64,000 nt of DNA. Origin: Collimonas sp. PA-H2 (lineage in GTDB: Bacteria > Pseudomonadota > Gammaproteobacteria > Burkholderiales > Burkholderiaceae_D). The stretch spans positions 5,208,001 through 5,272,000 of the forward strand of contig NZ_PDBX01000001.1 of assembly GCF_002564105.1 (NCBI RefSeq), written 5' to 3'. Shown here one piece after another: positions 1 through 64,000 of this stretch. The notes under the pieces are model-generated. The model ran no database searches, was not told where the DNA came from, and was given only the letters and a program-made list of their open reading frames with translations. How positions within the stretch are numbered: the stretch's first letter is position 1; every line of letters starts with the position of its first letter. The translations under genes were made by a program, and so were the position numbers.

Positions 1-2
1 GG

Positions 3-953
3 TATCCCGTCGCATTTTCCTCTGACCTGACCGACAAGCCGATCGCCGTGCGCCTGCTGGACGAGCGTCTGGTCGCCTATCGCGCCGACGGCAGGGTGGT
101 GATCGCCAAGGATATGTGCGCGCATCGCGGCGTGCCCCTGAGCCTGGGCTGGGTCGAGGGCGAAAACATCGTCTGTCCGTATCACGGACTGCGTTACGGA
201 CCGGACGGCAAATGCCGCCATATCCCGTCGCAGCCCGACGGCCATATTTCCGAGCGCCTGAAGATCTGCATGTATCCGACGCAAGAGCGCTACGGCCTGA
301 TCTGGACCTCGCTTGGCGGCGGCCACGAAACCTTCCCGGAATTCCCGGCCTGGGATAATCTGGCTTTCCAGCAGATCCTGCCGCCATCGATAGATATCGC
401 CGCTTCGGCCGGACGGCAGGTAGAGGGCTTCATCGACGTCGCCCACTTCGCCTGGATCCATGAAGCGACCTTTGCCGACCGCGACAATCCCTTTGTGCCG
501 CAATATACCGCCGAGCGCACCGAGCGGGGCATGCACGCCGAATACATCAGCACGGTCAGCAATTTCCCCAAGCGCATGCAGCACCGCGCGCCGCCGGACT
601 ACCTATGGCGCCGGGTGTTCAATATCGAACTGCCGTTCACCGCCAGCCTGACGGTCGATTTCCCCGAGGGCGGCGTACTGTCTATCCTGAATGCCGCCAG
701 TCCGGTATCGGCCCGGTCGACGCGCCTGTTCGTGCCTATCACGCGCAACTTCGACCAGGACCAGCCCTTGCAGGAGGTGTACGACTTCAATCGCCAGATT
801 TTCGAAGAAGACCGCGCGATCGTTGAAACCCAGCGCCCCGACGATCTGCCGCTGGACCGGGGCGTCGAGGCGCATATCCTGGCTGATCGCTCCTCGGGCG
901 CTTACCGCCGCGCCATGAGCCTGCTCGGCCTGGGCAGCGCGTATTCGGGCTGA
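3..953 (+). CDS. Rieske non-heme iron oxygenase, alpha-type subunit (5' end outside window)
   Basis: Cytosolic oxygenase of the VanA-like Rieske class, which demethylates or hydroxylates small aromatic or N-methyl substrates. The frame is open from the first full codon, and the residues before the GTG at 48 (YPVAFSSDL) look like a normal family N terminus, so the gene begins upstream of the window. Rieske cluster ligands are visible as CAHRG (from nt 117) and CPYHG (from nt 174). The mononuclear iron site is D-x2-H-x4-H at nt 435-461, with the likely third ligand Asp near nt 810 in EEDRAI. Such oxygenases usually pair with an FNR-ferredoxin reductase; none is seen here. A rubredoxin and a rubredoxin reductase follow on the same strand and could supply electrons. 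The substrate cannot be told from sequence. Confidence 0.9.
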   Translation, partial: YPVAFSSDLTDKPIAVRLLDERLVAYRADGRVVIAKDMCAHRGVPLSLGWVEGENIVCPYHGLRYGPDGKCRHIPSQPDGHISERLKICMYPTQERYGLIWTSLGGGHETFPEFPAWDNLAFQQILPPSIDIAASAGRQVEGFIDVAHFAWIHEATFADRDNPFVPQYTAERTERGMHAEYISTVSNFPKRMQHRAPPDYLWRRVFNIELPFTASLTVDFPEGGVLSILNAASPVSARSTRLFVPITRNFDQDQPLQEVYDFNRQIFEEDRAIVETQRPDDLPLDRGVEAHILADRSSGAYRRAMSLLGLGSAYSG

Positions 954-1109
954 CCCTCTCGTAACCCTGTAACCCTGTCGTAGGCAAGTTCGCCGCCGGC
1001 GCCGGGCAGGCGCCGTCTCTCATTGCCCTGGCCAGGCACTGAGAGCGGCAGCATGGCGCCGCGGCCATCTGAACCAGGCAAGAACCAACGTTATATCGAA
1101 GAGAACAAT

Positions 1110-1274
1110 ATGCGCAAATGGGAATGTGTAGTGTGCGGCTTCCAGTACGACGAAGCCGAAGGCATGCCGGAACACGGCATCGCACCGGGGACCAGCTGGG
1201 AAGATGTTCCGGACACATGGTTCTGTCCTGACTGCGGCGTCGCCAAAGCAGAATTCGAAATGGCGCCGGCCTAG
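1110..1274 (+). CDS. rubA: rubredoxin
   Basis: Small one-iron electron carrier of 54 residues, the normal rubredoxin length. The four cysteine ligands are C6 and C9 (CVVCG) and C39 and C42 (CPDCG), with the conserved WEDVPDTWFCP stretch between. The ATG at 1110 is chosen because it gives the canonical start MRKWECVVCG; frames starting further upstream only add non-homologous sequence. It lies 157 nt after the Rieske gene and 40 nt before the rubredoxin reductase, so the last two are almost certainly co-transcribed. It should pass electrons from the NAD(P)H-dependent reductase to a terminal oxygenase or to an oxygen-scavenging enzyme; which one is not shown by the sequence. Confidence 0.95.
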   Translation: MRKWECVVCGFQYDEAEGMPEHGIAPGTSWEDVPDTWFCPDCGVAKAEFEMAPA

Positions 1275-1314
1275 GCCGCAGCCATCGACCGTCATCCAAC
1301 CAAGAGGTTTCATC

Positions 1315-2475
1315 ATGGCACCAATCATCATCATCGGCAGCGGCATGGCCGGTTACACCGTGGCGCGCGAGTTCCGCAAGCTGAACCGGCAAACGCCGCT
1401 CACCATCATCAGCCGCGACTGCGGCAGTTTCTATGCCAAGCCCATGCTGTCGAACGCTTTTCAGCAGGGCAAGGACATGGCAGGACTGGTCAATTTCACG
1501 GCGCAGCAAATGGCGGAACAGCTGGACGCTACCGTCCTCAGCCATAGCGAAGTCGACACGATCGAACCAAATAGCCGCAGCATTACCGTGGCAGGGCAGC
1601 GCCTGCCGTATAGCGCGCTGGTGCTGGCGGTGGGAGCAGACCAGCGCCAGCTCAGGCTGGACGGCGACGGCGCCGCCGACGTCATGACGGTCAACGACCT
1701 GGCCGATTACGGCCGCTTCCGCCAGGCGCTGCATGGAATCCGCCGCGTCGCCATCCTTGGCGCCGGCCTGATCGGCTGCGAATTCGCCAACGACCTGGCC
1801 AACGCGCAGTTCGAGGTATCCCTGGTCGATCCGGCCGCTTGGCCGCTGAGCCGCCTGCTGCCACAGCAGGCCGGGCTGGCCATGGCAAACGCCTTGGCCG
1901 GGCTCGGGGTGGCGCTACATCTGGGCAAGACGCCGCAAGCCGTTACACGGCGCGACGGCGGCTACACCTTGCGCATGGCCGATGGCGATAGCCTGGAGGT
2001 CGAGCGGGTAGTGGCTGCAGTCGGCCTGGCGCCACGGCTGGCGCTGGCGCGCAAGGCCGGGCTGTTTGTCGACCGCGGCATCGTCACCAACGCCTGGCTC
2101 TACACCAGTGCGGAGCACGTGTATGCCTTGGGCGATTGCGCCGAAGTGGACGGCTTGCTACTGCCTTACGTCATGCCGATCATGCAGGCAGCGCGGGCGC
2201 TGGCCAAAACACTCAACGGCGAGCCGACCCGCGTGGTGTATCCCGCCATGCCGGTGGTGGTGAAAACGCCGGCGCTGGCGGCCGTGATCGTGCCGCCTAT
2301 CCTGTCGGACGGCCGCTGGGAACCGGCGGAATCCTTGCAGGTAGAGGGCATCGTCACCGGCATGCGCGCGGTGTACACCAACCATCAGGAAGAGGTATGC
2401 GGTTTTGCCTTGCTGGGCGAATGCGTCCAGGAAAAAGGCGTCATGCTGAAAACCCTGGAACCCTGGCGCCCTTGA
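1315..2475 (+). CDS. rubredoxin-NAD(+) reductase (FAD-dependent)
   Basis: Pyridine nucleotide-disulfide-type flavoprotein of 386 residues that reduces rubredoxin with NAD(P)H. The N-terminal FAD-binding GxGxxG is at residues 8-13 (GSGMAG). A second Rossmann motif for the nicotinamide cofactor is GAGLIG, about residues 147-152, and the ALGDCAE motif near residue 268 closes the FAD site. There is no redox-active CxxxxC pair, as expected for the rubredoxin reductase/AlkT group rather than the lipoamide dehydrogenase group. Start chosen at ATG 1315 with AAGAGG upstream; a longer frame from 1204 overlaps the rubredoxin gene and is unlikely. It converges with the transporter operon, whose last gene ends at 2508. 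Confidence 0.92.
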   Translation: MAPIIIIGSGMAGYTVAREFRKLNRQTPLTIISRDCGSFYAKPMLSNAFQQGKDMAGLVNFTAQQMAEQLDATVLSHSEVDTIEPNSRSITVAGQRLPYSALVLAVGADQRQLRLDGDGAADVMTVNDLADYGRFRQALHGIRRVAILGAGLIGCEFANDLANAQFEVSLVDPAAWPLSRLLPQQAGLAMANALAGLGVALHLGKTPQAVTRRDGGYTLRMADGDSLEVERVVAAVGLAPRLALARKAGLFVDRGIVTNAWLYTSAEHVYALGDCAEVDGLLLPYVMPIMQAARALAKTLNGEPTRVVYPAMPVVVKTPALAAVIVPPILSDGRWEPAESLQVEGIVTGMRAVYTNHQEEVCGFALLGECVQEKGVMLKTLEPWRP

Positions 2476-2507
2476 AGCGGCGGCGAAACCGGCCGGCGCC
2501 AGACTGG

Positions 2508-3314
2508 CTACCAGTCGGCCAGGCCGTCTCGCGTGTTTTGTTCGGCCCTGGCCGCGCAGATGCGGTAGTCGCTTTCATCGAGGGCGGAAAAGCCGGTGAT
2601 ACGCATGGCGTCCAGGCTGTCGCGTAGTTTTGGCGTCTGACTTGGCGCTTGACAGCACATGCTCAGTGCCTGCCGCAGTTGCGCCAATGCCGTTGTAGAC
2701 GTGCTCAGCGAGGTAATCAGCGGCAGGCCAGGCATGGGCTCGGTATAGCCGATAGTGGTCAGCCGCTCGAAGACCTCGGGCTCTTGCCTGCGCAACAGGA
2801 AAGCGCTAACGCAATCGAGGGCTGCGATGTCGGCCTCGCCACCGGCAACCATTTGCGCCGAATGGCGATGCGCGCCGCTGAACAGGACCTTGGAAAAGAA
2901 GCGACCGTCGCGCGCCAATGACGCAACCGCGCTGCGCAGCGCGTGATAGCCGGATTGCGAATGGCGTTCGTTGCAGGCGGCGACGGCGTCGTGAAATTCA
3001 GGCAAGGATGTGCGCTTGTCGTCTTTGCGTACCAGCAAGGCGCTGCTGTAAGCACTCAGCTGGCAGCCAGGCACGTCGAAATGAAATGCCCCGACCACCC
3101 GCACCTTGCCGCGCAACAGGGTGGAAATCGGATAGCCGCACGACTGGCTCAGCAGCAGATCGCTGCGCTGCCAATGCCGGAGCAGGTGGTCCGGCTGCGT
3201 CAACTCCAGCGGCAGCCGCTGCAGGCCGGCGCGCTGCAAGTTGTCGCGCAAGGCCGACCAGAATGCGCGCAGGCTGGCTGCCGCAAACGGATACATCGGC
3301 AGCGCGCAGATCAT
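2508..3314 (-). CDS. PhnD-like periplasmic phosphate/phosphonate-type binding protein
   Basis: A 268-residue protein with the pattern of PhnD-like solute-binding folds: ALPMYPF opening, central [16 protein letters not shown], and [12 protein letters not shown]. In this family these segments line the ligand cleft. No convincing cleavable signal peptide is seen at the ATG, so it may lack one or the start may differ. The start at 3314 overlaps the stop of the upstream permease by ATGA, which strongly supports translational coupling. It is the last gene of a five-gene transporter operon that already has its own OsmF-like binding protein, so a second binding protein of another family is odd. It may widen substrate range or act as a sensor; that is inference. 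Confidence 0.8.
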
Positions 3315-4096
3315 GCGTCCCCCTGGTCTTGGACGCCGCCCGCGGACTGCGGCGTCCAGCGGCGCGCCAGCAATTCGAACAGCTGGTCGGCCACGATCGC
3401 CAGCAAGCCGACCAGCAGCGCGCCCTGGATCACATAGGCGGTGTTGAAGCCGCTGAGGCCGACGATGATCGGCAAGCCCAGGGTTTTTGCGCCCACAGTG
3501 GAGGCAATCGCCGCAGTGCCGATATTGATCACTACCGAGGTGCGGACGCCGGCCAGTATCACCGGCGCCGCCAGCGGCAGCTCGACGCGCCACAGGATCT
3601 GGCGACGGCTCATGCCGATGCCGCGCGCCACTTCCAGCACCGGCTGCGGGATGGATGACAAGCCGGTGATGGCGGCTTGCGCCACCGGCAGGATGCCGTA
3701 CATCACCAGCGCGATCAGGGCCGGCGTTTCGCCGAAGCCGACCAGCGGCACGGCCACCGCCAGCACCGCCACCGGCGGGAATGACTGGCTGACGGCCAGC
3801 ACTGTTTCCAGCAGCGAGCGAAAAGCCTTGCCGGCCGGCCGGGTCACCAGCAAGCCAGCGCCGACGCCGCCCAGTACAGCGATGCCGCCAGAGATAGAGA
3901 CTATGCGCAGATGCGCCAGCACCAGGGTAAGAAACGAGTCCTGCTGATAGATGGGCCGTTCCAGCTCCGGAAAAACGGCGCTGAACAGCGGGCTTGCCAG
4001 CGGCATGCCGAAGATCAGTCCCGCCAGAAGCAAGCTGCTGACAATCAGCCAGCGCTGGCGATACAGAGAATTTCGCGGTTTGCCCGGCCAGCTCAA
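3311..4096 (-). CDS. OpuCB/YehW-type ABC transporter permease
   Basis: Inner-membrane permease of 261 residues for a quaternary-amine/osmoprotectant-type ABC importer. About six hydrophobic helices are visible. The coupling segment [20 protein letters not shown] (about residues 156-175) is the EAA loop that contacts the ATPase, followed by the usual [15 protein letters not shown]. The start is a TTG at 4096, overlapping the ATPase stop by TTGA; alternative starts would break the regular overlap pattern of this operon. It sits between the ATPase and the PhnD-like gene. Together with the larger permease at 5022-6242 it makes a heterodimeric channel of the OsmF-type systems. Confidence 0.9.
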
Positions 4097-5025
4097 GTCC
4101 GCTCCGTCAGCAAATCTGCAAAATGCAGTACGCCGGCAGACTGGCCGTGTTCATCCACCACCGGCAGGCTGTACACCTTGCGCGTGATGAACGCCGAGAG
4201 CGCTTCGCGCAAGCTGCCGTCGCTGCGGATCGGCTCGCCTTCGATGGCGGGCTCGGCGCGCACTCTGGTGGCGATCTTGTCCAGCCCGAGCAGGCGGATG
4301 CCGACATCGCTCTGGCCGACAAAATCGCGCACCAGGTCGCTGGCCGGCGCCAGCAGGAAATCGCGCGGCGCGCCTTGCTGCACGATGCGGCCGTGATCCA
4401 GCAGCACGATACGCTCGCCCAGCGCCAGCGCTTCGTCGATATCGTGGGTGACCAGCACGATGGTCTTGCCCGAAATGGCGTGGATATTGGCGAGCTCCTG
4501 CTGCAAGCTGCTGCGGGTGAGCGGGTCGAGCGCGCCGAACGGTTCATCCATCAGCAGCACTTCCGGATCGGCCGCCAGCGCGCGCGCCACGCCGACTCTT
4601 TGCTGCTGGCCGCCGGACAGCTGGTGCGGATAGCGATGCCGGAAGCTCTCCGGCGCCAGGTGCAGCAGCGCCAGCAATTCGTCGACGCGTTGCTGGATCC
4701 GTGCTTTCGGCCACTTCAGCAGGGTCGGCACGGCAGCGATATTCTGTTCCACGGTCCAGTGCGGGAACAGGCCGACCGACTGGATCGCATAGCCGATACG
4801 GCGCCGCAGCTGCTCCGGCGAATAGTCGGTTATATCCTGTCCCAACAAGCGGATATTGCCGCTGTCCGGCTCCAGCAAGCGGTTGAACAGCTTCAGCAGG
4901 GTCGATTTGCCGGAACCGGAACTGCCGATCAGCACCGCCAGCTCGCCGGCGTTGACGGCCAGCGAGACGTTGTCAAGCGCAAGGCGGCCATCGAAGGATT
5001 TGCTGATATTCTCGATTTCAATCAT
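4093..5025 (-). CDS. ABC transporter ATP-binding protein with C-terminal CBS domain (OpuCA/YehX type)
   Basis: Cytosolic ATPase of 310 residues that drives the osmoprotectant-type importer. Walker A is GSSGSGKST (residues 34-42), the ABC signature LSGGQ (136-140), Walker B LLMDEP (157-162), and the switch His lies in LVTHDIDEA. The C-terminal part (about 255-310, ending [23 protein letters not shown]) is a single CBS-type repeat. In OpuA/OpuC ATPases CBS domains sense ionic strength or nucleotides. The ATG at 5025 overlaps the stop of the upstream permease by ATGA. A much longer in-frame reading that continues to 6318 only runs through the permease gene in another frame and is not real. Confidence 0.95.
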
Positions 5026-6242
5026 TGATTTTCCTGAATTTTCCCGGTAAGCAATGAAATCACCACCTTGAACGCAGCGTCGACGCTGATCGCCAGCAGC
5101 ACCACCGGAATCACCCCGAGCAGCACCAGGTCCAGCGCGCTGCTGGCCATGCCCTGGAACATCAGCGTGCCGAAGCCGCCGGCGCCGATCAGCGCCGCCA
5201 CTTCCACCAAACCTACCGCCTGCACGGTGGTGACGCGCACGCCGTTGAGAAATACCGGCAGCGCCAGCGGCAGCTCGACCCGAAAGAAGATCTGCCGCGG
5301 CGACATGCCGACGCCGCGGGCCGCCTCGCGCACCGCCGCCGGCACCTGCTGCAGTCCCGCCACGGCGCTGCGGGTCATCGGCAGCAGCGAGTAGAGGATC
5401 AGCGCCAGCAAGGCCGGCGCCATGCCGATGCCGCTGATGCCGCTGCGCGGCAGCATCAGGCCGAGCAGGGTCAAGGGACCGATCAGCAGGCCGAACAAGG
5501 CAATCGATGGAATCGTCTGTATCACGTTCAAGGCGGGAAACAAGAGCTTGCGCAGGCGCGGGCTGCGGAACGAGAGGACGCCGAAACTGGTGCCGATGAC
5601 GACCGCCGGCAGCACGGAAAACAGCACCAGCTGCAGATGCCGCAGCAGTGCCTGGTCGAAGCTGTCCAGATGATTGCGGTATTCCTTCAGCAGCGACAGG
5701 CTGTCGAGCTGGCCCGTCAGCAGCAGGCCGATCGCCGGCAATGCCGCCAGCGCCACCACCGCGACCTGGGCCGGCAAGGATAGCCGCAGCCCGCGCAAGG
5801 CTTCGGCCAGCTGCAGCCAGGCGACCAGCGCCAGCAGCCAGAAGGCGCCGCCGAACGAGACGCGCGCCAGCGAGTCCTCCGCGCCGCTGCGCAAGCGGGC
5901 TTCCTGGCCAGCCAGGACCAGCAGGCCGCAGCTGAACAGCGCGGCAGCCAGGATCAGCAATATCCGGCTGCCGCGGCGCGGGCGCAGCCAGGGCGCGGCG
6001 AGCAGAAACAGGGCCGGGAGCGCCAGCAGCCAGTACAGACCGGCATGGTTGAACAGTTCGCTGAGATAGATGCCATGGCCGCTGAGCAGCCGGTTGGGCG
6101 CAAAAGTCAGCAGCGGCAAGCCGGCGGCGGCAAGGATGGCCGTCGCCGCTAGCAGCAGGTGTACCGGATTGTGCAGTTGGATCGACAGCGGCGCCAGTGT
6201 GCCGGAGCGCGGCGGCAGGTTCACCAGGCGCTCTGCCGTCAT
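5022..6242 (-). CDS. OsmF-system ABC transporter permease with extended N-terminal membrane region (YehY type)
   Basis: Inner-membrane permease of 406 residues. The C-terminal half (about 190-395) is the usual permease domain, with the EAA loop AREAARGVGMSPRQIFFRVELP. The N-terminal half adds about five hydrophobic segments (for example LLLAATAILAAAGLPLL), which is typical of YehY-like permeases and absent from the smaller partner at 3311-4096. Its ATG at 6242 overlaps the stop of the binding-protein gene by ATGA, and its own stop overlaps the ATPase start in the same way. Such strict coupling points to fixed subunit stoichiometry. The exported or imported substrate is not identifiable; import of a betaine-like compound is the family expectation. 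Confidence 0.92.
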   Translation of the reverse strand: MTAERLVNLPPRSGTLAPLSIQLHNPVHLLLAATAILAAAGLPLLTFAPNRLLSGHGIYLSELFNHAGLYWLLALPALFLLAAPWLRPRRGSRILLILAAALFSCGLLVLAGQEARLRSGAEDSLARVSFGGAFWLLALVAWLQLAEALRGLRLSLPAQVAVVALAALPAIGLLLTGQLDSLSLLKEYRNHLDSFDQALLRHLQLVLFSVLPAVVIGTSFGVLSFRSPRLRKLLFPALNVIQTIPSIALFGLLIGPLTLLGLMLPRSGISGIGMAPALLALILYSLLPMTRSAVAGLQQVPAAVREAARGVGMSPRQIFFRVELPLALPVFLNGVRVTTVQAVGLVEVAALIGAGGFGTLMFQGMASSALDLVLLGVIPVVLLAISVDAAFKVVISLLTGKIQENQ

Positions 6243-7156
6243 CGGATAAAGCCCTTGCTGCGCAGATAATCGGCGGCGACCTTGCGCGCATCGCGGCCTT
6301 CGATGGCGATGCCGGCATTCAGTTTTTGCAGGGTCGCGCTATCCAGGGAGCTGAATACCGGTTGCAGCAAGGCGGCGATCCTCGGCTCCCTGGCCAAGGC
6401 GTCGCTGCGTATCGCCGGCGCCGGCGCGTAGACCGGCTGCACGGCTTTGACGTCATCCAGCGTCGTCAGGCCCAGGGCCGCGACCGCGCCGTCGGTGCCG
6501 TAGACCATGGCGGCGTTGACGCCGGAGGTCTGCTCGGCAGCGGCCTTGATGGTGGCGGCAGTGTCGCCGCCGGCCAGGGTCAGCAGCTGGTCTTGTTTCA
6601 GCTTGAAGCCGTAGGCGCCTTCAAAGGCCGGCAAGGCGTCCGGACGCTCGATGAATTCGGCCGAGGCGGCCAGCTTGATCTTGCCGCCCTGGCCGATCCA
6701 GCGGCCGAGGTCGGCCATGGTCTTGAGTTTGTTGGCTTGCGCGATGTCCTGGCGGATCGCAATCAGCCAGGTATTGTTGGCCGGCGATGGCGTCAGCCAT
6801 ATCACGTGGTTTTTGTCGGCGTCGAGCTTTTTCACCAGCTGATAGCCGGCGCCGGCATTCTTCCAGGCCGGGTTGCTGCCGTCGGCGAAGAAGAAGGCGC
6901 CGTTGCCGGTATATTCCGGGTAGATGTCGATACTGCCCGCCAGCAGCGCGCCGCGCACCACCTTGGTGGTGCCTAGCTGCAGGCGGTTGACGGTCTTGAT
7001 GCCGTTGGCTTCCAGCACCAGCTGGATGACATTGCCCAGCAAGGCGCCTTCGGTATCGATCTTGGAGCCGACGCGGATCGGCTCGGCCGCCTGTGCATGG
7101 GAAGTGAGCAGGGTAAAGGCGAACAGGGCGGTCAGGCGGCGGATGGGCAGGTTCAT
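6239..7156 (-). CDS. OsmF/YehZ-type periplasmic substrate-binding protein
   Basis: Secreted binding protein of 305 residues. A signal peptide (MNLPIRRLTALFAFTLLTSHAQA) precedes the mature start AEPIRVGSKID. Conserved stretches include SIDIYPEYTGNGAFFF, where family members place the aromatic ligand-box residues, and AMVYGTDGAVAALGL. The ATG at 7156 is preferred to an in-frame TTG at 7180 because it gives a compact signal peptide. It is the first transporter gene, 37 nt after the desaturase gene, and overlaps the following permease by ATGA. OsmF-family proteins bind glycine betaine weakly or other quaternary amines; the real ligand is unknown here. Confidence 0.9.
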   Translation of the reverse strand: MNLPIRRLTALFAFTLLTSHAQAAEPIRVGSKIDTEGALLGNVIQLVLEANGIKTVNRLQLGTTKVVRGALLAGSIDIYPEYTGNGAFFFADGSNPAWKNAGAGYQLVKKLDADKNHVIWLTPSPANNTWLIAIRQDIAQANKLKTMADLGRWIGQGGKIKLAASAEFIERPDALPAFEGAYGFKLKQDQLLTLAGGDTAATIKAAAEQTSGVNAAMVYGTDGAVAALGLTTLDDVKAVQPVYAPAPAIRSDALAREPRIAALLQPVFSSLDSATLQKLNAGIAIEGRDARKVAADYLRSKGFIR

Positions 7157-7193
7157 GTGGTCGTCAAGAGGCGGTTTCAAATATCATGCTGCT

Positions 7194-8183
7194 TCAGGCA
7201 AAAGGATGAACATCGGCAATCGCCGGCTTGCTGCGATAGCGCCACAGCAAGGGCAGATAGCCGCGTTCGACGAACCCATCCGACGATTCCAGGTAGCTCT
7301 CGCGCTCGGCCAGGTAGGCCAGCCGCAGATGAAACCAGGGCAGTCCGGGATGGAGGTGATGTACCAAATGATAATTCAGATTCAGGAATAATAGGCGCCA
7401 AGGCCATGCAGCTTCGTTAATCACCGAGCGCCCGTGTTCGGATTCCACCGCCCGATGTTCGAACAGGGAGCGCACCATGGTCAGGCTGAGTGCCGGATAG
7501 GCGATCGCCAATACGTAGAACAAGGGCGATATGCCGGCGTGCTCTAGCACGGTCAGCATTGCGGCCAGCAACAGTCCGTGGCCGCCCCAGGTCAGCGCCG
7601 TCTTGCGGTCGCGCGCCAACCACGCGGCGCGGATGGTGCGCGACCACCCCAGCGCCGGACCTATCAGCAGGCGGCCGGCGGACGTGTTGCGGAAGCGGCG
7701 CAGGCGCGAGCCGTTGCCGGCGCCGGCCCGGGATACATAATAGGTTTCCGGGTCGATGCCGGGCAGGGTCAGGGTTTCGTTATGGTGATGGTCGAGATGG
7801 CTGTCACGGTAGACCGCATAGGGATACCAGACGGCCAGCGGCAACTGGCCGAGCAGGGCGTTGAAACGGGCATTGCGGGTAGGGTGCCCGTGTATCAGCT
7901 CATGCTGCAACGACATATACCAGGCCGTCAGCAGAATCAGCAACGGCGTTCCCAGCCATGGGCCCAGCGCCTGCCAATGCAGCACACAGCCTAGCCAGCC
8001 GCCGTAGATGGTGGCAATCAGGATCCAGGTCGGCAATTCCAGCCGCGCCCACCAGCCGGCTCTTGTGGCGCGGAAGCGGTTTGAGGGCGTGTGAAATGAA
8101 GATGGCATCGGGGCGGCTCTCACTTGACTTTCCGCCAATATATAGTGCGTCTCCGCCAGAGTTGAACGAATCATTTTGAGCAT
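7194..8183 (-). CDS. membrane fatty-acid-desaturase-family di-iron enzyme
   Basis: Integral-membrane oxygenase/desaturase of 329 residues with the three diagnostic histidine boxes: HELIHGH (about 115-121), HLDHHH (about 149-154) and HLVHHLH (about 272-278). These bind the di-iron centre that activates oxygen. Four or so hydrophobic helices flank them. The first ATG is at 8183; an internal ATG 25 codons later (MPSSFHTPSN) is another possible start, since the first 25 residues look poorly conserved. It is the first gene of the leftward run that continues into the OsmF-type transporter with a 37-nt gap, so the two are probably co-transcribed. The substrate may be a lipid, an alkane-like chain or a small amine (MocD-like proteins share these boxes). 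Confidence 0.85.
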   Translation of the reverse strand: MLKMIRSTLAETHYILAESQVRAAPMPSSFHTPSNRFRATRAGWWARLELPTWILIATIYGGWLGCVLHWQALGPWLGTPLLILLTAWYMSLQHELIHGHPTRNARFNALLGQLPLAVWYPYAVYRDSHLDHHHNETLTLPGIDPETYYVSRAGAGNGSRLRRFRNTSAGRLLIGPALGWSRTIRAAWLARDRKTALTWGGHGLLLAAMLTVLEHAGISPLFYVLAIAYPALSLTMVRSLFEHRAVESEHGRSVINEAAWPWRLLFLNLNYHLVHHLHPGLPWFHLRLAYLAERESYLESSDGFVERGYLPLLWRYRSKPAIADVHPFA

Positions 8184-8405
8184 CCATATGCGGATCCTGG
8201 ACAGCCAGCGAAAACCTTTTGTTGCCCCGACGTTACCTGATTGGCAATGGGCAGTCGTTTCTTGGACAGCTACAAAAAACGGCTACGCCAAGTTGTATTT
8301 TTACCACTCGTTATTGCCCTCAGACAAAACCTCGAAAGCATGCAAGAATGCCATCGGTCGGCAGTGGGAGTTGCCGATTCGGGTTTTTCAAACAAGGGGG
8401 ATTAG

Positions 8406-9287
8406 ATGCTTGATTTACAAAAGAAAAGTTTCATCAAGTTAGGTTTGACTGGATTGGTTTTATTGATTGTGGTGCTATGGCTGTGGCCGTTCGGTTCTGT
8501 GCCTACCGGCAACCGCGGCGTGGTGACATCGTTCGGCAAGATCGTCGGTATCGAGAATGAGGGGCTGGTGATCCTGCCGCCATGGAAGAAACTGACCATC
8601 TTCAGCATCCGCGCCGAGCGCGCCGACGTTGAAGACGCCGAGGGCAGCACTTCGGATACCCAGCCGGTCAAGGTCAGCATGACGGTGCGTTATTCGATTT
8701 CCACCAACAGTGTCGCCGAAGTCTATGAGAAGTACAGCCATGACGGCGATCTCTCATCGTATGTACAGACCGCGACGCAGGAAGTGTTCAAGGCAGTCAC
8801 GGCGAAATACAGCGCGCCCGACCTGATCGCCCGCCGTTCGCAGGTGAGCACGGACATCAGCGCCTCCTTGCGCGACAAGCTGAAAATCTACGGCGCCCAG
8901 GTGATCGGCATCGATATGCGGACCTTTTCTTTCTCACCTTCCTATATGGCGGCGATCAACGAAAAAGTCACCCAGGAGCAGTTGCGCCTGGGCGCGGAAA
9001 ACAAGCTGAAGACCGTGGAGGCCGAGCAAAAGCAGAAAGTGGCGGTTGCTGAAGCAGAGGCCCAGGCGATGCGGGCCAGCGCCGACGGCGAAGCCTACTC
9101 GCAATTGAAGATCGCCACCGCGCAGGCGGACGCGCTGAAGATTCAAAACGCCGCGCTGGCACAAAACAAGGATGTGCTGGAACTGCGCCGGATCGAGGTC
9201 GACATGGTCAGGGCCAAGCAATGGAAGGGTGACGTCCCGACCACCATGTATGGCTCGGCGCCGATTCCATTCGTGACTAATAAATAG
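8406..9287 (+). CDS. SPFH/prohibitin-domain membrane protein
   Basis: A 293-residue protein with one N-terminal membrane helix (about 10-28, LGLTGLVLLIVVLWLWPF), an SPFH domain (about 30-190) and a long Ala/Glu/Lys-rich coiled-coil segment (about 190-255, EAEQKQKVAVAEAEAQAMR). This order is that of prohibitin-like proteins, which form membrane-anchored rings that organise lipids and protect or present membrane proteins to proteases. ATG 8406 follows AGGGGGA, a strong ribosome site. It is divergent from the desaturase gene and 27 nt upstream of an acetyltransferase gene, with which it likely forms a two-gene unit. Confidence 0.88.
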   Translation: MLDLQKKSFIKLGLTGLVLLIVVLWLWPFGSVPTGNRGVVTSFGKIVGIENEGLVILPPWKKLTIFSIRAERADVEDAEGSTSDTQPVKVSMTVRYSISTNSVAEVYEKYSHDGDLSSYVQTATQEVFKAVTAKYSAPDLIARRSQVSTDISASLRDKLKIYGAQVIGIDMRTFSFSPSYMAAINEKVTQEQLRLGAENKLKTVEAEQKQKVAVAEAEAQAMRASADGEAYSQLKIATAQADALKIQNAALAQNKDVLELRRIEVDMVRAKQWKGDVPTTMYGSAPIPFVTNK

Positions 9288-9314
9288 CTGTAAACTGCCC
9301 TAAAGGAAGCCGCC

Positions 9315-9776
9315 ATGATGGAATTCAGGCATGCCGCAAAAGAGGATCTGGCGTCGATCGTGCGCCTGCTGGCCGACGATACGCTGGGAGCCAGTCGGGA
9401 ACGGTATGAGGAACCCTTGCCGCAGGCTTACGCCCAGGCTTTTTCGGCGATCCAAAACCAGCAAGGCAATTTCATCCTGCTGGCGGTCGAAGACGCTGAA
9501 GTCGTCGGCTGCCTGCAGCTGACCTTGATACCAGGGCTGGCGCGCCTGGGCATGACCCGGGCGCAGATAGAAGGCGTCCGGATTTCCAATGCCCATCGGG
9601 GCAAAGGCATAGGCGAAGCGCTGTTCCGGCACGCCATCGCTTATGCCCGGGAACAAGGTTGCGGACTGGTCCAGCTGACCACCGACAAAAGCCGCGGCGA
9701 CGCCCATCGCTTCTATCAGCGCCTGGGTTTTGCCGACAGCCACGTAGGCATGAAATTGATGCTTGTCGACGATTGA
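9315..9776 (+). CDS. GNAT-family N-acetyltransferase
   Basis: A 153-residue acetyl-CoA-dependent transferase. The acetyl-CoA-binding motif A is HRGKGIGEALF (about 95-105), followed by a typical motif B ending in HRFYQRLGFAD. Start at ATG 9315 with AAGGAAG just upstream; a second ATG follows immediately. It is 27 nt behind the SPFH gene. It ends at a strong hairpin that separates it from the convergent vioE. The acceptor substrate is not known; the family includes antibiotic, amino-acid and protein acetylases. Confidence 0.88.
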   Translation: MMEFRHAAKEDLASIVRLLADDTLGASRERYEEPLPQAYAQAFSAIQNQQGNFILLAVEDAEVVGCLQLTLIPGLARLGMTRAQIEGVRISNAHRGKGIGEALFRHAIAYAREQGCGLVQLTTDKSRGDAHRFYQRLGFADSHVGMKLMLVDD

Positions 9777-9785
9777 GCGGGGCCT

Positions 9786-9819
9786 GCCTGGACACTGCCG
9801 AGAAAATCGGCAGCCAGGC
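9786..9819. terminator. bidirectional terminator hairpin between convergent acetyltransferase gene and vioE
   Basis: Arms GCCTGG (9786-9791) and CTGCCGA (9795-9801) pair with TCGGCAG (9807-9813) and CCAGGC (9814-9819) around a GAAAA loop; only ACA is unpaired on the left arm. On the plus strand GGGTTTG follows. It lies between the stop of the acetyltransferase gene and the stop of vioE, the right place to end both transcripts. Confidence 0.75.
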
Positions 9820-9846
9820 GGGTTTGTCCTGCGGCGCAACGCCTAC

Positions 9847-10431
9847 TTAGCCACCCGCTTGCTGCGTGAACACGCTTTCCGCGATGTCGCCCGCAAGGAA
9901 ATTGGGGAAGTCGCGCACTGAAAGATGCTGTTGGTCGTTGCCGGTGACCATGCGCAGCAGGCGGTTGCTGCCGGCCTGCAGGTAGAAGGCCGATGGCACC
10001 TTGCCCGGCCGCTCCACGATCCAGGCGTCTGCCGCCTGGCCCAGCACGGTGTGACAGCCGTCATGATGCGCATCGCCGTCAAGCAGTATCGCCTGCGGCA
10101 GGAACAAATCGTGGAACGGCGTTATCTCGTCCGCCAGCGCCGTCTCGTAAAGATTGACGCCCGCAGCCGTCGCTTCCCTGGCATAAGCTAGTTTCTGCTT
10201 GCGGCTTTGGCTACGCCTGGCGTCGCCGATTTCCGACATCCAGAGCCGGTACCCTTTATCCTTTTCCGGCCAAGGATTGAACAAGCCGTCGATGCGGCAG
10301 ATATTGCGGCCATAGTCGAACCAGCAATAGCCGGAGGTGACCTGGTCTTCCTCCTGCATCGGCGACCAATAGGAAATATAGGCACTGCTCCATTGCATCG
10401 GCAGTAGCGGCGGCGCGGCGTGTGCTGGCAT
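9847..10431 (-). CDS. vioE: violacein biosynthesis protein VioE
   Basis: Cofactor-free enzyme that takes the unstable IPA-imine dimer from VioB and directs a 1,2-indole shift to prodeoxyviolacein (protodeoxyviolaceinic acid); without it the dimer drifts to chromopyrrolic acid. The 194 residues match the family length (about 191). Typical stretches are WSSAYISYWSPM, SGYCWFDY, CRIDGLFNPWPEKD and GYRLWMSE, known from Chromobacterium VioE. The ATG at 10431 is preceded by GGAG. It lies 9 nt behind vioD and is the last gene of the operon, ending before a terminator hairpin. No frame damage is seen. Confidence 0.97.
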   Translation of the reverse strand: MPAHAAPPLLPMQWSSAYISYWSPMQEEDQVTSGYCWFDYGRNICRIDGLFNPWPEKDKGYRLWMSEIGDARRSQSRKQKLAYAREATAAGVNLYETALADEITPFHDLFLPQAILLDGDAHHDGCHTVLGQAADAWIVERPGKVPSAFYLQAGSNRLLRMVTGNDQQHLSVRDFPNFLAGDIAESVFTQQAGG

Positions 10432-10440
10432 GGCGGCTCC

Positions 10441-11559
10441 TTATCTGCCCAGGGCGTAGCCAAGGCTGGCCATCAGCGCTTCTTGCAGCGACGGCAAGTC
10501 TTTGCGGCGGGCGTCGAAGCTGGCGGTCAGCTCCGCATTGCTCAGGCCGATGCGCTCGCCCACGGTTTCAAACCACAGGCGGCTGCTGTTGGCATGGTCC
10601 TTGAACAGCCGCACCAGCGGCAGCGCGCGGGCGTTGAAGCTATCCATGGCGGCAGCCGTGCTGGCTTCGGAGTTGAGGGTTTGCACCAGCAACTGGGCGA
10701 CCACCACCGCCAAGGTGGTGCCATGGCCGATCGAGAAGTGGCCGGATTGCAGCGCATCGCCGATCAGGACGAACTTGCCGTCATAGGCCAGGTCGTGGCT
10801 CAGGGTCATGAAGTTGCGCCAGCCCTGGCCCGGCTGGCTGACCAGCCCGTGCTCGCCCAGTTCGGCCTTGAAGGTCTTGGCGATATAGGCTGCGGCTTCT
10901 CGCTCGGAATGCATCTCCAGCTCGGCCTTGGCATAAGTCTGTTCGCTGCACTCGACGATAAAGGTGCTCATCGTATCCGAGTATTTGTAGGCATGGCCGA
11001 TGAAAACGCCTTTGTCATTGCCGCGGAACACCAGGTTCATCTGGTCGAACAGCTGGCTGGTACCGTACCAGATATATTTATTGCGGCCGAAGTCGACCTG
11101 CGGCGTCAACGCGGCCGGCAGCTCCAGCGATATGTGGTTGACGCCGTTGGACACCACTACCAGGTCGTACTCGGCTTCCAGCTGCGCCTTGCTCGCCAGC
11201 GGCGTTTCGTAATTGACCGCGATGCCGGCCGCCACGCACTTGGCGCGCAACGCCTGCACCAGGGCTCGGCGTTCGACGCCGCACAGGGTTACGCCTGTGC
11301 TCATCAGGTTGGGCTGGTCGTGGTGCACCAGCTTGAATTCTTCCAGGAACTGCGGATTGAGCAGTTCCGGCTGCTCCAGGTAGGAGAGCGGGTTGGCGGG
11401 ATGGCGTGGCGGCCGTCCCGGCAGCACCACGCCCCAGCCCAGCACTTCTTCTTGAGTGTTCTTTTCCGCGATGCTGATATCCCAGCCGGGTTTGGCTTGC
11501 TTCATTTGACTGGCAAATATCAGCCCTGCCGGTCCGGCGCCGATGACGAGAATTTTCAT
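10441..11559 (-). CDS. vioD: violacein biosynthesis flavin monooxygenase VioD
   Basis: FAD-dependent, NAD(P)H-using monooxygenase that hydroxylates C5 of one indole ring of protodeoxyviolaceinic acid, which separates violacein from deoxyviolacein. Length 372 residues (family about 373). The dinucleotide motif is GAGPAG (residues 7-12), and the second FAD contact is the GDALQSGHF segment. Start chosen at ATG 11559, which shares its A with the vioC stop codon (TAATG); a frame nine codons longer begins inside vioC and lacks a proper Rossmann start. Intact VioD implies that full violacein rather than only the deoxy form can be made. Confidence 0.97.
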   Translation of the reverse strand: MKILVIGAGPAGLIFASQMKQAKPGWDISIAEKNTQEEVLGWGVVLPGRPPRHPANPLSYLEQPELLNPQFLEEFKLVHHDQPNLMSTGVTLCGVERRALVQALRAKCVAAGIAVNYETPLASKAQLEAEYDLVVVSNGVNHISLELPAALTPQVDFGRNKYIWYGTSQLFDQMNLVFRGNDKGVFIGHAYKYSDTMSTFIVECSEQTYAKAELEMHSEREAAAYIAKTFKAELGEHGLVSQPGQGWRNFMTLSHDLAYDGKFVLIGDALQSGHFSIGHGTTLAVVVAQLLVQTLNSEASTAAAMDSFNARALPLVRLFKDHANSSRLWFETVGERIGLSNAELTASFDARRKDLPSLQEALMASLGYALGR

Positions 11560-12848
11560 TAATTTACCCTTCCAAGTTTGTACCAAACGTTTTGCTTCTT
11601 CTGGATTTGCTGCAGCTGATCGTAGGGAACCGATGTGAAGTACAGTTTCTCCGCCATGTCGGGCGGATAAACGCGGGGGAATTTCTTGTGCATGTAGCGG
11701 GTGTACCGGGTCTGCAGGAAGAAAATCAGGTTAGGGTTGCTCAGCGCTTCGTAGTTGGCGATCGCCATGTCCTGCATGGCGTCCGCCTGCACCTTGCGCT
11801 GGCGGGTGAAATCAGCCAATGCAGGGGCCAGCGCCTCGCCGTGCTTTTCCAGCAAGCTCACCATTACGTAGACGTCTTCCAGCGCCATGTTCATGCCTTG
11901 TCCGAGGAAGGGAGCAGTGGCATGCGCCGCATCGCCGATCAGCAAGACATTGCCCTTGTAGTGGAAGGTGCTGGAACGGACATTGATGAGGTCGTTGCTG
12001 GGCAGGGCGATGAACTGGTTCAGCATCTCCAGCCTGCTGGCCGGCGGCAGGCTGCCGAAGTAGCGGCTGAAGAAGCCTGCCATGACATCGCGATTATGTG
12101 AGCTAAGGCTGGGTGCGCCGGAATAGGGCAGGCAAATGGCGAAGCTGATGCTGCCGTCCGGGATGGTGGCCGCGCGGCCGGCGAACTGACCCTGGGAATC
12201 CATGCCGAAAAAATACAGCAAGTCCTTCCTGAAACCGAGTTCGGCGGCATTCGGCAGCACCAGCGTCTTGTAGCCGTGGCGGAAGAAACTCTGCCTGAAT
12301 TCAAAGCGTCGCATGCCGCTTTGCATGGCGCGCCGCACCGCCGAATGAGCGCCGTCGGCGCCGATGATCAGGTCGCCATGCAGATGCTGCAAGGTACCGT
12401 CCTGGCCCTGGATCAATACCGACTTCTGTTCCAGGTCGACATCCAGGCATTTATGCTCAAAGTAATATTTCACCTTGTGCATGGCTGCGTACTTGTTTAA
12501 CAGCCGCTGGAACGCGGTCCGGTCCAGCGACAGCGGAAACAGGCCTTCCAGCGGCGTCAGTTCGCGCACCTTGTATTGACCACGCACGGAAAACGCCATG
12601 CCAACGATGGGCTCGCCGCATTGCTCCAGTTCCTGCTTGCTGATGCCGGCCGCCAGCACGGCCTTGATGCCGCGCACGGTCATGCTGACGCCGATGGCGC
12701 GCGAGCTGAGCGGATCGGCGGATGCCGAATTTTCCTGCAGCGGATCGCCGCGCTTTTCGACGACATGGACGTCGTGTCCGCGTTGCGCCAGATAGATAGC
12801 GCTCAGGCTACCTGCCAGACCGCCGCCTACGATGATGATTTTGTGCAT
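11559..12848 (-). CDS. vioC: violacein biosynthesis flavin monooxygenase VioC
   Basis: FAD monooxygenase that oxygenates C2 of the second indole ring to the oxindole, the last enzymatic step of violacein synthesis. Length is 429 residues, the same as in Chromobacterium. GGGLAG at residues 8-13 binds FAD; GDAAHATAPFLGQGMN (about 302-317) is the second FAD motif. The sequence resembles kynurenine 3-monooxygenase-type hydroxylases. The ATG at 12848 follows the vioB stop by one base, and its stop overlaps the vioD start, so the two flavoenzymes are translationally linked. Confidence 0.97.
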   Translation of the reverse strand: MHKIIIVGGGLAGSLSAIYLAQRGHDVHVVEKRGDPLQENSASADPLSSRAIGVSMTVRGIKAVLAAGISKQELEQCGEPIVGMAFSVRGQYKVRELTPLEGLFPLSLDRTAFQRLLNKYAAMHKVKYYFEHKCLDVDLEQKSVLIQGQDGTLQHLHGDLIIGADGAHSAVRRAMQSGMRRFEFRQSFFRHGYKTLVLPNAAELGFRKDLLYFFGMDSQGQFAGRAATIPDGSISFAICLPYSGAPSLSSHNRDVMAGFFSRYFGSLPPASRLEMLNQFIALPSNDLINVRSSTFHYKGNVLLIGDAAHATAPFLGQGMNMALEDVYVMVSLLEKHGEALAPALADFTRQRKVQADAMQDMAIANYEALSNPNLIFFLQTRYTRYMHKKFPRVYPPDMAEKLYFTSVPYDQLQQIQKKQNVWYKLGRVN

Positions 12849-12849
12849 T

Positions 12850-15800
12850 TCAAGCCTCTCTTGACATCTTTCCCCGAGATAAGTCGGTCAGTTGCTGATT
12901 AAAGAATTCCAACATTTCTATCTGCGCGTTGCCGACCACGCCAGCTTCAAGGCTGCGGGCGTAGTGCGCCAGCGCCAGGCATTTCTGCGCCAGCATGTCG
13001 CATCCCAGGCTGTAGTCGCTGCTGACCTTGCCGCTGAGCGGCTCGGGTACCGGTGGTCCGGCATTGCGGCCGGGAAGCCCGGATGGCATGTTCATCAGGG
13101 CGGCCGACAAGGGCCGCAGCAAACCTGTCATGATGTCGATGGAAGCATTCATCAGGCGCGAACGGCGCAGGCTGCCCAGCGGCTTTTGCGCGAAATGGTG
13201 CGCCATCAGCAAGAAGGCCAGTTCATAGCAGCCTTGATAAAGCTGCATCAGCGAACGGGCTTTGGCATCCGTTACCTGGATGCAGTCCGCGCGCGCTTCC
13301 AGTACAGGGTTTTTCAAGGCCGGCACAGCCGGCTCGAACGGCTTGGCCCTGGCGGAAAAAGTGGCGGCCATGGCGCGCAGCCTTTGGAAATGCGAGGAGG
13401 CGAAATGCGGAGAATCGACCGCAACGCCTTCGCCTTGCTCGGTGACGAAGTCGATGGCGAACAGCGCGCTGTCGCGGTCGTAGACTTCCAGCTGGTAGCC
13501 GGGATAGGCGCGGTTGGTCAACTCTTTCAGGAACAGATGGTGTTCGCCACCGCGCTTGCCGCCGTTGGCGTCGAACAGGTCCGGCAGATCGGCCAAGGCT
13601 TGGTGGATGGCTGCGTAAAACGTGGCGATCGATTTCCCGGGCGTGGGAATATAGTCAGGCCACTCGAAACGCACGAATTTGGCCAGCACGTGCTCGGAAA
13701 ACGGTTCGAAGGAAAATTCCGTATCCAGGCCGAAGCGCTGCCGCGCCTGCTGCCCCAGCACCGGGGCGCCAGCGTGGAACGGTTCGCCCAGCGCCATCAG
13801 CACATTGTTCACCATCAGATAATGGATCATTTCTTCATGTGCGATTTCCAGCAAGGCGCCGCGTGCGCCGCTGTTACGGCGCCGCTCTTCCGTACCGCAG
13901 GCCAGTTCCAGCTCAGCCGGTTGCCAATGGCCAGCCTCGACCAGCTTCAGTCCTTGTTCGTAATTGGGGATGGAATAGGCGGCATACAGATACTGCAGCA
14001 TGAGCGACAGCTCCAGGTCTATCGCCTTCTTCAGCTCCTCGATCAACTCTCCCTTGCAGCTGATGACCTGCGCTGCGCCAGGCTCGGGAAGCGCGGTCTT
14101 GGCGGCGGCTTCGACCTGGGTCAGGTACTTCAAGAACAACTTGGACTTCGGCAGGGACAGCTCGCGGGTGCTAGGCATGTAGTAGCTTTTGTCGCGATTC
14201 TGCGGATCGCACATCTGCCACATCAGGCGCGAATAGGTTTCGCATTTGCAGTGGTCCGCCAGGCTGAACACCTTGTCCGACATGAATGGGTAGACCAGCT
14301 CGTAATAGCTCATCACATGCCGGTAGAGGAAGGCATAGTCGACCTGCTCGGCGGGCACCTCGTCCAGATGCCAGTCGTCGGGCAACACCCGGGCGCCGAT
14401 GAACTGCCTTTGCTTGCCTTCGCCCAGCATGATGCGGGTGGCGCCGGAACGTCTGCCGGTAAGCGTCAGTTCCGCGTAGCCATCTCCTTGCGCAGAGGGC
14501 TTCAGCTGCATGGCCAGCATCTCGGCGTCTTCCGCCTCCGCCTTCAGGGCTGGATGCGCCGCCAGCTCACCACGGAAGCGGCATTGTATGGTGATCGTCT
14601 GCGGAAAGTCCTGCTGCTTCAGCCGGTTGGGAGCTTCAAGATACAGATGGTTGCTGTCTGATTGCAGCACCCAGTCGGCTTCTTCCCACTGCGCCTGCGC
14701 ATTACCCAGGCTCAGCGAGGCAGTGGCTGTGGCGGCGTGCCGCAGCGGCACATCGAATACGCCAAGGCGACGCCAATGGTCCAGATACAGCTGTTCGGGG
14801 ATCCTGGCTATCAGGGTCCCAGATGCGCCATGCAGCATGAGATCGCCCAGTGCCAGCTTGCCGCCCAAGGCATGCGTGGGATGCAGTTCGGACACGGCGC
14901 TAGCGTTGCGGGTGGTGAAGGGTACGGCGGTCGGCATATTGATCGAGACGCGGTCAGCATGGATTTTCACCAGCACCGGTCCCAGGCTGCTCTGGCGCGG
15001 CAGCAGCAGGCGGCCGGCCGGATAGGTAGCCAGCTCGTGCCGGCGCCATAAGCCGATGCTGCCTGCCAGGTCGTAAAACACCGGCGAATCCGGCTTTTGC
15101 GGCGTCGACATGTTGAACAGCGCGTACTGGACCGTCAGCCCCAGCACATCTTCGTCCTCCAGCGCCTGCTGCAAGGCGCGCAGGCTGGCGGGCAGCGGTG
15201 TGTCAGCATTGAAAAGAAAGTTTCGGTCCTGCTTGGCCACGGAAAACTGGAACAGCCGGGAACGGCCGAATTCCTCGTCAAGAAAATGCCCGCTACGCTC
15301 GGTGATATGGCCGCTGCCGGCCCAGCGTACCGAGTGCGCCTGCGGGATGTCGGCCGTGAGCAGGGTCGGGGTGTTGGCAGTGGCCTGCTTGCCGCTCAGC
15401 GTGAACTGGCCGGCGTATATCAGTGTGGTGTCTGGCTGGCCGGGATTATTGTCGACCCATCTGGCGCGGTTGAAAGTGGTCCGCAGATAGTCGTTGTAGT
15501 GTCCCCACAAGGCCAGCTTGGCGCCCACCAGGTTGTCTTCCGTGTCGACTTCTTCCGCGTTCAACTGGACACCCGTGATCCTGGCGTTTTCCCAGGAAAA
15601 ATGATTGTTGCCGCAAAAATTGTAGCCTGCCGCCTGGCTGAATATGCCTTCCGGATCCGGCTTGCCAGCGGCGTTGAACCTGGGCGCGAGCTGTTTCAGA
15701 TGCGCATGGAATTCAGACGGCGCCCGACGCAGGTCGAAGGGTTCGCCCGCAATCGATACGACATTGGTGGCGATGTCGATATGGCCGTGGGTGTTGCGAT

Positions 15801-15867
15801 TTGCGGTCGGCACATTGGCGCGGGCAAATCCTCGAAAATGGAAACGAGGAAAATCAAGAATGCTCAT
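12850..15867 (-). CDS. vioB: violacein biosynthesis VioB, iminophenylpyruvate-dimer-synthase-type heme protein
   Basis: Large heme enzyme that oxidatively couples two indole-3-pyruvate imine molecules from VioA into the IPA-imine dimer and has catalase-like activity. The 1005 residues match the family (about 998). The N terminus MSILDFPRFHFRGFARANVP is diagnostic. The middle-to-C-terminal part holds a ferritin-like helical domain with AIDLELSLMLQYLYA and LEIAHEEMIHYLMVNN, which carry the conserved Glu and His residues. The start at 15867 overlaps the vioA stop by ATGA; an upstream extension to 15996 lies inside vioA. No stop or frameshift is seen along 3 kb. Confidence 0.97.
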   Translation of the reverse strand: MSILDFPRFHFRGFARANVPTANRNTHGHIDIATNVVSIAGEPFDLRRAPSEFHAHLKQLAPRFNAAGKPDPEGIFSQAAGYNFCGNNHFSWENARITGVQLNAEEVDTEDNLVGAKLALWGHYNDYLRTTFNRARWVDNNPGQPDTTLIYAGQFTLSGKQATANTPTLLTADIPQAHSVRWAGSGHITERSGHFLDEEFGRSRLFQFSVAKQDRNFLFNADTPLPASLRALQQALEDEDVLGLTVQYALFNMSTPQKPDSPVFYDLAGSIGLWRRHELATYPAGRLLLPRQSSLGPVLVKIHADRVSINMPTAVPFTTRNASAVSELHPTHALGGKLALGDLMLHGASGTLIARIPEQLYLDHWRRLGVFDVPLRHAATATASLSLGNAQAQWEEADWVLQSDSNHLYLEAPNRLKQQDFPQTITIQCRFRGELAAHPALKAEAEDAEMLAMQLKPSAQGDGYAELTLTGRRSGATRIMLGEGKQRQFIGARVLPDDWHLDEVPAEQVDYAFLYRHVMSYYELVYPFMSDKVFSLADHCKCETYSRLMWQMCDPQNRDKSYYMPSTRELSLPKSKLFLKYLTQVEAAAKTALPEPGAAQVISCKGELIEELKKAIDLELSLMLQYLYAAYSIPNYEQGLKLVEAGHWQPAELELACGTEERRRNSGARGALLEIAHEEMIHYLMVNNVLMALGEPFHAGAPVLGQQARQRFGLDTEFSFEPFSEHVLAKFVRFEWPDYIPTPGKSIATFYAAIHQALADLPDLFDANGGKRGGEHHLFLKELTNRAYPGYQLEVYDRDSALFAIDFVTEQGEGVAVDSPHFASSHFQRLRAMAATFSARAKPFEPAVPALKNPVLEARADCIQVTDAKARSLMQLYQGCYELAFLLMAHHFAQKPLGSLRRSRLMNASIDIMTGLLRPLSAALMNMPSGLPGRNAGPPVPEPLSGKVSSDYSLGCDMLAQKCLALAHYARSLEAGVVGNAQIEMLEFFNQQLTDLSRGKMSREA

Positions 15868-17171
15868 GCGCGTTCGGTAGAGGAGGTTGTGAGCGTTTCG
15901 TCGCTGCCGGATTCTTCGGTCAGTTCGGCAAGCCGTTCCAGCAGCAGGCGGCTGGCTTGCTGGGCGCTGATCAGGCCGCCTTCCATCCAGCCGCAATGCG
16001 AGGTGTAAGCGTCCGAGCAGGCGATGATGCCGTCCTGGTGGAGCAGGGCGGCGGGGTGCTCAGCTTCCGGCTCCAGGCAGAATTCGACGCCATGCGGCCA
16101 ATGTTTGTAAAAGTGAGCTTTGATGTCCGGCAGCGGCTGGCCGTTGAGCGGCAGCACTTCTTCCAGGCAGCTGCGGACGCGCTCCAGGTAGACGTTTTCA
16201 CCTTGCGCCAGGCTGTCCCGCCAATAGGTGGCGCTTTCGCTGTCGGTATAGAACAGCAGGTATTTGTCGCTCTTGAAGTAGATCTTCCTTAGAGGATTGT
16301 CGGCCATCAGGACTTTGTCGGTCAGTCCGAGTTGTTGCCACCAGGCCTTGTCGAAAGTCAGGAATCCTTTGAACAAAGGCAGGGAATCATATTGGTAAGG
16401 ACTCCAGTTGGCGGGGAAATCCAGATTCAGGCGCGCCATGGCGGATGGCGGGATGGTCATGATCAGATGACGCGCCCGGTGCATCTGCGTATCGCCCTTG
16501 TGGCTGAAGGCGAGGATATGGTCTGCGCCGGATTTTTCAACCGACAGCAGGCGACGCTCCAGCTGGAATTCAACGCCGGCGGCCTGCGCCTGGCGTTGCA
16601 GCTGGCCCAGCAGCTGGCTGTAGCCGTCGGTAGCATACAGCCACTGGTTGCCGGCGTTTTCGGTAAAGTTTTGCGTTTCCGGGTGTTTTTTAATGATGTC
16701 GTAGGCCATCGATGCCGAGACTATCGGCAGCAGCAAGGCGTCATAGCCCGTGGCCTTGATGATGCGGGTGGCTTCGGCGACGCCCAGGTAGTGGCTGACG
16801 AATTCGAGGAAGGAATCCTCGGGATGTTCCTTCAGCATGGAACTCAAGCCGAGCAAGGTGGCCTTCAGCTTTTCCTGCATGCGGTCATGGAATACTGCTT
16901 GCGTGAAAGGATAGACCGCATGTGGATCGCCGCTGGCTTGCATGAGCTGCTGGAAATGCGGATGCAATTGCGGCGAGTAGCGAGCGGCGCCGAGTTCGGC
17001 GATTTCCTCGCCATCGATTTTCCTCGACTGGATGCGGCCGCCCACCGTGGCGTTCAGGTCGAATACTCGCATGCTTAGATTCTTGCTGGCGTCGGCGTTG
17101 ATCAATCGGCTTGCACAAGTCAGTCCTCCTATGCCGGCGCCAACAATGCAGATATCAGAATAATTGCTCAT
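15864..17171 (-). CDS. vioA: L-tryptophan oxidase VioA
   Basis: FAD-dependent L-amino-acid oxidase that opens violacein synthesis by oxidising L-tryptophan to its imine with release of hydrogen peroxide. It has 435 residues, slightly longer than Chromobacterium VioA (about 418). The FAD motif GAGIGG is at residues 11-16, and GGRIQSR near residue 45 is the second flavin-binding motif of the amine-oxidase fold. ATG 17171 has AAGGAA about 8 nt upstream. It is the first gene of vioABCDE. No strong sigma-70 promoter is obvious before it, so activation by a regulator is likely. The extra C-terminal tail (EESGSDETLTTSSTERA) overlaps the vioB start. Confidence 0.97.
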   Translation of the reverse strand: MSNYSDICIVGAGIGGLTCASRLINADASKNLSMRVFDLNATVGGRIQSRKIDGEEIAELGAARYSPQLHPHFQQLMQASGDPHAVYPFTQAVFHDRMQEKLKATLLGLSSMLKEHPEDSFLEFVSHYLGVAEATRIIKATGYDALLLPIVSASMAYDIIKKHPETQNFTENAGNQWLYATDGYSQLLGQLQRQAQAAGVEFQLERRLLSVEKSGADHILAFSHKGDTQMHRARHLIMTIPPSAMARLNLDFPANWSPYQYDSLPLFKGFLTFDKAWWQQLGLTDKVLMADNPLRKIYFKSDKYLLFYTDSESATYWRDSLAQGENVYLERVRSCLEEVLPLNGQPLPDIKAHFYKHWPHGVEFCLEPEAEHPAALLHQDGIIACSDAYTSHCGWMEGGLISAQQASRLLLERLAELTEESGSDETLTTSSTERA

Positions 17172-17673
17172 CCAGAATTCCTTTTTAGTTAATCAAGAAG
17201 CGATAACCAAAATGTCCCAGCCGCGTCTCAACGATTCGACAGACGTTGTGTTGCCGCCCGATTGGCTGGCGTTGCCGGCCAGGGGCGAAGCGCGCCTGCC
17301 GAAAATTGGCGTGGTTCAAGAATGGTCGATTTTGGATAGCGCTGTTTCTCGATTCCAGGCCGATGGCCCGCCGGTTGCGTGGCAACCGGGTGATGTTCAA
17401 GAAAAAATGCCGTCTGCGAATTCACCTACACGCATCTCGTTGCCGTCCCCCGGACCCACGCGAAAACGCAGCGCTGGCAGCGCATGACCGGGATTCTTTC
17501 CTACCGCTAAAAAGACAGCGTGACTTTACATTCACAAATTTGTAAGCGTCACTGTCAAGCTTTACAGGTCTCAAACTTACTGCCCCGTACAGTGTTTGCA
17601 ACGATGCGGGATGGCGCGGTGCGGCCAGAAGGTGGCGCTGCGCTGGTATAGAATCTGCCGACAGGAGGCCGGC
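17172..17673. promoter_or_regulatory. vioA upstream region with a near-perfect inverted repeat
   Basis: Divergent region between vioA (-) and an acetyltransferase gene (+). At 17520-17552 GTGACTTTACA faces TGTAAGCGTCAC across a 10-nt centre, with a one-base mismatch bulge; a further TTTACAG half-like copy lies at 17561-17567. This could be an operator for either gene. No lux/CviR-type box of the CTG-N10-CAG kind was found next to vioA. A frame at 17212-17487 has GC-rich third positions but no recognisable product. A TATAGAAT -10-like element at 17647-17654 lies just before the acetyltransferase ribosome site. Confidence 0.4.
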
Positions 17674-18225
17674 ATGATTACTTTTGAATTGAGCTGCAAG
17701 GTGGATGAGCTTGAACAAATCGTTGATTTGCAGCGCTTGAACCGGCTGGATGCCGTGGCGGCCGAACTGCGCGGCACGGAGGGATTCGTGACCATGGAAT
17801 ATACCGTCGACGAACTGCAGCTGATGCGTGGCGCTTATCGGCATGTCCTTGCAAAATGCGACGGCGCCGTGATCGGCTATGCCCTGGTCATGCTGAAGGA
17901 ATGCCGCACTTCATTTCCTTTTCTCGACAATATGTTCCGGGATGCGGAGGCCGCCGTTTTCAACGGCATGCCGATGCGTGACAATGCCTACTTCGTCATG
18001 GGGCAGGTTTGCGTCGGCCAGGCATTTCGCGGCCAGGGCGTTTTCAGGAAATTGTACGAAACCTTGAGAGCGCAGATGCGCGCTGACTTTGATTTCGTGG
18101 TCACCGAAGTCTCGCTGCAGAATCCGCGCTCCATGCGCGCACATCAGAGGGTAGGGTTCAGAGACATCGCGGAGGCGGACGCCGAGCCGTCGGAATGGCG
18201 TGTGATCGTATGGGACTGGAGCTGA
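17674..18225 (+). CDS. GNAT-family N-acetyltransferase
   Basis: A 183-residue acetyltransferase-fold protein. The acetyl-CoA loop is FRGQGVFRKLYETL (about 117-130), followed by ENPRSMR-like NPRSMRAHQRVGF, the usual motif B end. The ATG at 17674 is chosen because AGGAGG precedes it at the right distance; the frame could extend back to 17596 without such a site. It is divergent from vioA, but a link to violacein is not shown. The N-terminal 40 residues (VDELEQIVDLQRLNRLDAVAAEL) are helical and charged. Substrate unknown. Confidence 0.8.
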   Translation: MITFELSCKVDELEQIVDLQRLNRLDAVAAELRGTEGFVTMEYTVDELQLMRGAYRHVLAKCDGAVIGYALVMLKECRTSFPFLDNMFRDAEAAVFNGMPMRDNAYFVMGQVCVGQAFRGQGVFRKLYETLRAQMRADFDFVVTEVSLQNPRSMRAHQRVGFRDIAEADAEPSEWRVIVWDWS

Positions 18226-18362
18226 AAAATCCCGTAGTTGCAGGTACTTGAGTGCGGCGCCGGATAATTACGGCTTGTGGCATATTTATTGCGTAAGATT
18301 GCATGTGGCCAGCAGTCCCGTGGGACTATCCCTACGCAAACCTCTTCATTCAGGGGAATCTG

Positions 18363-19160
18363 ATGAGAATTTTCAAGTTGCTGTTCCTGTTAGTCCTCAA
18401 TTGGCAGATCCTGGGGGTGCAGAGCGCGCATGCCGACGGCTTGGGCGATATCCAGAAGCGCGGCGTCCTGCGCATTGCTGTGCCCCAGGATTTTGCACCA
18501 TTCGGATCCGTCACCGCGGACCTCAAACTGCAGGGACTCGACATCGACGTGGCAACGCTGATCGCCGGGAACATGGGCTTGAAACTGGAGCTGGTGCCGG
18601 TCACCAGCGCCAACCGCATCGCCTACCTGCAGACACACAAGGCCGACCTGGTGATTTCCACCTTGGGCAAGAATGCCGAACGCGAGAAAGTCATTGCCTT
18701 TTCCCAGCCGTATTCGCCCTATAACAACAGTGTGTTCGGTCCGGCCGCCGTCAAGGTCGCCGGTCCTGCCGACCTGGCCGGCAAAAGCGTCGGCGTGGCG
18801 CGCGGAACCTTCCAGGACAGCCAGCTGACCGAAACGGCGCCGGCCAGCGCCACCATCAAGCGCTATGAAGACAACAACGGCATGATCTCGGCGTACCTGG
18901 CAGGGCAGGTGCAACTGGTCGGCACCGGCGATTTTGTCGCCGTTGCGCTGGCCGCAAAGACAACGGGCAACAAGCCGCAGATGAAGTACATCATCCAGGA
19001 ATCCGCCTGCTATGTCGGCCTGCTCAAGGAGGAGCCGGCATTGATGGCAGCCGTCAATGCCGCGCTGACAAAGGCGAAGAAGGACGACGAACTGAATGCC
19101 ATTGTGAAAAAATGGCTGAATATCCCGCTGCCGGAAAAAATGACAAGGCAGTTCGACTGA
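18363..19160 (+). CDS. periplasmic amino-acid-type substrate-binding protein (SBP family 3)
   Basis: Secreted binding protein of 265 residues. The signal peptide (MRIFKLLFLLVLNWQILGVQSAHA) is followed by the typical family opening GDIQKRGVLRIAVPQDFAPFG. Other family marks are GLDIDVATLIAGNMGLKLELVPV and the LQTHKADLVISTLGKNAERE ligand-loop region. The start at 18363 has AGGGGAA upstream. No permease or ATPase gene lies nearby, so it is an orphan: it may serve a transporter encoded elsewhere or feed a sensor. Polar amino acids are the usual ligands; none can be assigned here. Confidence 0.88.
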   Translation: MRIFKLLFLLVLNWQILGVQSAHADGLGDIQKRGVLRIAVPQDFAPFGSVTADLKLQGLDIDVATLIAGNMGLKLELVPVTSANRIAYLQTHKADLVISTLGKNAEREKVIAFSQPYSPYNNSVFGPAAVKVAGPADLAGKSVGVARGTFQDSQLTETAPASATIKRYEDNNGMISAYLAGQVQLVGTGDFVAVALAAKTTGNKPQMKYIIQESACYVGLLKEEPALMAAVNAALTKAKKDDELNAIVKKWLNIPLPEKMTRQFD

Positions 19161-19169
19161 ACGCCAGGA

Positions 19170-19649
19170 TCAGGCCGACTTGACTTCCTCGAAGCGCCGC
19201 GCCAACTCCTGGCGCAGCTGCTTGCGCAGGATAGCGTCTTCAAAGCGCCGCTTCTCTTCCGCGCTGAACGGCCGCAGCGGCGGCACGGCGATCGGCCGCC
19301 GTTCATGGTCCACCGCCACCATCGTGAAAAAGCAGCTGTTGACATGCCGCACCACTTGGGTGCGGATGTCCTCGGCCACCACCTTGATGCCGACCTCCAT
19401 CGATGAAGTACCGGTGTGATTGACGCTGGCCAGGAAACTGACCAGTTCGCCGACATGGATAGGCTGGCGGAAAGTCACCTGGTCTACGCTCAGGGTCACC
19501 ACGTATTGCGCCGCGTAGCGGCTGGCGCAGGCATAGGCGACCTGGTCGAGCAGCTTGAGAATGGCGCCGCCATGCACATTGCCGGAAAAATTGGCCATGT
19601 CCGGGGACATCAGTATGGTCATGGTGAGCTGGTGGGATGGCATATCCAT
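19170..19649 (-). CDS. acyl-CoA thioesterase, hotdog fold (YciA type)
   Basis: Cytosolic thioesterase of 159 residues that hydrolyses acyl-CoA esters. The hotdog core shows NVHGGAILKLLDQVAYACASRY, where the Asp of LLDQ is the likely catalytic residue of this subfamily, then VDQVTFRQPIHVGELVSF. The C-terminal helix (FSAEEKRRFEDAILRKQLRQELARR) is charged, as in YciA relatives. It converges tightly with the binding-protein gene (9 nt between stops). The TonB-dependent receptor gene lies upstream on the same strand, 336 nt away, so it probably has its own promoter. Confidence 0.9.
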   Translation of the reverse strand: MDMPSHQLTMTILMSPDMANFSGNVHGGAILKLLDQVAYACASRYAAQYVVTLSVDQVTFRQPIHVGELVSFLASVNHTGTSSMEVGIKVVAEDIRTQVVRHVNSCFFTMVAVDHERRPIAVPPLRPFSAEEKRRFEDAILRKQLRQELARRFEEVKSA

Positions 19650-19937
19650 AGTTGACGAATTTTCTCTTTGTTCTTAAGGGGGAAGGGAAGGAGACAAGCC
19701 TATCCTAAAATACCCGGGGCGGGCAAGGTGAGCTTGTGGACGACGGCTTGCTTAGCCGGGTTCCGGCAAGATATGCTGTTGCCGGCATGGGCGGGCGTCG
19801 GCACCGGAAGCGCAGTGCGAAAATTTCCTTATTGAAATATTTTTGCGCCAGACGCCGGGCCTGCCAGCACATCGCCCAGCTTGCCGCGGCGCCACGCCAT
19901 GACTGACATGTGCCAGCCGGATCAGGCTTGATACGGC

Positions 19938-19960
19938 CTGCGCCGTCACTGACGGCGCAG
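19938..19960. terminator. 11-bp perfect inverted repeat downstream of the TonB-dependent receptor gene
   Basis: CTGCGCCGTCA (19938-19948) and TGACGGCGCAG (19950-19960) are exact complements around one base, 25 nt after the receptor stop codon on the minus strand. No T-run follows on that strand, so this may be a 3'-end stabilising hairpin or a weak terminator. The rest of the 336-nt gap (19650-19985) shows no other recognisable element. Confidence 0.5.
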
Positions 19961-19985
19961 ATGCCGGGATTGCGCGTACCTGCTA

Positions 19986-22397
19986 TCAGGAGAAATCGGC
20001 TTTCAGGGTCAGGAAGCCTTGGCGCGGCGGAATCGGATAGGTGTTGTAGGTGCCGCTGGCGGCGCCCACCACCACTTCCAGAGGGCCTTGCCGGTTGGCC
20101 AGGTTGGTGACGTTGAAGTTCCAGCGCGGGTTTTTCAGCAGGCTGCCCATGTAGGGCAATTTTCCTGAGAGATTCAAGCCCATCAGGAAATAGCTGGAGA
20201 CATGCAGGTCGTTGGTGTAAGTAGCATATCGCTTGCCGACGAAATCGCCGATCAGCTGGGCCTCGACGCCGCCCACGGTGGCCGTCGCCACAAACTTGTT
20301 CATCCAGGTCGGCGCGCCAGGCACGGTCTTGCCGGCGGTCTGCACCACGCTGCTGCCGGAAGTGTAGTTATCCTGATACTGGGAACGATTGTAGGAAACG
20401 GCGTCGTAGAAGGAGACGCCGTGGCCGAAATGCAGCGTGCCGGCCAGGTCGACGCCATCGGTTTTGACGCTGCCGACGTTGGCCAGGATGGCGGTGCCGC
20501 CGACAATGGAACTGATCACCGGGGTGGGGCTGATCGACAGCAGGCGGTTGCTGAAATCGACATGGTAGAGATCGATCTGGCCGTCGAAAGCCTTGAGCGC
20601 GCCCCAGTTCAGCTGGCGCGTATCGCGCAGGCCCAGCTCATAGGTAACCGAGGTTTCCGGCTTCGCCGTGGATTTGAAAAGATCAAACGCTTGCTGGCTG
20701 GCCAGGCTCCACGGCGATGCGCCGCCGGCGCCGTAAGTCACGAACTGGCGCATGTTTTTCTGGATATTGGCGAACACCTGATCTTGCTTCGACAGGTTCC
20801 AGCGCACTCCGACGCCCGGCAGGAACCAGCTCTTGGTGACAATCTCGCCAACCGGCAGGGCTTGCGAGCCGCCGCCGATGGCAGCCGGCGCTTCCTGCAC
20901 CGGGAACTGGCCGTCCGCAAATTGCAGGCTGGACTTGAAGCCGGCCTGCAGCGCCAGGTCAGGACGCAGCTTCCATTCATCCTGCAAGTGGAACTGGACC
21001 ACCTTGTTGTCGATGCCGCTGCCGTACTGGGTGATTAGCGGGCCGGATGGGCGGGTGTACGGGGTACTCGGATTGTTGACGTCCAGCCCGTACCAGCGGC
21101 GGTAGGCTTCGGAGCGGTTGTGTTCAAGCCAGATACCGGCTTCCAGCTGATGGCTGCCGATATCCCAATGCAGCGTCGAGATATAGCCGTTGCGGTTGAT
21201 GGTGTATTCCGTGGTGCGCGTGGCGTAGCCGGAATTGCCAAAGATCTGCTTCAGGTTCTGGTTCGGATAATAGACCGCAAACAAGGCCGGCAAGCCAGCC
21301 GCGCCGATCGGTCCGGCCACCACGCCGACGCCGTCGTCATGATGGAAATAGATTTGATTGGTCCAGCTCAGGTCGGCACTGAGGTTCGCTTCATACTTGG
21401 CGTAGGTCAGGAAATCGGTACGCTGCGCATCGCTGTAATAGTTGTGGTAATTGCTGCCATCCGCGGCAGGGGTGGCGCCGCTCGGCGACAGATAGGCCAA
21501 CGCGCCGGCAAAATCGGGATACAGGAAGGAGCGCGTGTATGGTGTGCCTTTCTCGCCGGCGACGTGCACCGTCGAATCTTCGTTGGGTTCGGTCTTGTCG
21601 GAATAATTGGCATACAGGGTCAGCCGGCCGGCGCTGCCGTCGTGCACGAACTTGGCGTTGATCTGGTCGTTGCTCTGGCGGCCGTTGAAGTCCCAGGCCC
21701 TGGCCTCATGGTGCAAACCTGAAATATAGGCGCTGTTACCGCTACCAAATTCGCCCGTGTCAACGCGGATAAAGGTGCGCGACGTGTTGTGGCTGCCTAC
21801 GGTCTGCTGCACGTTGACGTTGTACTTCGTCAGCGGATCGCTGGAAAAGGTTTCAATGGCGCCGCCCAGATTGCTGGTCGACGCCGTGCCCAGGTCGCCG
21901 GCTCCGGTCGAGAGCACCACGCTGCGCACGTTCTCACTGGTGACCGCGCGCTGCGGCGACAAGCCATTGTAGTTGCCGTACTGCTGGTCGCCGAGCGGCA
22001 CGCCGTCCATGGTGTAACCGAGCTGCTGGCCGTTGAAGCCGTGCACGAACAGCGACAGGTTCTGCTCATTGTTACCCCACGGATCGGCCGTCTGGAAACT
22101 GACGCCAGGCAGTGTTTCCAGTGCTTTCAGCGGATTCACGCCAGGCAGGATTTTCTGGATTTCGCTGCCGCTCATGGAAACTGTGGAACGCGTCTTGCGT
22201 GTAGAAATTTCAACTGTTGTGATCTGCCCGCCGTCACTGGCCGCCGTTACCATATCGGTATCGGAATTGGCGGCGCTTGCCGGGGCTGCGGCTTGCGCAT
22301 ATGCGTGGCCGCCGGCTACGATGGCGCACAGGGCTGAAGCAGCCAAGGCGATGCGAGGTGATTTACGGCGCAAGGCCGGATACGAATGCTTGTTCAT
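19986..22397 (-). CDS. TonB-dependent outer-membrane receptor
   Basis: Outer-membrane gated porin of 803 residues for an energised import of a large or scarce nutrient. A long signal peptide ends near HAYAQA. The plug domain (about 55-180) shows the order ISTRKTRSTVSMSG, NPLKALETLPGV, and TMDGVPLGDQQYGNYNG. The rest is a barrel with many alternating aromatic strands, ending NFNVTNLANRQ and finally LTLKADFS; the last residues are not the strict aromatic end often seen. No siderophore synthesis, FecIR pair or transporter is adjacent, so the ligand is open. It is divergent from the flavin oxidoreductase gene. Confidence 0.92.
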   Translation of the reverse strand: MNKHSYPALRRKSPRIALAASALCAIVAGGHAYAQAAAPASAANSDTDMVTAASDGGQITTVEISTRKTRSTVSMSGSEIQKILPGVNPLKALETLPGVSFQTADPWGNNEQNLSLFVHGFNGQQLGYTMDGVPLGDQQYGNYNGLSPQRAVTSENVRSVVLSTGAGDLGTASTSNLGGAIETFSSDPLTKYNVNVQQTVGSHNTSRTFIRVDTGEFGSGNSAYISGLHHEARAWDFNGRQSNDQINAKFVHDGSAGRLTLYANYSDKTEPNEDSTVHVAGEKGTPYTRSFLYPDFAGALAYLSPSGATPAADGSNYHNYYSDAQRTDFLTYAKYEANLSADLSWTNQIYFHHDDGVGVVAGPIGAAGLPALFAVYYPNQNLKQIFGNSGYATRTTEYTINRNGYISTLHWDIGSHQLEAGIWLEHNRSEAYRRWYGLDVNNPSTPYTRPSGPLITQYGSGIDNKVVQFHLQDEWKLRPDLALQAGFKSSLQFADGQFPVQEAPAAIGGGSQALPVGEIVTKSWFLPGVGVRWNLSKQDQVFANIQKNMRQFVTYGAGGASPWSLASQQAFDLFKSTAKPETSVTYELGLRDTRQLNWGALKAFDGQIDLYHVDFSNRLLSISPTPVISSIVGGTAILANVGSVKTDGVDLAGTLHFGHGVSFYDAVSYNRSQYQDNYTSGSSVVQTAGKTVPGAPTWMNKFVATATVGGVEAQLIGDFVGKRYATYTNDLHVSSYFLMGLNLSGKLPYMGSLLKNPRWNFNVTNLANRQGPLEVVVGAASGTYNTYPIPPRQGFLTLKADFS

Positions 22398-22645
22398 TAA
22401 AAACCTTTGTAAGGAAGCAGGGGGATTGTCAACGTGCGAGAGACTAGCCTGCTGTCGTTACAGGAGAATGACGGATGATCAGCGTTTGCAAGTATGTGGC
22501 TTTTGCGTCACTGGCTCCGCATCCGGATGCGGGCTCTGCCTGTTTCCATGCGCGAGACTGGCGCACTCTCTGAATCCAGTGCTGATATGATCAGCACCAG
22601 CATGCTGCAACCTCAAGCTGCGCCATTCTGTGGACGGAGAAAACC

Positions 22646-24028
22646 ATGAACCAGCGATACGATGCAATCGTCATTGGCACCGGACAGTCCGGTCCCTCCC
22701 TGGCAGTGCGGCTGGCGAACGCCGGCCGCAAGACCGCCATCATCGAGCGCAAGAATTTTGGCGGCACCTGCGTCAATACCGGTTGCATACCAACCAAGAC
22801 CCTGATCGCCAGCGCGCGCGTGGCGCACATGGCGCGCCGTGCCGCCGAATTCGGCGTCATGATCGACGGCCCGGTCGAGGTCGACATGAGGCAGGTCAAG
22901 GCGCGCAAGGATCAGATTGTCAGCCAGTCCAATCAAGGCGTCGCCAGCTGGCTCAGGAGCACGCCCAACCTCACGGTGATTGAAGGACACGCTCGCTTTG
23001 AGAGTCCGCACAGCGTAAGGGTCAATGGCGAACTGTTGGAAGCAGACGAGATTTTCATCAACGTCGGCGGCCGCGCCACGGTGCCCGATCTGCCTGGGTT
23101 GAAGGACGTGGATTTCCTCACCAACTCCAGCATGATGGAGGTGGATTTCCTGCCGCGCCACCTGGTGATCGTCGGCGGCAGCTACATCGGCCTGGAGTTC
23201 GCCCAGATGTATCGCCGCTTCGGCAGCGAGGTCACGGTGATAGAAGGCGGCCCGCGCCTGATCGGACGGGAAGACGAGCAAGTGTCAGCAAAGGTCAGAG
23301 AGATCCTGGAAGCGGAAGGCATCCAAATCAGGCTCGCCGCCAAGATCGAGCGCGTGGAGAAACGTGGCGATGAGGTACTGCTTGCCGTCGCAGACAACAC
23401 GGCGTCGTACGAAATTTCCGGCTCACACTTACTACTCGCGGTAGGACGGGTGCCGAACAGCGGCGACCTCGGCCTCGACAAGGCCGGCATCGTGACCGAC
23501 GAGCGGGGCTACATCGTGGTGGACGATCAGCTGCGCACCAGCGCAGCCGGCGTCTGGGCGCTGGGCGACGTCAATGGCCGCGGCGCATTTACCCATACTT
23601 CCTACAATGACTATGAAATCGTGGCGGCCAATCTGCTCGACCATGACTCACGCAGCGTCGCCGACCGCATCCCGGCGTATGCGCTGTTCATAGATCCACC
23701 GCTTGCCAGGATCGGCATGAGCGAGCGCGAAGTCCGCGCCAGCGGCCGCGCGGCGCTGGTCGGCACGATGCAGATGGCAAGGGTAGGGCGCGCGCGGGAG
23801 CGCAGTGAGACCCAGGGATATATGAGTGTGCTGGTGGATGCGGCAACGAAGAAAATCCTTGGCGCCATGCTGCTCGGCATTGAAGGCGATGAAGTGATCC
23901 ATTCGATTCTTGATGTCATGTACACTGGCGAGCCTTACACCGCCATCCAGCGCGCGATGCATATTCATCCGACGGTTTCCGAGCTGGTGCCGACGCTGCT
24001 GGGAGACTTGAATTCGCTGCAGCCTTGA
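22646..24028 (+). CDS. FAD-dependent pyridine nucleotide-disulfide oxidoreductase (mercuric-reductase-like, no HMA domain)
   Basis: Class I flavoprotein disulfide reductase of 460 residues. FAD motif GTGQSG (11-16); redox-active pair C42 and C47 in GGTCVNTGCIP; NAD(P)H motif GGSYIG near 177; FAD motif ALGDVNGRGAF near 310; and the C-terminal HIHPTVSEL, whose His acts as base in this family. It lacks the N-terminal heavy-metal domain and the C-terminal Cys-Cys pair of true MerA, and no mer genes are near. A general role in thiol or quinone reduction is more likely. The start has a GGAG-like site (CGGAGAAAACC). It is divergent from the TonB receptor gene and convergent with the CHASE2 kinase. 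Confidence 0.88.
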   Translation: MNQRYDAIVIGTGQSGPSLAVRLANAGRKTAIIERKNFGGTCVNTGCIPTKTLIASARVAHMARRAAEFGVMIDGPVEVDMRQVKARKDQIVSQSNQGVASWLRSTPNLTVIEGHARFESPHSVRVNGELLEADEIFINVGGRATVPDLPGLKDVDFLTNSSMMEVDFLPRHLVIVGGSYIGLEFAQMYRRFGSEVTVIEGGPRLIGREDEQVSAKVREILEAEGIQIRLAAKIERVEKRGDEVLLAVADNTASYEISGSHLLLAVGRVPNSGDLGLDKAGIVTDERGYIVVDDQLRTSAAGVWALGDVNGRGAFTHTSYNDYEIVAANLLDHDSRSVADRIPAYALFIDPPLARIGMSEREVRASGRAALVGTMQMARVGRARERSETQGYMSVLVDAATKKILGAMLLGIEGDEVIHSILDVMYTGEPYTAIQRAMHIHPTVSELVPTLLGDLNSLQP

Positions 24029-24103
24029 GTTGTTGCCGCCGCGGTTAGCCTGGTTCCGCTTTATAAGCCTTTGTTGTTAAAGGTTTCATATTTCAAGCTA
24101 TTT

Positions 24104-26431
24104 TCAATCTGTCTGCTTCTGGCTGTTGTAATCGTACAATGGAAGCCCGATCAGAAAGGTCGCGCCTGCGCCTGGCGCGCTATGCGCATCCAACCAGCCA
24201 TGATGCCGTTTGACCACTGCATGTACAACCGAGAGCCCGAGGCCGCGGCTGCGCGCCGGCTGCGGTACATCTTCGCGCGCCGCCTCGCGCGCCGGGTTGG
24301 AGCTCGACATCAGCTGCGCCAGTCTTGATGCACTGATTCCCTCGCCTTCATCGCTGACTGTCAGTACCACTTCAGCGGTATCGGCAGCTATATTCACGCA
24401 AAGATTGACCGTGCCTCCCACCGAGCTATGGCGTATGGCATTGTTCAGCAGGTTGAGCAGGGCGCGCGTCAGCATTCCCGGATCCACCCGTATCGGACAA
24501 TCATCGTCGCCTAGCGTAGGCACCAGCGAGATTCCCCGCACTTTGGCATAAGGCCAGGCCTGGTCGATGGCATCCAGCATGATGGCGCCGGCCTGGGCCT
24601 CCGTGAAGCGATAGTCGCCGGATTCTGCCTCGGCCAGGTCCATGAAGCCTTCGGCCAGTCCCAGCGTGCGTTGCGCTTCGCGCCGTATGTCGTGCACCAG
24701 ACGGCTTACATCGATGCCGGAACCCGGCTGTTCGTAAAGATTCAGCAGGCTCAGGATCGACACCTGCGGACTGCGCAGGTCGTGCGAGACAAAGCTGAGC
24801 CACTGCTCGCGCTTGCGCTGCGTCAGACGCTCGATCGTGAGATCCTGGAGTACGGCCAGCCAGGCGCGCGGGGCGGCGTTGCTGCCGTCAAGCCGGACGG
24901 TACGCAGCCTGAACACCTTGCCCTGCGATGTGGTGTATTCACCGGCGAAGGCTTGCGACCAGTGAACCGTCTGCTGGGGATTGCTGCCGGCGATCTGGTG
25001 CAGCAATGATGGCAAGCTATGTCCGCGCAGCGGATCATGCGCTACGTCGGACGGTAGCTGGGCAGGCGCCAAAAGCAGTTGCGCCGCGGCGTTGCTCTGG
25101 CTGATGCCGCCGTCGTCCTGGCAGATCAGCACAGCTACCGGCATCTGCCACAAGCCTTCGCTGAGCAAGGCCTGCATCTGAGACAGCCGGTCTATCGCGC
25201 GATCCAGCGCCTGCGTCTGGTTTTCGACGGTATGGAGCGCAGCGGGCACATTTGCCGGCGCCGGCTCAAAGGCGCCGGCAGGGATGGCGTTGAGGGTGCT
25301 GACCCGGTTACCGAAAAACAGCAGCAGGGAATTCAGCTGGCGCCAGCTCCACAGAAAATAGGCGATCGCCACGCCCAGGATGGGCGCAGCCGGAGGCAGC
25401 CAGCAATGGCCCCAGAGCATGCTGAACACGCACAGCGCCAGCCATCCCAGCGCGGCGCCGCAGGCGCAGGACAAGGCATGGCGCGCGCTGTGCAGGAATA
25501 GCAGGAGCACCAGCCAGATTGGAAAGACCGTCCATGCAAAGAGCAACCGGCCTTCTGCAAAAACGATGGCGCGGCCCTGCTGCAGCACATCGATGGCATT
25601 CGCATGCAGCTCCAGGCCAGGCATGCGCATCTGCGGCCCGACGCCGGCGACCGGCACGTCGTCGCCTAAGCCAGAGTCACTGACAGCGCCGATCAGCAGT
25701 GTTTTCCCTTGCAGGAATTCCGCCGGGACTTCGCCGCGCAAGACACTGACATAGGGCACGGTGCGATAAGTCCTGGAGGCGCCGGCAAGCGCGAAACCGA
25801 ATGGTTCCCGCCGTTGCCAGCCGGCGGCATCCGACGCTTCCAGCATGGTGTGCGCCGAAACTAGGTGAGGCGAGGCCATCAGCTCGCCGGCATATGGCTG
25901 CAGGTTGCCGGCGACGCCTTCACGGCGGAACAGGCGGCGCGCGACGCCGTCGGCGTCGGGCGTCAATTTGGCATGGCCGAGTCCTTTGGCGTTGCGTGCA
26001 AACTGGGCCAGCGGCGGCACAAAACTGGCAGTGCCAGACGGGTTGTCGCCAGTTTCGGCATAGCGCAGCGGCAGGAACACCGGCAGCTTCAGCATCGCCG
26101 CCGCCAGCTCCTGGTCCGCCTCGGATTGGTGGCCGGGCTTGTCGAGAAACAGATCGAGCAGGACGGCACGCGGCGTGTACGCAGACAGGCGCTCCAGCAG
26201 TTGCGCATGCACGCTGCGCGGCCACGGCCAAGGCCCTAGTTCGCTCAAGCTGCGCTCATCGATGCCGATCAGCAGGATATCGGGCGACGGTTCGTGCACG
26301 TCAAGGCTGATCAGTTTGTCGTAGATTGCCAAATCGGCTTGCGCCAGGCCAGGTTGCTGGCCGAGCCACACCATGATAGGCGGTAGCAGCAATGCGATCA
26401 GTGCCCATTCGATCAGGAAACGATGTTTCAT
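24104..26431 (-). CDS. CHASE2-domain sensor histidine kinase
   Basis: Membrane sensor kinase of 775 residues. An N-terminal helix leads to a periplasmic CHASE2 domain (about 25-285, with PDILLIGIDERSLSELGPWPWPR), then three close helices (about 295-365). After these come a PAS-like segment (about 425-535), the phosphoacceptor H550 in FVSHDLRSP, and an ATPase domain with LLNLLNNAIRHS, SDEGEGIS and RGLGLSVV. Start at ATG 26431; a longer frame to 26527 lies within the FecR gene. It is the third gene of an operon after the response regulator and FecR-LysM gene, 7 nt behind the latter. The signal is unknown; CHASE2 often occurs beside FecR proteins. Confidence 0.93.
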   Translation of the reverse strand: MKHRFLIEWALIALLLPPIMVWLGQQPGLAQADLAIYDKLISLDVHEPSPDILLIGIDERSLSELGPWPWPRSVHAQLLERLSAYTPRAVLLDLFLDKPGHQSEADQELAAAMLKLPVFLPLRYAETGDNPSGTASFVPPLAQFARNAKGLGHAKLTPDADGVARRLFRREGVAGNLQPYAGELMASPHLVSAHTMLEASDAAGWQRREPFGFALAGASRTYRTVPYVSVLRGEVPAEFLQGKTLLIGAVSDSGLGDDVPVAGVGPQMRMPGLELHANAIDVLQQGRAIVFAEGRLLFAWTVFPIWLVLLLFLHSARHALSCACGAALGWLALCVFSMLWGHCWLPPAAPILGVAIAYFLWSWRQLNSLLLFFGNRVSTLNAIPAGAFEPAPANVPAALHTVENQTQALDRAIDRLSQMQALLSEGLWQMPVAVLICQDDGGISQSNAAAQLLLAPAQLPSDVAHDPLRGHSLPSLLHQIAGSNPQQTVHWSQAFAGEYTTSQGKVFRLRTVRLDGSNAAPRAWLAVLQDLTIERLTQRKREQWLSFVSHDLRSPQVSILSLLNLYEQPGSGIDVSRLVHDIRREAQRTLGLAEGFMDLAEAESGDYRFTEAQAGAIMLDAIDQAWPYAKVRGISLVPTLGDDDCPIRVDPGMLTRALLNLLNNAIRHSSVGGTVNLCVNIAADTAEVVLTVSDEGEGISASRLAQLMSSSNPAREAAREDVPQPARSRGLGLSVVHAVVKRHHGWLDAHSAPGAGATFLIGLPLYDYNSQKQTD

Positions 26432-26438
26432 CGGCGAC

Positions 26439-27761
26439 TCAGGGAGCAGGCACTTCAAAGCTGCCGCTGAAAGACTGTGCGGTGGCCGCAGCTGCAGACG
26501 GATCCCCAGGCGCGCCGCCGATTTCAATGCTGCGCCAGTAATACTTTCCCGGTACGACGAAAGGTCCTACCGTCACGTTGGTGCCGTAGAATGCCGCGTC
26601 TTCGGCCAGCAGCGGGCTGAATTCCGCCGTGCGGGCTAGTTCAAACCTGAATTTCTGTCCCGATCGCCCCGGCCAGCGGATCTTGTAGCGGCCATTTCCC
26701 AAACTCTCGACGCCGCTTTTCCGAGAGGCGCTGGCTGCAATGTATACAGTGCTGTCGCTGGGCAAGCCCTCAAGCTGACGGCTATCGAAAGCGGTCAGGC
26801 GCAGATGGTAGAAACCCGCGTCGAGCGTATCGGGCAGCGTAAAGCGGGGCAGGCTGGAGCGCTGCTCATGCATCAGCTGCAGGAAACGATCATCGCGCGC
26901 GAGTTGCAGCCGGTAGCCGCTCGCGTCCGGCTGCGACGCCAGCAGGACATCGCCGTCGACAGCCGCTTCGATGCGCTCCGGCGCCGGCAGCAGCGGATGC
27001 GATTGCATGGCGTCGCTGCCGGCCAGCAGCGAGCCTTGCGCGACGCCGACCAGGAGCTTGCGCGGGTCTGCCGCAATCTCGTCGGCCGCGACTTTGCCTT
27101 CAATCACTTCAACCGTGACCACATTGTCTTCATCACGCACCCGGAAATGCGTGCCGCGCACTCCGAGTTCGGCTGATTTGGTGCGAATCTCGAAGTGCCT
27201 GCCGTTCTGCTTTTCCACATGCGATTCCAGGCGTCCGCTCAATAGTTCGAATTGCACCAGCTGACCGTTGATCACCAGTACTTTGACAGCGCTGCTGGAT
27301 GGCATGACAACGTGGCTATCGTCGACCAGGGTCATGCTCAGGAACGCGTCTTGTTCGGTCACCAGCACATCGCCGGCTTGCACGCCGGCGCCGCGCGTCA
27401 GCGGCCGTTGCGCAGCGTTGCCGCGCTTGAGCCAGGCGGAACCGGTCAGTTCCGTCACGATCGCAACGTCTCCGCCCAGCACCAGCACCTGGCCGAGCTT
27501 GAGGCGCTCCGGAGCCCGCACGGCATTGTCCTTTTGTATCTCCTGCCAATGCAACGGCGATTGCTTGTATTGGCGCGACAGTTCCCATAGGGTATCGCCG
27601 GGGCGCACCACATGGGTCTGGCCTTGTTGTGCGAACACCGGTCCCGCCAGCGCAATCGCCAATAACAGCAGCAGATTCCGGATCGTCCCTGGACGTCGCT
27701 GCGGCAATGCGCTAGCAGCTGCTTCAAACGGTGGGTGGAGCCGCATCTTGTATATTGTCAT
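26439..27761 (-). CDS. secreted LysM and FecR-domain protein
   Basis: Periplasmic protein of 440 residues. After a signal segment (LLLLLAIALAGPVFA) a LysM domain (about 49-94, HVVRPGDTLWELSRQYKQSP) should bind peptidoglycan. A FecR domain follows (about 105-215, with VRGTHFRVRDEDNVVTVEV), then a Fibronectin-III-like C-terminal region with repeated strands. The gene overlaps the end of the response-regulator gene by 38 nt and precedes the kinase gene by 7 nt. In this common arrangement the wall-bound FecR protein probably informs the CHASE2 kinase; that link is inference. The start at 27761 has no strong ribosome site, consistent with translational coupling. Confidence 0.9.
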   Translation of the reverse strand: MTIYKMRLHPPFEAAASALPQRRPGTIRNLLLLLAIALAGPVFAQQGQTHVVRPGDTLWELSRQYKQSPLHWQEIQKDNAVRAPERLKLGQVLVLGGDVAIVTELTGSAWLKRGNAAQRPLTRGAGVQAGDVLVTEQDAFLSMTLVDDSHVVMPSSSAVKVLVINGQLVQFELLSGRLESHVEKQNGRHFEIRTKSAELGVRGTHFRVRDEDNVVTVEVIEGKVAADEIAADPRKLLVGVAQGSLLAGSDAMQSHPLLPAPERIEAAVDGDVLLASQPDASGYRLQLARDDRFLQLMHEQRSSLPRFTLPDTLDAGFYHLRLTAFDSRQLEGLPSDSTVYIAASASRKSGVESLGNGRYKIRWPGRSGQKFRFELARTAEFSPLLAEDAAFYGTNVTVGPFVVPGKYYWRSIEIGGAPGDPSAAAATAQSFSGSFEVPAP

Positions 27762-28467
27762 CGCTGGTTTCTAGTCGATAGCCCTGGCCGTAGACGGTTT
27801 GCAAGCGCAAGCCGCGGGCCGCGTATAAACCGAGTTTTGCGCGCAGGCGGTAGATCTGGCTGTCCAATGCACGGGTTGTCAATTCTCCGTCGTGCCCCAT
27901 GCTTTCCATCAGATAGGCGCGCGATACCGCCTGGCCGAGCTTGCGGAACAAGGCGAGCGCCAGCCTGAATTCGCGTTCGGTGAGTTCGAAGCGCTGTTTT
28001 TCTCCGTCCTGTTCCACGCTGACGCTGGACGAGAGCCGGTCGAACACCCAGTTGCCGTAACGTTCCAGCGATTTCGATGCGGCGGGGCGATTGCGCTGCA
28101 ACAGGCGCCGCACCCGCGCCGCCAGCTCCAGCGGCCGCAACGGCTTGACGATGTAGTCGTCGGCGCCTATGCCCAAGGCATTGGCGACGTCGTTCTGTGA
28201 CGAGCGCGAACTGAGCATGATCACCGGCGTTTCACTCTGCTGGTACTGGCGCAGCCAGTGCAGCAAATCGACGCCGTCCAGGTCCGGCACGTTCCAGTCC
28301 AGCACCAGCAGGTCGAAGGTTTCGCGCCGCAGCGCCCGCCGCAATGCCTCGCCGCGTTCGAACGTGACGCATGAGACGTTCTCGTCGTCCAGCGCCAGCT
28401 GGTGTTCGAGGGTGTGGACCAGATACTCCATCTGGTTAGGTTCGTCTTCAAGTACGGCGATACGCAT
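27724..28467 (-). CDS. OmpR-type response regulator
   Basis: DNA-binding response regulator of 247 residues. The receiver domain has acidic E7/D8/E9, phosphoacceptor D57 (LLVLDWNVPD), a switch Ser in MLSSRSS, and K109-like VKPLRP. The C-terminal winged helix (about 140-235) shows FELTEREFRLALALFRKLGQ and RAKLG...VYGQGYRL. It is first in the operon with the FecR-LysM protein and the CHASE2 kinase, the likely partner. Unusually for OmpR members, the receiver is followed by a somewhat long linker. The target genes are not known; the divergent TpgA-like gene, 452 nt away, is one candidate. Confidence 0.93.
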   Translation of the reverse strand: MRIAVLEDEPNQMEYLVHTLEHQLALDDENVSCVTFERGEALRRALRRETFDLLVLDWNVPDLDGVDLLHWLRQYQQSETPVIMLSSRSSQNDVANALGIGADDYIVKPLRPLELAARVRRLLQRNRPAASKSLERYGNWVFDRLSSSVSVEQDGEKQRFELTEREFRLALALFRKLGQAVSRAYLMESMGHDGELTTRALDSQIYRLRAKLGLYAARGLRLQTVYGQGYRLETSDDNIQDAAPPTV

Positions 28468-28918
28468 CGGAGCGGATTCAGTTAAATGGATGGAGAGAGA
28501 AAGGCGATTGCCATGATTGTAGTCCGCAACACTGCATAAAATTTACACATTCTTGCCTGGGTCCTGGCTATCGGACAGCCTGAAAGCGGCCCGGCCGGCG
28601 ACAGCCGCCACGATCCGCCAGTTCTTGCTTCGGATGAAAGATCATACAAAACACGGCAGTGGGCATGATCGTCTCGCGAGAATTCGTCAGAATCTGTCGC
28701 CCAGCCAGGCCCGCGGGCGGGTAGTACGATATTTAATTCATTTACGCAACTAAATGTCATCATAAAGCAGAATGCAATTCTGATGAATTCTCGCAGAATG
28801 ATTTCGACGGATTTTTTTTTTAATAACATCGCTCCATGCAAACTCAAGACAAGGCGACTAGCAGTTTCGTCAGGCTGGAAATGTCAGGGCTAGTGGGGCA
28901 ATTTCAGGAGATGGAATC
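28468..28918. other. intergenic region upstream of response regulator and TpgA-like gene
   Basis: About 450 nt between divergent genes, lower in GC than the flanks. A 15-bp palindrome CAGAATGCAATTCTG lies at 28768-28782, and CAGAATG recurs at 28794-28800. A run of eleven T follows near 28811. No gene is supported here; open frames on either strand have no homology-like pattern. These sites may serve one of the divergent promoters. Confidence 0.4.
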
Positions 28919-29794
28919 ATGGTTCAACCAGGTCGGACTGCAATCCTGCGGATGGCAATGAAGTCCTTATTGCTGTCTATCGCAACCCTGGGTGTTTTCC
29001 TGCTCGGCGGCTGTGCCGGCCAAGGTCTGGCTGGCATGTCGCGAGAGCGAGCCAGTCTTGCTGCACCGCAGGATAGGGATTTTCCGAATCCTGCTTCCGC
29101 CACTTTGCGGCAGGGTACGTTTCCCAATGTGGAATCGTTGCGCAGCATGCAGGCCGGAATGAGCAAGGACCAGGTCCGGCAGCTGCTAGGTTCGCCGCAT
29201 TTTAGCGAAGGCATCATCGGCGTGCGGGAATGGAATTACCTGTTCCATCTGCGTAGCGGCAAGGAAGCGGAGGACGTGGTTTGCCAGTACATGGTGCGTT
29301 TCGACGGCACTGTGCGTGTCGCCGGCATGTACTGGCGCAAGCCGGATTGTGCATTACTGGTCGACCCGCCGCCGGTTGAAGCGCTGCAGGCGAAGGCTGC
29401 AATGACGCCGCAAAAACTGACCTTGAGCGCGGACAGTTTGTTCGGCGCGGAAGGCAGGGGTTTAAGCGACATGGCGCCGGAAGGCCGCTTGAAAATTGAG
29501 CGCCTGGCAAGCGACATCAAGCGTAATTTCAGGCGCATCTATTACGTGGTTGTGACGGGGCATACCGACCGTCTCGGCTCTGAGGCTGACAAGATGGCGC
29601 TGTCGCTGGCCCGGGCCGACGCGGTGAGCAAGCTGCTGGCGCAGCAAGGCATAGACGCCAAGCTCATCCGCGTTGCCGGCATGGGCGACCGGCAACCGCT
29701 GGCGCAGTGCGCCGGCACGGTGAAGACGGCGGTGTTGCAGGATTGCCTGCGCTCCAACCGACGCATCGACATCGAAGTGCTTGGGGAAGAATGA
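28919..29794 (+). CDS. TpgA-like lipoprotein: SmpA/BamE-like plus OmpA-like peptidoglycan-binding domains
   Basis: Cell-envelope lipoprotein of 291 residues. The lipobox LGGC gives a lipidated C32. An SmpA/BamE-like domain follows (about 70-145, with GMSKDQVRQLLGSPHFSEGI), then a C-terminal OmpA-like domain (about 165-290). In the latter, D217 of TGHTDR and R232 of LARA are the expected diaminopimelate-contacting residues, ending CLRSNRRIDIEV. This domain order matches TpgA, the periplasmic partner of Acinetobacter trimeric adhesins. A second, non-lipidated version lies right after the giant adhesin gene (41754-42563) and shares GNPHFSEGI-like and OmpA motifs. GGAGATGG precedes the ATG. Confidence 0.88.
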   Translation: MVQPGRTAILRMAMKSLLLSIATLGVFLLGGCAGQGLAGMSRERASLAAPQDRDFPNPASATLRQGTFPNVESLRSMQAGMSKDQVRQLLGSPHFSEGIIGVREWNYLFHLRSGKEAEDVVCQYMVRFDGTVRVAGMYWRKPDCALLVDPPPVEALQAKAAMTPQKLTLSADSLFGAEGRGLSDMAPEGRLKIERLASDIKRNFRRIYYVVVTGHTDRLGSEADKMALSLARADAVSKLLAQQGIDAKLIRVAGMGDRQPLAQCAGTVKTAVLQDCLRSNRRIDIEVLGEE

Positions 29795-29918
29795 AGTGCA
29801 AGCGTATTTGAAGTATTTGCATCGGCTGGCTGCCTTTTTTGATAGCGATAGCGTGATGCATGTGCCGCCAAGCCATCGGCATTTTACTGCAGGAATAAAT
29901 TTTCAGTAGAGCTTTTTC

Positions 29919-30323
29919 ATGGATGAGATACATAAATACGAGATGAAACTGCGCGACGATCAATGGCTGCAGCTGGAGCCGTTCATGATCGGCAAGGCTA
30001 GCGACCCCGGCATGTGCGGCCGGAATAATCGGCTGTTCATGGAAGCCGTCTTGTGGATAGTGGCGAATAAAGGTTTATGGCATCGCATACCTTCCGAGTT
30101 TGGCAAATGGAACGCGACCTACATGCGGTTCCGGCGCTGGACTGAGAGTAATTTCTGGCGCTTCCTGGCCCAAAGCAGAATCCAGGATCCGGACCTGTTG
30201 CGCATGCTGGCAGAGATTGCCGACTACGCCGATTTATATACCAGGCGCAAGGAGCAACGATTGCTCAGAAGGCACCACAAGAAGCTGTATATGGGAGAGC
30301 TCCTGGCGTCCAAGGCGGTTTAA
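29919..30323 (+). CDS. stand-alone IS5-type transposase N-terminal (DUF4096-like) DNA-binding protein
   Basis: A 134-residue protein matching the N-terminal domain of IS5-family transposases: LRDDQWLQLEPF, NRLFMEAVLWIVANKGLWHRIP and FGKWNATYMRFRRW, the helix-turn-helix part that reads element ends. After about residue 85 the usual catalytic DDE portion is missing; instead the chain ends with a basic tail (RRKEQRLLRRHHKKLYMGELL) and a stop. No second transposase frame and no clear terminal repeats were found around it. Either it is an IS remnant with a stop, or a domesticated DNA-binding protein. Its place between a TpgA-like gene and the adhesin leader favours a look at regulation. The start at 29919 has only a weak AGTAGAG site. 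Confidence 0.75.
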   Translation: MDEIHKYEMKLRDDQWLQLEPFMIGKASDPGMCGRNNRLFMEAVLWIVANKGLWHRIPSEFGKWNATYMRFRRWTESNFWRFLAQSRIQDPDLLRMLAEIADYADLYTRRKEQRLLRRHHKKLYMGELLASKAV

Positions 30324-31176
30324 GGGGGCCAGGGCTGGCAAGGTCCTTTATCGGATTTAATTGTCAGAAAATGTTACTTGAAAATAAGATAAGACGAAGA
30401 CAAAGCGAAATTCCATCCTGACCGCGAGCGCTTAAACGAGCAAGCGGGAAACTCGATTTCAGATTAATGGCGCCATCTGTCCGCAGCAGGCATTTTGCGA
30501 ATGGGGAGACTTGCGCCCTGAAAAAACATGCTTCTGTATTCGTCAACAATGCCATGAACAAGAGGGAAGTCCGGTCGTAGCGATGGTCCGATTGGCTGAG
30601 TCATTCGAGGCACTCATTACTTTCTGCAAGACGACTGACAAGCACAGACCATCCTTGTTGCGCAATGCGTCGGGAAGCCCTCATGCATTCATATTGAATG
30701 CACAAAATGGAAAATTTCCACATGGAAATTTAAATGTAAACAACTGTTAAAAAATGGCAAGAATTGTCAAATGTTAACAAGTAGAAATTACTTTTAAAAA
30801 AAACGGTGCTACTTTTTACTCAGCCTGAGAAAGACTGAAGCCACAGATATCAAGGCTGGCCGAGATAAAGATAAGACGCGAACGATTCTTGAATTGATTG
30901 AAGCGTCGAAATACGGAGAAGACAAATGAAAAAAACACTTCAGAAAATAGGCGTCAGGACCGACGCCGGACGCGATACGACGTCGAGTTGTCGCAAGGCG
31001 TCCGTTTTCCAAAACCGGCATTACTGTTTCCATGCATGCCGTTCGAAATGCATTCGGCTATGCAACCGGACAATAAATTATCCGCGCCCATGAGCGTTTC
31101 AACTTTTAGGTTGTGGCGATCAATCTGATTTGCTGCTGAAAGTCCAATTTCTACTTATTTTGGCGGGGAGCCAATC
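30324..31176. promoter_or_regulatory. AT-rich leader of the adhesin gene with clustered palindromes
   Basis: An 850-nt region without a convincing gene. Perfect inverted repeats are packed at 30684-30731: TGCATTCA-TAT-TGAATGCA (30684-30702), TGGAAAATTTCCA (30708-30720), and AAATTTCCA-CA-TGGAAATTT (30712-30731), the last two overlapping. TTAAC-type half sites follow at 30746-30778. The stretch 30700-30810 is much richer in A and T than the surroundings, as expected for nucleoid-protein-silenced adhesin promoters. The adhesin ATG at 31177 has GGCGGGGAG upstream. The exact promoter cannot be fixed by eye. Confidence 0.5.
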
Positions 31177-34100
31177 ATGAACAAAGTTTATCGCACAGTC
31201 TATAGCGAGAGCCTGAATGCTTGGGTTGCAGTCTCTGAATTGGTTGCTGCCAAAGGCAAACGATCGGGATCCAGTTGCGTCGGTGGCGCGCCCGTTATGG
31301 CGACCGGTTCTGCATGGGGAGCTTTCTTCGGAGGCGGATTTCCATTGAAGACTTCGGTGGTGGCGCTAATACTAGCGCTGCCATTGCCTGGGTTTGCCAG
31401 TACTATCAGCAACTCCGGCGGCTCTGCTTGTGGCAATACCTTCACAGGTGCAGATGGTACGGTCTTTACGGCGCCGGGAGCAGGGGCAATGTTTCAGACC
31501 GACGGCAATGGCTATTTCTCGACGGTTGCCGGCTGTGGTGCCACTGGGGGCAATCATCTTGCCGTAACTTTGTTCGGTGCGGGCACCCAGGTTACCGGAG
31601 ACTACGGTGCGGCATTGGGTTTTATGAGCCAGGCCGGAAACCTGGCAACAGCGGTAGGTACGCAGTCGATTGCCTCAGCCGCCAATTCGGTGGCTGTTGG
31701 CTACACTGCGAATGCGTCGGGCGGCAATGCCATCGCGGTCGGGTGGGCTGCCATTGCTAGCGGCACTAATGGTTCCGCCTTCGGCGCGAAGGCGGTTGCC
31801 TCAGGCGGCAATTCGGTGGCTCTCGGCGTCTTGAGCAATGCAGCGGGGGCCAGCGCTACCGCGATTGGATTTCAAGCTAACTCGTTTGGCAATTTTTCAA
31901 TTGCTTCGGGTAACAACGCCGTTGCAGGCGTGGCAGGTTCGCCGACTGTTGCGAACGATGTTGCGATCGGTAATTCTGCTCAAGCCATCGGTGGAAATTC
32001 GGTGGCTCTCGGTAACTTGGCCAAAGCGTCAAGCGCCAATTCGGTGGCAGTCGGCCTTCAGGCCAATGCGTCGGGTGGAAATGCCATCGCGGTCGGGATA
32101 AACGCCATTGGTAGCGGCGATAATTCTGCCGTCTTAGGCGCGGGGGCGACTGCCGCTGGCCAAGAATCGGTAGCTTTCGGTGACTTGGCCTTTGCATTCG
32201 GGGCCGGCGCTAGCGCGATTGGATTTCAAGCTAACGCGTTTGGCTATTTTTCAATTGCTTTGGGTGACAACGCCATTGCAGGCGTTGCAGGTTCGGCGAC
32301 GACCATTGAGAACGATGTTGCGATAGGTAATTCTGCTAAAGCCACCGGTGGAAATTCGGTGGCTCTCGGTTACTTAGCCAATGCGTCGGCCAGTACTTCC
32401 ACCGCGATTGGATCTAGCACTACAGCCTCCGGCGTCGGCGCCACGGCAATCGGCACGAATGCGACCGCAGGCGCGGCGGCCGCGGCGCAGAATTCGATCG
32501 CCATCGGCGGCCAGTCCTCGGTCGGCGCAGCTAATACCTCGGGCATCGCGGTCGGACGTGGCGCTACTGTCAATGGCGCATTCGGTATTGCGCAAGGCGA
32601 CGGGATTGTCAGCGGCGCAACGGGCCAAAACGTAGCAATAGGCTCATCTGGCACAACAGCCAATTCCAGTACAGCTGCTGGTGGGGCCGTAGCAATCGGA
32701 CGTGGACAGAAAGCCACTGGCAATGGTGCCGTTGCGATCGGTGATCCAAACGTATCGAACGGTACCGGCGCTGTAACGATGGGTGCGAATAACACAGCCG
32801 CTGGCAATGTTGCCGGCACTACTGCGGCCAATGGCGCGGTTGCCATCGGTAACGGCAATAGCGCAATCGGGCAGGGCTCGGTGGCGCTCGGCAATGCCAG
32901 CAATGCAGCTGCGGCTGGCGGTGTAGCACTGGGCGACACTGCTGTCGCGAATAACACCAATGATGTCGCCTTAGGTTCGCATTCAACTACCGCAGCGCCG
33001 CACACAGGCACTACAGCACAATTCGGCGGCACTGCCGCCGGCGTGGAAGCGGCGGCTTCGACCAACGGCGTGGTGTCGGTCGGCGCTGCGGGTACTGAGC
33101 GTCAGATCCAGAACGTAGCAGCTGGCGTCATATCGGCGGCCAGCACCGATGCTATCAACGGTTCGCAGCTGAATTCGGTCGTTACCGGCGTCAACAATCT
33201 GGGAACCACCACAGCGAGCACGCTGGGCGGTGGCGCGACTTATAGTCCGGCGACCGGCAATATCACCGGCTTCAGTCAGCCCATCAACACCGTGAGCGCC
33301 ACTGGAGCTGTGACCGGTCCGACGGCGCAGACGACGGTCGCCGCTGCCTTAACAGCCCTTAACACCAATGTCGATAACACCGCCAATATCGCAGTCAAGT
33401 ACGATGCGGCTGGCGGCAGCAAGATCACCCTGGGCGCCACCGGCGGCGCCGGTGCAGGTGCACCGGTGACGATCACCAACCTGGCGCCGGCGGCGTTGAA
33501 TGCAACCAGCACGGATGCAGTCAATGGTTCGCAGCTGTTCGCGACAAATAGTTTGATCAACAACATCAACAACGGCGCGGGCATCAAATACTTCCACACC
33601 AACTCGGTCCTGGCGGACAGTTCACCGACCGGTACCGATGCGATTGCGGTGGGTCCTGTCGCCAATGCTTTCGGCAATGACTCGATTGCACAAGGTCTGA
33701 ATGCGGTGGCTGGCGTCAGCGGCACGCCGGCGACGGCGAACGATATTGCCTTGGGCAATGCCGCCAAAGCGACTGGCGGCAATTCGATCGCCCTTGGCGC
33801 CGGAGCCAACGCTAGCGTTGCTGGTTCCATTGCATTAGGTCAATCGGCAACCACGACGAGTACGGCATCGGCAGCTACCGGCGGCACTGGCAGCGTAACC
33901 AACGCCACGATAGGCAGCGCTACTTATGGCCCGTTCGCCGGCGCCAGTTCGAGCGCAGGCGTGGTAAGCGTCGGCGCGGCAGGTTCTGAGCGCCGGATAC
34001 AGAATGTCGCCGCCGGACTGATTGGCGCCAGCAGCACGGATGCCATTAATGGCAGTCAGCTGTACACCGTGGCAAGCACTGTAGGCTCCAACATCAGCAG

Positions 34101-37100
34101 CTTGTCGACCTCGACCTCAACCGGCCTGAGCACAACTAACAGTAGCGTGGCGTCGTTGTCGACATCAACATCGACGGGCTTGAGCACGACCAATAGCAAT
34201 GTGGCGTCGTTGTCGACATCAACATCGACGGGCTTGAGCACGACCAATAGCAATGTGGCGTCGTTGTCGACATCAACATCGACGGGCTTGAGCACGACCA
34301 ATAGCAATGTGGCTTCGTTGTCGACATCAACATCGACGGGCTTGAGCACGACCAATAGCAATGTGGCTTCGCTGTCGACATCAACGTCGACGGGCTTGAG
34401 CACGACTAACAGCAGTGTTGCATCTTTGTCGACGTCGACTTCGACCGGCCTGAGTACGACCAATAGCAGTGTGGCTTCGCTATCGACTTCGACCTCGACC
34501 GGCCTGAGTACGACCAATAGCAGTGTTGCATCTTTGTCGACGTCAACCTCGACCGGTTTGAGCACAACCAATAGCAACGTGGCGTCGCTGTCAACCTCAA
34601 CCTCCACCTCTGTCGTTTCGCTGTCCACTGGCATCAGTACGGTGCAAGCACACACGGATAATCTCGGAAATAGCACGGCAAGCACGCTGGGCGGCGGCGC
34701 GACTTACAATCCGGCGACCGGCACCATCAGCGGTTTCAGCCAGCCGATCAATACCGTCAGCGCTACAGGCGCCGTGACGGGACCAACTGCTCAGACGACG
34801 GTTGCCGGTGCTCTGACTGCATTGAATACCAACATTGATAACACGGCCAATATCGCTGTCAAGTACGATGCGGTCGGCGGCACCAAGATCACTTTAGGTG
34901 CGACTGGCGGCGCCGGTGCAGGCGCTCCGGTAACGATCACCAACCTGGCGCCGGCGGCATTGAATGCAACCAGCACGGATGCGGTAAATGGTTCGCAGCT
35001 ATACGCTGTCACCAGCGGCAAAGCCGGTCCCTTTGTGTCAGACAATAATGTGACGGCAGTGCAACCGGTATCGAGCGGCGCCAATGCCAGCGCCGGCGGC
35101 TTCGGCGCAACGGCAACAGGCGCGGCGTCGACAGTGCTGGGTAACCAGTCTACCGACAACGGCAATGCCAATGCGACGGTATTGGGCCAAGGCACCAGCA
35201 TTGCGGCTGGCACGGCTGGCAGCAATGTGGCGCTGGGCCAGGGCAGCACGGTGGCAGCGGCTGCGGTGCCGACCGCCGGTGCAACTATCGGCGGCACGGC
35301 TTATACCTTTGCCGGCGGAGCGCCCACCGGAGTCGTCAGTGTGGGCAGTGCAGGATCGGCTCGCCAGATCACGAATGTGGCGGCAGGTCAGTTGAGTGCA
35401 GCCAGTACGGATGCGGTGAACGGCTCGCAGCTGTTTGCCACCAATACAGCTATCAATACGATCAACAATGGCGGTGGCATCAAGTATTTCCACACAAATT
35501 CGGTCTTGGCGGATAGTGCGCCGACCGGCACGGATGCGATCGCCGTGGGGCCTGCAGCGAATGCTTTCGGCAATGACTCGATTGCGCAAGGCTTGAATGC
35601 GGTGGCTGGCGTCAGCGGTACGCCGACGACGGCGAACGATATTGCCTTGGGCAATGCCGCCAAGGCCACCGGCGGCAATTCGATAGCCCAGGGCACCGGG
35701 GCGGTAGCCAATTCTGCGGGAGCGATCGCCATCGGCCAGACGGCCACGGCAACCGGCGGCAAGGCGGTATCGATCGGTGTCGGTAATACAGCCAGTGGCA
35801 ATGGCGCAGTAGCCATCGGCGATCCGAACTCAGCCACCGGCACTGGCGCCGTGGCGATGGGCGCCAACAACACTTCCAATGGCCAGGGCGCCGTAGCGCT
35901 CGGCAATTCCAACACCGCTACCGGCCAGGGCTCGGTGGCGCTGGGCAACACCAGCAGTGCGACAGCGGCGGGTGGGGTAGCGTTGGGTGATACTGCCGTG
36001 GCCAGCAACACCAACGATGTTGCCTTGGGTTCGCATTCAAGCACAGCGGCGCCGCACACCGGCACTACAGCACAATTTGGCGGTACCGCCGCCGGCGTAG
36101 AGGCGGCAGCTTCGACCAATGGCGTTGTTTCGGTCGGCGCCGCAGGCACTGAGCGCCAGATCCAGAACGTGGCGGCAGGTGTGATTTCGGCTAGCAGCAC
36201 TGATGCAATTAACGGTTCCCAGCTGAATTCAGTCGTCACCGGCGTCAACAACCTGGGTACGACGACGGCAAGTACGTTGGGCGGTGGCGCTAGCTATGAT
36301 CTTGCCACAGGCAACATCACTGGATTCAGTCAGCCGATCAACAGCGTCAGCGCTACCGGCGCCGTGACTGGACCTACCGCGCAGACGACAGTTGCGGCTG
36401 CCTTGACCGCATTGAATGCCAACGTCGATAACACGGCCAATATCGCGGTCAAGTACGATGCAGCTGGCGGTACCAAGATAACCTTAGGTGCAACAGGCGG
36501 TACGGGCGCCGGAGCGCCGGTAACGATCACCAACCTGGCTCCGGCGGCCTTGAATGCGACCAGCACCGATGCGGTAAATGGTTCGCAGCTGTACGCTGTC
36601 ACCAGCGGCAAAGCCGGTCCCTTTGTGTCAGACAATAGTGTGACGGCGGTGCAGCCGGTATCGAGCGGCGCCAATGCCAGCGCCGGCGGCTTCGGTGCAA
36701 CGGCAACAGGCGCGGCATCGACAGTACTGGGTAACCAGTCCACCGACAACGGCAACGCCAATGCGACGGTGCTGGGCCAAGGCGCCAGCATTGCAACTGG
36801 CACGGCCGGCAGCAATGTGGCGCTGGGCCAGGGCAGCACGGTGGCGGCGGCTGCGGTGCCGACCGCCGGTGCAACTATCGGCGGCACGGCTTATACCTTT
36901 GCCGGCGGCGCGCCTACCGGTGTCGTCAGTGTGGGTAGCGCAGGATCGGCACGCCAGATCACGAACGTCGCGGCAGGACAGCTGAGTGGAACCAGCACCG
37001 ATGCGGTGAACGGTTCGCAGCTGTTTGCCACCAATACAGCTATCAATACCATCAACAATGGCGGTGGCATCAAGTATTTCCACACCAATTCGGTCTTGGC

Positions 37101-40100
37101 GGATAGTGCGCCGACCGGCACGGATGCGATTGCGGTTGGGCCTGTAGCCAATGCTTTCGGCAATGACTCGATTGCGCAAGGTCTGAACGCGGTAGCCGGC
37201 GTCAGCGGCACGCCGGCGACGGCGAACGATATTGCCTTGGGCAACGCTGCCAGCGCGACTGGCGGCAATTCGATCGCCCTTGGCGCCGGAGCCAACGCTA
37301 GCGTTGCTGGTTCCATTGCATTAGGTCAATCGGCAACCACAACTAGCACGGCATCGGCAGCTACCGGTGGCACTGGCAGCGTAACCAACGCCACGATAGG
37401 CGGCACCACTTATGGCCCGTTCGCCGGCGCCAGTTCGAGCGCAGGCGTGGTAAGCGTCGGCGCGGCAGGTTCTGAGCGCCGGATACAGAATGTCGCCGCC
37501 GGACTGATTGGCGCCAGCAGCACGGATGCTATTAATGGCAGTCAGCTGTATACCGTGACAAGCACTGTAGGTTCCAACATCAGCAGCTTGTCGACTTCGA
37601 CCTCAACCGGCCTGAGCACAACTAACAGTAGCGTGGCGTCGTTGTCGACATCAACATCGACGGGCTTGAGCACGACTAACAGCAGTGTTGCATCTTTGTC
37701 GACGTCAACCTCGACCGGTCTGAGCACAACCAACAGCAACGTGGCGTCGCTGTCAACCTCAACCTCCACCTCTGTCGTTTCGCTGTCCACTGGCATCAGT
37801 ACGGTGCAGGTACACACGGATAATCTCGGAAATAGCACGGCAAGCACGCTGGGCGGCGGTGCGACTTACAATCCGGCGACCGGCACGATCAGCGGTTTCA
37901 GTCAGCCGATCAACACCGTGAGCGCTACCGGAGCTGTGACGGGACCTACTGCACAGACCACGGTTGCAGGGGCCTTGACGGCGCTGAATACAAATATCGA
38001 TAACACCGCCAATATCGCGGTCAAGTACGATGCGGCAGGCGGCAACAAGATCACCCTGGGCGCGACCGGCGGCGCTGGTGCGGGCGCACCGGTAACGATC
38101 ACCAATTTGGCGCCGGCAGCCTTGAACGCGACCAGCACGGATGCTGTGAATGGCTCGCAACTGTATGCAGTCACCAGCGGTAAAGCCGGTCCCTTCGTAT
38201 CGGACAACAGCGTGACGGCGGTGCAGCCGGTGTCGAGCGGCGCCAATGCCAGCGCCGGCGGCTTCGGCGCAACGGCAACAGGTGCGGCGTCGACAGTACT
38301 GGGCAACCAGTCCACCGACAACGGCAACGCCAATGCGACGGTGCTGGGCCAAGGCGCCAGTATTGCGGCTGGCACAGCCGGCAGCAATGTGGCGCTGGGC
38401 CAGGGCAGTACGGTGGCGGCGGCTGCGGTGCCGACCGCCGGTGCAACTATCGGCGGCACGGCTTATACCTTTGCCGGCGGCGCGCCTACCGGTGTCGTCA
38501 GCGTGGGCAGTGCAGGATCGGCTCGCCAGATCACGAATGTGGCGGCAGGTCAGTTGAGTGCAGCCAGCACGGATGCGGTGAACGGCTCGCAGCTGTTTGC
38601 CACCAATACAGCTGTCAATACCATCAACAATGGCGGCGGGATCAAGTACTTCCACGCCAATTCGACGCTGGCCGACTCAACGCCAACGGGTACCGACTCA
38701 GTTGCCGTTGGTCCTGCAGCGGTGGCAACCGGAGCTGGCAGCTTCGCCGCCGGCAATGGCGCGACGGCGAACAACGCCAATGATGTGGCATTGGGTGCGG
38801 GTTCAAGCACAGGGGCCGCAGTGGGAACGGCGAGCATGGTGATCAATGGCGCGACGTTCAACTTCGCAGGTGCTACCCCTGCATCGACGGTCAGCGTAGG
38901 CAGCGTCGGCAATGAACGTACCATCACCAATGTCGCGGCGGGCCGTCTCAGCACTACCAGCACCGATGCCGTGAACGGTTCGCAGTTGAACGCAACCAAT
39001 ACAGCGGTAACCGGTATCGGCAATACCCTCAACAACATCAACAACGGTGGCGGCATCAAGTACTTCCACACCAACTCGACGCTGGCCGACAGCAACGCGG
39101 CGGGTACCGACAGCATCGCCGTCGGACCGGTCGCCAATGCCTACGGCAATGATTCGATCGCCCAGGGCCTGAATGCGGTGGCAGGCGTCAACGGCACGCC
39201 GGCGACTGCCAACGATATCGCGCTAGGCAATGGCGCGCAAGCGACAGGCGGAAATTCGATTGCGCAAGGGACCGGAGCGATAGCAAATTCCGCCGGCGCC
39301 ATCGCCATCGGTCAGACAGCGACGGCAACCGGCGGCAAGGCGGTTTCGATAGGCGTGGGCAATACTGCCAGCGGCGACGGTGCGGTGGCGATTGGCGATC
39401 CGAACAATGCGACCGGCACGGGGGCGGTAGCAATGGGCGCCAACAATACCTCTAACGGCCAAGGCGCCGTGGCGCTGGGAAATGCCAACACGGCTACCGG
39501 CCAAGGCTCGGTAGCGCTGGGTAACGCATCGCAGGCGAACAATGCAGGCGCCATCGCTTTGGGCGACACTGCGACGGTGTCGGCTGCGGCGACGCAAGGG
39601 ATTGCCATCGGTTCCGGCGCGTCTTCCAACAATGCCGGCGCAGTAGCTTTGGGCGCAGGAAGCACTACGGCGGCGCCAATAGCAACAACAGGCGCGACCA
39701 TCAACGGCACTGCTTACAATTTTGCCGGCGCCACGCCGACAAGTACGGTGAGCGTTGGCGCGGTCGGCGCGGAACGTACTGTCACCAACGTTGCTGCCGG
39801 CCAGGTCAGTGCGACCAGCACTGACGCAATGAATGGTTCGCAATTGTTTGCCACCAATACGGCGATAAACACCCTGGGTACGACAGTCACGAATATCACC
39901 AACGGTAAGGCCGGTCCATTCGTGTCGGATAACAGCGTAACGGCAGTACAGCCGGTCTCGAGCGGCGCCAATGCCAGCGCCGGCGGCTTCGGCGCGACCG
40001 CAACCGGCGCCGCGTCCACGGTGCTGGGCAATCAGGCGACGGATAACGGCAACGCCGACGCCACAGTGCTGGGGCAAGGCGCGAGCATTGCGGCTGGCAC

Positions 40101-41679
40101 AAGCGGCAGCAATGTGGCATTGGGCCAGGGCAGTACGGTGACTACCGCTGCAGTAGCCACCACCGGCGCGACGATCGGCGGCACTGCCTACACCTTTGCC
40201 GGCGCAGCACCGGCAGGCGTGGTGAGCGTGGGCAGCGTGGGGGCTGAACGTCAGATCACGAACGTGGCGGCAGGGCAGTTGAGCGCGACCAGCACCGATG
40301 CTGTGAACGGTTCGCAATTGTATGCGACCAACCAGCAGGTCACCATCAACACCACCAACATCGCAGGAAATACGACGGCGATCAATAATCTCACTGCCGG
40401 CAAGACTGGTCCATTCGTATCGGACAGCAGCGTGACGGCGACGCAACCGGTCTCGAGCGGCGCCAATGCCAGCGCCGGCGGCTTCGGCGCGGTAGCGTCC
40501 GGAACCAACAGTACGGCCTTGGGCAATGGCGCGCAGGCTGCCGTCGCCAACAGTACAGCCGTGGGGCAGGGCGCTACGGCCAGCACAGCCAATAGCGTGG
40601 CATTGGGTAATAGTTCGACCACCGGAGCTGCGGTTGCTACCGCCGGCACCACGATCAAGGGGACCAGCTACACCTTCGCCGGAGCAGCGCCGGTGGGCGT
40701 GGTCAGCGTCGGCAGCGCGGGCAGCGAACGGCAGGTCACCAACGTGGCTGCTGGCCAGTTGACTGCCAGCAGCACCGATGCCGTGAACGGCAGCCAGTTG
40801 TTTGCGACCAATACGGCGATCAATAACCTGACCTCTGTCGTGGCGCTGGGCCAGACCAAGTACTACAGCGTGAATTCGACTGGCGGCAGCAATGAGCATA
40901 ACGAAGGAGCGACGGGACTGGACGCAATTGCATCCGGCAAGAATGCGGCTGCCACCAGCATGAACGCAGTGGCGATCGGCGCCGGCGCCAGTGCGACAGC
41001 CGGCGGCGGCGTGGCGCTGGGCGGCGGCTCGACGGCTGACCGCGCCGGCATGAACGGCGGCAAGGAGCAGTTCTCCAATACCGCGGTGGCGTCCACCCAA
41101 GGTGCGGTTTCGGTCGGCAGCGCCGGCAACGAGCGCCAGATCACTAACGTGGCGGGCGGCACACAGGCAACCGACGCTGTCAATGTGCGTCAGCTGCAGG
41201 CGGTGCAGTCAGGCGGTGTGCGTTACGACACCAATCCTGACGGTACGACCAACTACAGCAGCGTCACCATGGGGAACGGCAGCGCTACGGGACCGGTAGC
41301 CGTCCATAACGTCGCAGCCGGCACCGCGCCGACGGATGCCGTCAACGTTCAGCAGCTCAATAGCGGCGTCGGGGCGGCGGTGCAGCAAGCCAACCAGTAC
41401 ACCAATTCGATGGGTATGCAGCTGCAGAACAACATCAACGATGTCGCGAAAAAAGCTTATGCCGGGGTCGCTGCGGCGATGTCGCTGGAAAGTGCGCCGT
41501 ATGTGCCGGGCAAGTGGACCTATGCTGCGGGTGTCGGCTACTACCAGAACCAAAGCGCGCTCGGTATTTCCTTGCGTAAAACGTCGGACAACGCTCAGTG
41601 GAGCGTCTCGGGCGGCATCTCTGGCACCACCTATGGCGGCGTGGCGGCGCGGGTCGGCGTGGCGGGGGTGATCAATTGA
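31177..41679 (+). CDS. giant trimeric autotransporter adhesin (YadA/AtaA type, ESPR signal)
   Basis: Surface fibre protein of 3500 residues, about seven to eight times YadA. It starts with an extended signal peptide region (ESPR, MNKVYRTVYSESLNAWVAVSE), a hydrophobic core at about 58-72, and likely cleavage after GFAS (about 75). YadA-like head repeats (NSVALG, GNSIAIG types) fill long stretches. I count fifteen neck motifs of the STDAVNGSQL type plus two late variants (DAVNVRQL, DAVNVQQL). Two Ser/Thr-rich 18-residue repeat stalks lie at residues 975-1136 and 2137-2190. The last 100 residues are a coiled coil plus YadA membrane anchor. The final residue is Asn (GVAGVIN), not the usual aromatic. 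It is probably co-transcribed with the second TpgA-like gene, 74 nt downstream. Trimerisation and outer-membrane export via the anchor and BAM are family knowledge. Confidence 0.96.
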   Translation: MNKVYRTVYSESLNAWVAVSELVAAKGKRSGSSCVGGAPVMATGSAWGAFFGGGFPLKTSVVALILALPLPGFASTISNSGGSACGNTFTGADGTVFTAPGAGAMFQTDGNGYFSTVAGCGATGGNHLAVTLFGAGTQVTGDYGAALGFMSQAGNLATAVGTQSIASAANSVAVGYTANASGGNAIAVGWAAIASGTNGSAFGAKAVASGGNSVALGVLSNAAGASATAIGFQANSFGNFSIASGNNAVAGVAGSPTVANDVAIGNSAQAIGGNSVALGNLAKASSANSVAVGLQANASGGNAIAVGINAIGSGDNSAVLGAGATAAGQESVAFGDLAFAFGAGASAIGFQANAFGYFSIALGDNAIAGVAGSATTIENDVAIGNSAKATGGNSVALGYLANASASTSTAIGSSTTASGVGATAIGTNATAGAAAAAQNSIAIGGQSSVGAANTSGIAVGRGATVNGAFGIAQGDGIVSGATGQNVAIGSSGTTANSSTAAGGAVAIGRGQKATGNGAVAIGDPNVSNGTGAVTMGANNTAAGNVAGTTAANGAVAIGNGNSAIGQGSVALGNASNAAAAGGVALGDTAVANNTNDVALGSHSTTAAPHTGTTAQFGGTAAGVEAAASTNGVVSVGAAGTERQIQNVAAGVISAASTDAINGSQLNSVVTGVNNLGTTTASTLGGGATYSPATGNITGFSQPINTVSATGAVTGPTAQTTVAAALTALNTNVDNTANIAVKYDAAGGSKITLGATGGAGAGAPVTITNLAPAALNATSTDAVNGSQLFATNSLINNINNGAGIKYFHTNSVLADSSPTGTDAIAVGPVANAFGNDSIAQGLNAVAGVSGTPATANDIALGNAAKATGGNSIALGAGANASVAGSIALGQSATTTSTASAATGGTGSVTNATIGSATYGPFAGASSSAGVVSVGAAGSERRIQNVAAGLIGASSTDAINGSQLYTVASTVGSNISSLSTSTSTGLSTTNSSVASLSTSTSTGLSTTNSNVASLSTSTSTGLSTTNSNVASLSTSTSTGLSTTNSNVASLSTSTSTGLSTTNSNVASLSTSTSTGLSTTNSSVASLSTSTSTGLSTTNSSVASLSTSTSTGLSTTNSSVASLSTSTSTGLSTTNSNVASLSTSTSTSVVSLSTGISTVQAHTDNLGNSTASTLGGGATYNPATGTISGFSQPINTVSATGAVTGPTAQTTVAGALTALNTNIDNTANIAVKYDAVGGTKITLGATGGAGAGAPVTITNLAPAALNATSTDAVNGSQLYAVTSGKAGPFVSDNNVTAVQPVSSGANASAGGFGATATGAASTVLGNQSTDNGNANATVLGQGTSIAAGTAGSNVALGQGSTVAAAAVPTAGATIGGTAYTFAGGAPTGVVSVGSAGSARQITNVAAGQLSAASTDAVNGSQLFATNTAINTINNGGGIKYFHTNSVLADSAPTGTDAIAVGPAANAFGNDSIAQGLNAVAGVSGTPTTANDIALGNAAKATGGNSIAQGTGAVANSAGAIAIGQTATATGGKAVSIGVGNTASGNGAVAIGDPNSATGTGAVAMGANNTSNGQGAVALGNSNTATGQGSVALGNTSSATAAGGVALGDTAVASNTNDVALGSHSSTAAPHTGTTAQFGGTAAGVEAAASTNGVVSVGAAGTERQIQNVAAGVISASSTDAINGSQLNSVVTGVNNLGTTTASTLGGGASYDLATGNITGFSQPINSVSATGAVTGPTAQTTVAAALTALNANVDNTANIAVKYDAAGGTKITLGATGGTGAGAPVTITNLAPAALNATSTDAVNGSQLYAVTSGKAGPFVSDNSVTAVQPVSSGANASAGGFGATATGAASTVLGNQSTDNGNANATVLGQGASIATGTAGSNVALGQGSTVAAAAVPTAGATIGGTAYTFAGGAPTGVVSVGSAGSARQITNVAAGQLSGTSTDAVNGSQLFATNTAINTINNGGGIKYFHTNSVLADSAPTGTDAIAVGPVANAFGNDSIAQGLNAVAGVSGTPATANDIALGNAASATGGNSIALGAGANASVAGSIALGQSATTTSTASAATGGTGSVTNATIGGTTYGPFAGASSSAGVVSVGAAGSERRIQNVAAGLIGASSTDAINGSQLYTVTSTVGSNISSLSTSTSTGLSTTNSSVASLSTSTSTGLSTTNSSVASLSTSTSTGLSTTNSNVASLSTSTSTSVVSLSTGISTVQVHTDNLGNSTASTLGGGATYNPATGTISGFSQPINTVSATGAVTGPTAQTTVAGALTALNTNIDNTANIAVKYDAAGGNKITLGATGGAGAGAPVTITNLAPAALNATSTDAVNGSQLYAVTSGKAGPFVSDNSVTAVQPVSSGANASAGGFGATATGAASTVLGNQSTDNGNANATVLGQGASIAAGTAGSNVALGQGSTVAAAAVPTAGATIGGTAYTFAGGAPTGVVSVGSAGSARQITNVAAGQLSAASTDAVNGSQLFATNTAVNTINNGGGIKYFHANSTLADSTPTGTDSVAVGPAAVATGAGSFAAGNGATANNANDVALGAGSSTGAAVGTASMVINGATFNFAGATPASTVSVGSVGNERTITNVAAGRLSTTSTDAVNGSQLNATNTAVTGIGNTLNNINNGGGIKYFHTNSTLADSNAAGTDSIAVGPVANAYGNDSIAQGLNAVAGVNGTPATANDIALGNGAQATGGNSIAQGTGAIANSAGAIAIGQTATATGGKAVSIGVGNTASGDGAVAIGDPNNATGTGAVAMGANNTSNGQGAVALGNANTATGQGSVALGNASQANNAGAIALGDTATVSAAATQGIAIGSGASSNNAGAVALGAGSTTAAPIATTGATINGTAYNFAGATPTSTVSVGAVGAERTVTNVAAGQVSATSTDAMNGSQLFATNTAINTLGTTVTNITNGKAGPFVSDNSVTAVQPVSSGANASAGGFGATATGAASTVLGNQATDNGNADATVLGQGASIAAGTSGSNVALGQGSTVTTAAVATTGATIGGTAYTFAGAAPAGVVSVGSVGAERQITNVAAGQLSATSTDAVNGSQLYATNQQVTINTTNIAGNTTAINNLTAGKTGPFVSDSSVTATQPVSSGANASAGGFGAVASGTNSTALGNGAQAAVANSTAVGQGATASTANSVALGNSSTTGAAVATAGTTIKGTSYTFAGAAPVGVVSVGSAGSERQVTNVAAGQLTASSTDAVNGSQLFATNTAINNLTSVVALGQTKYYSVNSTGGSNEHNEGATGLDAIASGKNAAATSMNAVAIGAGASATAGGGVALGGGSTADRAGMNGGKEQFSNTAVASTQGAVSVGSAGNERQITNVAGGTQATDAVNVRQLQAVQSGGVRYDTNPDGTTNYSSVTMGNGSATGPVAVHNVAAGTAPTDAVNVQQLNSGVGAAVQQANQYTNSMGMQLQNNINDVAKKAYAGVAAAMSLESAPYVPGKWTYAAGVGYYQNQSALGISLRKTSDNAQWSVSGGISGTTYGGVAARVGVAGVIN
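34099..34584 (+). repeat. nine tandem 54-nt repeats encoding an 18-residue Ser/Thr-rich stalk unit
   Basis: Nine units of SLSTSTSTGLSTTNS(N/S)VA, 54 nt each, without gaps (adhesin residues 975-1136). Units two to five are almost base-identical, differing mostly at synonymous positions. Hydrophobic positions Leu2, Leu10 and Val17 repeat with 18-residue period, five core positions per 18 residues, the period of an unsupercoiled helix. Then SLSTSTSTSVVSLSTG leads back to neck and head modules. Confidence 0.92.
37585..37746 (+). repeat. three tandem 54-nt repeats, short copy of the stalk array
   Basis: Three units of the same 18-residue repeat (adhesin residues 2137-2190) within the second copy of the duplicated block. 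The flanks on both sides match those of the nine-unit array at 34099-34584, so the two arrays differ by exactly six units. This is the signature of copy-number change by slippage or unequal recombination after the larger duplication. Confidence 0.9.
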
Positions 41680-41753
41680 GTAAAACGACGCCATGCGCGA
41701 CCGCTGTACGACGCAATGCGTCGACTAACCGGTTAATTTACCGAGGAACGAAG

Positions 41754-42563
41754 ATGCCACTCTCACTTAATACCATCAGGCGTGTCTTGAGCGTACTTGC
41801 GCTGTCGTGCGCAAGTTTTGCGGCAGTCGCCGCGGAGGCCGACGAGCCGAAATTCCCTGCGCTCGACAGCTCTTACCTGAAGACCGGGGACTTTGTCGGC
41901 CCGGGTCGTGTCGTGCGCGTCAGACCGGGCCTTAACAAGGACCAGGTGCGCCTGGAGATCGGCAATCCTCATTTCAGCGAGGGGATCTTTGCGGTGCACA
42001 GCTGGAATTACGCGTTCAATTTCTACACCGGCAAGAACGACGAATACGTGACCTGTCAATTCATGGTCAACTATGACTCGGACGACCATGTTGCGTCTAC
42101 CCGCTGGAAAGATCCGGATTGCCAGAAATACCTGAATCCGACTAACTCAACGACGGTTCTCGCAGACCAGCCGTACCATCAACGCGTCACCCTTGCTGCA
42201 GACGGCTTGTTTGCCTTTGGCAAATCCGCTCTTGCTGACCTGACCGGACCGGGTCGTGAAAAAATCGACAACCTGGTGAGCCAGCTCAAGCAGGATGGCG
42301 TCAAACTGACTTCTGTGGTTGTGACAGGGCACACAGACCGGATCGGCAGCGAAACTGCCAATTTCACCTTGTCCAAGGCGCGGGCTGAAACCATCCGCAG
42401 CTACCTTGTGCAGCAAGGGTTAGAGGACAAGGCGATAAAGGCTTATGGCGCAGGGCTATCGCAGCCGGTGATCCAGTGTCAGGGCGAAGTCGTTACGCCG
42501 CAACTGGTGCAATGCCTGCAGCCCAACCGGCGTGTCGAGATCGAAGTCATGGGCGAGAAATGA
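41754..42563 (+). CDS. TpgA-like periplasmic protein: SmpA/BamE-like plus OmpA-like domains
   Basis: Periplasmic protein of 269 residues with a cleavable signal peptide (ending SFAAVAA) instead of a lipobox. An SmpA/BamE-like region (about 50-125, GLNKDQVRLEIGNPHFSEGI) is followed by an OmpA-like domain (about 145-269) with D195 in TGHTDR and R210 in LSKARAE, ending CLQPNRRVEIEV. TpgA of Acinetobacter has the same order, is co-transcribed with its trimeric adhesin and ties it to peptidoglycan; the 74-nt gap to the adhesin here supports the same job. The ATG at 41754 has GAGGAACG before it. It is a diverged paralogue of the lipoprotein at 28919-29794. Confidence 0.9.
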   Translation: MPLSLNTIRRVLSVLALSCASFAAVAAEADEPKFPALDSSYLKTGDFVGPGRVVRVRPGLNKDQVRLEIGNPHFSEGIFAVHSWNYAFNFYTGKNDEYVTCQFMVNYDSDDHVASTRWKDPDCQKYLNPTNSTTVLADQPYHQRVTLAADGLFAFGKSALADLTGPGREKIDNLVSQLKQDGVKLTSVVVTGHTDRIGSETANFTLSKARAETIRSYLVQQGLEDKAIKAYGAGLSQPVIQCQGEVVTPQLVQCLQPNRRVEIEVMGEK

Positions 42564-42623
42564 GGAGCCGGCGTAAGTCCGTCGGAGAATGCGCAGCAGC
42601 CTGATCCAGATTGAGAGAGACAA

Positions 42624-43106
42624 ATGATTTCATTTTCAGCGTTTAAAAAAGCTGCCGGCGTCTGGGCGTTCGCAATGATCGGTTTAGCTTTGGCCAATCC
42701 GGCGTCGGCCCAGATAGACGGCTCGATCGACAGTGCCGTCGTTACCGCGACCCAGTGGGCAGCGATGGCGGATGCCAGCCAGGCCGATCGCATGTGGGAT
42801 CAGAGTGGTCCCGCCATGCAGAAAAATATCAGCAGGGATGGATGGATCAAGTACCAGGGGGCGGTGAAAAAGGACCTGGGAGCTATCGGCGGACGTCAAT
42901 GGGTGCAGATAGTGCGCATCACCGATCCGCCAAATCTGCCGCCTGGCGAATACATCAACATCGCATTTACATCGCGGTTTTCAAAAGGCATGGCGGTGGA
43001 AAAAATTTCGATGATACAGACCACAGGGCAGTGGATTCCTGTCGGTTATGTCATAACGAAAATCGAAGCTGGAGCGGCAGCGCCGAATCTTGCCAAGACG
43101 AGATGA
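42624..43106 (+). CDS. secreted DUF4019-like protein
   Basis: A 160-residue exported protein. The signal peptide ends at ANPASA, then the mature chain shows TQWAAMADASQADRMWDQSG, WIKYQGAVKKDLGAIGGRQW and a C-terminal strand-rich part (EKISMIQTTGQWIPVGYVI), a pattern like DUF4019 proteins. No enzymatic motif is visible. It starts 60 nt after the second TpgA-like gene, with GAGAGAGA upstream of the ATG, so it is likely the third gene of the adhesin operon. A role in adhesin handling in the periplasm is only a guess from position. Confidence 0.75.
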   Translation: MISFSAFKKAAGVWAFAMIGLALANPASAQIDGSIDSAVVTATQWAAMADASQADRMWDQSGPAMQKNISRDGWIKYQGAVKKDLGAIGGRQWVQIVRITDPPNLPPGEYINIAFTSRFSKGMAVEKISMIQTTGQWIPVGYVITKIEAGAAAPNLAKTR

Positions 43107-43354
43107 ACTGACGATCATACGTACGAATGAGGCAGGCAAGATGCAAAGGGAGCGATACCGAGTATTGCTGTGAGAGATTATTTTAAAGCACTATTGGCGG
43201 CGTCCGTGTGTCAGAAAAACACGGAATATTGCCCGTCAACATTGAATTTGAAAACTCTTGTGAAATGCCGCTAACCCCAATAGACATGCGGCGTGCCACT
43301 CCCTAAGATTGTTCTTAATGCACCTTTTCCGCAATGCTGTTTCTGGAGTACGTA

Positions 43355-43639
43355 ATGGACGTTCACATCGAAAACTGTTTTATCGATGAATGCATAGATA
43401 AAATTCAAACACTGGCGGCGCTGTCCCTCTATGGCGATAGCGTGGAGCTTGCAATCCTTGTCGTCATCCACGATGCTTGCCGCTATCTCATCCTGACCAA
43501 ACCGGGCGATCCCGAGCTTAATTTGCTGGCATTCAAAGAGCAACTTGCCAAGTTGGCGGCCCATACGCATAGAAGCTTGCCGCATTACAAGAAAACTCTG
43601 GCCTATGCAGCCTCGCTCATCGTGATTCATCAGGTCTGA
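43355..43639 (+). CDS. small protein of unknown function
   Basis: A 94-residue protein that I do not recognise. It has no signal peptide or membrane helix, and reads as a mixed helical protein: IENCFIDECIDKIQTLAAL, LAILVVIHDACRYLILT, then a Lys/His-rich end. A TGGAG site lies 6 nt before the ATG at 43355, and a hairpin with a short T-rich tail follows its stop; both favour a real gene. A frame seven codons longer begins at 43334. It stands alone between the adhesin operon and the pirin gene. Confidence 0.55.
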   Translation: MDVHIENCFIDECIDKIQTLAALSLYGDSVELAILVVIHDACRYLILTKPGDPELNLLAFKEQLAKLAAHTHRSLPHYKKTLAYAASLIVIHQV

Positions 43640-43648
43640 CTACGCGAT

Positions 43649-43673
43649 CTTGCCTTGCTTAACGCAAGGCAAG
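43649..43673 (+). terminator. terminator hairpin after the small unknown gene
   Basis: CTTGCCTTGC (43649-43658) pairs perfectly with GCAAGGCAAG (43664-43673) around TTAAC, and GCTCTCTTTG follows. It begins 9 nt after the stop of the 43355-43639 gene and may also serve the convergent pirin gene. Confidence 0.7.
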
Positions 43674-43744
43674 GCTCTCTTTGCTGCAACCATAACTTCG
43701 CAAAATTATCACGCGAGACTTAACGCAACACTAATCCCCGGATT

Positions 43745-44602
43745 TCACAAACGCCGACCGTTAATGGGTTCGTTGTTCCCGGCGCGAATCGCCGCAATAT
43801 ACGCCTCGCCATTGCGCAGCGCGGCCGGCGTCGTATGCACTGAATAATTGCCGAGGATGAGATCGTGCTTGTGCGGGACCGCTGAGCCGATAACGAATTC
43901 GGCATCCGTCACGGCCTCGAATTCCACCGCGTCGCCAGACGCTTCGAAAACCGCTAAATTCCCATGCCGTAACTCGTCCGGAACCCTTGCCGTGCCCGAT
44001 GCCATAGCGACCCACAGGACTGTGTGGCCCGCCGGCGGCTGGTAGCGCCAGCGCTCGGCGGCTCGCATGCGCACGGCCAGGTAATTGATAGGGGATGGCG
44101 CCTGGATAGCGCTGGCCGCGGCGCCATGGCTGCCGAGGAGGACGCGCGCGGGGCCGTCCTCCTGTATCGCTTCGGATGCTTGATACATGCTTACAGTAGG
44201 ACCTAGTTCCAGCTCTGGCGGCAAAGCTATCCAGAGCTGGAATCCGCGCGTCCGTCCCGGCTTGTCCAGGCCACCGCCGTGCCACATGCCGCGTCCGGCC
44301 TGCATCCATTCGACGCCGCCGGCGGACAGCACACCCTTGCTGCCGTCCGGATCTATATAGCTGATGGCGCCTTCAATGACGTAAGTCAGCGTGGCGATTC
44401 CGGAATGCGGATGCAAACCTATGTCGAAGGGCTGGCCTTCGAAGTCAAACAGGTCGAGAAACACGAACGGCTTCATGATTTTACCCAGGTTGGACGGACT
44501 TGCCAGGCGCGTTATCGGGCCGTGTGTTCGCCCCCTGGTGAGCTGCGCAATGCGGCGCGCGGGGCTAGGTGCGACTTTGGGATAGGTGGCGGAGAGGGTC
44601 AT
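43745..44602 (-). CDS. pirin-family cupin protein
   Basis: Bicupin protein of 285 residues. The metal-binding His residues of the N-terminal cupin are H64 and H66 in GLHPHSG and H108 in GRGMWHGG; the Glu that completes the site in human pirin (as in the HSE triad) is replaced by Gly here. Some bacterial pirins oxidise quercetin, others modulate enzymes. The start at 44602 gives MTLSATYPKVAP; an upstream extension has no family pattern. It lies 23 nt behind the FMN reductase gene on the same strand, so the pair is an operon divergent from an HxlR regulator. Confidence 0.9.
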   Translation of the reverse strand: MTLSATYPKVAPSPARRIAQLTRGRTHGPITRLASPSNLGKIMKPFVFLDLFDFEGQPFDIGLHPHSGIATLTYVIEGAISYIDPDGSKGVLSAGGVEWMQAGRGMWHGGGLDKPGRTRGFQLWIALPPELELGPTVSMYQASEAIQEDGPARVLLGSHGAAASAIQAPSPINYLAVRMRAAERWRYQPPAGHTVLWVAMASGTARVPDELRHGNLAVFEASGDAVEFEAVTDAEFVIGSAVPHKHDLILGNYSVHTTPAALRNGEAYIAAIRAGNNEPINGRRL

Positions 44603-44625
44603 TTTTATCCTCGGAATAATGCGGT

Positions 44626-45207
44626 TTATGCGGCTGTACGCGCCGTTTTCAGGGCGGCAGTCCACCACAGCAGATCGTCGATCATTTTTGCCGCGGGTTC
44701 CGCAAGCTCGGCCAGCCCGGCGCCGACATCGCCGCCCTGGAAGTGCGCCCATAGCACAGCGGCTGGAATATGTACTGCCGAGCGCACCGGGGCGAGCTGC
44801 AGTTCGATGGCGGTTTCGCGCAATTGCTGGACGCTGCGGACGCCGGCGCTACCGCCATAACTCACGAATGCGGCAGCCTTGCGGTTCCACTCCGGATAAA
44901 CCCAGTCGATGGCGTTCTTGAGCACCGCCGAGGTGCCGTAGTTGTATTCAGGGGTGACGAAGACGAAGCCGTCTGACTGTGCGATCGCGGCGGTCCATTT
45001 TTGAACGATTTCATTGGAGTAGGGCGGTCGGCCGGGCATGGCGGGCGGCATGGGCTGGTCGAAGAAGGGCATGGGAAAGTCGCGCAGATCGAGCAGCCGG
45101 ACGTCGACGCCGTCACGCTGCCTGAGATGTTGTGCAATCCAGTTTGCCGGTTGGTCGGAAAAACGTCCTTCGCGCGTGCTGCCGATGATCACTGAAATGA
45201 TGCTCAT
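44626..45207 (-). CDS. NADPH-dependent FMN reductase-like flavodoxin-fold protein
   Basis: A 193-residue flavoprotein. The FMN phosphate loop is GSTREGRFSDQPANW (about 9-23), and the ring contact is PEYNYGTSAVLKNAIDW (about 85-101), both diagnostic of the chromate/quinone/FMN reductase family. The ATG at 45207 follows GGAG. It is first in an operon with pirin and is divergent from an HxlR regulator, an arrangement common for genes induced by quinones or aldehydes. Substrate not known. Confidence 0.92.
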   Translation of the reverse strand: MSIISVIIGSTREGRFSDQPANWIAQHLRQRDGVDVRLLDLRDFPMPFFDQPMPPAMPGRPPYSNEIVQKWTAAIAQSDGFVFVTPEYNYGTSAVLKNAIDWVYPEWNRKAAAFVSYGGSAGVRSVQQLRETAIELQLAPVRSAVHIPAAVLWAHFQGGDVGAGLAELAEPAAKMIDDLLWWTAALKTARTAA

Positions 45208-45311
45208 GTTTTGCTCCTGGCTGATGGTCGAGAAATAAAGATCCGCATACGCCACAGAGCGCCAATGAGGATCGTTCCGAGTAACAGCTTCACACCTGGC
45301 ATGGCATATAA

Positions 45312-45336
45312 TCTAGGTATCAAACTGTAACCTAGA
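45312..45336. promoter_or_regulatory. inverted repeat, candidate HxlR operator
   Basis: TCTAGGT (45312-45318) and ACCTAGA (45330-45336) are exact complements, 11 nt apart, in the divergent region between the FMN reductase and HxlR genes. A TATAAT box at 45307-45312 on the plus strand touches the left arm, so a bound regulator would block the hxlR-like promoter. Confidence 0.6.
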
Positions 45337-45379
45337 CTATTGTAGTGACCGGTGATAAGCTCCACAAGAAGGCACACAT

Positions 45380-45793
45380 TTGATACCGGAGCACATAGAA
45401 GTGACTGTCAAGCAACCCGACCACGCGAGCCCAGATTGCCGCGCCATCAGTTCCGTGCTGGCGCGTGTCGGCGATAAATGGAGCGTCCTTATCATCGTCT
45501 TGCTCGGCGACGGCTCAAAACGCTTCAATGAAATCAAGCGGGCCGTGGGTGGTATTTCGCAGAGAATGCTTACCTTGACGCTGCGCGGACTGGAGCGCGA
45601 CGGCCTGGTGACGCGAACCCAGTTTCCAACGATTCCGCCGCGCGTGGATTACGAGCTGACCGATCTCGGACGCTCCTTGTGGATCGCTGTCGAACCGCTT
45701 GGCGCCTGGGCGCAAGGGCATGTGGCGCACATCACCAAGGCGCGCGCCGAGTTCGACGAAAAGATCAACTATTTTGAAAAAAACATCACGTAG
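45380..45793 (+). CDS. HxlR-family transcriptional regulator
   Basis: Winged-helix regulator of 137 residues. Family marks are the N-terminal Cys (SPDCRAISSVL), GDKWSVLIIVLLGDGSKRFNEIKR, the recognition helix ISQRMLTLTLRGLERDGLV, and the wing VDYELTDLG. The single Cys21 could sense oxidants or electrophiles, as in related QorR/YodB proteins. The start is uncertain: TTG 45380 has AAGAAGG upstream, while GTG 45401 has GGAG. It is divergent from the FMN reductase-pirin operon, its likely target along with itself. Confidence 0.92.
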   Translation: MIPEHIEVTVKQPDHASPDCRAISSVLARVGDKWSVLIIVLLGDGSKRFNEIKRAVGGISQRMLTLTLRGLERDGLVTRTQFPTIPPRVDYELTDLGRSLWIAVEPLGAWAQGHVAHITKARAEFDEKINYFEKNIT

Positions 45794-46696
45794 CAGTGCG
45801 GGTTTTCCTGCATCCACTGGAAAATTTTAGCAAGATTCCTGGCCAAACATTGATTGATCCAATCTGAGCGATAGCTAGAATAAATTCGTGGGGCAGTATT
45901 GTTGGGTATACTCGCGCCCAGGGAAAAACAATATGGGATGCCCGCTTCACTGCGCAAATTCCGACTACGGCAGCGGACGAGTTGTGTCAAATAGCTGGAT
46001 TTTCTTCCGCCGCTTCTGACCTCGCCATGTTTCCACTCTCTCAAGTCAAGAATCTTCACGGAGACCGTCTCTGCTACACCAGCTTGCTATTCCATGTGGA
46101 CTTCGGGGAATTGGCGGGCTATTCCGCGTTGGTAAACGGTCCAGTTCCGCTGAAGGCAATTGAAGGCAGCCGGACCATCGGTCAAGCCAAATACCACAAC
46201 AGAAAAAAGGAGTCGCGAATAAAGTAATCCCCGACATTTACGCTGTGTAGCCTTGATGCCCGTGCCGCCCATGGTCTGTGGCTGTCGCCACAATCCTGTT
46301 CGGTAGCGCTAGGGCGCTCCTGTTTCCGTGGATCATAGTACTTTGGGATCGCGCCTGGATTTGCATGCGCGCCAGGGTTGTATGCGTTCGCGCATCGGGC
46401 AGGGGGAGATGCTATCTGGTCGACCAGCTTCAAGGTCGATTCACGCCTGGCAATAAATTTCGATTTATCGCCCGCAGCCGTGTAAGACGTTTTTCAAGAT
46501 TTTTCTTCTTCGCCAAGACACCAGCCGTTTCTTGGTCGAACGATGCTGCCCATTCGGACATGAATCAAGCAGCGATGATTGACGCCGACCTGGATTCGGC
46601 ATATCCGATGGCGCCCGATGTGGGAAGAGGTTCGCATAGGACGCGACGGCCAACGGTTGTAAATAATGAATTCTTTCTTAATCTTATGGAATAGTA
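45794..46696. other. 900-nt region without a supported gene
   Basis: Between the HxlR gene and the glycoside-hydrolase-like gene. Short open frames exist on both strands (for example 45982-46227 and 46278-46694), but they lack ribosome sites, family motifs and coding-like third positions. AT content rises just before 46697, where the promoter of the next gene probably lies. I see nothing else. Confidence 0.4.
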
Positions 46697-47611
46697 ATGT
46701 ATAAATTGAAATCTGTCATCATCATTTCAGGAGCCATGCTCGGGTTGGTTTTGCAAGGCGAGGCAAGCGCGTGGGGATCGCGGAATCCGCCGGCGCCGAC
46801 CACCACCACCACCACTACTACTGCAGTCAATTACGCCTATCCGCAAGTGTACGGCGTGACCATTGACGATATATCGGGATTGAGCGCCACTACCACCGCT
46901 CTGTCCAAGCTGGCGAAGAAGCCGACCACCCGCATTGTGTTCGACGAATGGCAGCCTGCATCCGGCTACCGTAGCGCGACTGTGGCGATCAACAAAGTCA
47001 GCTATGTGATGGGTGAGATCCTTGACTCGTCGGCGATGGATCAGTACACCGTTCAACAATACCTGAGCCGCGCAAGCGAATACATGGCAGCCCTTGGCGA
47101 CGTGGTGAATATCTGGGAAGTCGGCAACGAAATCAATGGGGAGTGGCTGGGCAATAACGCCGACGTGGTCGCCAAGATGAGCGGCGCCTACGATCTGGCC
47201 AAAGGGCAGGGCAGGACTGCCGCCCTGACGCTGTACTACAATCAGGACTGCTGGTCCAATCCAGCGAACGAGATGTTCACCTGGGCGAATGCGAATGTTC
47301 CGGCGCGCATGAAAAGCGGGCTTGACTATGTGCTGGTCAGCTATTACGAAGAGGACTGCAACGGCTTGGTTCCTGATTGGAATGCAGTGTTTACGAAGCT
47401 GTCAGCCATGTTTCCGAACTCCAAAGTCGGATTTGGCGAAACCGGCACTACCACTACCAACAAGGCCGCCTACCTGACGCGCTACTACACCTTGAAGCCA
47501 CCGGTAAAAAACTATATCGGCGGCTATTTCTGGTGGTATGGCAAAGAAGACTTGGTGCCGTACACGCAACCGCTGTGGTCGACATTGAATAGCGTGTTAT
47601 CGGGCAGTTGA
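46697..47611 (+). CDS. secreted clan GH-A-like glycoside hydrolase
   Basis: Exported protein of 304 residues. The signal peptide ends at GEASA (about 25), then a Thr-rich linker (eight Thr in a row, about 35-42) leads to a TIM-barrel-like domain. WEVGNEINGEW places E145 after Asn as the expected acid/base of clan GH-A, and VGFGETG places E248 as a nucleophile candidate; YFWWYGKE ends the barrel. It lacks a close match to any family I know by heart, so substrate is open. It converges with the YbcH-like gene of the nfr cluster (54 nt between stops). It may trim or release the polysaccharide made there; that is inference. Confidence 0.7.
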   Translation: MYKLKSVIIISGAMLGLVLQGEASAWGSRNPPAPTTTTTTTTAVNYAYPQVYGVTIDDISGLSATTTALSKLAKKPTTRIVFDEWQPASGYRSATVAINKVSYVMGEILDSSAMDQYTVQQYLSRASEYMAALGDVVNIWEVGNEINGEWLGNNADVVAKMSGAYDLAKGQGRTAALTLYYNQDCWSNPANEMFTWANANVPARMKSGLDYVLVSYYEEDCNGLVPDWNAVFTKLSAMFPNSKVGFGETGTTTTNKAAYLTRYYTLKPPVKNYIGGYFWWYGKEDLVPYTQPLWSTLNSVLSGS

Positions 47612-47665
47612 TAACAATCCGCTCGTGCTGCCTTGAAGGACGACCTCAGCTCTGATGTCGTTCGG

Positions 47666-48592
47666 CTAAGATCCGCCATTTTCTTTTGCGTTTTCAGGGC
47701 CGGCCAGCTCATTCACCAGGTCGCGGTTCAGGTAATGCGGGCCATCGAACAAGTAAACGGAAAAGCCGTCATAAGCGGCAAGTTGCGGCCTGAGTTCCGC
47801 AGCTGCGACCGGGCGGAATCCTCCTCCCTGGCGGGGACGAAACGCTTCGGCGATGATGCGTACCCGCTGCTTTCCAAAGCGGGCAGCCAGCACGTCGGCA
47901 TAATGCCGGGCTACGCTTGCCTCGCGCGCGTGGATGCCGACGCCATCCTGAAAGAAGATACCGACGTCTGGCGGCAGCCAGGAAGCAAGCCATTGCGACA
48001 GCGTATCGGCGCCGACATTGGCGCTGTCGTACACGCTGATCCACAGCGGCCGAGGCAAAGCTGCCAGCAGCGGACCAAGGCGGGCTGCGTCGGACCAGCT
48101 CGAATCGACCTCTAGCGGAAAGAACCAACCCGCCACGTGCAGCGGCGTCGGCAACGCGGCGAGCTTGCGCGACTCTTCGATTAGCGCGGCAGCATTGGCG
48201 CGGGCCGCCGTTTCGTCGAATTTGCCTGCCAAGCCGACAATCACTTTGTCCGCCCATGGTTCAGCCGCAATCCGTTTCCAGTCCGGCAAATGTGCCGCAG
48301 TGGGCCCCTCGGCGCCCGGCAGATAGCTGATGCCATCCACGGCCGTCCATTGGATGAGCAGTTCACGCGCCCCGAGCCTTTCCCAGTTTCCCATGGGATG
48401 CAGCGTCTGCTCATCGAGTTGCCACACGATTCCTTGCACCTGCGCAGGCGGATATTGCTTGAGCCTGGCTTGCAGCGGGTGCTGGCAGCTGCAAAGCGTT
48501 GCCAGCACCAGCATGCCTAACATGCAGCGCCGATTGACCCTGCGCAAAACTTTCCTCGACTTCACATTGCAAACGGCGAGGTGAATCTTCAT
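47666..48592 (-). CDS. YbcH-like lipoprotein, TIM-barrel glycosidase-like, of the nfr operon
   Basis: Envelope protein of 308 residues. A basic start and hydrophobic stretch end in TLCSC, a lipobox-like motif (Cys near 36). The body reads as a TIM barrel: RELLIQWTAVDGISY, DKVIVGLAGKFDE, HVAGWFFPLEVDSSW, LWISVYDSANVG and IFFQDGVGIHAR; several acidic residues at strand ends suit a glycosidase-type fold. Escherichia coli ybcH has the same place next to nfrA and nfrB, which guides the name; sequence identity is not measured. It is 40 nt behind nfrA and is the last gene of wecB-nfrB-nfrA-ybcH-like. Confidence 0.7.
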   Translation of the reverse strand: MKIHLAVCNVKSRKVLRRVNRRCMLGMLVLATLCSCQHPLQARLKQYPPAQVQGIVWQLDEQTLHPMGNWERLGARELLIQWTAVDGISYLPGAEGPTAAHLPDWKRIAAEPWADKVIVGLAGKFDETAARANAAALIEESRKLAALPTPLHVAGWFFPLEVDSSWSDAARLGPLLAALPRPLWISVYDSANVGADTLSQWLASWLPPDVGIFFQDGVGIHAREASVARHYADVLAARFGKQRVRIIAEAFRPRQGGGFRPVAAAELRPQLAAYDGFSVYLFDGPHYLNRDLVNELAGPENAKENGGS

Positions 48593-48632
48593 GGTTCGCT
48601 TCCTTGATCAGGGGCGCCGGCGCATCGCTTGC

Positions 48633-50843
48633 TCAATACGAGGCGCTGAGCCGGATGAACCAGCCTTCGGCCCGCTTGTCGCCGGCAATGCGCCAGCGGT
48701 ACTGCAGCGACAGGTCGGCATAGGAGCGCGGCGCGTTATAGTAATCCTGCCGGAACCAGTAGCGCATGCTGGTTCCGACGCCGCTTCCGAATGCCTTTTT
48801 GTCGTGCTCAATCAGGCTGGAATCGTAGTCTGCGCCCATCACAAGGTGCGGAAACAGGACCAAGGTCGAGCCGCTTGCGCCAAGTCGATAACTACGCCCC
48901 AATTGCCCTTCAAGGGTGGCGTAACTTTGCGGATGCTGGAAGTAATGCCCGGCTTCGGCATACACGTGCGTGCTCAGCCAGCTGGCTTGATCCGCGTGCA
49001 AATCCAGCCCTGCATCCGAGGAGAAACCCGCCCGGGCAAGCCAGTCGCCGCTGGTAGCGTTCCCCAGCGGCACCAGGCGTTCGAGCGCCAGTATGGCGTT
49101 GACCTCGCTGAACGGTTTCACGCGCGCGCCGAGCGCTGCCTGGGCCGTAGCGGATCCGGTCCGGACACCCGATCCGCCGTTTAAAGTTTCGTTGAGCCGG
49201 CCATAGATTTCCACCAGCGTCCCGTTCTGCAATCCAAACGGACGCCAGTATGCTTCAGCGGCGATGTCCGTGCCGTCGATCGTGCCGCCATGCGGCACCC
49301 CGACTCCTGCCGCGGCAACGCCTCTATCGCTCAGCGTTGCGCGTATCCCCCAGCGGCGCTCCAGGTCGGCAGTTTCGCGTCGCACATCGTAGACCTGCTG
49401 CGCATCCAGCGCAAGATGGCCTGCCTGGGCCGCGTCGACGGTCCGATTGAGGTAGCCGATTGCCTGTTCGTTGCGCCCCTGGCGGGCGGCGGTGTAGGCT
49501 GCGTCGTGGCGGGCGGCATCGGTGAGCGTGCCCTGCGTCTCCGCGCGGCTGAACAGATCGAGCGCATCCCGGTTATCTCCCGCCTGAAGGGCGAGATAGG
49601 CCAGCTCGAGTTCGGATCCTTTCTCCGGAGAGCGGGCTGCCGCTGCCAGGCGCTGGTGCGCATCTTCTTTGCGGCCGAGCCCGACCAGTGCCGCGATCTC
49701 GCTCCTGGCCGTTTTGTCCGGGGCGCTCAGCACGGCGACATAATCAGCCTGGGCAGCAACCGGGTTTCCGCGGCGTTTTCGGATATCGGCGCGCGCCAGC
49801 AGCATGTCGGCATCGTTTCCAAAGTCGGTCAAGGAAGTACTTGCAACTTGTTCCGCCTCGGCCAGCGATCCCTGCGCGCTCAGCGCTTGCACGTGCAAAC
49901 GGCGATAGCCAAGATCGTGGGGAGACAATTGGGTCGCTGCGCCGGCCTTGCTGCTTGCCAGCGCGTAGTTCTTGTCGGCGAAAGCACGATACGCCTGATC
50001 TGCAAGCAGGAACCCGGGATCCGCGGACGCCGTGCCGGGATTGATGTCGCACGCCGAGACCAGGTCCGGTCCTGAGGTGCAACTGACCAGCGGGAAGCTG
50101 AACACCGGGGCGGATCGGCCAAGCATCACGGTCGCCAGCGCACGCCGCGCCGCCGCTTCCTTGTCCTCGCCGCCTTGCAGTGGTTCGAGCAGGCGCAGCA
50201 CCCGTTGCGGATCGCCATTGGCCAAGGCGGCGTCGGCAGCCACCAGCCGGATGCCGCGCTGTGCAGCCGGAGCGGCGTTCGACAGGGCTTGATCGAAGTC
50301 TGCTTGCGCTGGTTCGACAGCGCCGCGTTGTTGGCGTATGGCGCCGCGCAGGAGCAGCGCTTCGCTCGATGGCGTTTCCGGCTTGATCGTGTCGGAGGCT
50401 GCCTGCTCTGCTTGCTCCAGTTCCCCGTCCGCGACCAGCGCATTGATCAGGGCGATGTGAAATGCGGGCAGGGCGGGCAGATAATCGACAGCCTTGCGCG
50501 CCTGTTCTACAGCCTGCGCAAAGTCGCGGCGCTCCAGCGCCTGGTAAGACGCCGCGGAGGCGTCGAAGGCAAGCTGCGCCTGCACCGTGCGACGCGCCAG
50601 CTCAGCCTTTTCCAGCAGGTCGCGAAGGCGCGCGACATCCGGCCGCAAGCGGATCGCCTGGCGCGCCTTTGCCGCCGCGATATCATATTCTCCTTGTGCA
50701 AAAGCCTTGTAGGCCTCATCGGCAATCCGATATGCCTGGCCGCTAAGCGGCCGCTCCGCGGCGCCGGCGCTAGTTGCCGCAAGCAAGGCGACGGCAACAA
50801 GACTGCTGCCCAGGAAATGGAGCGAAACCGGGTATTTTCTCAT
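48633..50843 (-). CDS. nfrA: NfrA-like outer-membrane protein with TPR-rich periplasmic region
   Basis: Outer-membrane component of 736 residues, shorter than Escherichia coli NfrA (about 990). The signal peptide ends at SAGA. TPR-like helices fill most of residues 35-480 (for example AYKAFAQGEYDIAAAKARQAIRL). The C-terminal 230 residues form a barrel-like domain of the NfrA type, ending RYWFRQDYYNAPRSYADLSL and finally RLSASY. NfrA is the outer-membrane receptor of phage N4 and the export part of the nfr glycan system. Its ATG overlaps the nfrB stop by ATGA. TPR plus barrel parallels PgaA and AlgK/AlgE in other exopolysaccharide exporters. Confidence 0.88.
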   Translation of the reverse strand: MRKYPVSLHFLGSSLVAVALLAATSAGAAERPLSGQAYRIADEAYKAFAQGEYDIAAAKARQAIRLRPDVARLRDLLEKAELARRTVQAQLAFDASAASYQALERRDFAQAVEQARKAVDYLPALPAFHIALINALVADGELEQAEQAASDTIKPETPSSEALLLRGAIRQQRGAVEPAQADFDQALSNAAPAAQRGIRLVAADAALANGDPQRVLRLLEPLQGGEDKEAAARRALATVMLGRSAPVFSFPLVSCTSGPDLVSACDINPGTASADPGFLLADQAYRAFADKNYALASSKAGAATQLSPHDLGYRRLHVQALSAQGSLAEAEQVASTSLTDFGNDADMLLARADIRKRRGNPVAAQADYVAVLSAPDKTARSEIAALVGLGRKEDAHQRLAAAARSPEKGSELELAYLALQAGDNRDALDLFSRAETQGTLTDAARHDAAYTAARQGRNEQAIGYLNRTVDAAQAGHLALDAQQVYDVRRETADLERRWGIRATLSDRGVAAAGVGVPHGGTIDGTDIAAEAYWRPFGLQNGTLVEIYGRLNETLNGGSGVRTGSATAQAALGARVKPFSEVNAILALERLVPLGNATSGDWLARAGFSSDAGLDLHADQASWLSTHVYAEAGHYFQHPQSYATLEGQLGRSYRLGASGSTLVLFPHLVMGADYDSSLIEHDKKAFGSGVGTSMRYWFRQDYYNAPRSYADLSLQYRWRIAGDKRAEGWFIRLSASY

Positions 50844-52963
50844 GCCACTCCCAATGCTAATCTGAGCAAGGCCATTTGCTGCTGAACAGTTTCTTCGATA
50901 ATGTCGCGCGACACCAGCCCGCGACCGACGAGATAGTCGCCAATGCGTCCATGTTGCGGAGAGACATAGTGCTGCATCGCCTGTTCCAGCGCTTCTCGCG
51001 TGATTTTTCCATTCTGGATCAGCAGTTCGCCAAGGAGCGAGGCACCTTTAAATTGTCTTTTGATGGATTTTGCATGCATTTCGGCCAAGGCCAGGCGTAA
51101 TCCGGAGACTATTTCGCTGTCCCGCGCGATATGCTGTACGGGCTGCGTGCCAAAGGCCGAGGCAAGCTCCCTGAGCGCATCTTCGGCAAGTGGCTTGCCG
51201 ACTGCGACAATCGGCTTGCCATTGGCGTCCTGCCCGATCGGCATCGCGCCCAGCCTTACACACATATCAAGCGATACCGGGGCGGGCAAGGAGGCCGCGA
51301 TCCTGATTTCGGCGCGCGACAGATCGGACTGGAAGGCGATTGCTTCGGCCAGGGTTTCTTCGTCGATATAACCGCGGGACACTAATATATGCCCAAGGGG
51401 AAGGTGTATCTCCGCGTGTTCCTGCAATCCCTTTTTCATGTCGTCCTCGGTGATCGCTTGCCAGGAAACCAGCAGTTCGCCGAGGCGTTGGCGTGTGCGT
51501 ATGAGCCGGTCGTCGGAGGGGAAGTCGTGCATGGTCTTGTCCCATGCCAGGCGCTTCCCGAACAGCAGGTGCGCCAGGAACAATTTCCAGGCCCGAGCCA
51601 CCGCCACGAAGTTGATGAAATTGGCAACCACCATGCGCGGCGCGGAAAGCAATCCATGTACAGGTCCGTACAAGCGGCTGACAAAATAGACGCGCTGGGA
51701 GGCGCGCAGCGCCAGTGCGGTCAGGTTGGCGTAGAGCACATAATGGAGCCATGTTTGCGATTCCAGCAGCGAGCCGGAGGCGAGCTTCCAGAATCCGAAA
51801 TGGTCGGCGATCCAGAACGGCAGGAACTGCAACAGCAACAGATAGGCAGGAACGCTGACGAGGGCGGTGACGATGCCTTTGCGGTCCCGAAACAACAGGT
51901 ACTTGTTTGCAAGCGAGCCGCGCCAGCCGATTTGCGCCCATCCTTGCAGGCTGATGCCCAATACCCAGCGCGTTTTTTGCCGGTAGGCCGTCTTGAAGTG
52001 GTCGGGAAAATACTCGCGCACGCATAAGGGCATCTTGAGCGTGACCTGGCGCTCTTTTCCGAAACCGAACCATGTCTTGCGGTTGACCGAAAAGTGGACC
52101 GGAAAGCGGGCAAATATGGATGTCATCCCTATGCTCGCCAGACGCGCGCCAATGTCATAGTCTTCGGTCAGGGTGTCGGTGTTGAAAGGCTGGTTTTGAT
52201 TGTCGTTGGCCAGCGCCTGCAGGGCGCGCCGCGAAAAACAGGTGCCGACGCCAGCCGAAGGCACCATGCCGCTGATGCTTTCCCTGACAACGATGTCCTT
52301 GGCATGGGACTCCGCGAACTCATCCATATAGGTTCCTGCCACCAACTCGGACCATTTGCGTTCGAGCGACATCACGGGAAGCTGGATCATGTCCTTGCGC
52401 GGCAGCAGGTAATTGAAGAATTTGAGTTCGAGAGAATGCAGCACATCTTCGCTATCGTGAAGAATGACGCCGGCAAATTGATAACCGCGCTTCTTTTCAT
52501 GCAGGAAAATCGCGTTGATGATCCAATTCAGGCAGTCCGCCTTGCAGGTAGGGCCGGCATGGGGCACTTCGACCCGATGCAATTGCTTGTAGCGACGACG
52601 CATCCGCTCTACCTCTGCTATGGTGCGTGCGTCATTGACATAGGTTCCGACGAAAACCACATAGTTGTGGTAATTGAGAACCGTCACCATGTTTTCGATC
52701 ATTTGGGCGATCACATCGTACTCTAGCCACGCCGGCACCATGATCGCAAGCGGCTGCTCGGCGTGTTCCTCCAGTTGCCGCTCCGTGACCGGCCGATAGG
52801 TGCGGGTTCTGGTCAGCTGGCGGTAAGCCTGGCGGGTCCAGTACCAGGCGTCGACAAACAGGTCGTCGGCCGCCGACACCAGAAACAATAGCGCGACAAC
52901 GCCGGTGGTCAGTTCCAGCAACGCATAGTAATCGGCAAGGAAATGTAGCCAGTAAGTTGTCAT
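50840..52963 (-). CDS. nfrB: NfrB-like inner-membrane glycosyltransferase with two MshEN-like domains
   Basis: Processive-type family 2 glycosyltransferase of 707 residues. Helices near 13-33 anchor the N terminus. The catalytic part (about 70-335) has HDSED (169-173), TEDYD (266-270) with the catalytic Asp, and QKTRW (329-333). More helices lie at about 366-425. The C terminus holds two MshEN-like segments: RLGELLV...LPLGHILVSRGYI (about 490-545) and LLGELLIQNGKI...RIGDYLVGRGLV (about 641-696). MshEN domains bind c-di-GMP in MshE, and NfrB of Escherichia coli is reported to be c-di-GMP-controlled. It should polymerise an N-acetylhexosamine glycan from UDP-sugar, with UDP-ManNAc from the wecB product next door. 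Confidence 0.92.
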   Translation of the reverse strand: MTTYWLHFLADYYALLELTTGVVALLFLVSAADDLFVDAWYWTRQAYRQLTRTRTYRPVTERQLEEHAEQPLAIMVPAWLEYDVIAQMIENMVTVLNYHNYVVFVGTYVNDARTIAEVERMRRRYKQLHRVEVPHAGPTCKADCLNWIINAIFLHEKKRGYQFAGVILHDSEDVLHSLELKFFNYLLPRKDMIQLPVMSLERKWSELVAGTYMDEFAESHAKDIVVRESISGMVPSAGVGTCFSRRALQALANDNQNQPFNTDTLTEDYDIGARLASIGMTSIFARFPVHFSVNRKTWFGFGKERQVTLKMPLCVREYFPDHFKTAYRQKTRWVLGISLQGWAQIGWRGSLANKYLLFRDRKGIVTALVSVPAYLLLLQFLPFWIADHFGFWKLASGSLLESQTWLHYVLYANLTALALRASQRVYFVSRLYGPVHGLLSAPRMVVANFINFVAVARAWKLFLAHLLFGKRLAWDKTMHDFPSDDRLIRTRQRLGELLVSWQAITEDDMKKGLQEHAEIHLPLGHILVSRGYIDEETLAEAIAFQSDLSRAEIRIAASLPAPVSLDMCVRLGAMPIGQDANGKPIVAVGKPLAEDALRELASAFGTQPVQHIARDSEIVSGLRLALAEMHAKSIKRQFKGASLLGELLIQNGKITREALEQAMQHYVSPQHGRIGDYLVGRGLVSRDIIEETVQQQMALLRLALGVA

Positions 52964-53026
52964 GGCGCCCGGAAAAATCCATGTAAGAAGACTTTACAAT
53001 CGAACCAAACCCCAGGACATGGGAAG

Positions 53027-54217
53027 CTAGATAACCACGGGATCCTCGCGACCATCTGCCGCGAACTGATGCACTGCTTCCGGCTTCGCGGCGAATTCCG
53101 ATACGGTCCGGTCAAGCAGGGCTGCCACGATGCGCTGCGAGGCGTAGCCGTCGCCGTAGGGATTGTGGTGTTGGGCAAACGATCTCCATGCGGCATCGTC
53201 GTCATACAGCCGGTGGACAGCCGTAACGATGCGCTCCGCCTCGGTGCCCACCAGTTCGACCGTGCCTGCGAGAACCGCCTCCGGTCTTTCGGTGACGTCG
53301 CGCATCACCAGCACCGGCTTGCCCAGGGACGGCGCTTCTTCCTGGACGCCGCCGGAGTCGGTGAGAACCACATGCGCGCGCTGCATCAAACGTACGAACG
53401 AGAGGTAATCCAGCGGCGCAATCAGATGTACGTTGGGCAGATGGGACAGGGCGGCCGATACCGGTTGCTGCACATTGGGATTGAGATGCACCGGATAGAC
53501 GATCTCAATATCCGCCCGCGCAGACAGCTCGGCCAGCGCCGTGCAGATATTCTGAAAGCCGGGTCCGAAATTTTCCCTCCGGTGGCCGGTAACCAGCAGC
53601 ATTTTGCGGCCCGATTGGAGGAAGGGGAATTGCGCATCGAGCCTGCTGCGCAATTCGTCGTCAAGCGAAATCCGCGTACTGGAAGCCATCAAGGCATCGA
53701 TCACCGTATTGCCGGTAATATAGACCTTGCCGGCCAGATTTTCCCTGCGCAGGTTTTGTTTCGATCCTTCAGTCGGTGCAAACAGCAAGTCGCTGACGAC
53801 GTCGACCACCCTGCGGTTCATCTCTTCAGGCCAGGGTTGTTTCAAATTACCGGTACGCAATCCGGCCTCGACATGCGCAACCGGAATCCCGCGATGGAAG
53901 GCGGCGACGGCGCCCGCCATTGCCGTTGTCGTGTCTCCATGCACCAGCACGCGATCGGGCTTTACTTGCTCGATCAAGGGATCGAGCGCCGCGAAAAGGC
54001 GGGAACTCAGGCCATTCAGCGTCTGGTTCGGCAGCATCAGGTCCAGGTCGAAATCGGTCTGCAATTCGAAAACGTCCATTACCTGGCGCAGCATGCTGCG
54101 GTGCTGCCCGGTGCTGCAGACAAGGGACTCGATTTCTGCTTCCAATGCGAGACTCTTGAGTACAGGCGCCATCTTGATGGCTTCCGGGCGGGTGCCGAAT
54201 ATGGAGAGAATTTTCAT
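53027..54217 (-). CDS. wecB: UDP-N-acetylglucosamine 2-epimerase (non-hydrolysing)
   Basis: Cytosolic enzyme of 396 residues that interconverts UDP-GlcNAc and UDP-ManNAc. The conserved acidic residues D95 (HGDTTT), E117 (HVEAGLRT) and E131 (PEEMNR) sit at exactly the positions known for the Escherichia coli enzyme. FGTRPEAIKMAPV at the start and TDSGGVQEEAPSLGKPVLV later are the nucleotide-binding signatures. AAGGGGGA precedes the ATG at 54217. It is first in the wecB-nfrB-nfrA-ybcH-like run, so its UDP-ManNAc product is probably the NfrB substrate. No wecC dehydrogenase is adjacent, so the sugar likely enters as ManNAc. Confidence 0.95.
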   Translation of the reverse strand: MKILSIFGTRPEAIKMAPVLKSLALEAEIESLVCSTGQHRSMLRQVMDVFELQTDFDLDLMLPNQTLNGLSSRLFAALDPLIEQVKPDRVLVHGDTTTAMAGAVAAFHRGIPVAHVEAGLRTGNLKQPWPEEMNRRVVDVVSDLLFAPTEGSKQNLRRENLAGKVYITGNTVIDALMASSTRISLDDELRSRLDAQFPFLQSGRKMLLVTGHRRENFGPGFQNICTALAELSARADIEIVYPVHLNPNVQQPVSAALSHLPNVHLIAPLDYLSFVRLMQRAHVVLTDSGGVQEEAPSLGKPVLVMRDVTERPEAVLAGTVELVGTEAERIVTAVHRLYDDDAAWRSFAQHHNPYGDGYASQRIVAALLDRTVSEFAAKPEAVHQFAADGREDPVVI

Positions 54218-54396
54218 AAGTCCCCCTTATGAATCAGACATGCAATGTTGCCATTGCCGCGAGAATGACTGTAATTATTTGTTATTCATTGTTACGCTCA
54301 AGTCAGTTTATAGGATGAATGTAATTTCTGCCAATAGAAATCTTTATAACAAGCGCTGCTTGTATAAATGCTGTGCTTTAACTTAATAAAAATTGG

Positions 54397-54987
54397 CTAG
54401 CGGCCGGCATGATGCGGCTTGCCGGGTCGCGCCGCAGGTGGGATTGCAGGCGCCGCAGGTAGAGCCGCCGGCTCCCCAGGTGGCGTCGCGGGCAGAAGCG
54501 CCGGCGCTGCAGGCAGAGCGGCTGACGCTATCTCCGGTTTGGTCTCGGCATGCTCAGGCAGGATCAGCCGTTTGAGAATGCCGCCTTCCAATAACAGCAC
54601 ATAGGTCTTACGCACTTCCTTGACGCTAGTCCCCCGCTGCACTTCCTGCCCAACCCGGACCACTTGCGCGGGCTGGCCCTCTGCGCTCAGGATAGCCACG
54701 CTTTCCGCGGCATTTTGTGCTACCACCACGCCCGTCAGCCGGTAGTTGCTGGCAACCACACTTCCATGATCGCCAAACAATCCGGCCGCCTGGGAAATAT
54801 CAATCTGTGGCGCCTCTGCTTGCGGCGGTGGCGCAAGCGCAGGTAGCGGCGGCTCGACCAGCTTCATCCGCCAGTATGCGGCGCAGGCACATAACAGCAT
54901 GAATAAAGCCAGACTGGCGAGCGCGGGCAGACGCGCGCCATGGCGGCGCATTTTTTTGCCGATAATTCTGTTGAAATAGCCGCCCAT
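54397..54987 (-). CDS. orphan GspC-like inner-membrane protein (type II secretion homology region)
   Basis: A 196-residue protein with one membrane helix (about 20-40) and a periplasmic homology region of the GspC/PulC type (about 68-145): LFG at 70-71, SNYRLTGVVVAQ, AILSAEG, VVRVGQEVQRGTSVKEV and VLLLEGGILKRLILP. In T2SS this region binds the GspD secretin. The tail (about 150-196) is Ala/Pro-rich with loose repeats and ends in basic residues. Start chosen at ATG 54987 with AGGAAC upstream; an extension to 55134 is unlike the family. No other T2SS gene is nearby. It lies 179 nt upstream of wecB on the same strand. Confidence 0.75.
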   Translation of the reverse strand: MGGYFNRIIGKKMRRHGARLPALASLALFMLLCACAAYWRMKLVEPPLPALAPPPQAEAPQIDISQAAGLFGDHGSVVASNYRLTGVVVAQNAAESVAILSAEGQPAQVVRVGQEVQRGTSVKEVRKTYVLLLEGGILKRLILPEHAETKPEIASAALPAAPALLPATPPGEPAALPAAPAIPPAARPGKPHHAGR

Positions 54988-55647
54988 GTTCCTATTGTTC
55001 TCTGGTCCAGCCAACCAATTCTCAACCTGCGGTAGTGGCATGGCGCCAGACTTGGAATTATTGGAAGCCGGCTTCCATGTTAAAAATGGCGCGCTATATT
55101 TTCCAGTCGGCATTCTATTTGGATGCAGCAACAAGCCCGCTTTCTCGTCATCAATTTGTGAAACTCAGGCGTGCAGGTGTTGCCGTCATGACGAGCATAC
55201 TCCAAATTTTATCTTGGAAAAAAGCAGGTCTGTTACTCGGCGGAAAACAACAATATCGGCCACGATTTTTGTGCAAGATGTTGCATGGACTGCTAGCTAA
55301 AATAGCACCTTCGCCTATACTTCAAGCTAACATTTTGTAGCATGAAGACGAACGTTCCCATAAGAAAGAATCAGCGCGGTTTTTACCTCATCCCGAGATT
55401 GCATCGTAGAAAGACGGATCATGATTGCTGTCAAAAAATCCCTCGGATGCAGGTCGATTGCTAGCCGTTCCTCGTCATTTTATCTGCACTGTCTTGACGC
55501 CCGCGGAATCAAACAGCGATGTCGCGCGGGACAGTCAGCAATATCCCGCATTCAAAATTTGCATTGCTAGTGTCCGGATGCGATATCCCAGTCCGATTTA
55601 AAGGGGAGGGCTGGCGCTCAAGTACTCATCTTCAATGGGAGAAAATC
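54988..55647. promoter_or_regulatory. 660-nt divergent intergenic region of the exopolysaccharide island
   Basis: Separates the GspC-like gene (-) from the small His-rich gene (+). It is AT-richer than its neighbours and holds no convincing gene; short frames on the plus strand near 54986-55340 look random. Promoters for both directions must lie here. I see no strong sigma-70 consensus or terminator, only AT-rich stretches such as 55220-55340. Confidence 0.4.
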
Positions 55648-55908
55648 ATGAAAGCCACACATAAAATGCGGTCGCATATTCTCGCGGCTGGCATCGGCGC
55701 GGTCATTGGTTTTGCAGCATCAGCCAATGCCGGCGATGTCAACATTGCGCCCCCTCGGAAACCAGCTTTTGACACGGTGATCACGCCGGGCCAGGTGCCT
55801 GGCAAAGACATACAGCACGGTCATCATCATAAGGGCGACGTCAAGAAAAATAAGTCCAGAGATGATGAAGAGCTTAAACAAACCGGAAAAGCAGGTGGCC
55901 AATCATGA
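55648..55908 (+). CDS. small exported His/Lys-rich protein coupled to the DUF2334 gene
   Basis: An 86-residue protein with a signal peptide (ending SANA) and a short mature chain: DVNIAPPRKPAFDTVI, a HGHHHKG cluster that may bind metal, then a charged tail (KKNKSRDDEELKQ). I do not recognise the family. ATG 55648 follows TGGGAG. Its stop overlaps the next start by ATGA, so the two proteins are made together, and it may deliver metal or hold the deacetylase-like partner; that is inference. Confidence 0.7.
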   Translation: MKATHKMRSHILAAGIGAVIGFAASANAGDVNIAPPRKPAFDTVITPGQVPGKDIQHGHHHKGDVKKNKSRDDEELKQTGKAGGQS

Positions 55909-57563
55909 AAAAGATTGCGACTATTTTTGTGCTGATCGCCGGACTGTTTATGCTTAGCCCGTCGCCGGCAAGTGCGCAGGTAGTGACTACTCCGATAAAA
56001 GTATTGATTGTGTACGATGCCCCTTCCCCCGATCAGTATGAGAAGCTGGGATTTGCCTACGCCATCATGCTGCGCAATCTGATGGGACATTTCAACAGCA
56101 CCGTTGATCTGGTGTCGATACAAAACTATAGCGCCGGAAAAATCGAGTCCTATCAGGCCACTTTCTATCTGGGATCGTATTACAACAATCCGATTCCGGC
56201 TGTATTTCTCAACGATGTCAATGCCACGCAGAAAACCGTCGTCTGGTTCAAATACAACCTGTGGCAGTTCGCATGGAACACGGCGTACAACTTCAATACC
56301 CATTACGGATTCAGCTTTAGCGGCTTACAGGGATTGAATGCGCCGCCCAGTTCGAACAACCCGACACCGGGTTTCTTCGATACCGTCTCCTACAAGGGTA
56401 AGTCGATGGTGAAGTACTATGCCTACGATCCTGCGAGCAACACCGTGAGCGCCGATCCCGACGTCGGGATCACGCAGATCGTTGATGCGACCAAGGCACA
56501 GACACTGGTAACGATTACAAACAGCAAGACTTCCGTGCAGGCGCCGTATATTATCCGCTCCGGCAATTTCTGGTACTTCGCCGACTTGCCATTGTCATAC
56601 ATCGGCCCGCGGGACCGCTATCTGGTCCTGTGCGATATCTTGCATGACATCTTCGCTGACAATCAGCCGGTAAGCCATAAAGCTCTGGTACGGCTGGAAG
56701 ATGTCGATGCGTTGGTGGATTACGGCACAATGAAAACGCTGTCGGACTATCTGGTGGGCAAACACATTCCATTTTCGATTGCCACCATCCCGCATTACAT
56801 GGACCCGCTAGGTGTATACAACGGCGGGGTTGCGGAAGAAGTGCCGCTGTCGCAGGCCGGGACGCTCAAGAGATCGTTAAATTACGCGCTGGCGCGAGGC
56901 GGGAAAGTTCTAATGCATGGATATACCCATCAATACGATTCGATGCGGAACAAGAATACAGGGGTCAGCGCCGATGATTTTGAATTCTGGAATGCCGTGG
57001 CGAATACCCCGGTGGCCGAAGATTCGACTGCATGGGCATTGGGACGCCTCCAGGCGGGAAAGGCAGAATTCCAGAATAACGGTTACACGCCATTTGCCTG
57101 GGAGACCCCGCACTACCAGTCATCGCCGTTGACCACGAAGGCTATACCGCAGGTATTCAAGACAACCTATCAGCGCGCCGTGTATTACACCTCCGACACC
57201 CCTAACTTCACCTTGGCCCAGGGCAAGGATTTTGCAGTTGGACAGTTTTTCCCCTACGTCATCAAGCAAGACTACTACGGCCAGTGGATTGTGCCGGAAA
57301 ATCTGGGGGACATGGAATACAACATCAGCACTATCGATCCGTATTCAAACGTGGTCTACACCTGGCATGATCTTTATCTGAATGCCCAATATGCTTTGGT
57401 GGTAAGGGATGGATTTGCATCTTTCTTCTTTCATCCATTTTGGCTGGAGTCGTCGCTGGCGCCGCTGGTCACCACCGGATTCAGCGATTTCCAAAGCATA
57501 GTTCAGGGTATTACAGGATTGGGCTACACCTGGACCGATGCCAGTACACTCGGACATCCATAA
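55905..57563 (+). CDS. secreted DUF2334 polysaccharide-deacetylase-like protein
   Basis: Exported protein of 552 residues. The signal peptide ends SPASA (about 24). The N-terminal 230 residues look like a flavodoxin- or glutaminase-like a/b domain (KVLIVYDAPSPDQYEKLGFAYA), common before DUF2334. The DUF2334 part (about 260-410) has RLEDVDA with D267/D269, IATIPHYMDP, HGYTH (H338, H342) and AWETPHY (399-404), the metal and catalytic motifs of NodB-like deacetylases. It should act on a polysaccharide in the periplasm or outside, perhaps removing acetyls from the NfrB product, as PgaB does for poly-GlcNAc. It is divergent from the GspC-like/wecB/nfr genes and ends at a strong hairpin. Confidence 0.85.
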   Translation: MKKIATIFVLIAGLFMLSPSPASAQVVTTPIKVLIVYDAPSPDQYEKLGFAYAIMLRNLMGHFNSTVDLVSIQNYSAGKIESYQATFYLGSYYNNPIPAVFLNDVNATQKTVVWFKYNLWQFAWNTAYNFNTHYGFSFSGLQGLNAPPSSNNPTPGFFDTVSYKGKSMVKYYAYDPASNTVSADPDVGITQIVDATKAQTLVTITNSKTSVQAPYIIRSGNFWYFADLPLSYIGPRDRYLVLCDILHDIFADNQPVSHKALVRLEDVDALVDYGTMKTLSDYLVGKHIPFSIATIPHYMDPLGVYNGGVAEEVPLSQAGTLKRSLNYALARGGKVLMHGYTHQYDSMRNKNTGVSADDFEFWNAVANTPVAEDSTAWALGRLQAGKAEFQNNGYTPFAWETPHYQSSPLTTKAIPQVFKTTYQRAVYYTSDTPNFTLAQGKDFAVGQFFPYVIKQDYYGQWIVPENLGDMEYNISTIDPYSNVVYTWHDLYLNAQYALVVRDGFASFFFHPFWLESSLAPLVTTGFSDFQSIVQGITGLGYTWTDASTLGHP

Positions 57564-57574
57564 GCCATGCATCT

Positions 57575-57607
57575 GCCCGCCAAAGGAGCCAGCTTCCTTT
57601 GGCGGGC
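57575..57607 (+). terminator. strong hairpin after the DUF2334 gene
   Basis: GCCCGCCAAAGGA (57575-57587) pairs perfectly over 13 bp with TCCTTTGGCGGGC (57595-57607) around a 7-nt loop, 11 nt after the stop codon at 57563. No T-run follows on the plus strand, so it may need Rho or act as an mRNA end-stabiliser. Confidence 0.7.
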
Positions 57608-57639
57608 TGCGATATGGCAACTAGACAGAATGTAGTGAC

Positions 57640-57836
57640 CTGCCGAACCATGGGGACGCCTTGGTTCGCGACCATCCGTGTCGACGGCATCAGGGCAGGT
57701 CGATCCCGGATTTTTTTAAGCCAGTCCGGTTCCATCTCCAGCTTGCCGATTTCACTGTAAAGCCGTTCAGCTTGGCGCTGCTCGCTCACCGGCTGCGGGC
57801 CTCGCTTGCCTTCAAACCAAGGCTTGTCAACTTGCC
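57640..57836 (-). pseudogene. decayed IS3-family transposase fragment
   Basis: On the minus strand the frame reads FEGKRGPQPVSEQRQAERLY and then SEIGKLEMEPDWLKK, which is the end of OrfA of IS3-type elements (family pattern GKRGPKP, ERLYAEIGKLKMELDWLKKK). Further down, ALMPSTRMVANQGVPMVRQ resembles the start of OrfB (NQGAPMVRQC). The rest of both frames, and any terminal repeats, are missing. It lies between the exopolysaccharide island and the mipA-type operon, so it may mark an old insertion boundary. Confidence 0.7.
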
Positions 57837-57947
57837 TGGCCCAGTCAAAATATTTCAGCTTGCAAGACGCCAGTAAGTAAGCGGTAAGAGCTTATGGTGG
57901 AACATGCCTCCCAGCAGCAGATCATTCAATCCTCTTGTGGAGTCAAC

Positions 57948-58739
57948 ATGCACCATTTCAAGTTTACCTGCCGACTGGCCTCGGCAGCGCTGATCGGAGC
58001 GACGCTTAGCGCCGCGGCAAGCATGAGTCATGCTGATACGGCATTGACCGAGGAGCCGCATGCCGCCGACGCTTCCCAATGGGGGCTGGGCATCGGCCTC
58101 GGTTCTGAAAGCAGGCCCTACCGCGGCGTCAGCAATCATGTTTCCGTTCTGCCGCTGGTATTGTATGAAAACCGCTGGGTCCATTTTTTTGGCAATACGC
58201 TTGATGTCAAGCTGGGGTCGGTCGACCAGTTCAGCTTCACATTGCGTGCCAAATATGCATTGAACGATGGCTACAAGGGCAGCGATTCCAATGCACTGCG
58301 GGGCATGGACGAACGTAAGGGCAGCGCCTGGGGCGGGGTGGCCGGCAGCTGGGATAATCCCTATGCGAAGCTGTCGCTGGAATGGCTGACCGCCGGCAGC
58401 ACCAAGGGCAATACGGTCAAGCTTGGCGTCGAGCACTCGTTTGCGATGGCAGGGTTGCAGCTGACGCCGCACCTGAGCACGACCTGGATGGACAGCAAGT
58501 ATGTCAATTATTACTACGGCGTCAAAGCCAGCGAAGCTACCGCCGAGCGGGCGGCTTATACTGGCAAATCGACCGCTAATATTGAATTTGGCGTGCGCGC
58601 GGACTATCCGCTGACCCGCAATCAAATGATCACGCTGGACGTCGGCGACCTGCAGCGCGGCAGCGGCGTCAAGGACAGTCCGATAGTCGACAAGTCGTCG
58701 GCGGCAACTGTGCGGGTGGGCTATCTTTATAAATTTTAA
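57948..58739 (+). CDS. MipA/OmpV-family outer-membrane protein
   Basis: Outer-membrane barrel protein of 263 residues. A signal peptide ends MSHA (about 29). The barrel opens WGLGIGLGSESRPYRGVSNHVSVLP, the family hallmark, and ends in VGYLYKF with a C-terminal Phe suited to BAM insertion. MipA scaffolds murein enzymes in Escherichia coli, but many homologues are simply stress- or cation-regulated porin-like proteins. The ATG at 57948 is chosen because GGAG lies 6 nt upstream and a signal peptide follows; a frame from 57894 does not start with one. Seven nt before the response regulator, so it is probably in one operon with the two-component system. Confidence 0.9.
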   Translation: MHHFKFTCRLASAALIGATLSAAASMSHADTALTEEPHAADASQWGLGIGLGSESRPYRGVSNHVSVLPLVLYENRWVHFFGNTLDVKLGSVDQFSFTLRAKYALNDGYKGSDSNALRGMDERKGSAWGGVAGSWDNPYAKLSLEWLTAGSTKGNTVKLGVEHSFAMAGLQLTPHLSTTWMDSKYVNYYYGVKASEATAERAAYTGKSTANIEFGVRADYPLTRNQMITLDVGDLQRGSGVKDSPIVDKSSAATVRVGYLYKF

Positions 58740-58745
58740 GCAAGA

Positions 58746-59435
58746 ATGATGAATCGAATCGGCCTGCTGGAAGACCACGAGCGCATGGCGCAGTTGATAC
58801 GGCAGGCTATGGCCGGGGTCGGCGTGGAAGTCGATATCTATGGCCGTATCGACCATGCGGTCGACGGCTTTGCCCGCATCCCGTATGCGGCGCTGGTGAT
58901 CGACCGCGGCTTGCCGGATGGCGACGGCCTGGACCTGCTGCGCAAGCTGCGCGCCAAGGGCGTGCTGACTCCGTGCCTGATGCTGACCGCGCTTGACGCC
59001 CTGCACGACCGGGTGGCGGGACTGGAAGCTGGCGCCGACGACTATCTGCCCAAGCCGTTTTCAATGGAAGAACTGGTCGCCAGGGTGCGCGCCCTGATGC
59101 GGCGTCCGCCGCAATTGCAAAGCCTGGTCCCGGCCTATCTTGGCTTGCAGGTGTCGCCGGAATTGAGCAGCATGCGCAACGGCGAGGATTCGGTGTCGCT
59201 GGCGCCCTCGGAGCTGCAGGTGATGCTGAGCCTGGTCCGGGCCGGCGGCCAGCCGGTACGCCGGAGCGCCCTGGAAATGGCCGCCTGGGGCGTCGGCGAC
59301 GCGGTCACCCCGAATGCGCTGGATGTGGCTTTGCACCGCCTGCGGCGCAAGCTGCAGGCTATCGACTCTGTCGTCGAAATCGCCAACGTCAGGGCTTATG
59401 GTTTTGCATTGCAGGAAATGGACGATGCCGTATAG
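58746..59435 (+). CDS. OmpR-type response regulator
   Basis: A 229-residue regulator. Receiver acidic pair E9/D10 (LLEDHE), phosphoacceptor D53 (LVIDRGLPDGDG), switch Thr in MLTALDA, and Lys in LPKPFS. The winged helix (about 135-225) includes LAPSELQVMLSLVRAGGQPV and LDVALHRLRRKLQ. It follows the mipA-like gene by 6 nt and overlaps the kinase start by 11 nt. Two ATG codons in a row at 58746 and 58749 leave the exact start open. The mipA-like gene is its most likely target. Confidence 0.94.
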   Translation: MMNRIGLLEDHERMAQLIRQAMAGVGVEVDIYGRIDHAVDGFARIPYAALVIDRGLPDGDGLDLLRKLRAKGVLTPCLMLTALDALHDRVAGLEAGADDYLPKPFSMEELVARVRALMRRPPQLQSLVPAYLGLQVSPELSSMRNGEDSVSLAPSELQVMLSLVRAGGQPVRRSALEMAAWGVGDAVTPNALDVALHRLRRKLQAIDSVVEIANVRAYGFALQEMDDAV

Positions 59436-60774
59436 CCTGGCAAAAAAGCTGATTGCCTCTACCGCCGCCACGCTGGTGATCATCACCGTGGCGGCAACCG
59501 CCTTCCTGGCCGCGACCTACCAGTGGGAGCCCGAGTTGCTGTTCCGCCAAGAGATGTTCAGGAATGCCGACAAGATCGCGGACAGCATGCGCTTTGATGC
59601 CTCGGGAAGCTTGTCGGCAGTAGCATTGAGTCCAAAAATGCAGCTGCTTTACGAAGCCTTGAAACTGGATTCAATCTACCGCATCCTGGACGACCAGGGC
59701 ATTGTCCTGCTCGCCTCCGACGGCGTCATGATCCCGCTGTTTGCCGCCGGCACGCGGTTCGACCCGAAAAGCGCGGTCGCGACCGACCTGGTCTTGTCCC
59801 GCTCGGGATTGCGATTGCACGTATTTACGAAAGCCGTTTCGCGCAAGAAAAAAACCTTCTATATCCAGGTTGCGCGCAGCGAGCGCATGCACCAGGCCAT
59901 CATCGGCAGCGACAGCGCCAGTTTCATGGCCGCCTCCGGTATCGCCGCGATTATCGCCATCCTGGTGTTTACCATCGTCGTATGGTTTACCTTCAACCGC
60001 GCGCTGCGCCCGCTGCGCGTCGCATCGGACGCCGCCAGCCTGCTTGAATCCAACAGCCTGGATTTCCGCTTGCCCACGGCGGATATGCCAGCCGAGCTGG
60101 TGCCGCTGATAGATGCGTTCAACAAAGCGCTAGGGCGCCTGGAGCTGGGCTATCGCCTGCAGCAGGAATTCCTGGCGACCGTTGCCCATGAACTGAAGAC
60201 GCCGCTGGCGCTGATCCGCGGGCAAATCGAACTCGACGGCGCGGCCGATCGCAAACTGCTTCTGAAGGACGTCGACTTCATGGCGCGCCAAGTGCATCAG
60301 CTGCTGCATCTGGCTGAAGTGAGCGACCGCAAAAACTTTGTATTCGAACAGGTGGATGTCGTCGAAGTGGCAAGAAGCGCGGTCGAGCATCTGGGACGGC
60401 TTGCGGATCGCTTGAGTGTTTTCATCCTTTGCAATGCGCCGCCGGAGAAAGTGGTGACCATGGCTGACAGCGGGGCATTGTTCGTGCTGGTCAAAAACCT
60501 GCTGGAAAACGCCCTCCATCATTCCCCGGTCGGGACAGGCGTGCTCATCACCATTACTTCCGACTATATTTCCATTCGCGATCATGGCAGGGGGATCGCG
60601 CCGGACAACCTGCCGCGGCTGTTCAAGCGCTTTTGGCGCGGCGAAAACCGGCGCGATGAAGGTGCGGGGCTGGGGCTGTCGATCTGCAAGGAAATTTCGT
60701 TTGCTCACGACTGGAATCTGATCGTCAATCATGACAAAGATCCGGGGGCGGAATTTGTAGTGGCTTTCCGCTAA
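59425..60774 (+). CDS. sensor histidine kinase
   Basis: Membrane kinase of 449 residues. Helix 1 (about 9-31) and helix 2 (about 168-190) bracket a periplasmic domain of about 135 residues. HAMP-like region (191-240, NRALRPLRVASDAASLLES), H255 in ATVAHELKTPLAL, and an ATPase domain with VKNLLENALHHSP, IRDHGRGI, LFKRFWRG and GAGLGLSI. The start at ATG 59425 lies inside the response-regulator end, an 11-nt overlap; an upstream extension has no helix. Its partner is the preceding regulator. Envelope stress or cations are plausible signals given the mipA-like gene, but unproven. Confidence 0.94.
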   Translation: MPYSLAKKLIASTAATLVIITVAATAFLAATYQWEPELLFRQEMFRNADKIADSMRFDASGSLSAVALSPKMQLLYEALKLDSIYRILDDQGIVLLASDGVMIPLFAAGTRFDPKSAVATDLVLSRSGLRLHVFTKAVSRKKKTFYIQVARSERMHQAIIGSDSASFMAASGIAAIIAILVFTIVVWFTFNRALRPLRVASDAASLLESNSLDFRLPTADMPAELVPLIDAFNKALGRLELGYRLQQEFLATVAHELKTPLALIRGQIELDGAADRKLLLKDVDFMARQVHQLLHLAEVSDRKNFVFEQVDVVEVARSAVEHLGRLADRLSVFILCNAPPEKVVTMADSGALFVLVKNLLENALHHSPVGTGVLITITSDYISIRDHGRGIAPDNLPRLFKRFWRGENRRDEGAGLGLSICKEISFAHDWNLIVNHDKDPGAEFVVAFR

Positions 60775-60926
60775 CTTCGTCTCGCGAGCCTGCTAATCCT
60801 GCGACGAATATCCGATCGTTTCCCATCTTTGCAACGCCGAGATTGGCGCACGCGCTGCCGCTTCGATCAATATCAATGCTCTTTCGACATGCTCAAAATA
60901 TGTGCTATGTCGCGAAGAAACCTATA

Positions 60927-60951
60927 TATAATTTCCACGGGGAAAATTATA
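60927..60951. promoter_or_regulatory. AT-rich inverted repeat in the gap before the secreted-protein gene
   Basis: TATAATTTCC (60927-60936) faces GGAAAATTATA (60941-60951) across ACGG, with one A extra on the right arm. It sits within the 383-nt gap 60775-61157, about 205 nt before the next start, and overlaps a TATATATAAT stretch that could be a promoter. The rest of the gap holds no convincing gene; small frames on both strands near 60829-61142 are unsupported. Confidence 0.4.
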
Positions 60952-61157
60952 CCAATTGGCAACCAAGCGCTGATCTTGGGTAAAACGCCTGTCTCTGAAA
61001 TATCCCCAGTCCGAGTTGATCTTGATTTAACGCAGCCGAGTGCGGCCACAAGCATTTTCGCAAGAAACCATCTTTTGGCCGGGCAGTTGCAATCTGCAAA
61101 GTAAGGTTTTTTCTTTACCCTCAAGAGGTTCAAAAATGACAATTTTTGGAGAAGAAA

Positions 61158-63110
61158 ATGAATCGGAATTTTAGTAGATTTGGATTAATCCTCAGCTTCG
61201 CCTGCTTTACCGTGGGCTCGGCATTCGGCGCCACCGTCACAAGGCAGATAGCCAGTAGCGGCACGGTGAAGATTCCAGCCACTACGGTCGGCGTCGATGG
61301 CTTGTCGTCACCCGAAACATCGCCGGTATTTTCGAACGTGCCCAATCTCGCGGACGGCCCCACGGCTGCCGGTACCAGCGGAACGAAAAGCACCGCTGGC
61401 GTGCTCGCGCGCGTGGCGCAGTTCAAGATAAACCGCAGTATCGCCACGGCGCGGGGAAAAGGGGAGTGGGCAGAAGCATTGAACAAAGATGCGCCAGACC
61501 GCCGCGTAGAAGTCAGTTTTGACGGCGAAAACTCGCGCAACCAGCGCCTTGCAAACAACGGCAACCAATTTTCCATAGAGCCGCCGGACCAGGGGCTCTG
61601 TGCCGGCAACGGCTACGTCATGGAATCCCTAAATGACGTCATGAAGATCTATAACCGCAAAGGCGTGGCATTGAGCGGCGATATTGCGCTGAATACATTC
61701 TATGGCTATGCGCCGGCAATTAACCGCCAGGTCAGTCCGCGAGTTTTCGGACCTTCGATTACCGACCCGGCCTGCTATTTCGATCCCGACGTCAGGCGCT
61801 GGTTTCACCTGGTGCTGACGCTGGACACCGATCCTGCCACAGGCGCGCAGACAGGCAGCAATCACCTGGACCTCGCGGTCAGCTCGTCAGCCGATCCGCT
61901 CGGAAGCTGGACCGTGTATAAGATTGCAGCACAGGATGACGGTACACAGGGCTCGCCGCAGCATCCTAATTGCCCATGCCTAGGCGACTATCCGCACATC
62001 GGCGCCGACGCCCATGGCATCTACCTGACAACGAATGAATTCCCGTTTTCAGGGGGATTCAACAGTGCGCAGATCTATGCAATCTCGAAAAAGGCGCTGA
62101 TCAGCGGCGCCGCCTCGATTCAAGTAGTGCAGCTGGACACCGCCGATTATCTGCTGGACGGCAATCCGGGCTTCACCGTATGGCCGGCGGTATCTCCAGC
62201 CGGCGATTTTGAACGGAGCAACCGCGGTACCGAATATCTCTTGAGTTCGGTCGCGGTGTTTTCCAATTCCGGCAACGATAATCGCCTGCGGGTGTGGGCT
62301 ATCGGCAATACCAAGTCGCTGGACGATGCAGCGCCCGCTCTGACGCTTTTGCATAACGTCGTCAACGTCAATACCTATGGCGTACCACCGGCGATCCCGC
62401 AAAAACCCGGCAGCGCCCCGCTGCGAGATTGTCTGAACGACCGCAGCCTGGTGACGCCTGCCGGCGTCGGCTGCTGGAATTATCTGACCGCAGTGCAGCC
62501 GGCAGTCCCGGAAACGCTGGTAGCAATCGATCCAAACGATTCGCGCATGCAGCAGGTGTTTTTCACCGGCGACCGCTTATACGGCGCGCTGGACACCGTC
62601 GTCAATGTCGCCGGCCAGGAACAGACCGGGATTGCCTACTACGTGCTGAATCCATCCGTTTCGGCCAATCTCGCCAGCGCCTCGGTAGTCAAGCAGGGCC
62701 AGTTGGCGATTGCCGGCAACAGCGTCACGCGGCCGGCAATTGCTGCTCTGCCTAACGGCAAGGGAGTGATCGGCTTCACCGTGGCTGGCGCAGATCATTA
62801 TCCGAGCGCCGGCTATATCCATTTCAGCCGCGACCAGGGACATCGAGGCGAATCGGTCAAGGTCATTGCAAACGGACTCGGGCCCGACGACGAATTCGGC
62901 TCCTATAACGCCTTTGGAACACCGCGCAGCCGGTGGGGCGATTATGGCGCAGCAGCAGTTGACGGCAACGATATCTGGATAGCCAACGAATACATTGCGC
63001 ATGCATGCACCCTGGCGCAATACACCGATCCTGCAGCACTGTTCAGTTGCGGCGGAAGCCGCGTCGCCCTGACCAACTGGGCAACGCGCATCAGCCGGAT
63101 CGAGCCCTGA
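61158..63110 (+). CDS. large secreted protein, beta-propeller-like, unknown function
   Basis: Exported protein of 650 residues. The signal peptide ends SAFGA (about 23). I do not recognise the family. After a low-complexity N-terminal part (about 30-110), the chain shows repeated strand-turn units with Asp/Gly-rich turns: PPDQGLCAGNGYVMES, ITDPACYFDPDVRRWFHLVL, DPLGSWTVYKI, CPCLGDYPHIGADAHGIYLT, QQVFFTGDRLYGALD and RWGDYGAAAVDGNDIWIANEY. These look like blades of a propeller and like glycan- or ion-binding loops. Six or more Cys in close pairs suggest disulfides outside the cell. The ATG at 61158 has GGAGAAGA upstream, and a clear terminator follows. Confidence 0.8.
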   Translation: MNRNFSRFGLILSFACFTVGSAFGATVTRQIASSGTVKIPATTVGVDGLSSPETSPVFSNVPNLADGPTAAGTSGTKSTAGVLARVAQFKINRSIATARGKGEWAEALNKDAPDRRVEVSFDGENSRNQRLANNGNQFSIEPPDQGLCAGNGYVMESLNDVMKIYNRKGVALSGDIALNTFYGYAPAINRQVSPRVFGPSITDPACYFDPDVRRWFHLVLTLDTDPATGAQTGSNHLDLAVSSSADPLGSWTVYKIAAQDDGTQGSPQHPNCPCLGDYPHIGADAHGIYLTTNEFPFSGGFNSAQIYAISKKALISGAASIQVVQLDTADYLLDGNPGFTVWPAVSPAGDFERSNRGTEYLLSSVAVFSNSGNDNRLRVWAIGNTKSLDDAAPALTLLHNVVNVNTYGVPPAIPQKPGSAPLRDCLNDRSLVTPAGVGCWNYLTAVQPAVPETLVAIDPNDSRMQQVFFTGDRLYGALDTVVNVAGQEQTGIAYYVLNPSVSANLASASVVKQGQLAIAGNSVTRPAIAALPNGKGVIGFTVAGADHYPSAGYIHFSRDQGHRGESVKVIANGLGPDDEFGSYNAFGTPRSRWGDYGAAAVDGNDIWIANEYIAHACTLAQYTDPAALFSCGGSRVALTNWATRISRIEP

Positions 63111-63137
63111 AGCCTGGGCGATAGTACGAATCATTGA

Positions 63138-63165
63138 CGGCTCCCATGCGGAGCCGTTTTTTTTT
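63138..63165 (+). terminator. rho-independent terminator after the secreted-protein gene
   Basis: CGGCTCC (63138-63144) pairs with GGAGCCG (63150-63156) around CATGC, followed by nine T (63157-63165). It is 28 nt after the stop at 63110. This is the clearest intrinsic terminator in the window. Confidence 0.92.
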
Positions 63166-63247
63166 GCGAATTTTAGCTGCTTGACTTATCGGTAAAGGAT
63201 TTCGAATCTGAAGTATTTAAATGCGATCTTCAATAAGACGCAAATAA

Positions 63248-63538
63248 TTATTGGCCGTCGCGGGGTTTAGTACCGGCCTTTCCGGTGTATGGATTTACGT
63301 TGCCCTTGGTACCGTAGTTATCGTTTCTGGTGGAATTGCGGTTGGTAGCATGGTACGAATTAACGTGTGTCCCATTACTGCGCGTGTAACCATGAACTGT
63401 GTGGCTTGAGCTGTAACTTGGAACCGAATGGGATGAATATGAAGAGTGGGATGACGAATGCCCACCACCACGGGCATAAACGCTACCCGAAAGTCCAATT
63501 AGCATTGCCAATGCTGCGATACCGAGCGCTATACGCAT
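63248..63538 (-). CDS. small exported Ser/His/Asn-rich protein
   Basis: A 96-residue protein. The signal peptide (MRIALGIAALAMLIGLSGSVYA) is followed by a Gly-Ser-His-rich stretch (RGGGHSSSHSSYSSHSVPSYSS) and then an Asn/Thr-rich part with the sequence NYGTKGNVNPYTGKAGTKP. The last motif, NVNPYTGKxGT, is seen in several small uncharacterised proteobacterial exported proteins. It should be periplasmic or secreted; function unknown. GAGGAC precedes the ATG at 63538. The nearest gene upstream on this strand is outside the window, so it seems monocistronic. Confidence 0.75.
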   Translation of the reverse strand: MRIALGIAALAMLIGLSGSVYARGGGHSSSHSSYSSHSVPSYSSSHTVHGYTRSNGTHVNSYHATNRNSTRNDNYGTKGNVNPYTGKAGTKPRDGQ

Positions 63539-63698
63539 ATTGTCCTCAAATGATTGGTAATTTGGAAATGCCAAGAGTAACATGCTTTATTGCAATATAT
63601 TTTGCCGGCAATGCGTAAATCTCGGTAGCCTTGACCGTGATCGTCCCAGAAGCGAAGGAGGTAGTCGGGCGGGGCAGATGCACCTCACGCTCCTCGCC

Positions 63699-63720
63699 CC
63701 GCTCCACTGAGAGCGGTTTT
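63699..63720 (+). terminator. weak hairpin before the last gene
   Basis: CCGCTC (63699-63704) pairs with GAGCGG (63711-63716) around CACTGA, with TTTT after it. The flanking 245 nt (63539-63783) hold no supported gene. It may be a remnant terminator or part of the leader of the next gene. Confidence 0.4.
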
Positions 63721-63783
63721 ATCCTTTCCAATTTGTAATTTTTGCCTTAAAAAATTTTTCGTGTTCATGTCAATGGAGGTGCT

Positions 63784-64000
63784 ATGCGTAACTCTTGGTT
63801 GTTGATGCTGTGCGTGTTAGCACTTTCTGTGAACGCCCAGACCCGTACCCAAGCTGCCGGTGCGGAGCTGGTTAAAAAAAAGGAATTGGAATGCGCGCAG
63901 GAAAAGGCCCGGCTCGATAGCGTAAAACGAGATCTCGACAGCCAGAAGCGCCGCCTTGATTACGTGGAGTCTGGCCAGACTGTTTCACCTGAGCGAACAA
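63784..64000 (+). CDS. exported coiled-coil protein, 3' end outside window
   Basis: A frame open to the window end (72 codons seen). GGAGG lies 4 nt before the ATG. The first 19 residues (MRNSWLLMLCVLALSVNAQ) form a signal peptide, and the following chain is rich in Lys, Glu, Arg and Leu (KKKELECAQEKARLDSVKRD, then SQKRRLDYVESGQ), with a heptad-like pattern that suggests a coiled coil. A Cys near residue 39 is the only one seen. The family cannot be told from this part. Confidence 0.65.
   Translation, partial: MRNSWLLMLCVLALSVNAQTRTQAAGAELVKKKELECAQEKARLDSVKRDLDSQKRRLDYVESGQTVSPERT

Follow-up and report, generated by a model that had tools for sequence, protein, structure and literature searches.

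Do the genes that surround the nfr-type polysaccharide core of the soil bacterium Collimonas sp. PA-H2 form one system with it? The locus lies within a 64,000-nucleotide stretch of the genome (the window), whose coordinates are used throughout. A preliminary description had combined wecB, nfrB, nfrA and ybcH with a GspC-like gene, a DUF2334 gene and its short His-containing partner, and a clan GH-A-like hydrolase gene into a full system for synthesis, modification and release. An ORF check and profile searches place all eight genes where they had been reported, and their family names hold. The stretch probably encodes a signal-controlled machine that makes and exports a sticky surface sugar polymer, plus extra enzymes.

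The nfr core and the genes added to it

The core had been read as an N4-receptor glycan pathway, and family matches bear this out: wecB-nfrB-nfrA-ybcH is an NfrBA/NGR c-di-GMP-controlled exopolysaccharide system. NfrB (50840..52963, minus strand; 707 amino acids) is a GT2 synthase with the DxD, TED and QxxRW motifs of the NfrB type, here HDSED (169), TED (266) and QKTRW (329). Its match to NF012033 (1064 bits) passes the cut-off of that model, and the NfrB equivalog NF008411 gives 632 bits, under its cut-off of 1170. A C-terminal MshEN domain, predicted to bind c-di-GMP, is recognized by PF05157 (37.2 bits) and by NF053729 in two stretches, and the protein carries RLGELL (493) and LLGELL (643). 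NfrA (48633..50843, minus strand; 736 amino acids) combines TPRs with an outer-membrane export barrel (PF13283 NfrA_C, 171 bits) and is the only NfrA_C match in a profile search of the genome. WecB, a UDP-GlcNAc 2-epimerase (53027..54217, minus strand; TIGR00236, 465 bits, cut-off 210), is encoded next to nfrB and is expected from its family to supply UDP-ManNAc. NfrA lies in one run with the YbcH-like DUF4434 protein (47666..48592, minus strand; 308 amino acids), which scores 22.6 bits against DUF4434, below the cut-off of 30, and has many homologues with a lipobox-like start. YbcH is modelled as a TIM barrel that lies close to BT_0435 and less close to the hydrolase domain of PgaB; BT_0435 is clearly the better structural match, the scores of PgaB being tied with those of other barrels. 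Compared with solved structures by sequence, YbcH matches 4h41 at E 0.039.

NodB/CE4 deacetylases use Asp-His-His metal ligands. The secreted DUF2334 protein (55905..57563, plus strand; 552 amino acids; PF10096, 150 bits) is a candidate deacetylase of the NodB-like kind: D266, H338 and H342, whose placement we take to be that of the NodB metal triad, are invariant in 86/86 distinct copies (residue counts are of distinct genes, with duplicates removed: 22, 86 and 56). No PF01522 match was obtained in 14 DUF2334 members at E 1; the deacetylase model NF053788 matches 12 of the 14 under its cut-off (17.2 bits vs 280 for the window copy). When the DUF2334 profile was compared with four deacetylase-like proteins from this genome, nothing was returned, the profiles being too thin. 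Directly upstream, and overlapping the DUF2334 gene by 4 bases as nfrB overlaps nfrA, is the gene for its short secreted partner (55648..55908, plus strand; 86 amino acids), which matches no family and carries a PPxRP...PG motif and a His cluster.

The secreted GH-A-like protein (46697..47611, plus strand; 304 amino acids) has no Pfam or NCBIfam match, and sequence searches of it and of DUF2334 against solved structures gave nothing up to E 1, save one unrelated weak row. Its predicted fold is a clan GH-A TIM barrel. The catalytic Glu residues of clan GH-A stand on strands 4 and 7, and the model has them there: E145, after Asn144, in strand 139-146 and E248 in strand 243-250. These putative catalytic residues are kept in 22/22 and 21/21 copies, respectively. 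A third Glu, E218, is invariant in alignment A2 but kept in just 12/22 nfr-locus copies.

The added genes do not form one operon with the core. The partner and DUF2334 genes diverge from it and the GH-A gene converges on it; the sole added gene on the core strand is that of an orphan GspC-like protein with an inner-membrane anchor and an HR domain (54397..54987, minus strand; T2SSC, 38.1 bits), 179 bp before wecB. The starts at 54987 and 55648 were chosen from sequence and homologues, the frames in the ORF list being longer. Promoter and terminator scans of the locus did no better than shuffles.

Blastn of four related loci (L031, L032, L033 and L075) against the window delimits a shared stretch of about 45780..57623. 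It is common to Collimonas OK607, and to OK412 up to the contig end, from ~45,780 to ~57,620; outside it the sequence of these strains no longer matches the window. Also inside it are the ~0.9 kb that precede the GH-A gene, where a region with no convincing gene (45935..46696, plus strand) is 81-88% identical between strains, vs 91-94% in the coding part (four-strain alignment). This region has no Rfam match, and a c-di-GMP or other riboswitch was rejected after an Rfam search across 43,000-60,000, with hits allowed up to E 1, came back empty. The genes mipA-RR-HK are collinear in three other strains; their sequence upstream of mipA is unlike the window, so an empty site beside mipA is not demonstrable.

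Linkage and co-occurrence of the added genes

Within the genus, full-length nfrB, DUF2334, GH-A and the nfr-type GspC all occur in the same 4/15 Collimonas genomes. In the family sample nfrB was found in 22/294 genomes (E 1e-60) and DUF2334 in 5/294 (E 1e-40); all five of the latter are nfrB-positive and four are Collimonas. Among the 399 genomes of the order sample, 16 have nfrB, two have DUF2334 and two have GH-A (E 1e-20). DUF2334 and GH-A share the same two genomes, both nfrB-positive and one of them the window's own, and lie next to nfr in each; this next-door occurrence is seen in two families of the order. At the thresholds used, DUF2334 is absent from 17/22 (family) and 14/16 (order) nfr-positive genomes, and the core therefore does not need it.

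The reverse view starts from DUF2334 and covers 80 loci out of 142 relatives, the other 62 standing outside all counts; its query alignment A1 included one nfr-locus protein (L048). At least one core gene (nfr or wecB) is present at 58/80 loci, in many gene orders. Either nfrB or nfrA is present at 55 (56 if overlapping frames are retained; the smaller figure is used), DUF2334 often lies inside the run of core genes, and the gap from it to the nearest of wecB, nfrB and nfrA is <600 bp in 51 of these 55. By genome, assigned by hand, 58/63 have a linked copy. The 22 loci with no core genes in the stretch covered around DUF2334 include 18 from genomes that have a linked copy as well (OK412 counted).

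The partner motif lies upstream of 49/74 DUF2334 genes, leaving 25/74 without it there, and of 36/61 once the seed loci are left out, against 0/395 control draws. Thirteen seeds were chosen, of which 10 gave the motif, and all 13 loci are excluded from the non-seed counts; the control draws, five per locus, are not independent, and at 6/80 loci the sequence upstream of DUF2334 was too short for the test. A wider window, from -700 to +450 around the DUF2334 start, gives 55/74, 42/61 non-seed and 0/385 control draws. We prefer the upstream-only counts because in 5/80 DUF2334 frames the motif stands at the start of the frame itself. In P0013 the partner is fused to DUF2334.

GH-A is present at 19/80 DUF2334 loci, among them loci of Ralstonia, Trinickia, Paraburkholderia and others, with no GspC-like gene. 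The latter occurs at 1/80 DUF2334 loci, at 2/20 nfr loci, both from Collimonas, and at 0/15 in another nfr set; in strain OK242 it is paired with the GH-A gene on another contig, away from nfr. The conservation expected of all the added genes in relatives thus applies to DUF2334, the short partner and GH-A, which linkage and co-occurrence tie to nfr as proposed; it does not extend to the GspC-like gene, which was seen beside nfr in Collimonas only and was rejected as a general component. No other Gsp gene was found among the ten window proteins scanned, and a second GspC, 55% identical, is encoded together with GspD and GspE at another site in the genome. A mutual exclusion of BcsB-like and DUF2334 genes, hinted at by the family loci, is refuted by Ramlibacter-type loci that have both (13/80).

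A candidate pathway and its rivals

The reading of the locus as a system for synthesis, modification and release is plausible on the sequence evidence. We think it likely that the locus encodes an exopolysaccharide machine of the NfrBA/NGR type, synthase-dependent and under c-di-GMP control, with a recurring accessory module; this machine would synthesize, de-N-acetylate, cut and export its product in a PNAG-like manner. What we observe are the gene identities, their linkage and co-occurrence, the conserved putative catalytic residues and the predicted GH-A and YbcH folds. The substrate and the reactions we infer as follows, along with the reaction order and the role of the partner. WecB would provide UDP-ManNAc; c-di-GMP bound at MshEN would turn on NfrB, which would polymerize UDP-ManNAc across the inner membrane. 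As the chain emerges, the secreted DUF2334 protein, aided by its partner, would strip it of N-acetyl groups, and in the periplasm the YbcH barrel may handle or cut it. NfrA would export the polymer, which the secreted GH-A enzyme may then cut for its release or recycling. More tentatively, the locus may represent a widespread nfr subtype whose partly de-N-acetylated, cationic, ManNAc-based polymer works as a biofilm polysaccharide like PNAG through another sugar and synthase, with DUF2334 and a previously unrecognized PPxRP-motif partner acting as its deacetylase and a clan GH-A family not yet catalogued serving as the dedicated depolymerase.

The polymer could instead be neutral, with DUF2334 acting on it by removing esters or O-acetyl groups or as a chain-binding scaffold. 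The sub-threshold match to the deacetylase model is in keeping with such a role, as are the MBOAT/AlgX-type acetyltransferase genes at other nfr loci (L038 and L039 by Pfam, L047 by blastp), which make O-acetylated variants possible. Yet not one DUF2334 locus of the 80 has a match to those proteins at E 1e-10, so that there is no ester there for DUF2334 to obviously remove, and together with the invariance of the NodB-like triad this makes the alternative unlikely. Collimonas is known for feeding on fungi, and GH-A and YbcH might degrade foreign glycans such as fungal walls, the orphan GspC aiding type II secretion of GH-A. In the Foldseek ranking for the GH-A model, Gas2/Gel4 beta-1,3-glucan transferases fill the top ten places, and both the detached GspC-like and GH-A pair of OK242 and the GspC encoded with GspD and GspE would fit this idea. 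However, GH-A accompanies DUF2334 in other genera that lack the GspC-like gene there, it is confined in the order sample to DUF2334- and nfrB-positive genomes (2/399), and YbcH belongs to the E. coli nfr operon; we consider degradation of foreign glycans quite improbable.

That the locus is an ordinary nfr locus, in which DUF2334 and GH-A are unrelated passengers serving another glycan, deserves hardly any credence, even though the genes diverge from and converge on the core, their G+C (51.6% for DUF2334, 55.0% for GH-A) is below the 60.8% of the core, and DUF2334 lies away from nfr at 22/80 loci. Against it stand the next-door occurrence in the same genomes in two families of the order and the reverse linkage at 58/80 loci, in many gene orders and often with DUF2334 within the core run.

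Comparison with known systems

The proposed NfrBA/NGR-type machine resembles E. coli nfrBA-ybcH (Junkermeier and Hengge 2021, PMC8669469; Sellner et al. 2021, PMC8669472) in its NfrB with GT2 and MshEN, its TPR-barrel NfrA, YbcH, dependence on WecB and the gene order B-A-YbcH. It differs in having wecB, DUF2334 with the short partner, GH-A and, in Collimonas, an orphan GspC, and in having no diguanylate cyclase gene among its eight genes. ManNAc in the NfrB product was inferred from genetics in the E. coli studies (PMC8669469, PMC8669472). In other species wecB is known to lie within the nfr locus, and nfrB has been described as linked to wecB, to diguanylate cyclases and, in certain strains, to an acetyltransferase cluster (PMC8669469); in principle, then, modifiers added to an nfr locus are already known. 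DUF2334 and the GH-A protein are not named in the text consulted of that paper, whose Fig. 7B may show neighbours unnamed there. Our literature search found nothing joining DUF2334 with a polysaccharide.

In logic, the locus appears similar to the PNAG locus pgaABCD, in which PgaB combines a deacetylase with GH153 (PMC5933820). Unlike there, the two putative PgaB-like activities are on separate genes, DUF2334 and ybcH, and the precursor would be UDP-ManNAc; NfrB scores 18 bits vs a PgaC cut-off of 422, and the locus is not a Pga member. B. subtilis ydaJKLMN is likewise a c-di-GMP-dependent exopolysaccharide operon. It encodes YdaL, a receptor for c-di-GMP and a putative glycosyl hydrolase, and its ydaLMN genes are required for the exopolysaccharide, for which lectin data indicate Gal and/or GalNAc (PMC5422440, PMC13274460). 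Unlike the window locus, as described in these accounts it has a separate receptor, YdaK, and no outer-membrane exporter or wecB among its five genes. YdaL is the JGI name for many of the DUF2334 proteins considered here, and a Streptomyces DUF2334 protein, 34% identical, is encoded next to genes annotated as GT2 and wecB.

The linkage suggests a function for DUF2334, rarely named in the literature searched, and for a clan GH-A family with no convincing Pfam match. Loci with their own candidate deacetylase and depolymerase could furnish enzymes for cutting, labelling and identifying the NfrB polymer. If de-N-acetylated, this polymer would add one more to the cationic polysaccharides of biofilms, and phages would encounter something different at the surface. 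Loci with alginate-type acetyltransferases, in Simplicispira (PMC8669469) and at L038 and L039, similarly join the nfr core to a polymer-modifying add-on, with O-acetylation genes in place of the DUF2334 and GH-A module.

Organization of the nfr unit

The unit comprises eight genes within window positions 46,697-57,563, all of which the preliminary description had reported. GspC-like, wecB, nfrB, nfrA and ybcH-like genes (in order of transcription) form a run on the minus strand. Convergent to this run, a plus-strand gene encodes a 304-aa secreted protein that has no Pfam family and resembles clan GH-A glycoside hydrolases (GH-A). Divergent from it, also on the plus strand, are genes for a short secreted protein containing histidines and then for a 552-aa DUF2334 protein. 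Four-base overlaps join nfrB to nfrA and the short partner to DUF2334. Profile matches assign wecB, nfrB, nfrA and DUF2334 clearly, and ybcH and GspC more weakly. All three synthase motifs are present in the NfrB sequence, and its c-di-GMP-binding MshEN part carries the repeats RLGELL (493) and LLGELL (643).

The preliminary description was right to call an nfr-type core pathway, as wecB-nfrB-nfrA-ybcH is a known system. The E. coli nfrBA-ybcH operon is described as encoding a c-di-GMP-activated synthase and exporter for a ManNAc-dependent surface glycan that is the N4 receptor (PMC8669469, PMC8669472). One of these studies also reports that wecB and diguanylate cyclase genes are linked to nfrB, as are, in some strains, genes for alginate-type acetyltransferases (PMC8669469). 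Because the operon and the nfrB-wecB linkage are already published (PMC8669469, PMC8669472), the core together with wecB is ordinary.

Two other features of the region may be recorded. The roughly 760 bp 5' of the GH-A gene (45935-46696) are 81-88% identical across four Collimonas strains (91-94% in the coding part), and no convincing gene or Rfam match was found in them; just before this stretch, about 200 bp are absent from the window yet present in the three others of these strains. Some 4 kb away from the unit, positions 31177-41679 encode a 3500-aa trimeric autotransporter adhesin with 17 YadA stalk stretches, an ESPR signal and 54-bp tandem repeats.

Linkage of DUF2334 and GH-A genes to nfr

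The module of DUF2334, its short partner and GH-A is linked to nfr, a linkage for which no earlier description was found in those portions of the literature that were searched. The E-value limits for the genome samples were 1e-60 (nfrB), 1e-40 (DUF2334) and 1e-20 (GH-A); distant copies may lie beyond them. Within the genus, nfrB matches passed the E-value in 7 of 15 genomes, in three of them through an MshEN-like stretch alone; full nfrB is present in 4 of the 15, and these four are also the genomes that have DUF2334, GH-A and the nfr-type GspC. The family sample (294 genomes) contains nfrB in 22 genomes and DUF2334 in five, all five being nfrB-positive (hypergeometric 1.5e-6, with kinship ignored; the five are four Collimonas, including the window's own genome, and one Noviherbaspirillum). 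Among the 399 genomes of the order sample, 16 have nfrB, and DUF2334 and GH-A occur in the same two, the window's own and one of another family, adjoining nfr in both (hypergeometric 0.0015 for DUF2334 with nfrB). The gene order in the second of these genomes is DUF2334, wecB, nfrB, nfrA and ybcH, followed by a convergent GH-A. Most nfr-positive genomes have no DUF2334 (17/22 in the family sample, 14/16 in the order sample), and the module is therefore optional.

The linkage also holds in reverse. ORFs in the best 80 of 142 named DUF2334 loci were matched against the window proteins and some proteins from other loci. At least one core gene was found in the fetched stretch of 58 of these 80 loci and nfrB or nfrA in 55; in 51 of the 55, the nearest of wecB, nfrB and nfrA is less than 600 bp from DUF2334. 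GH-A is present in 19 of the 80, and 16 encode a protein that matches either of two cyclase/EAL queries. The 80 loci represent 63 genomes, 58 of which have an nfr-linked copy; in one of the five without, Collimonas strain OK412, the nfr contig ends inside a DUF2334 gene. The proposal that DUF2334, the short partner and GH-A belong with nfr is thus supported by genome co-occurrence, by this reverse linkage and by the partner motif (below).

Gene order varies among the 80 loci, with many arrangements. DUF2334 precedes wecB in Trinickia, Paraburkholderia, Halopseudomonas and Thiomicrorhabdus, follows wecB and precedes a BcsB-like gene in Ramlibacter, lies between nfrB and nfrA in Noviherbaspirillum, Variovorax and Azoarcus, follows nfrA in Comamonas, precedes GH-A in Ralstonia, and is divergent in Collimonas and Microbulbifer. 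On a Comamonadaceae plasmid the genes run wecB, GT2, short gene, DUF2334, TPR protein, DUF4434. In an outlying case, on a Streptomyces plasmid, DUF2334 lies beside genes annotated as GT2, wecB and a family 16 hydrolase; on a Burkholderia plasmid it has only cyclase genes and no nfr gene nearby.

DUF2334 genes also occur in tandem, three in one nfr locus (L102:10001-15367) and two in another (L137:9929-13552). Second copies distant from nfr were seen in five loci (L088, L089, L093, L152, L108), and genes near nfr-distant copies encode an iron alcohol dehydrogenase or PLD-like protein (four Trinickia loci scanned) or a lactonase-like propeller (L108). OK412 has two further copies (L076, L077), 94% alike, each ending at a contig end.

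The short partner and the GspC-like gene

A profile of the partner motif (PPxRP followed by PG), derived from ten upstream examples, detects the motif 5' of 49 of 74 DUF2334 genes (36/61 without the seed loci) and in none of 395 control draws taken from those loci; a wider search span gives 55 and 42, respectively, against 0/385. The 'His-rich partner' of the preliminary description is therefore a recurring companion of DUF2334, found upstream in these 49 and fused to the front of one DUF2334 relative (P0013), though the motif was not found 5' of the other 25.

The GspC-like gene, proposed as part of the same system, fared differently. This orphan shares 55% identity with a GspC that accompanies GspD and GspE at a different site in the genome. 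It occurs in one of the best 80 of 142 DUF2334 loci, and none was seen with nfr outside Collimonas among the loci examined. In Collimonas strain OK242 it is paired with GH-A well inside a different contig, apart from nfr, and wecB-nfrBA-ybcH remains with DUF2334. This pairing raises the possibility that the GspC-like protein hands GH-A to the type II system.

A putative pathway and variant nfr loci

The locus probably encodes a stepwise pathway with a putative product and putative activities. WecB would supply UDP-ManNAc, which c-di-GMP-bound NfrB would polymerise; DUF2334 and its short partner would de-N-acetylate the chain, YbcH would handle it, NfrA would export the polymer and GH-A would cut it. 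The same division of labour is seen in the Pga (PNAG) system, whose PgaB is reported to carry both deacetylase and hydrolase (PMC5933820), but the window locus is not a member of that system. A second parallel is B. subtilis ydaJKLMN, where YdaL is a DUF2334 protein by its JGI product name; ydaLMN are reported as required for EPS, ydaJ as a putative glycosyl hydrolase and ydaK as a c-di-GMP receptor (PMC5422440, PMC13274460).

Other nfr loci carry other genes. MBOAT and AlgX-type acetyltransferase genes were observed in two (L038:14344-15996, L039:14559-17020), and L047 also matches. None of the best 80 of 142 DUF2334 loci matches these proteins at E 1e-10, and the two kinds of modification may therefore be mutually exclusive at nfr loci. 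In many nfr loci of other genera (L034, L038, L179, L097 and others), nfrB lies next to a gene for a BcsB-like protein of about 745 aa, as though the Nfr synthase had acquired a periplasmic subunit of the cellulose-synthase type; the protein of L034 has a weak PF03170 match, and such a gene is present in 13 of the same 80 DUF2334 loci.
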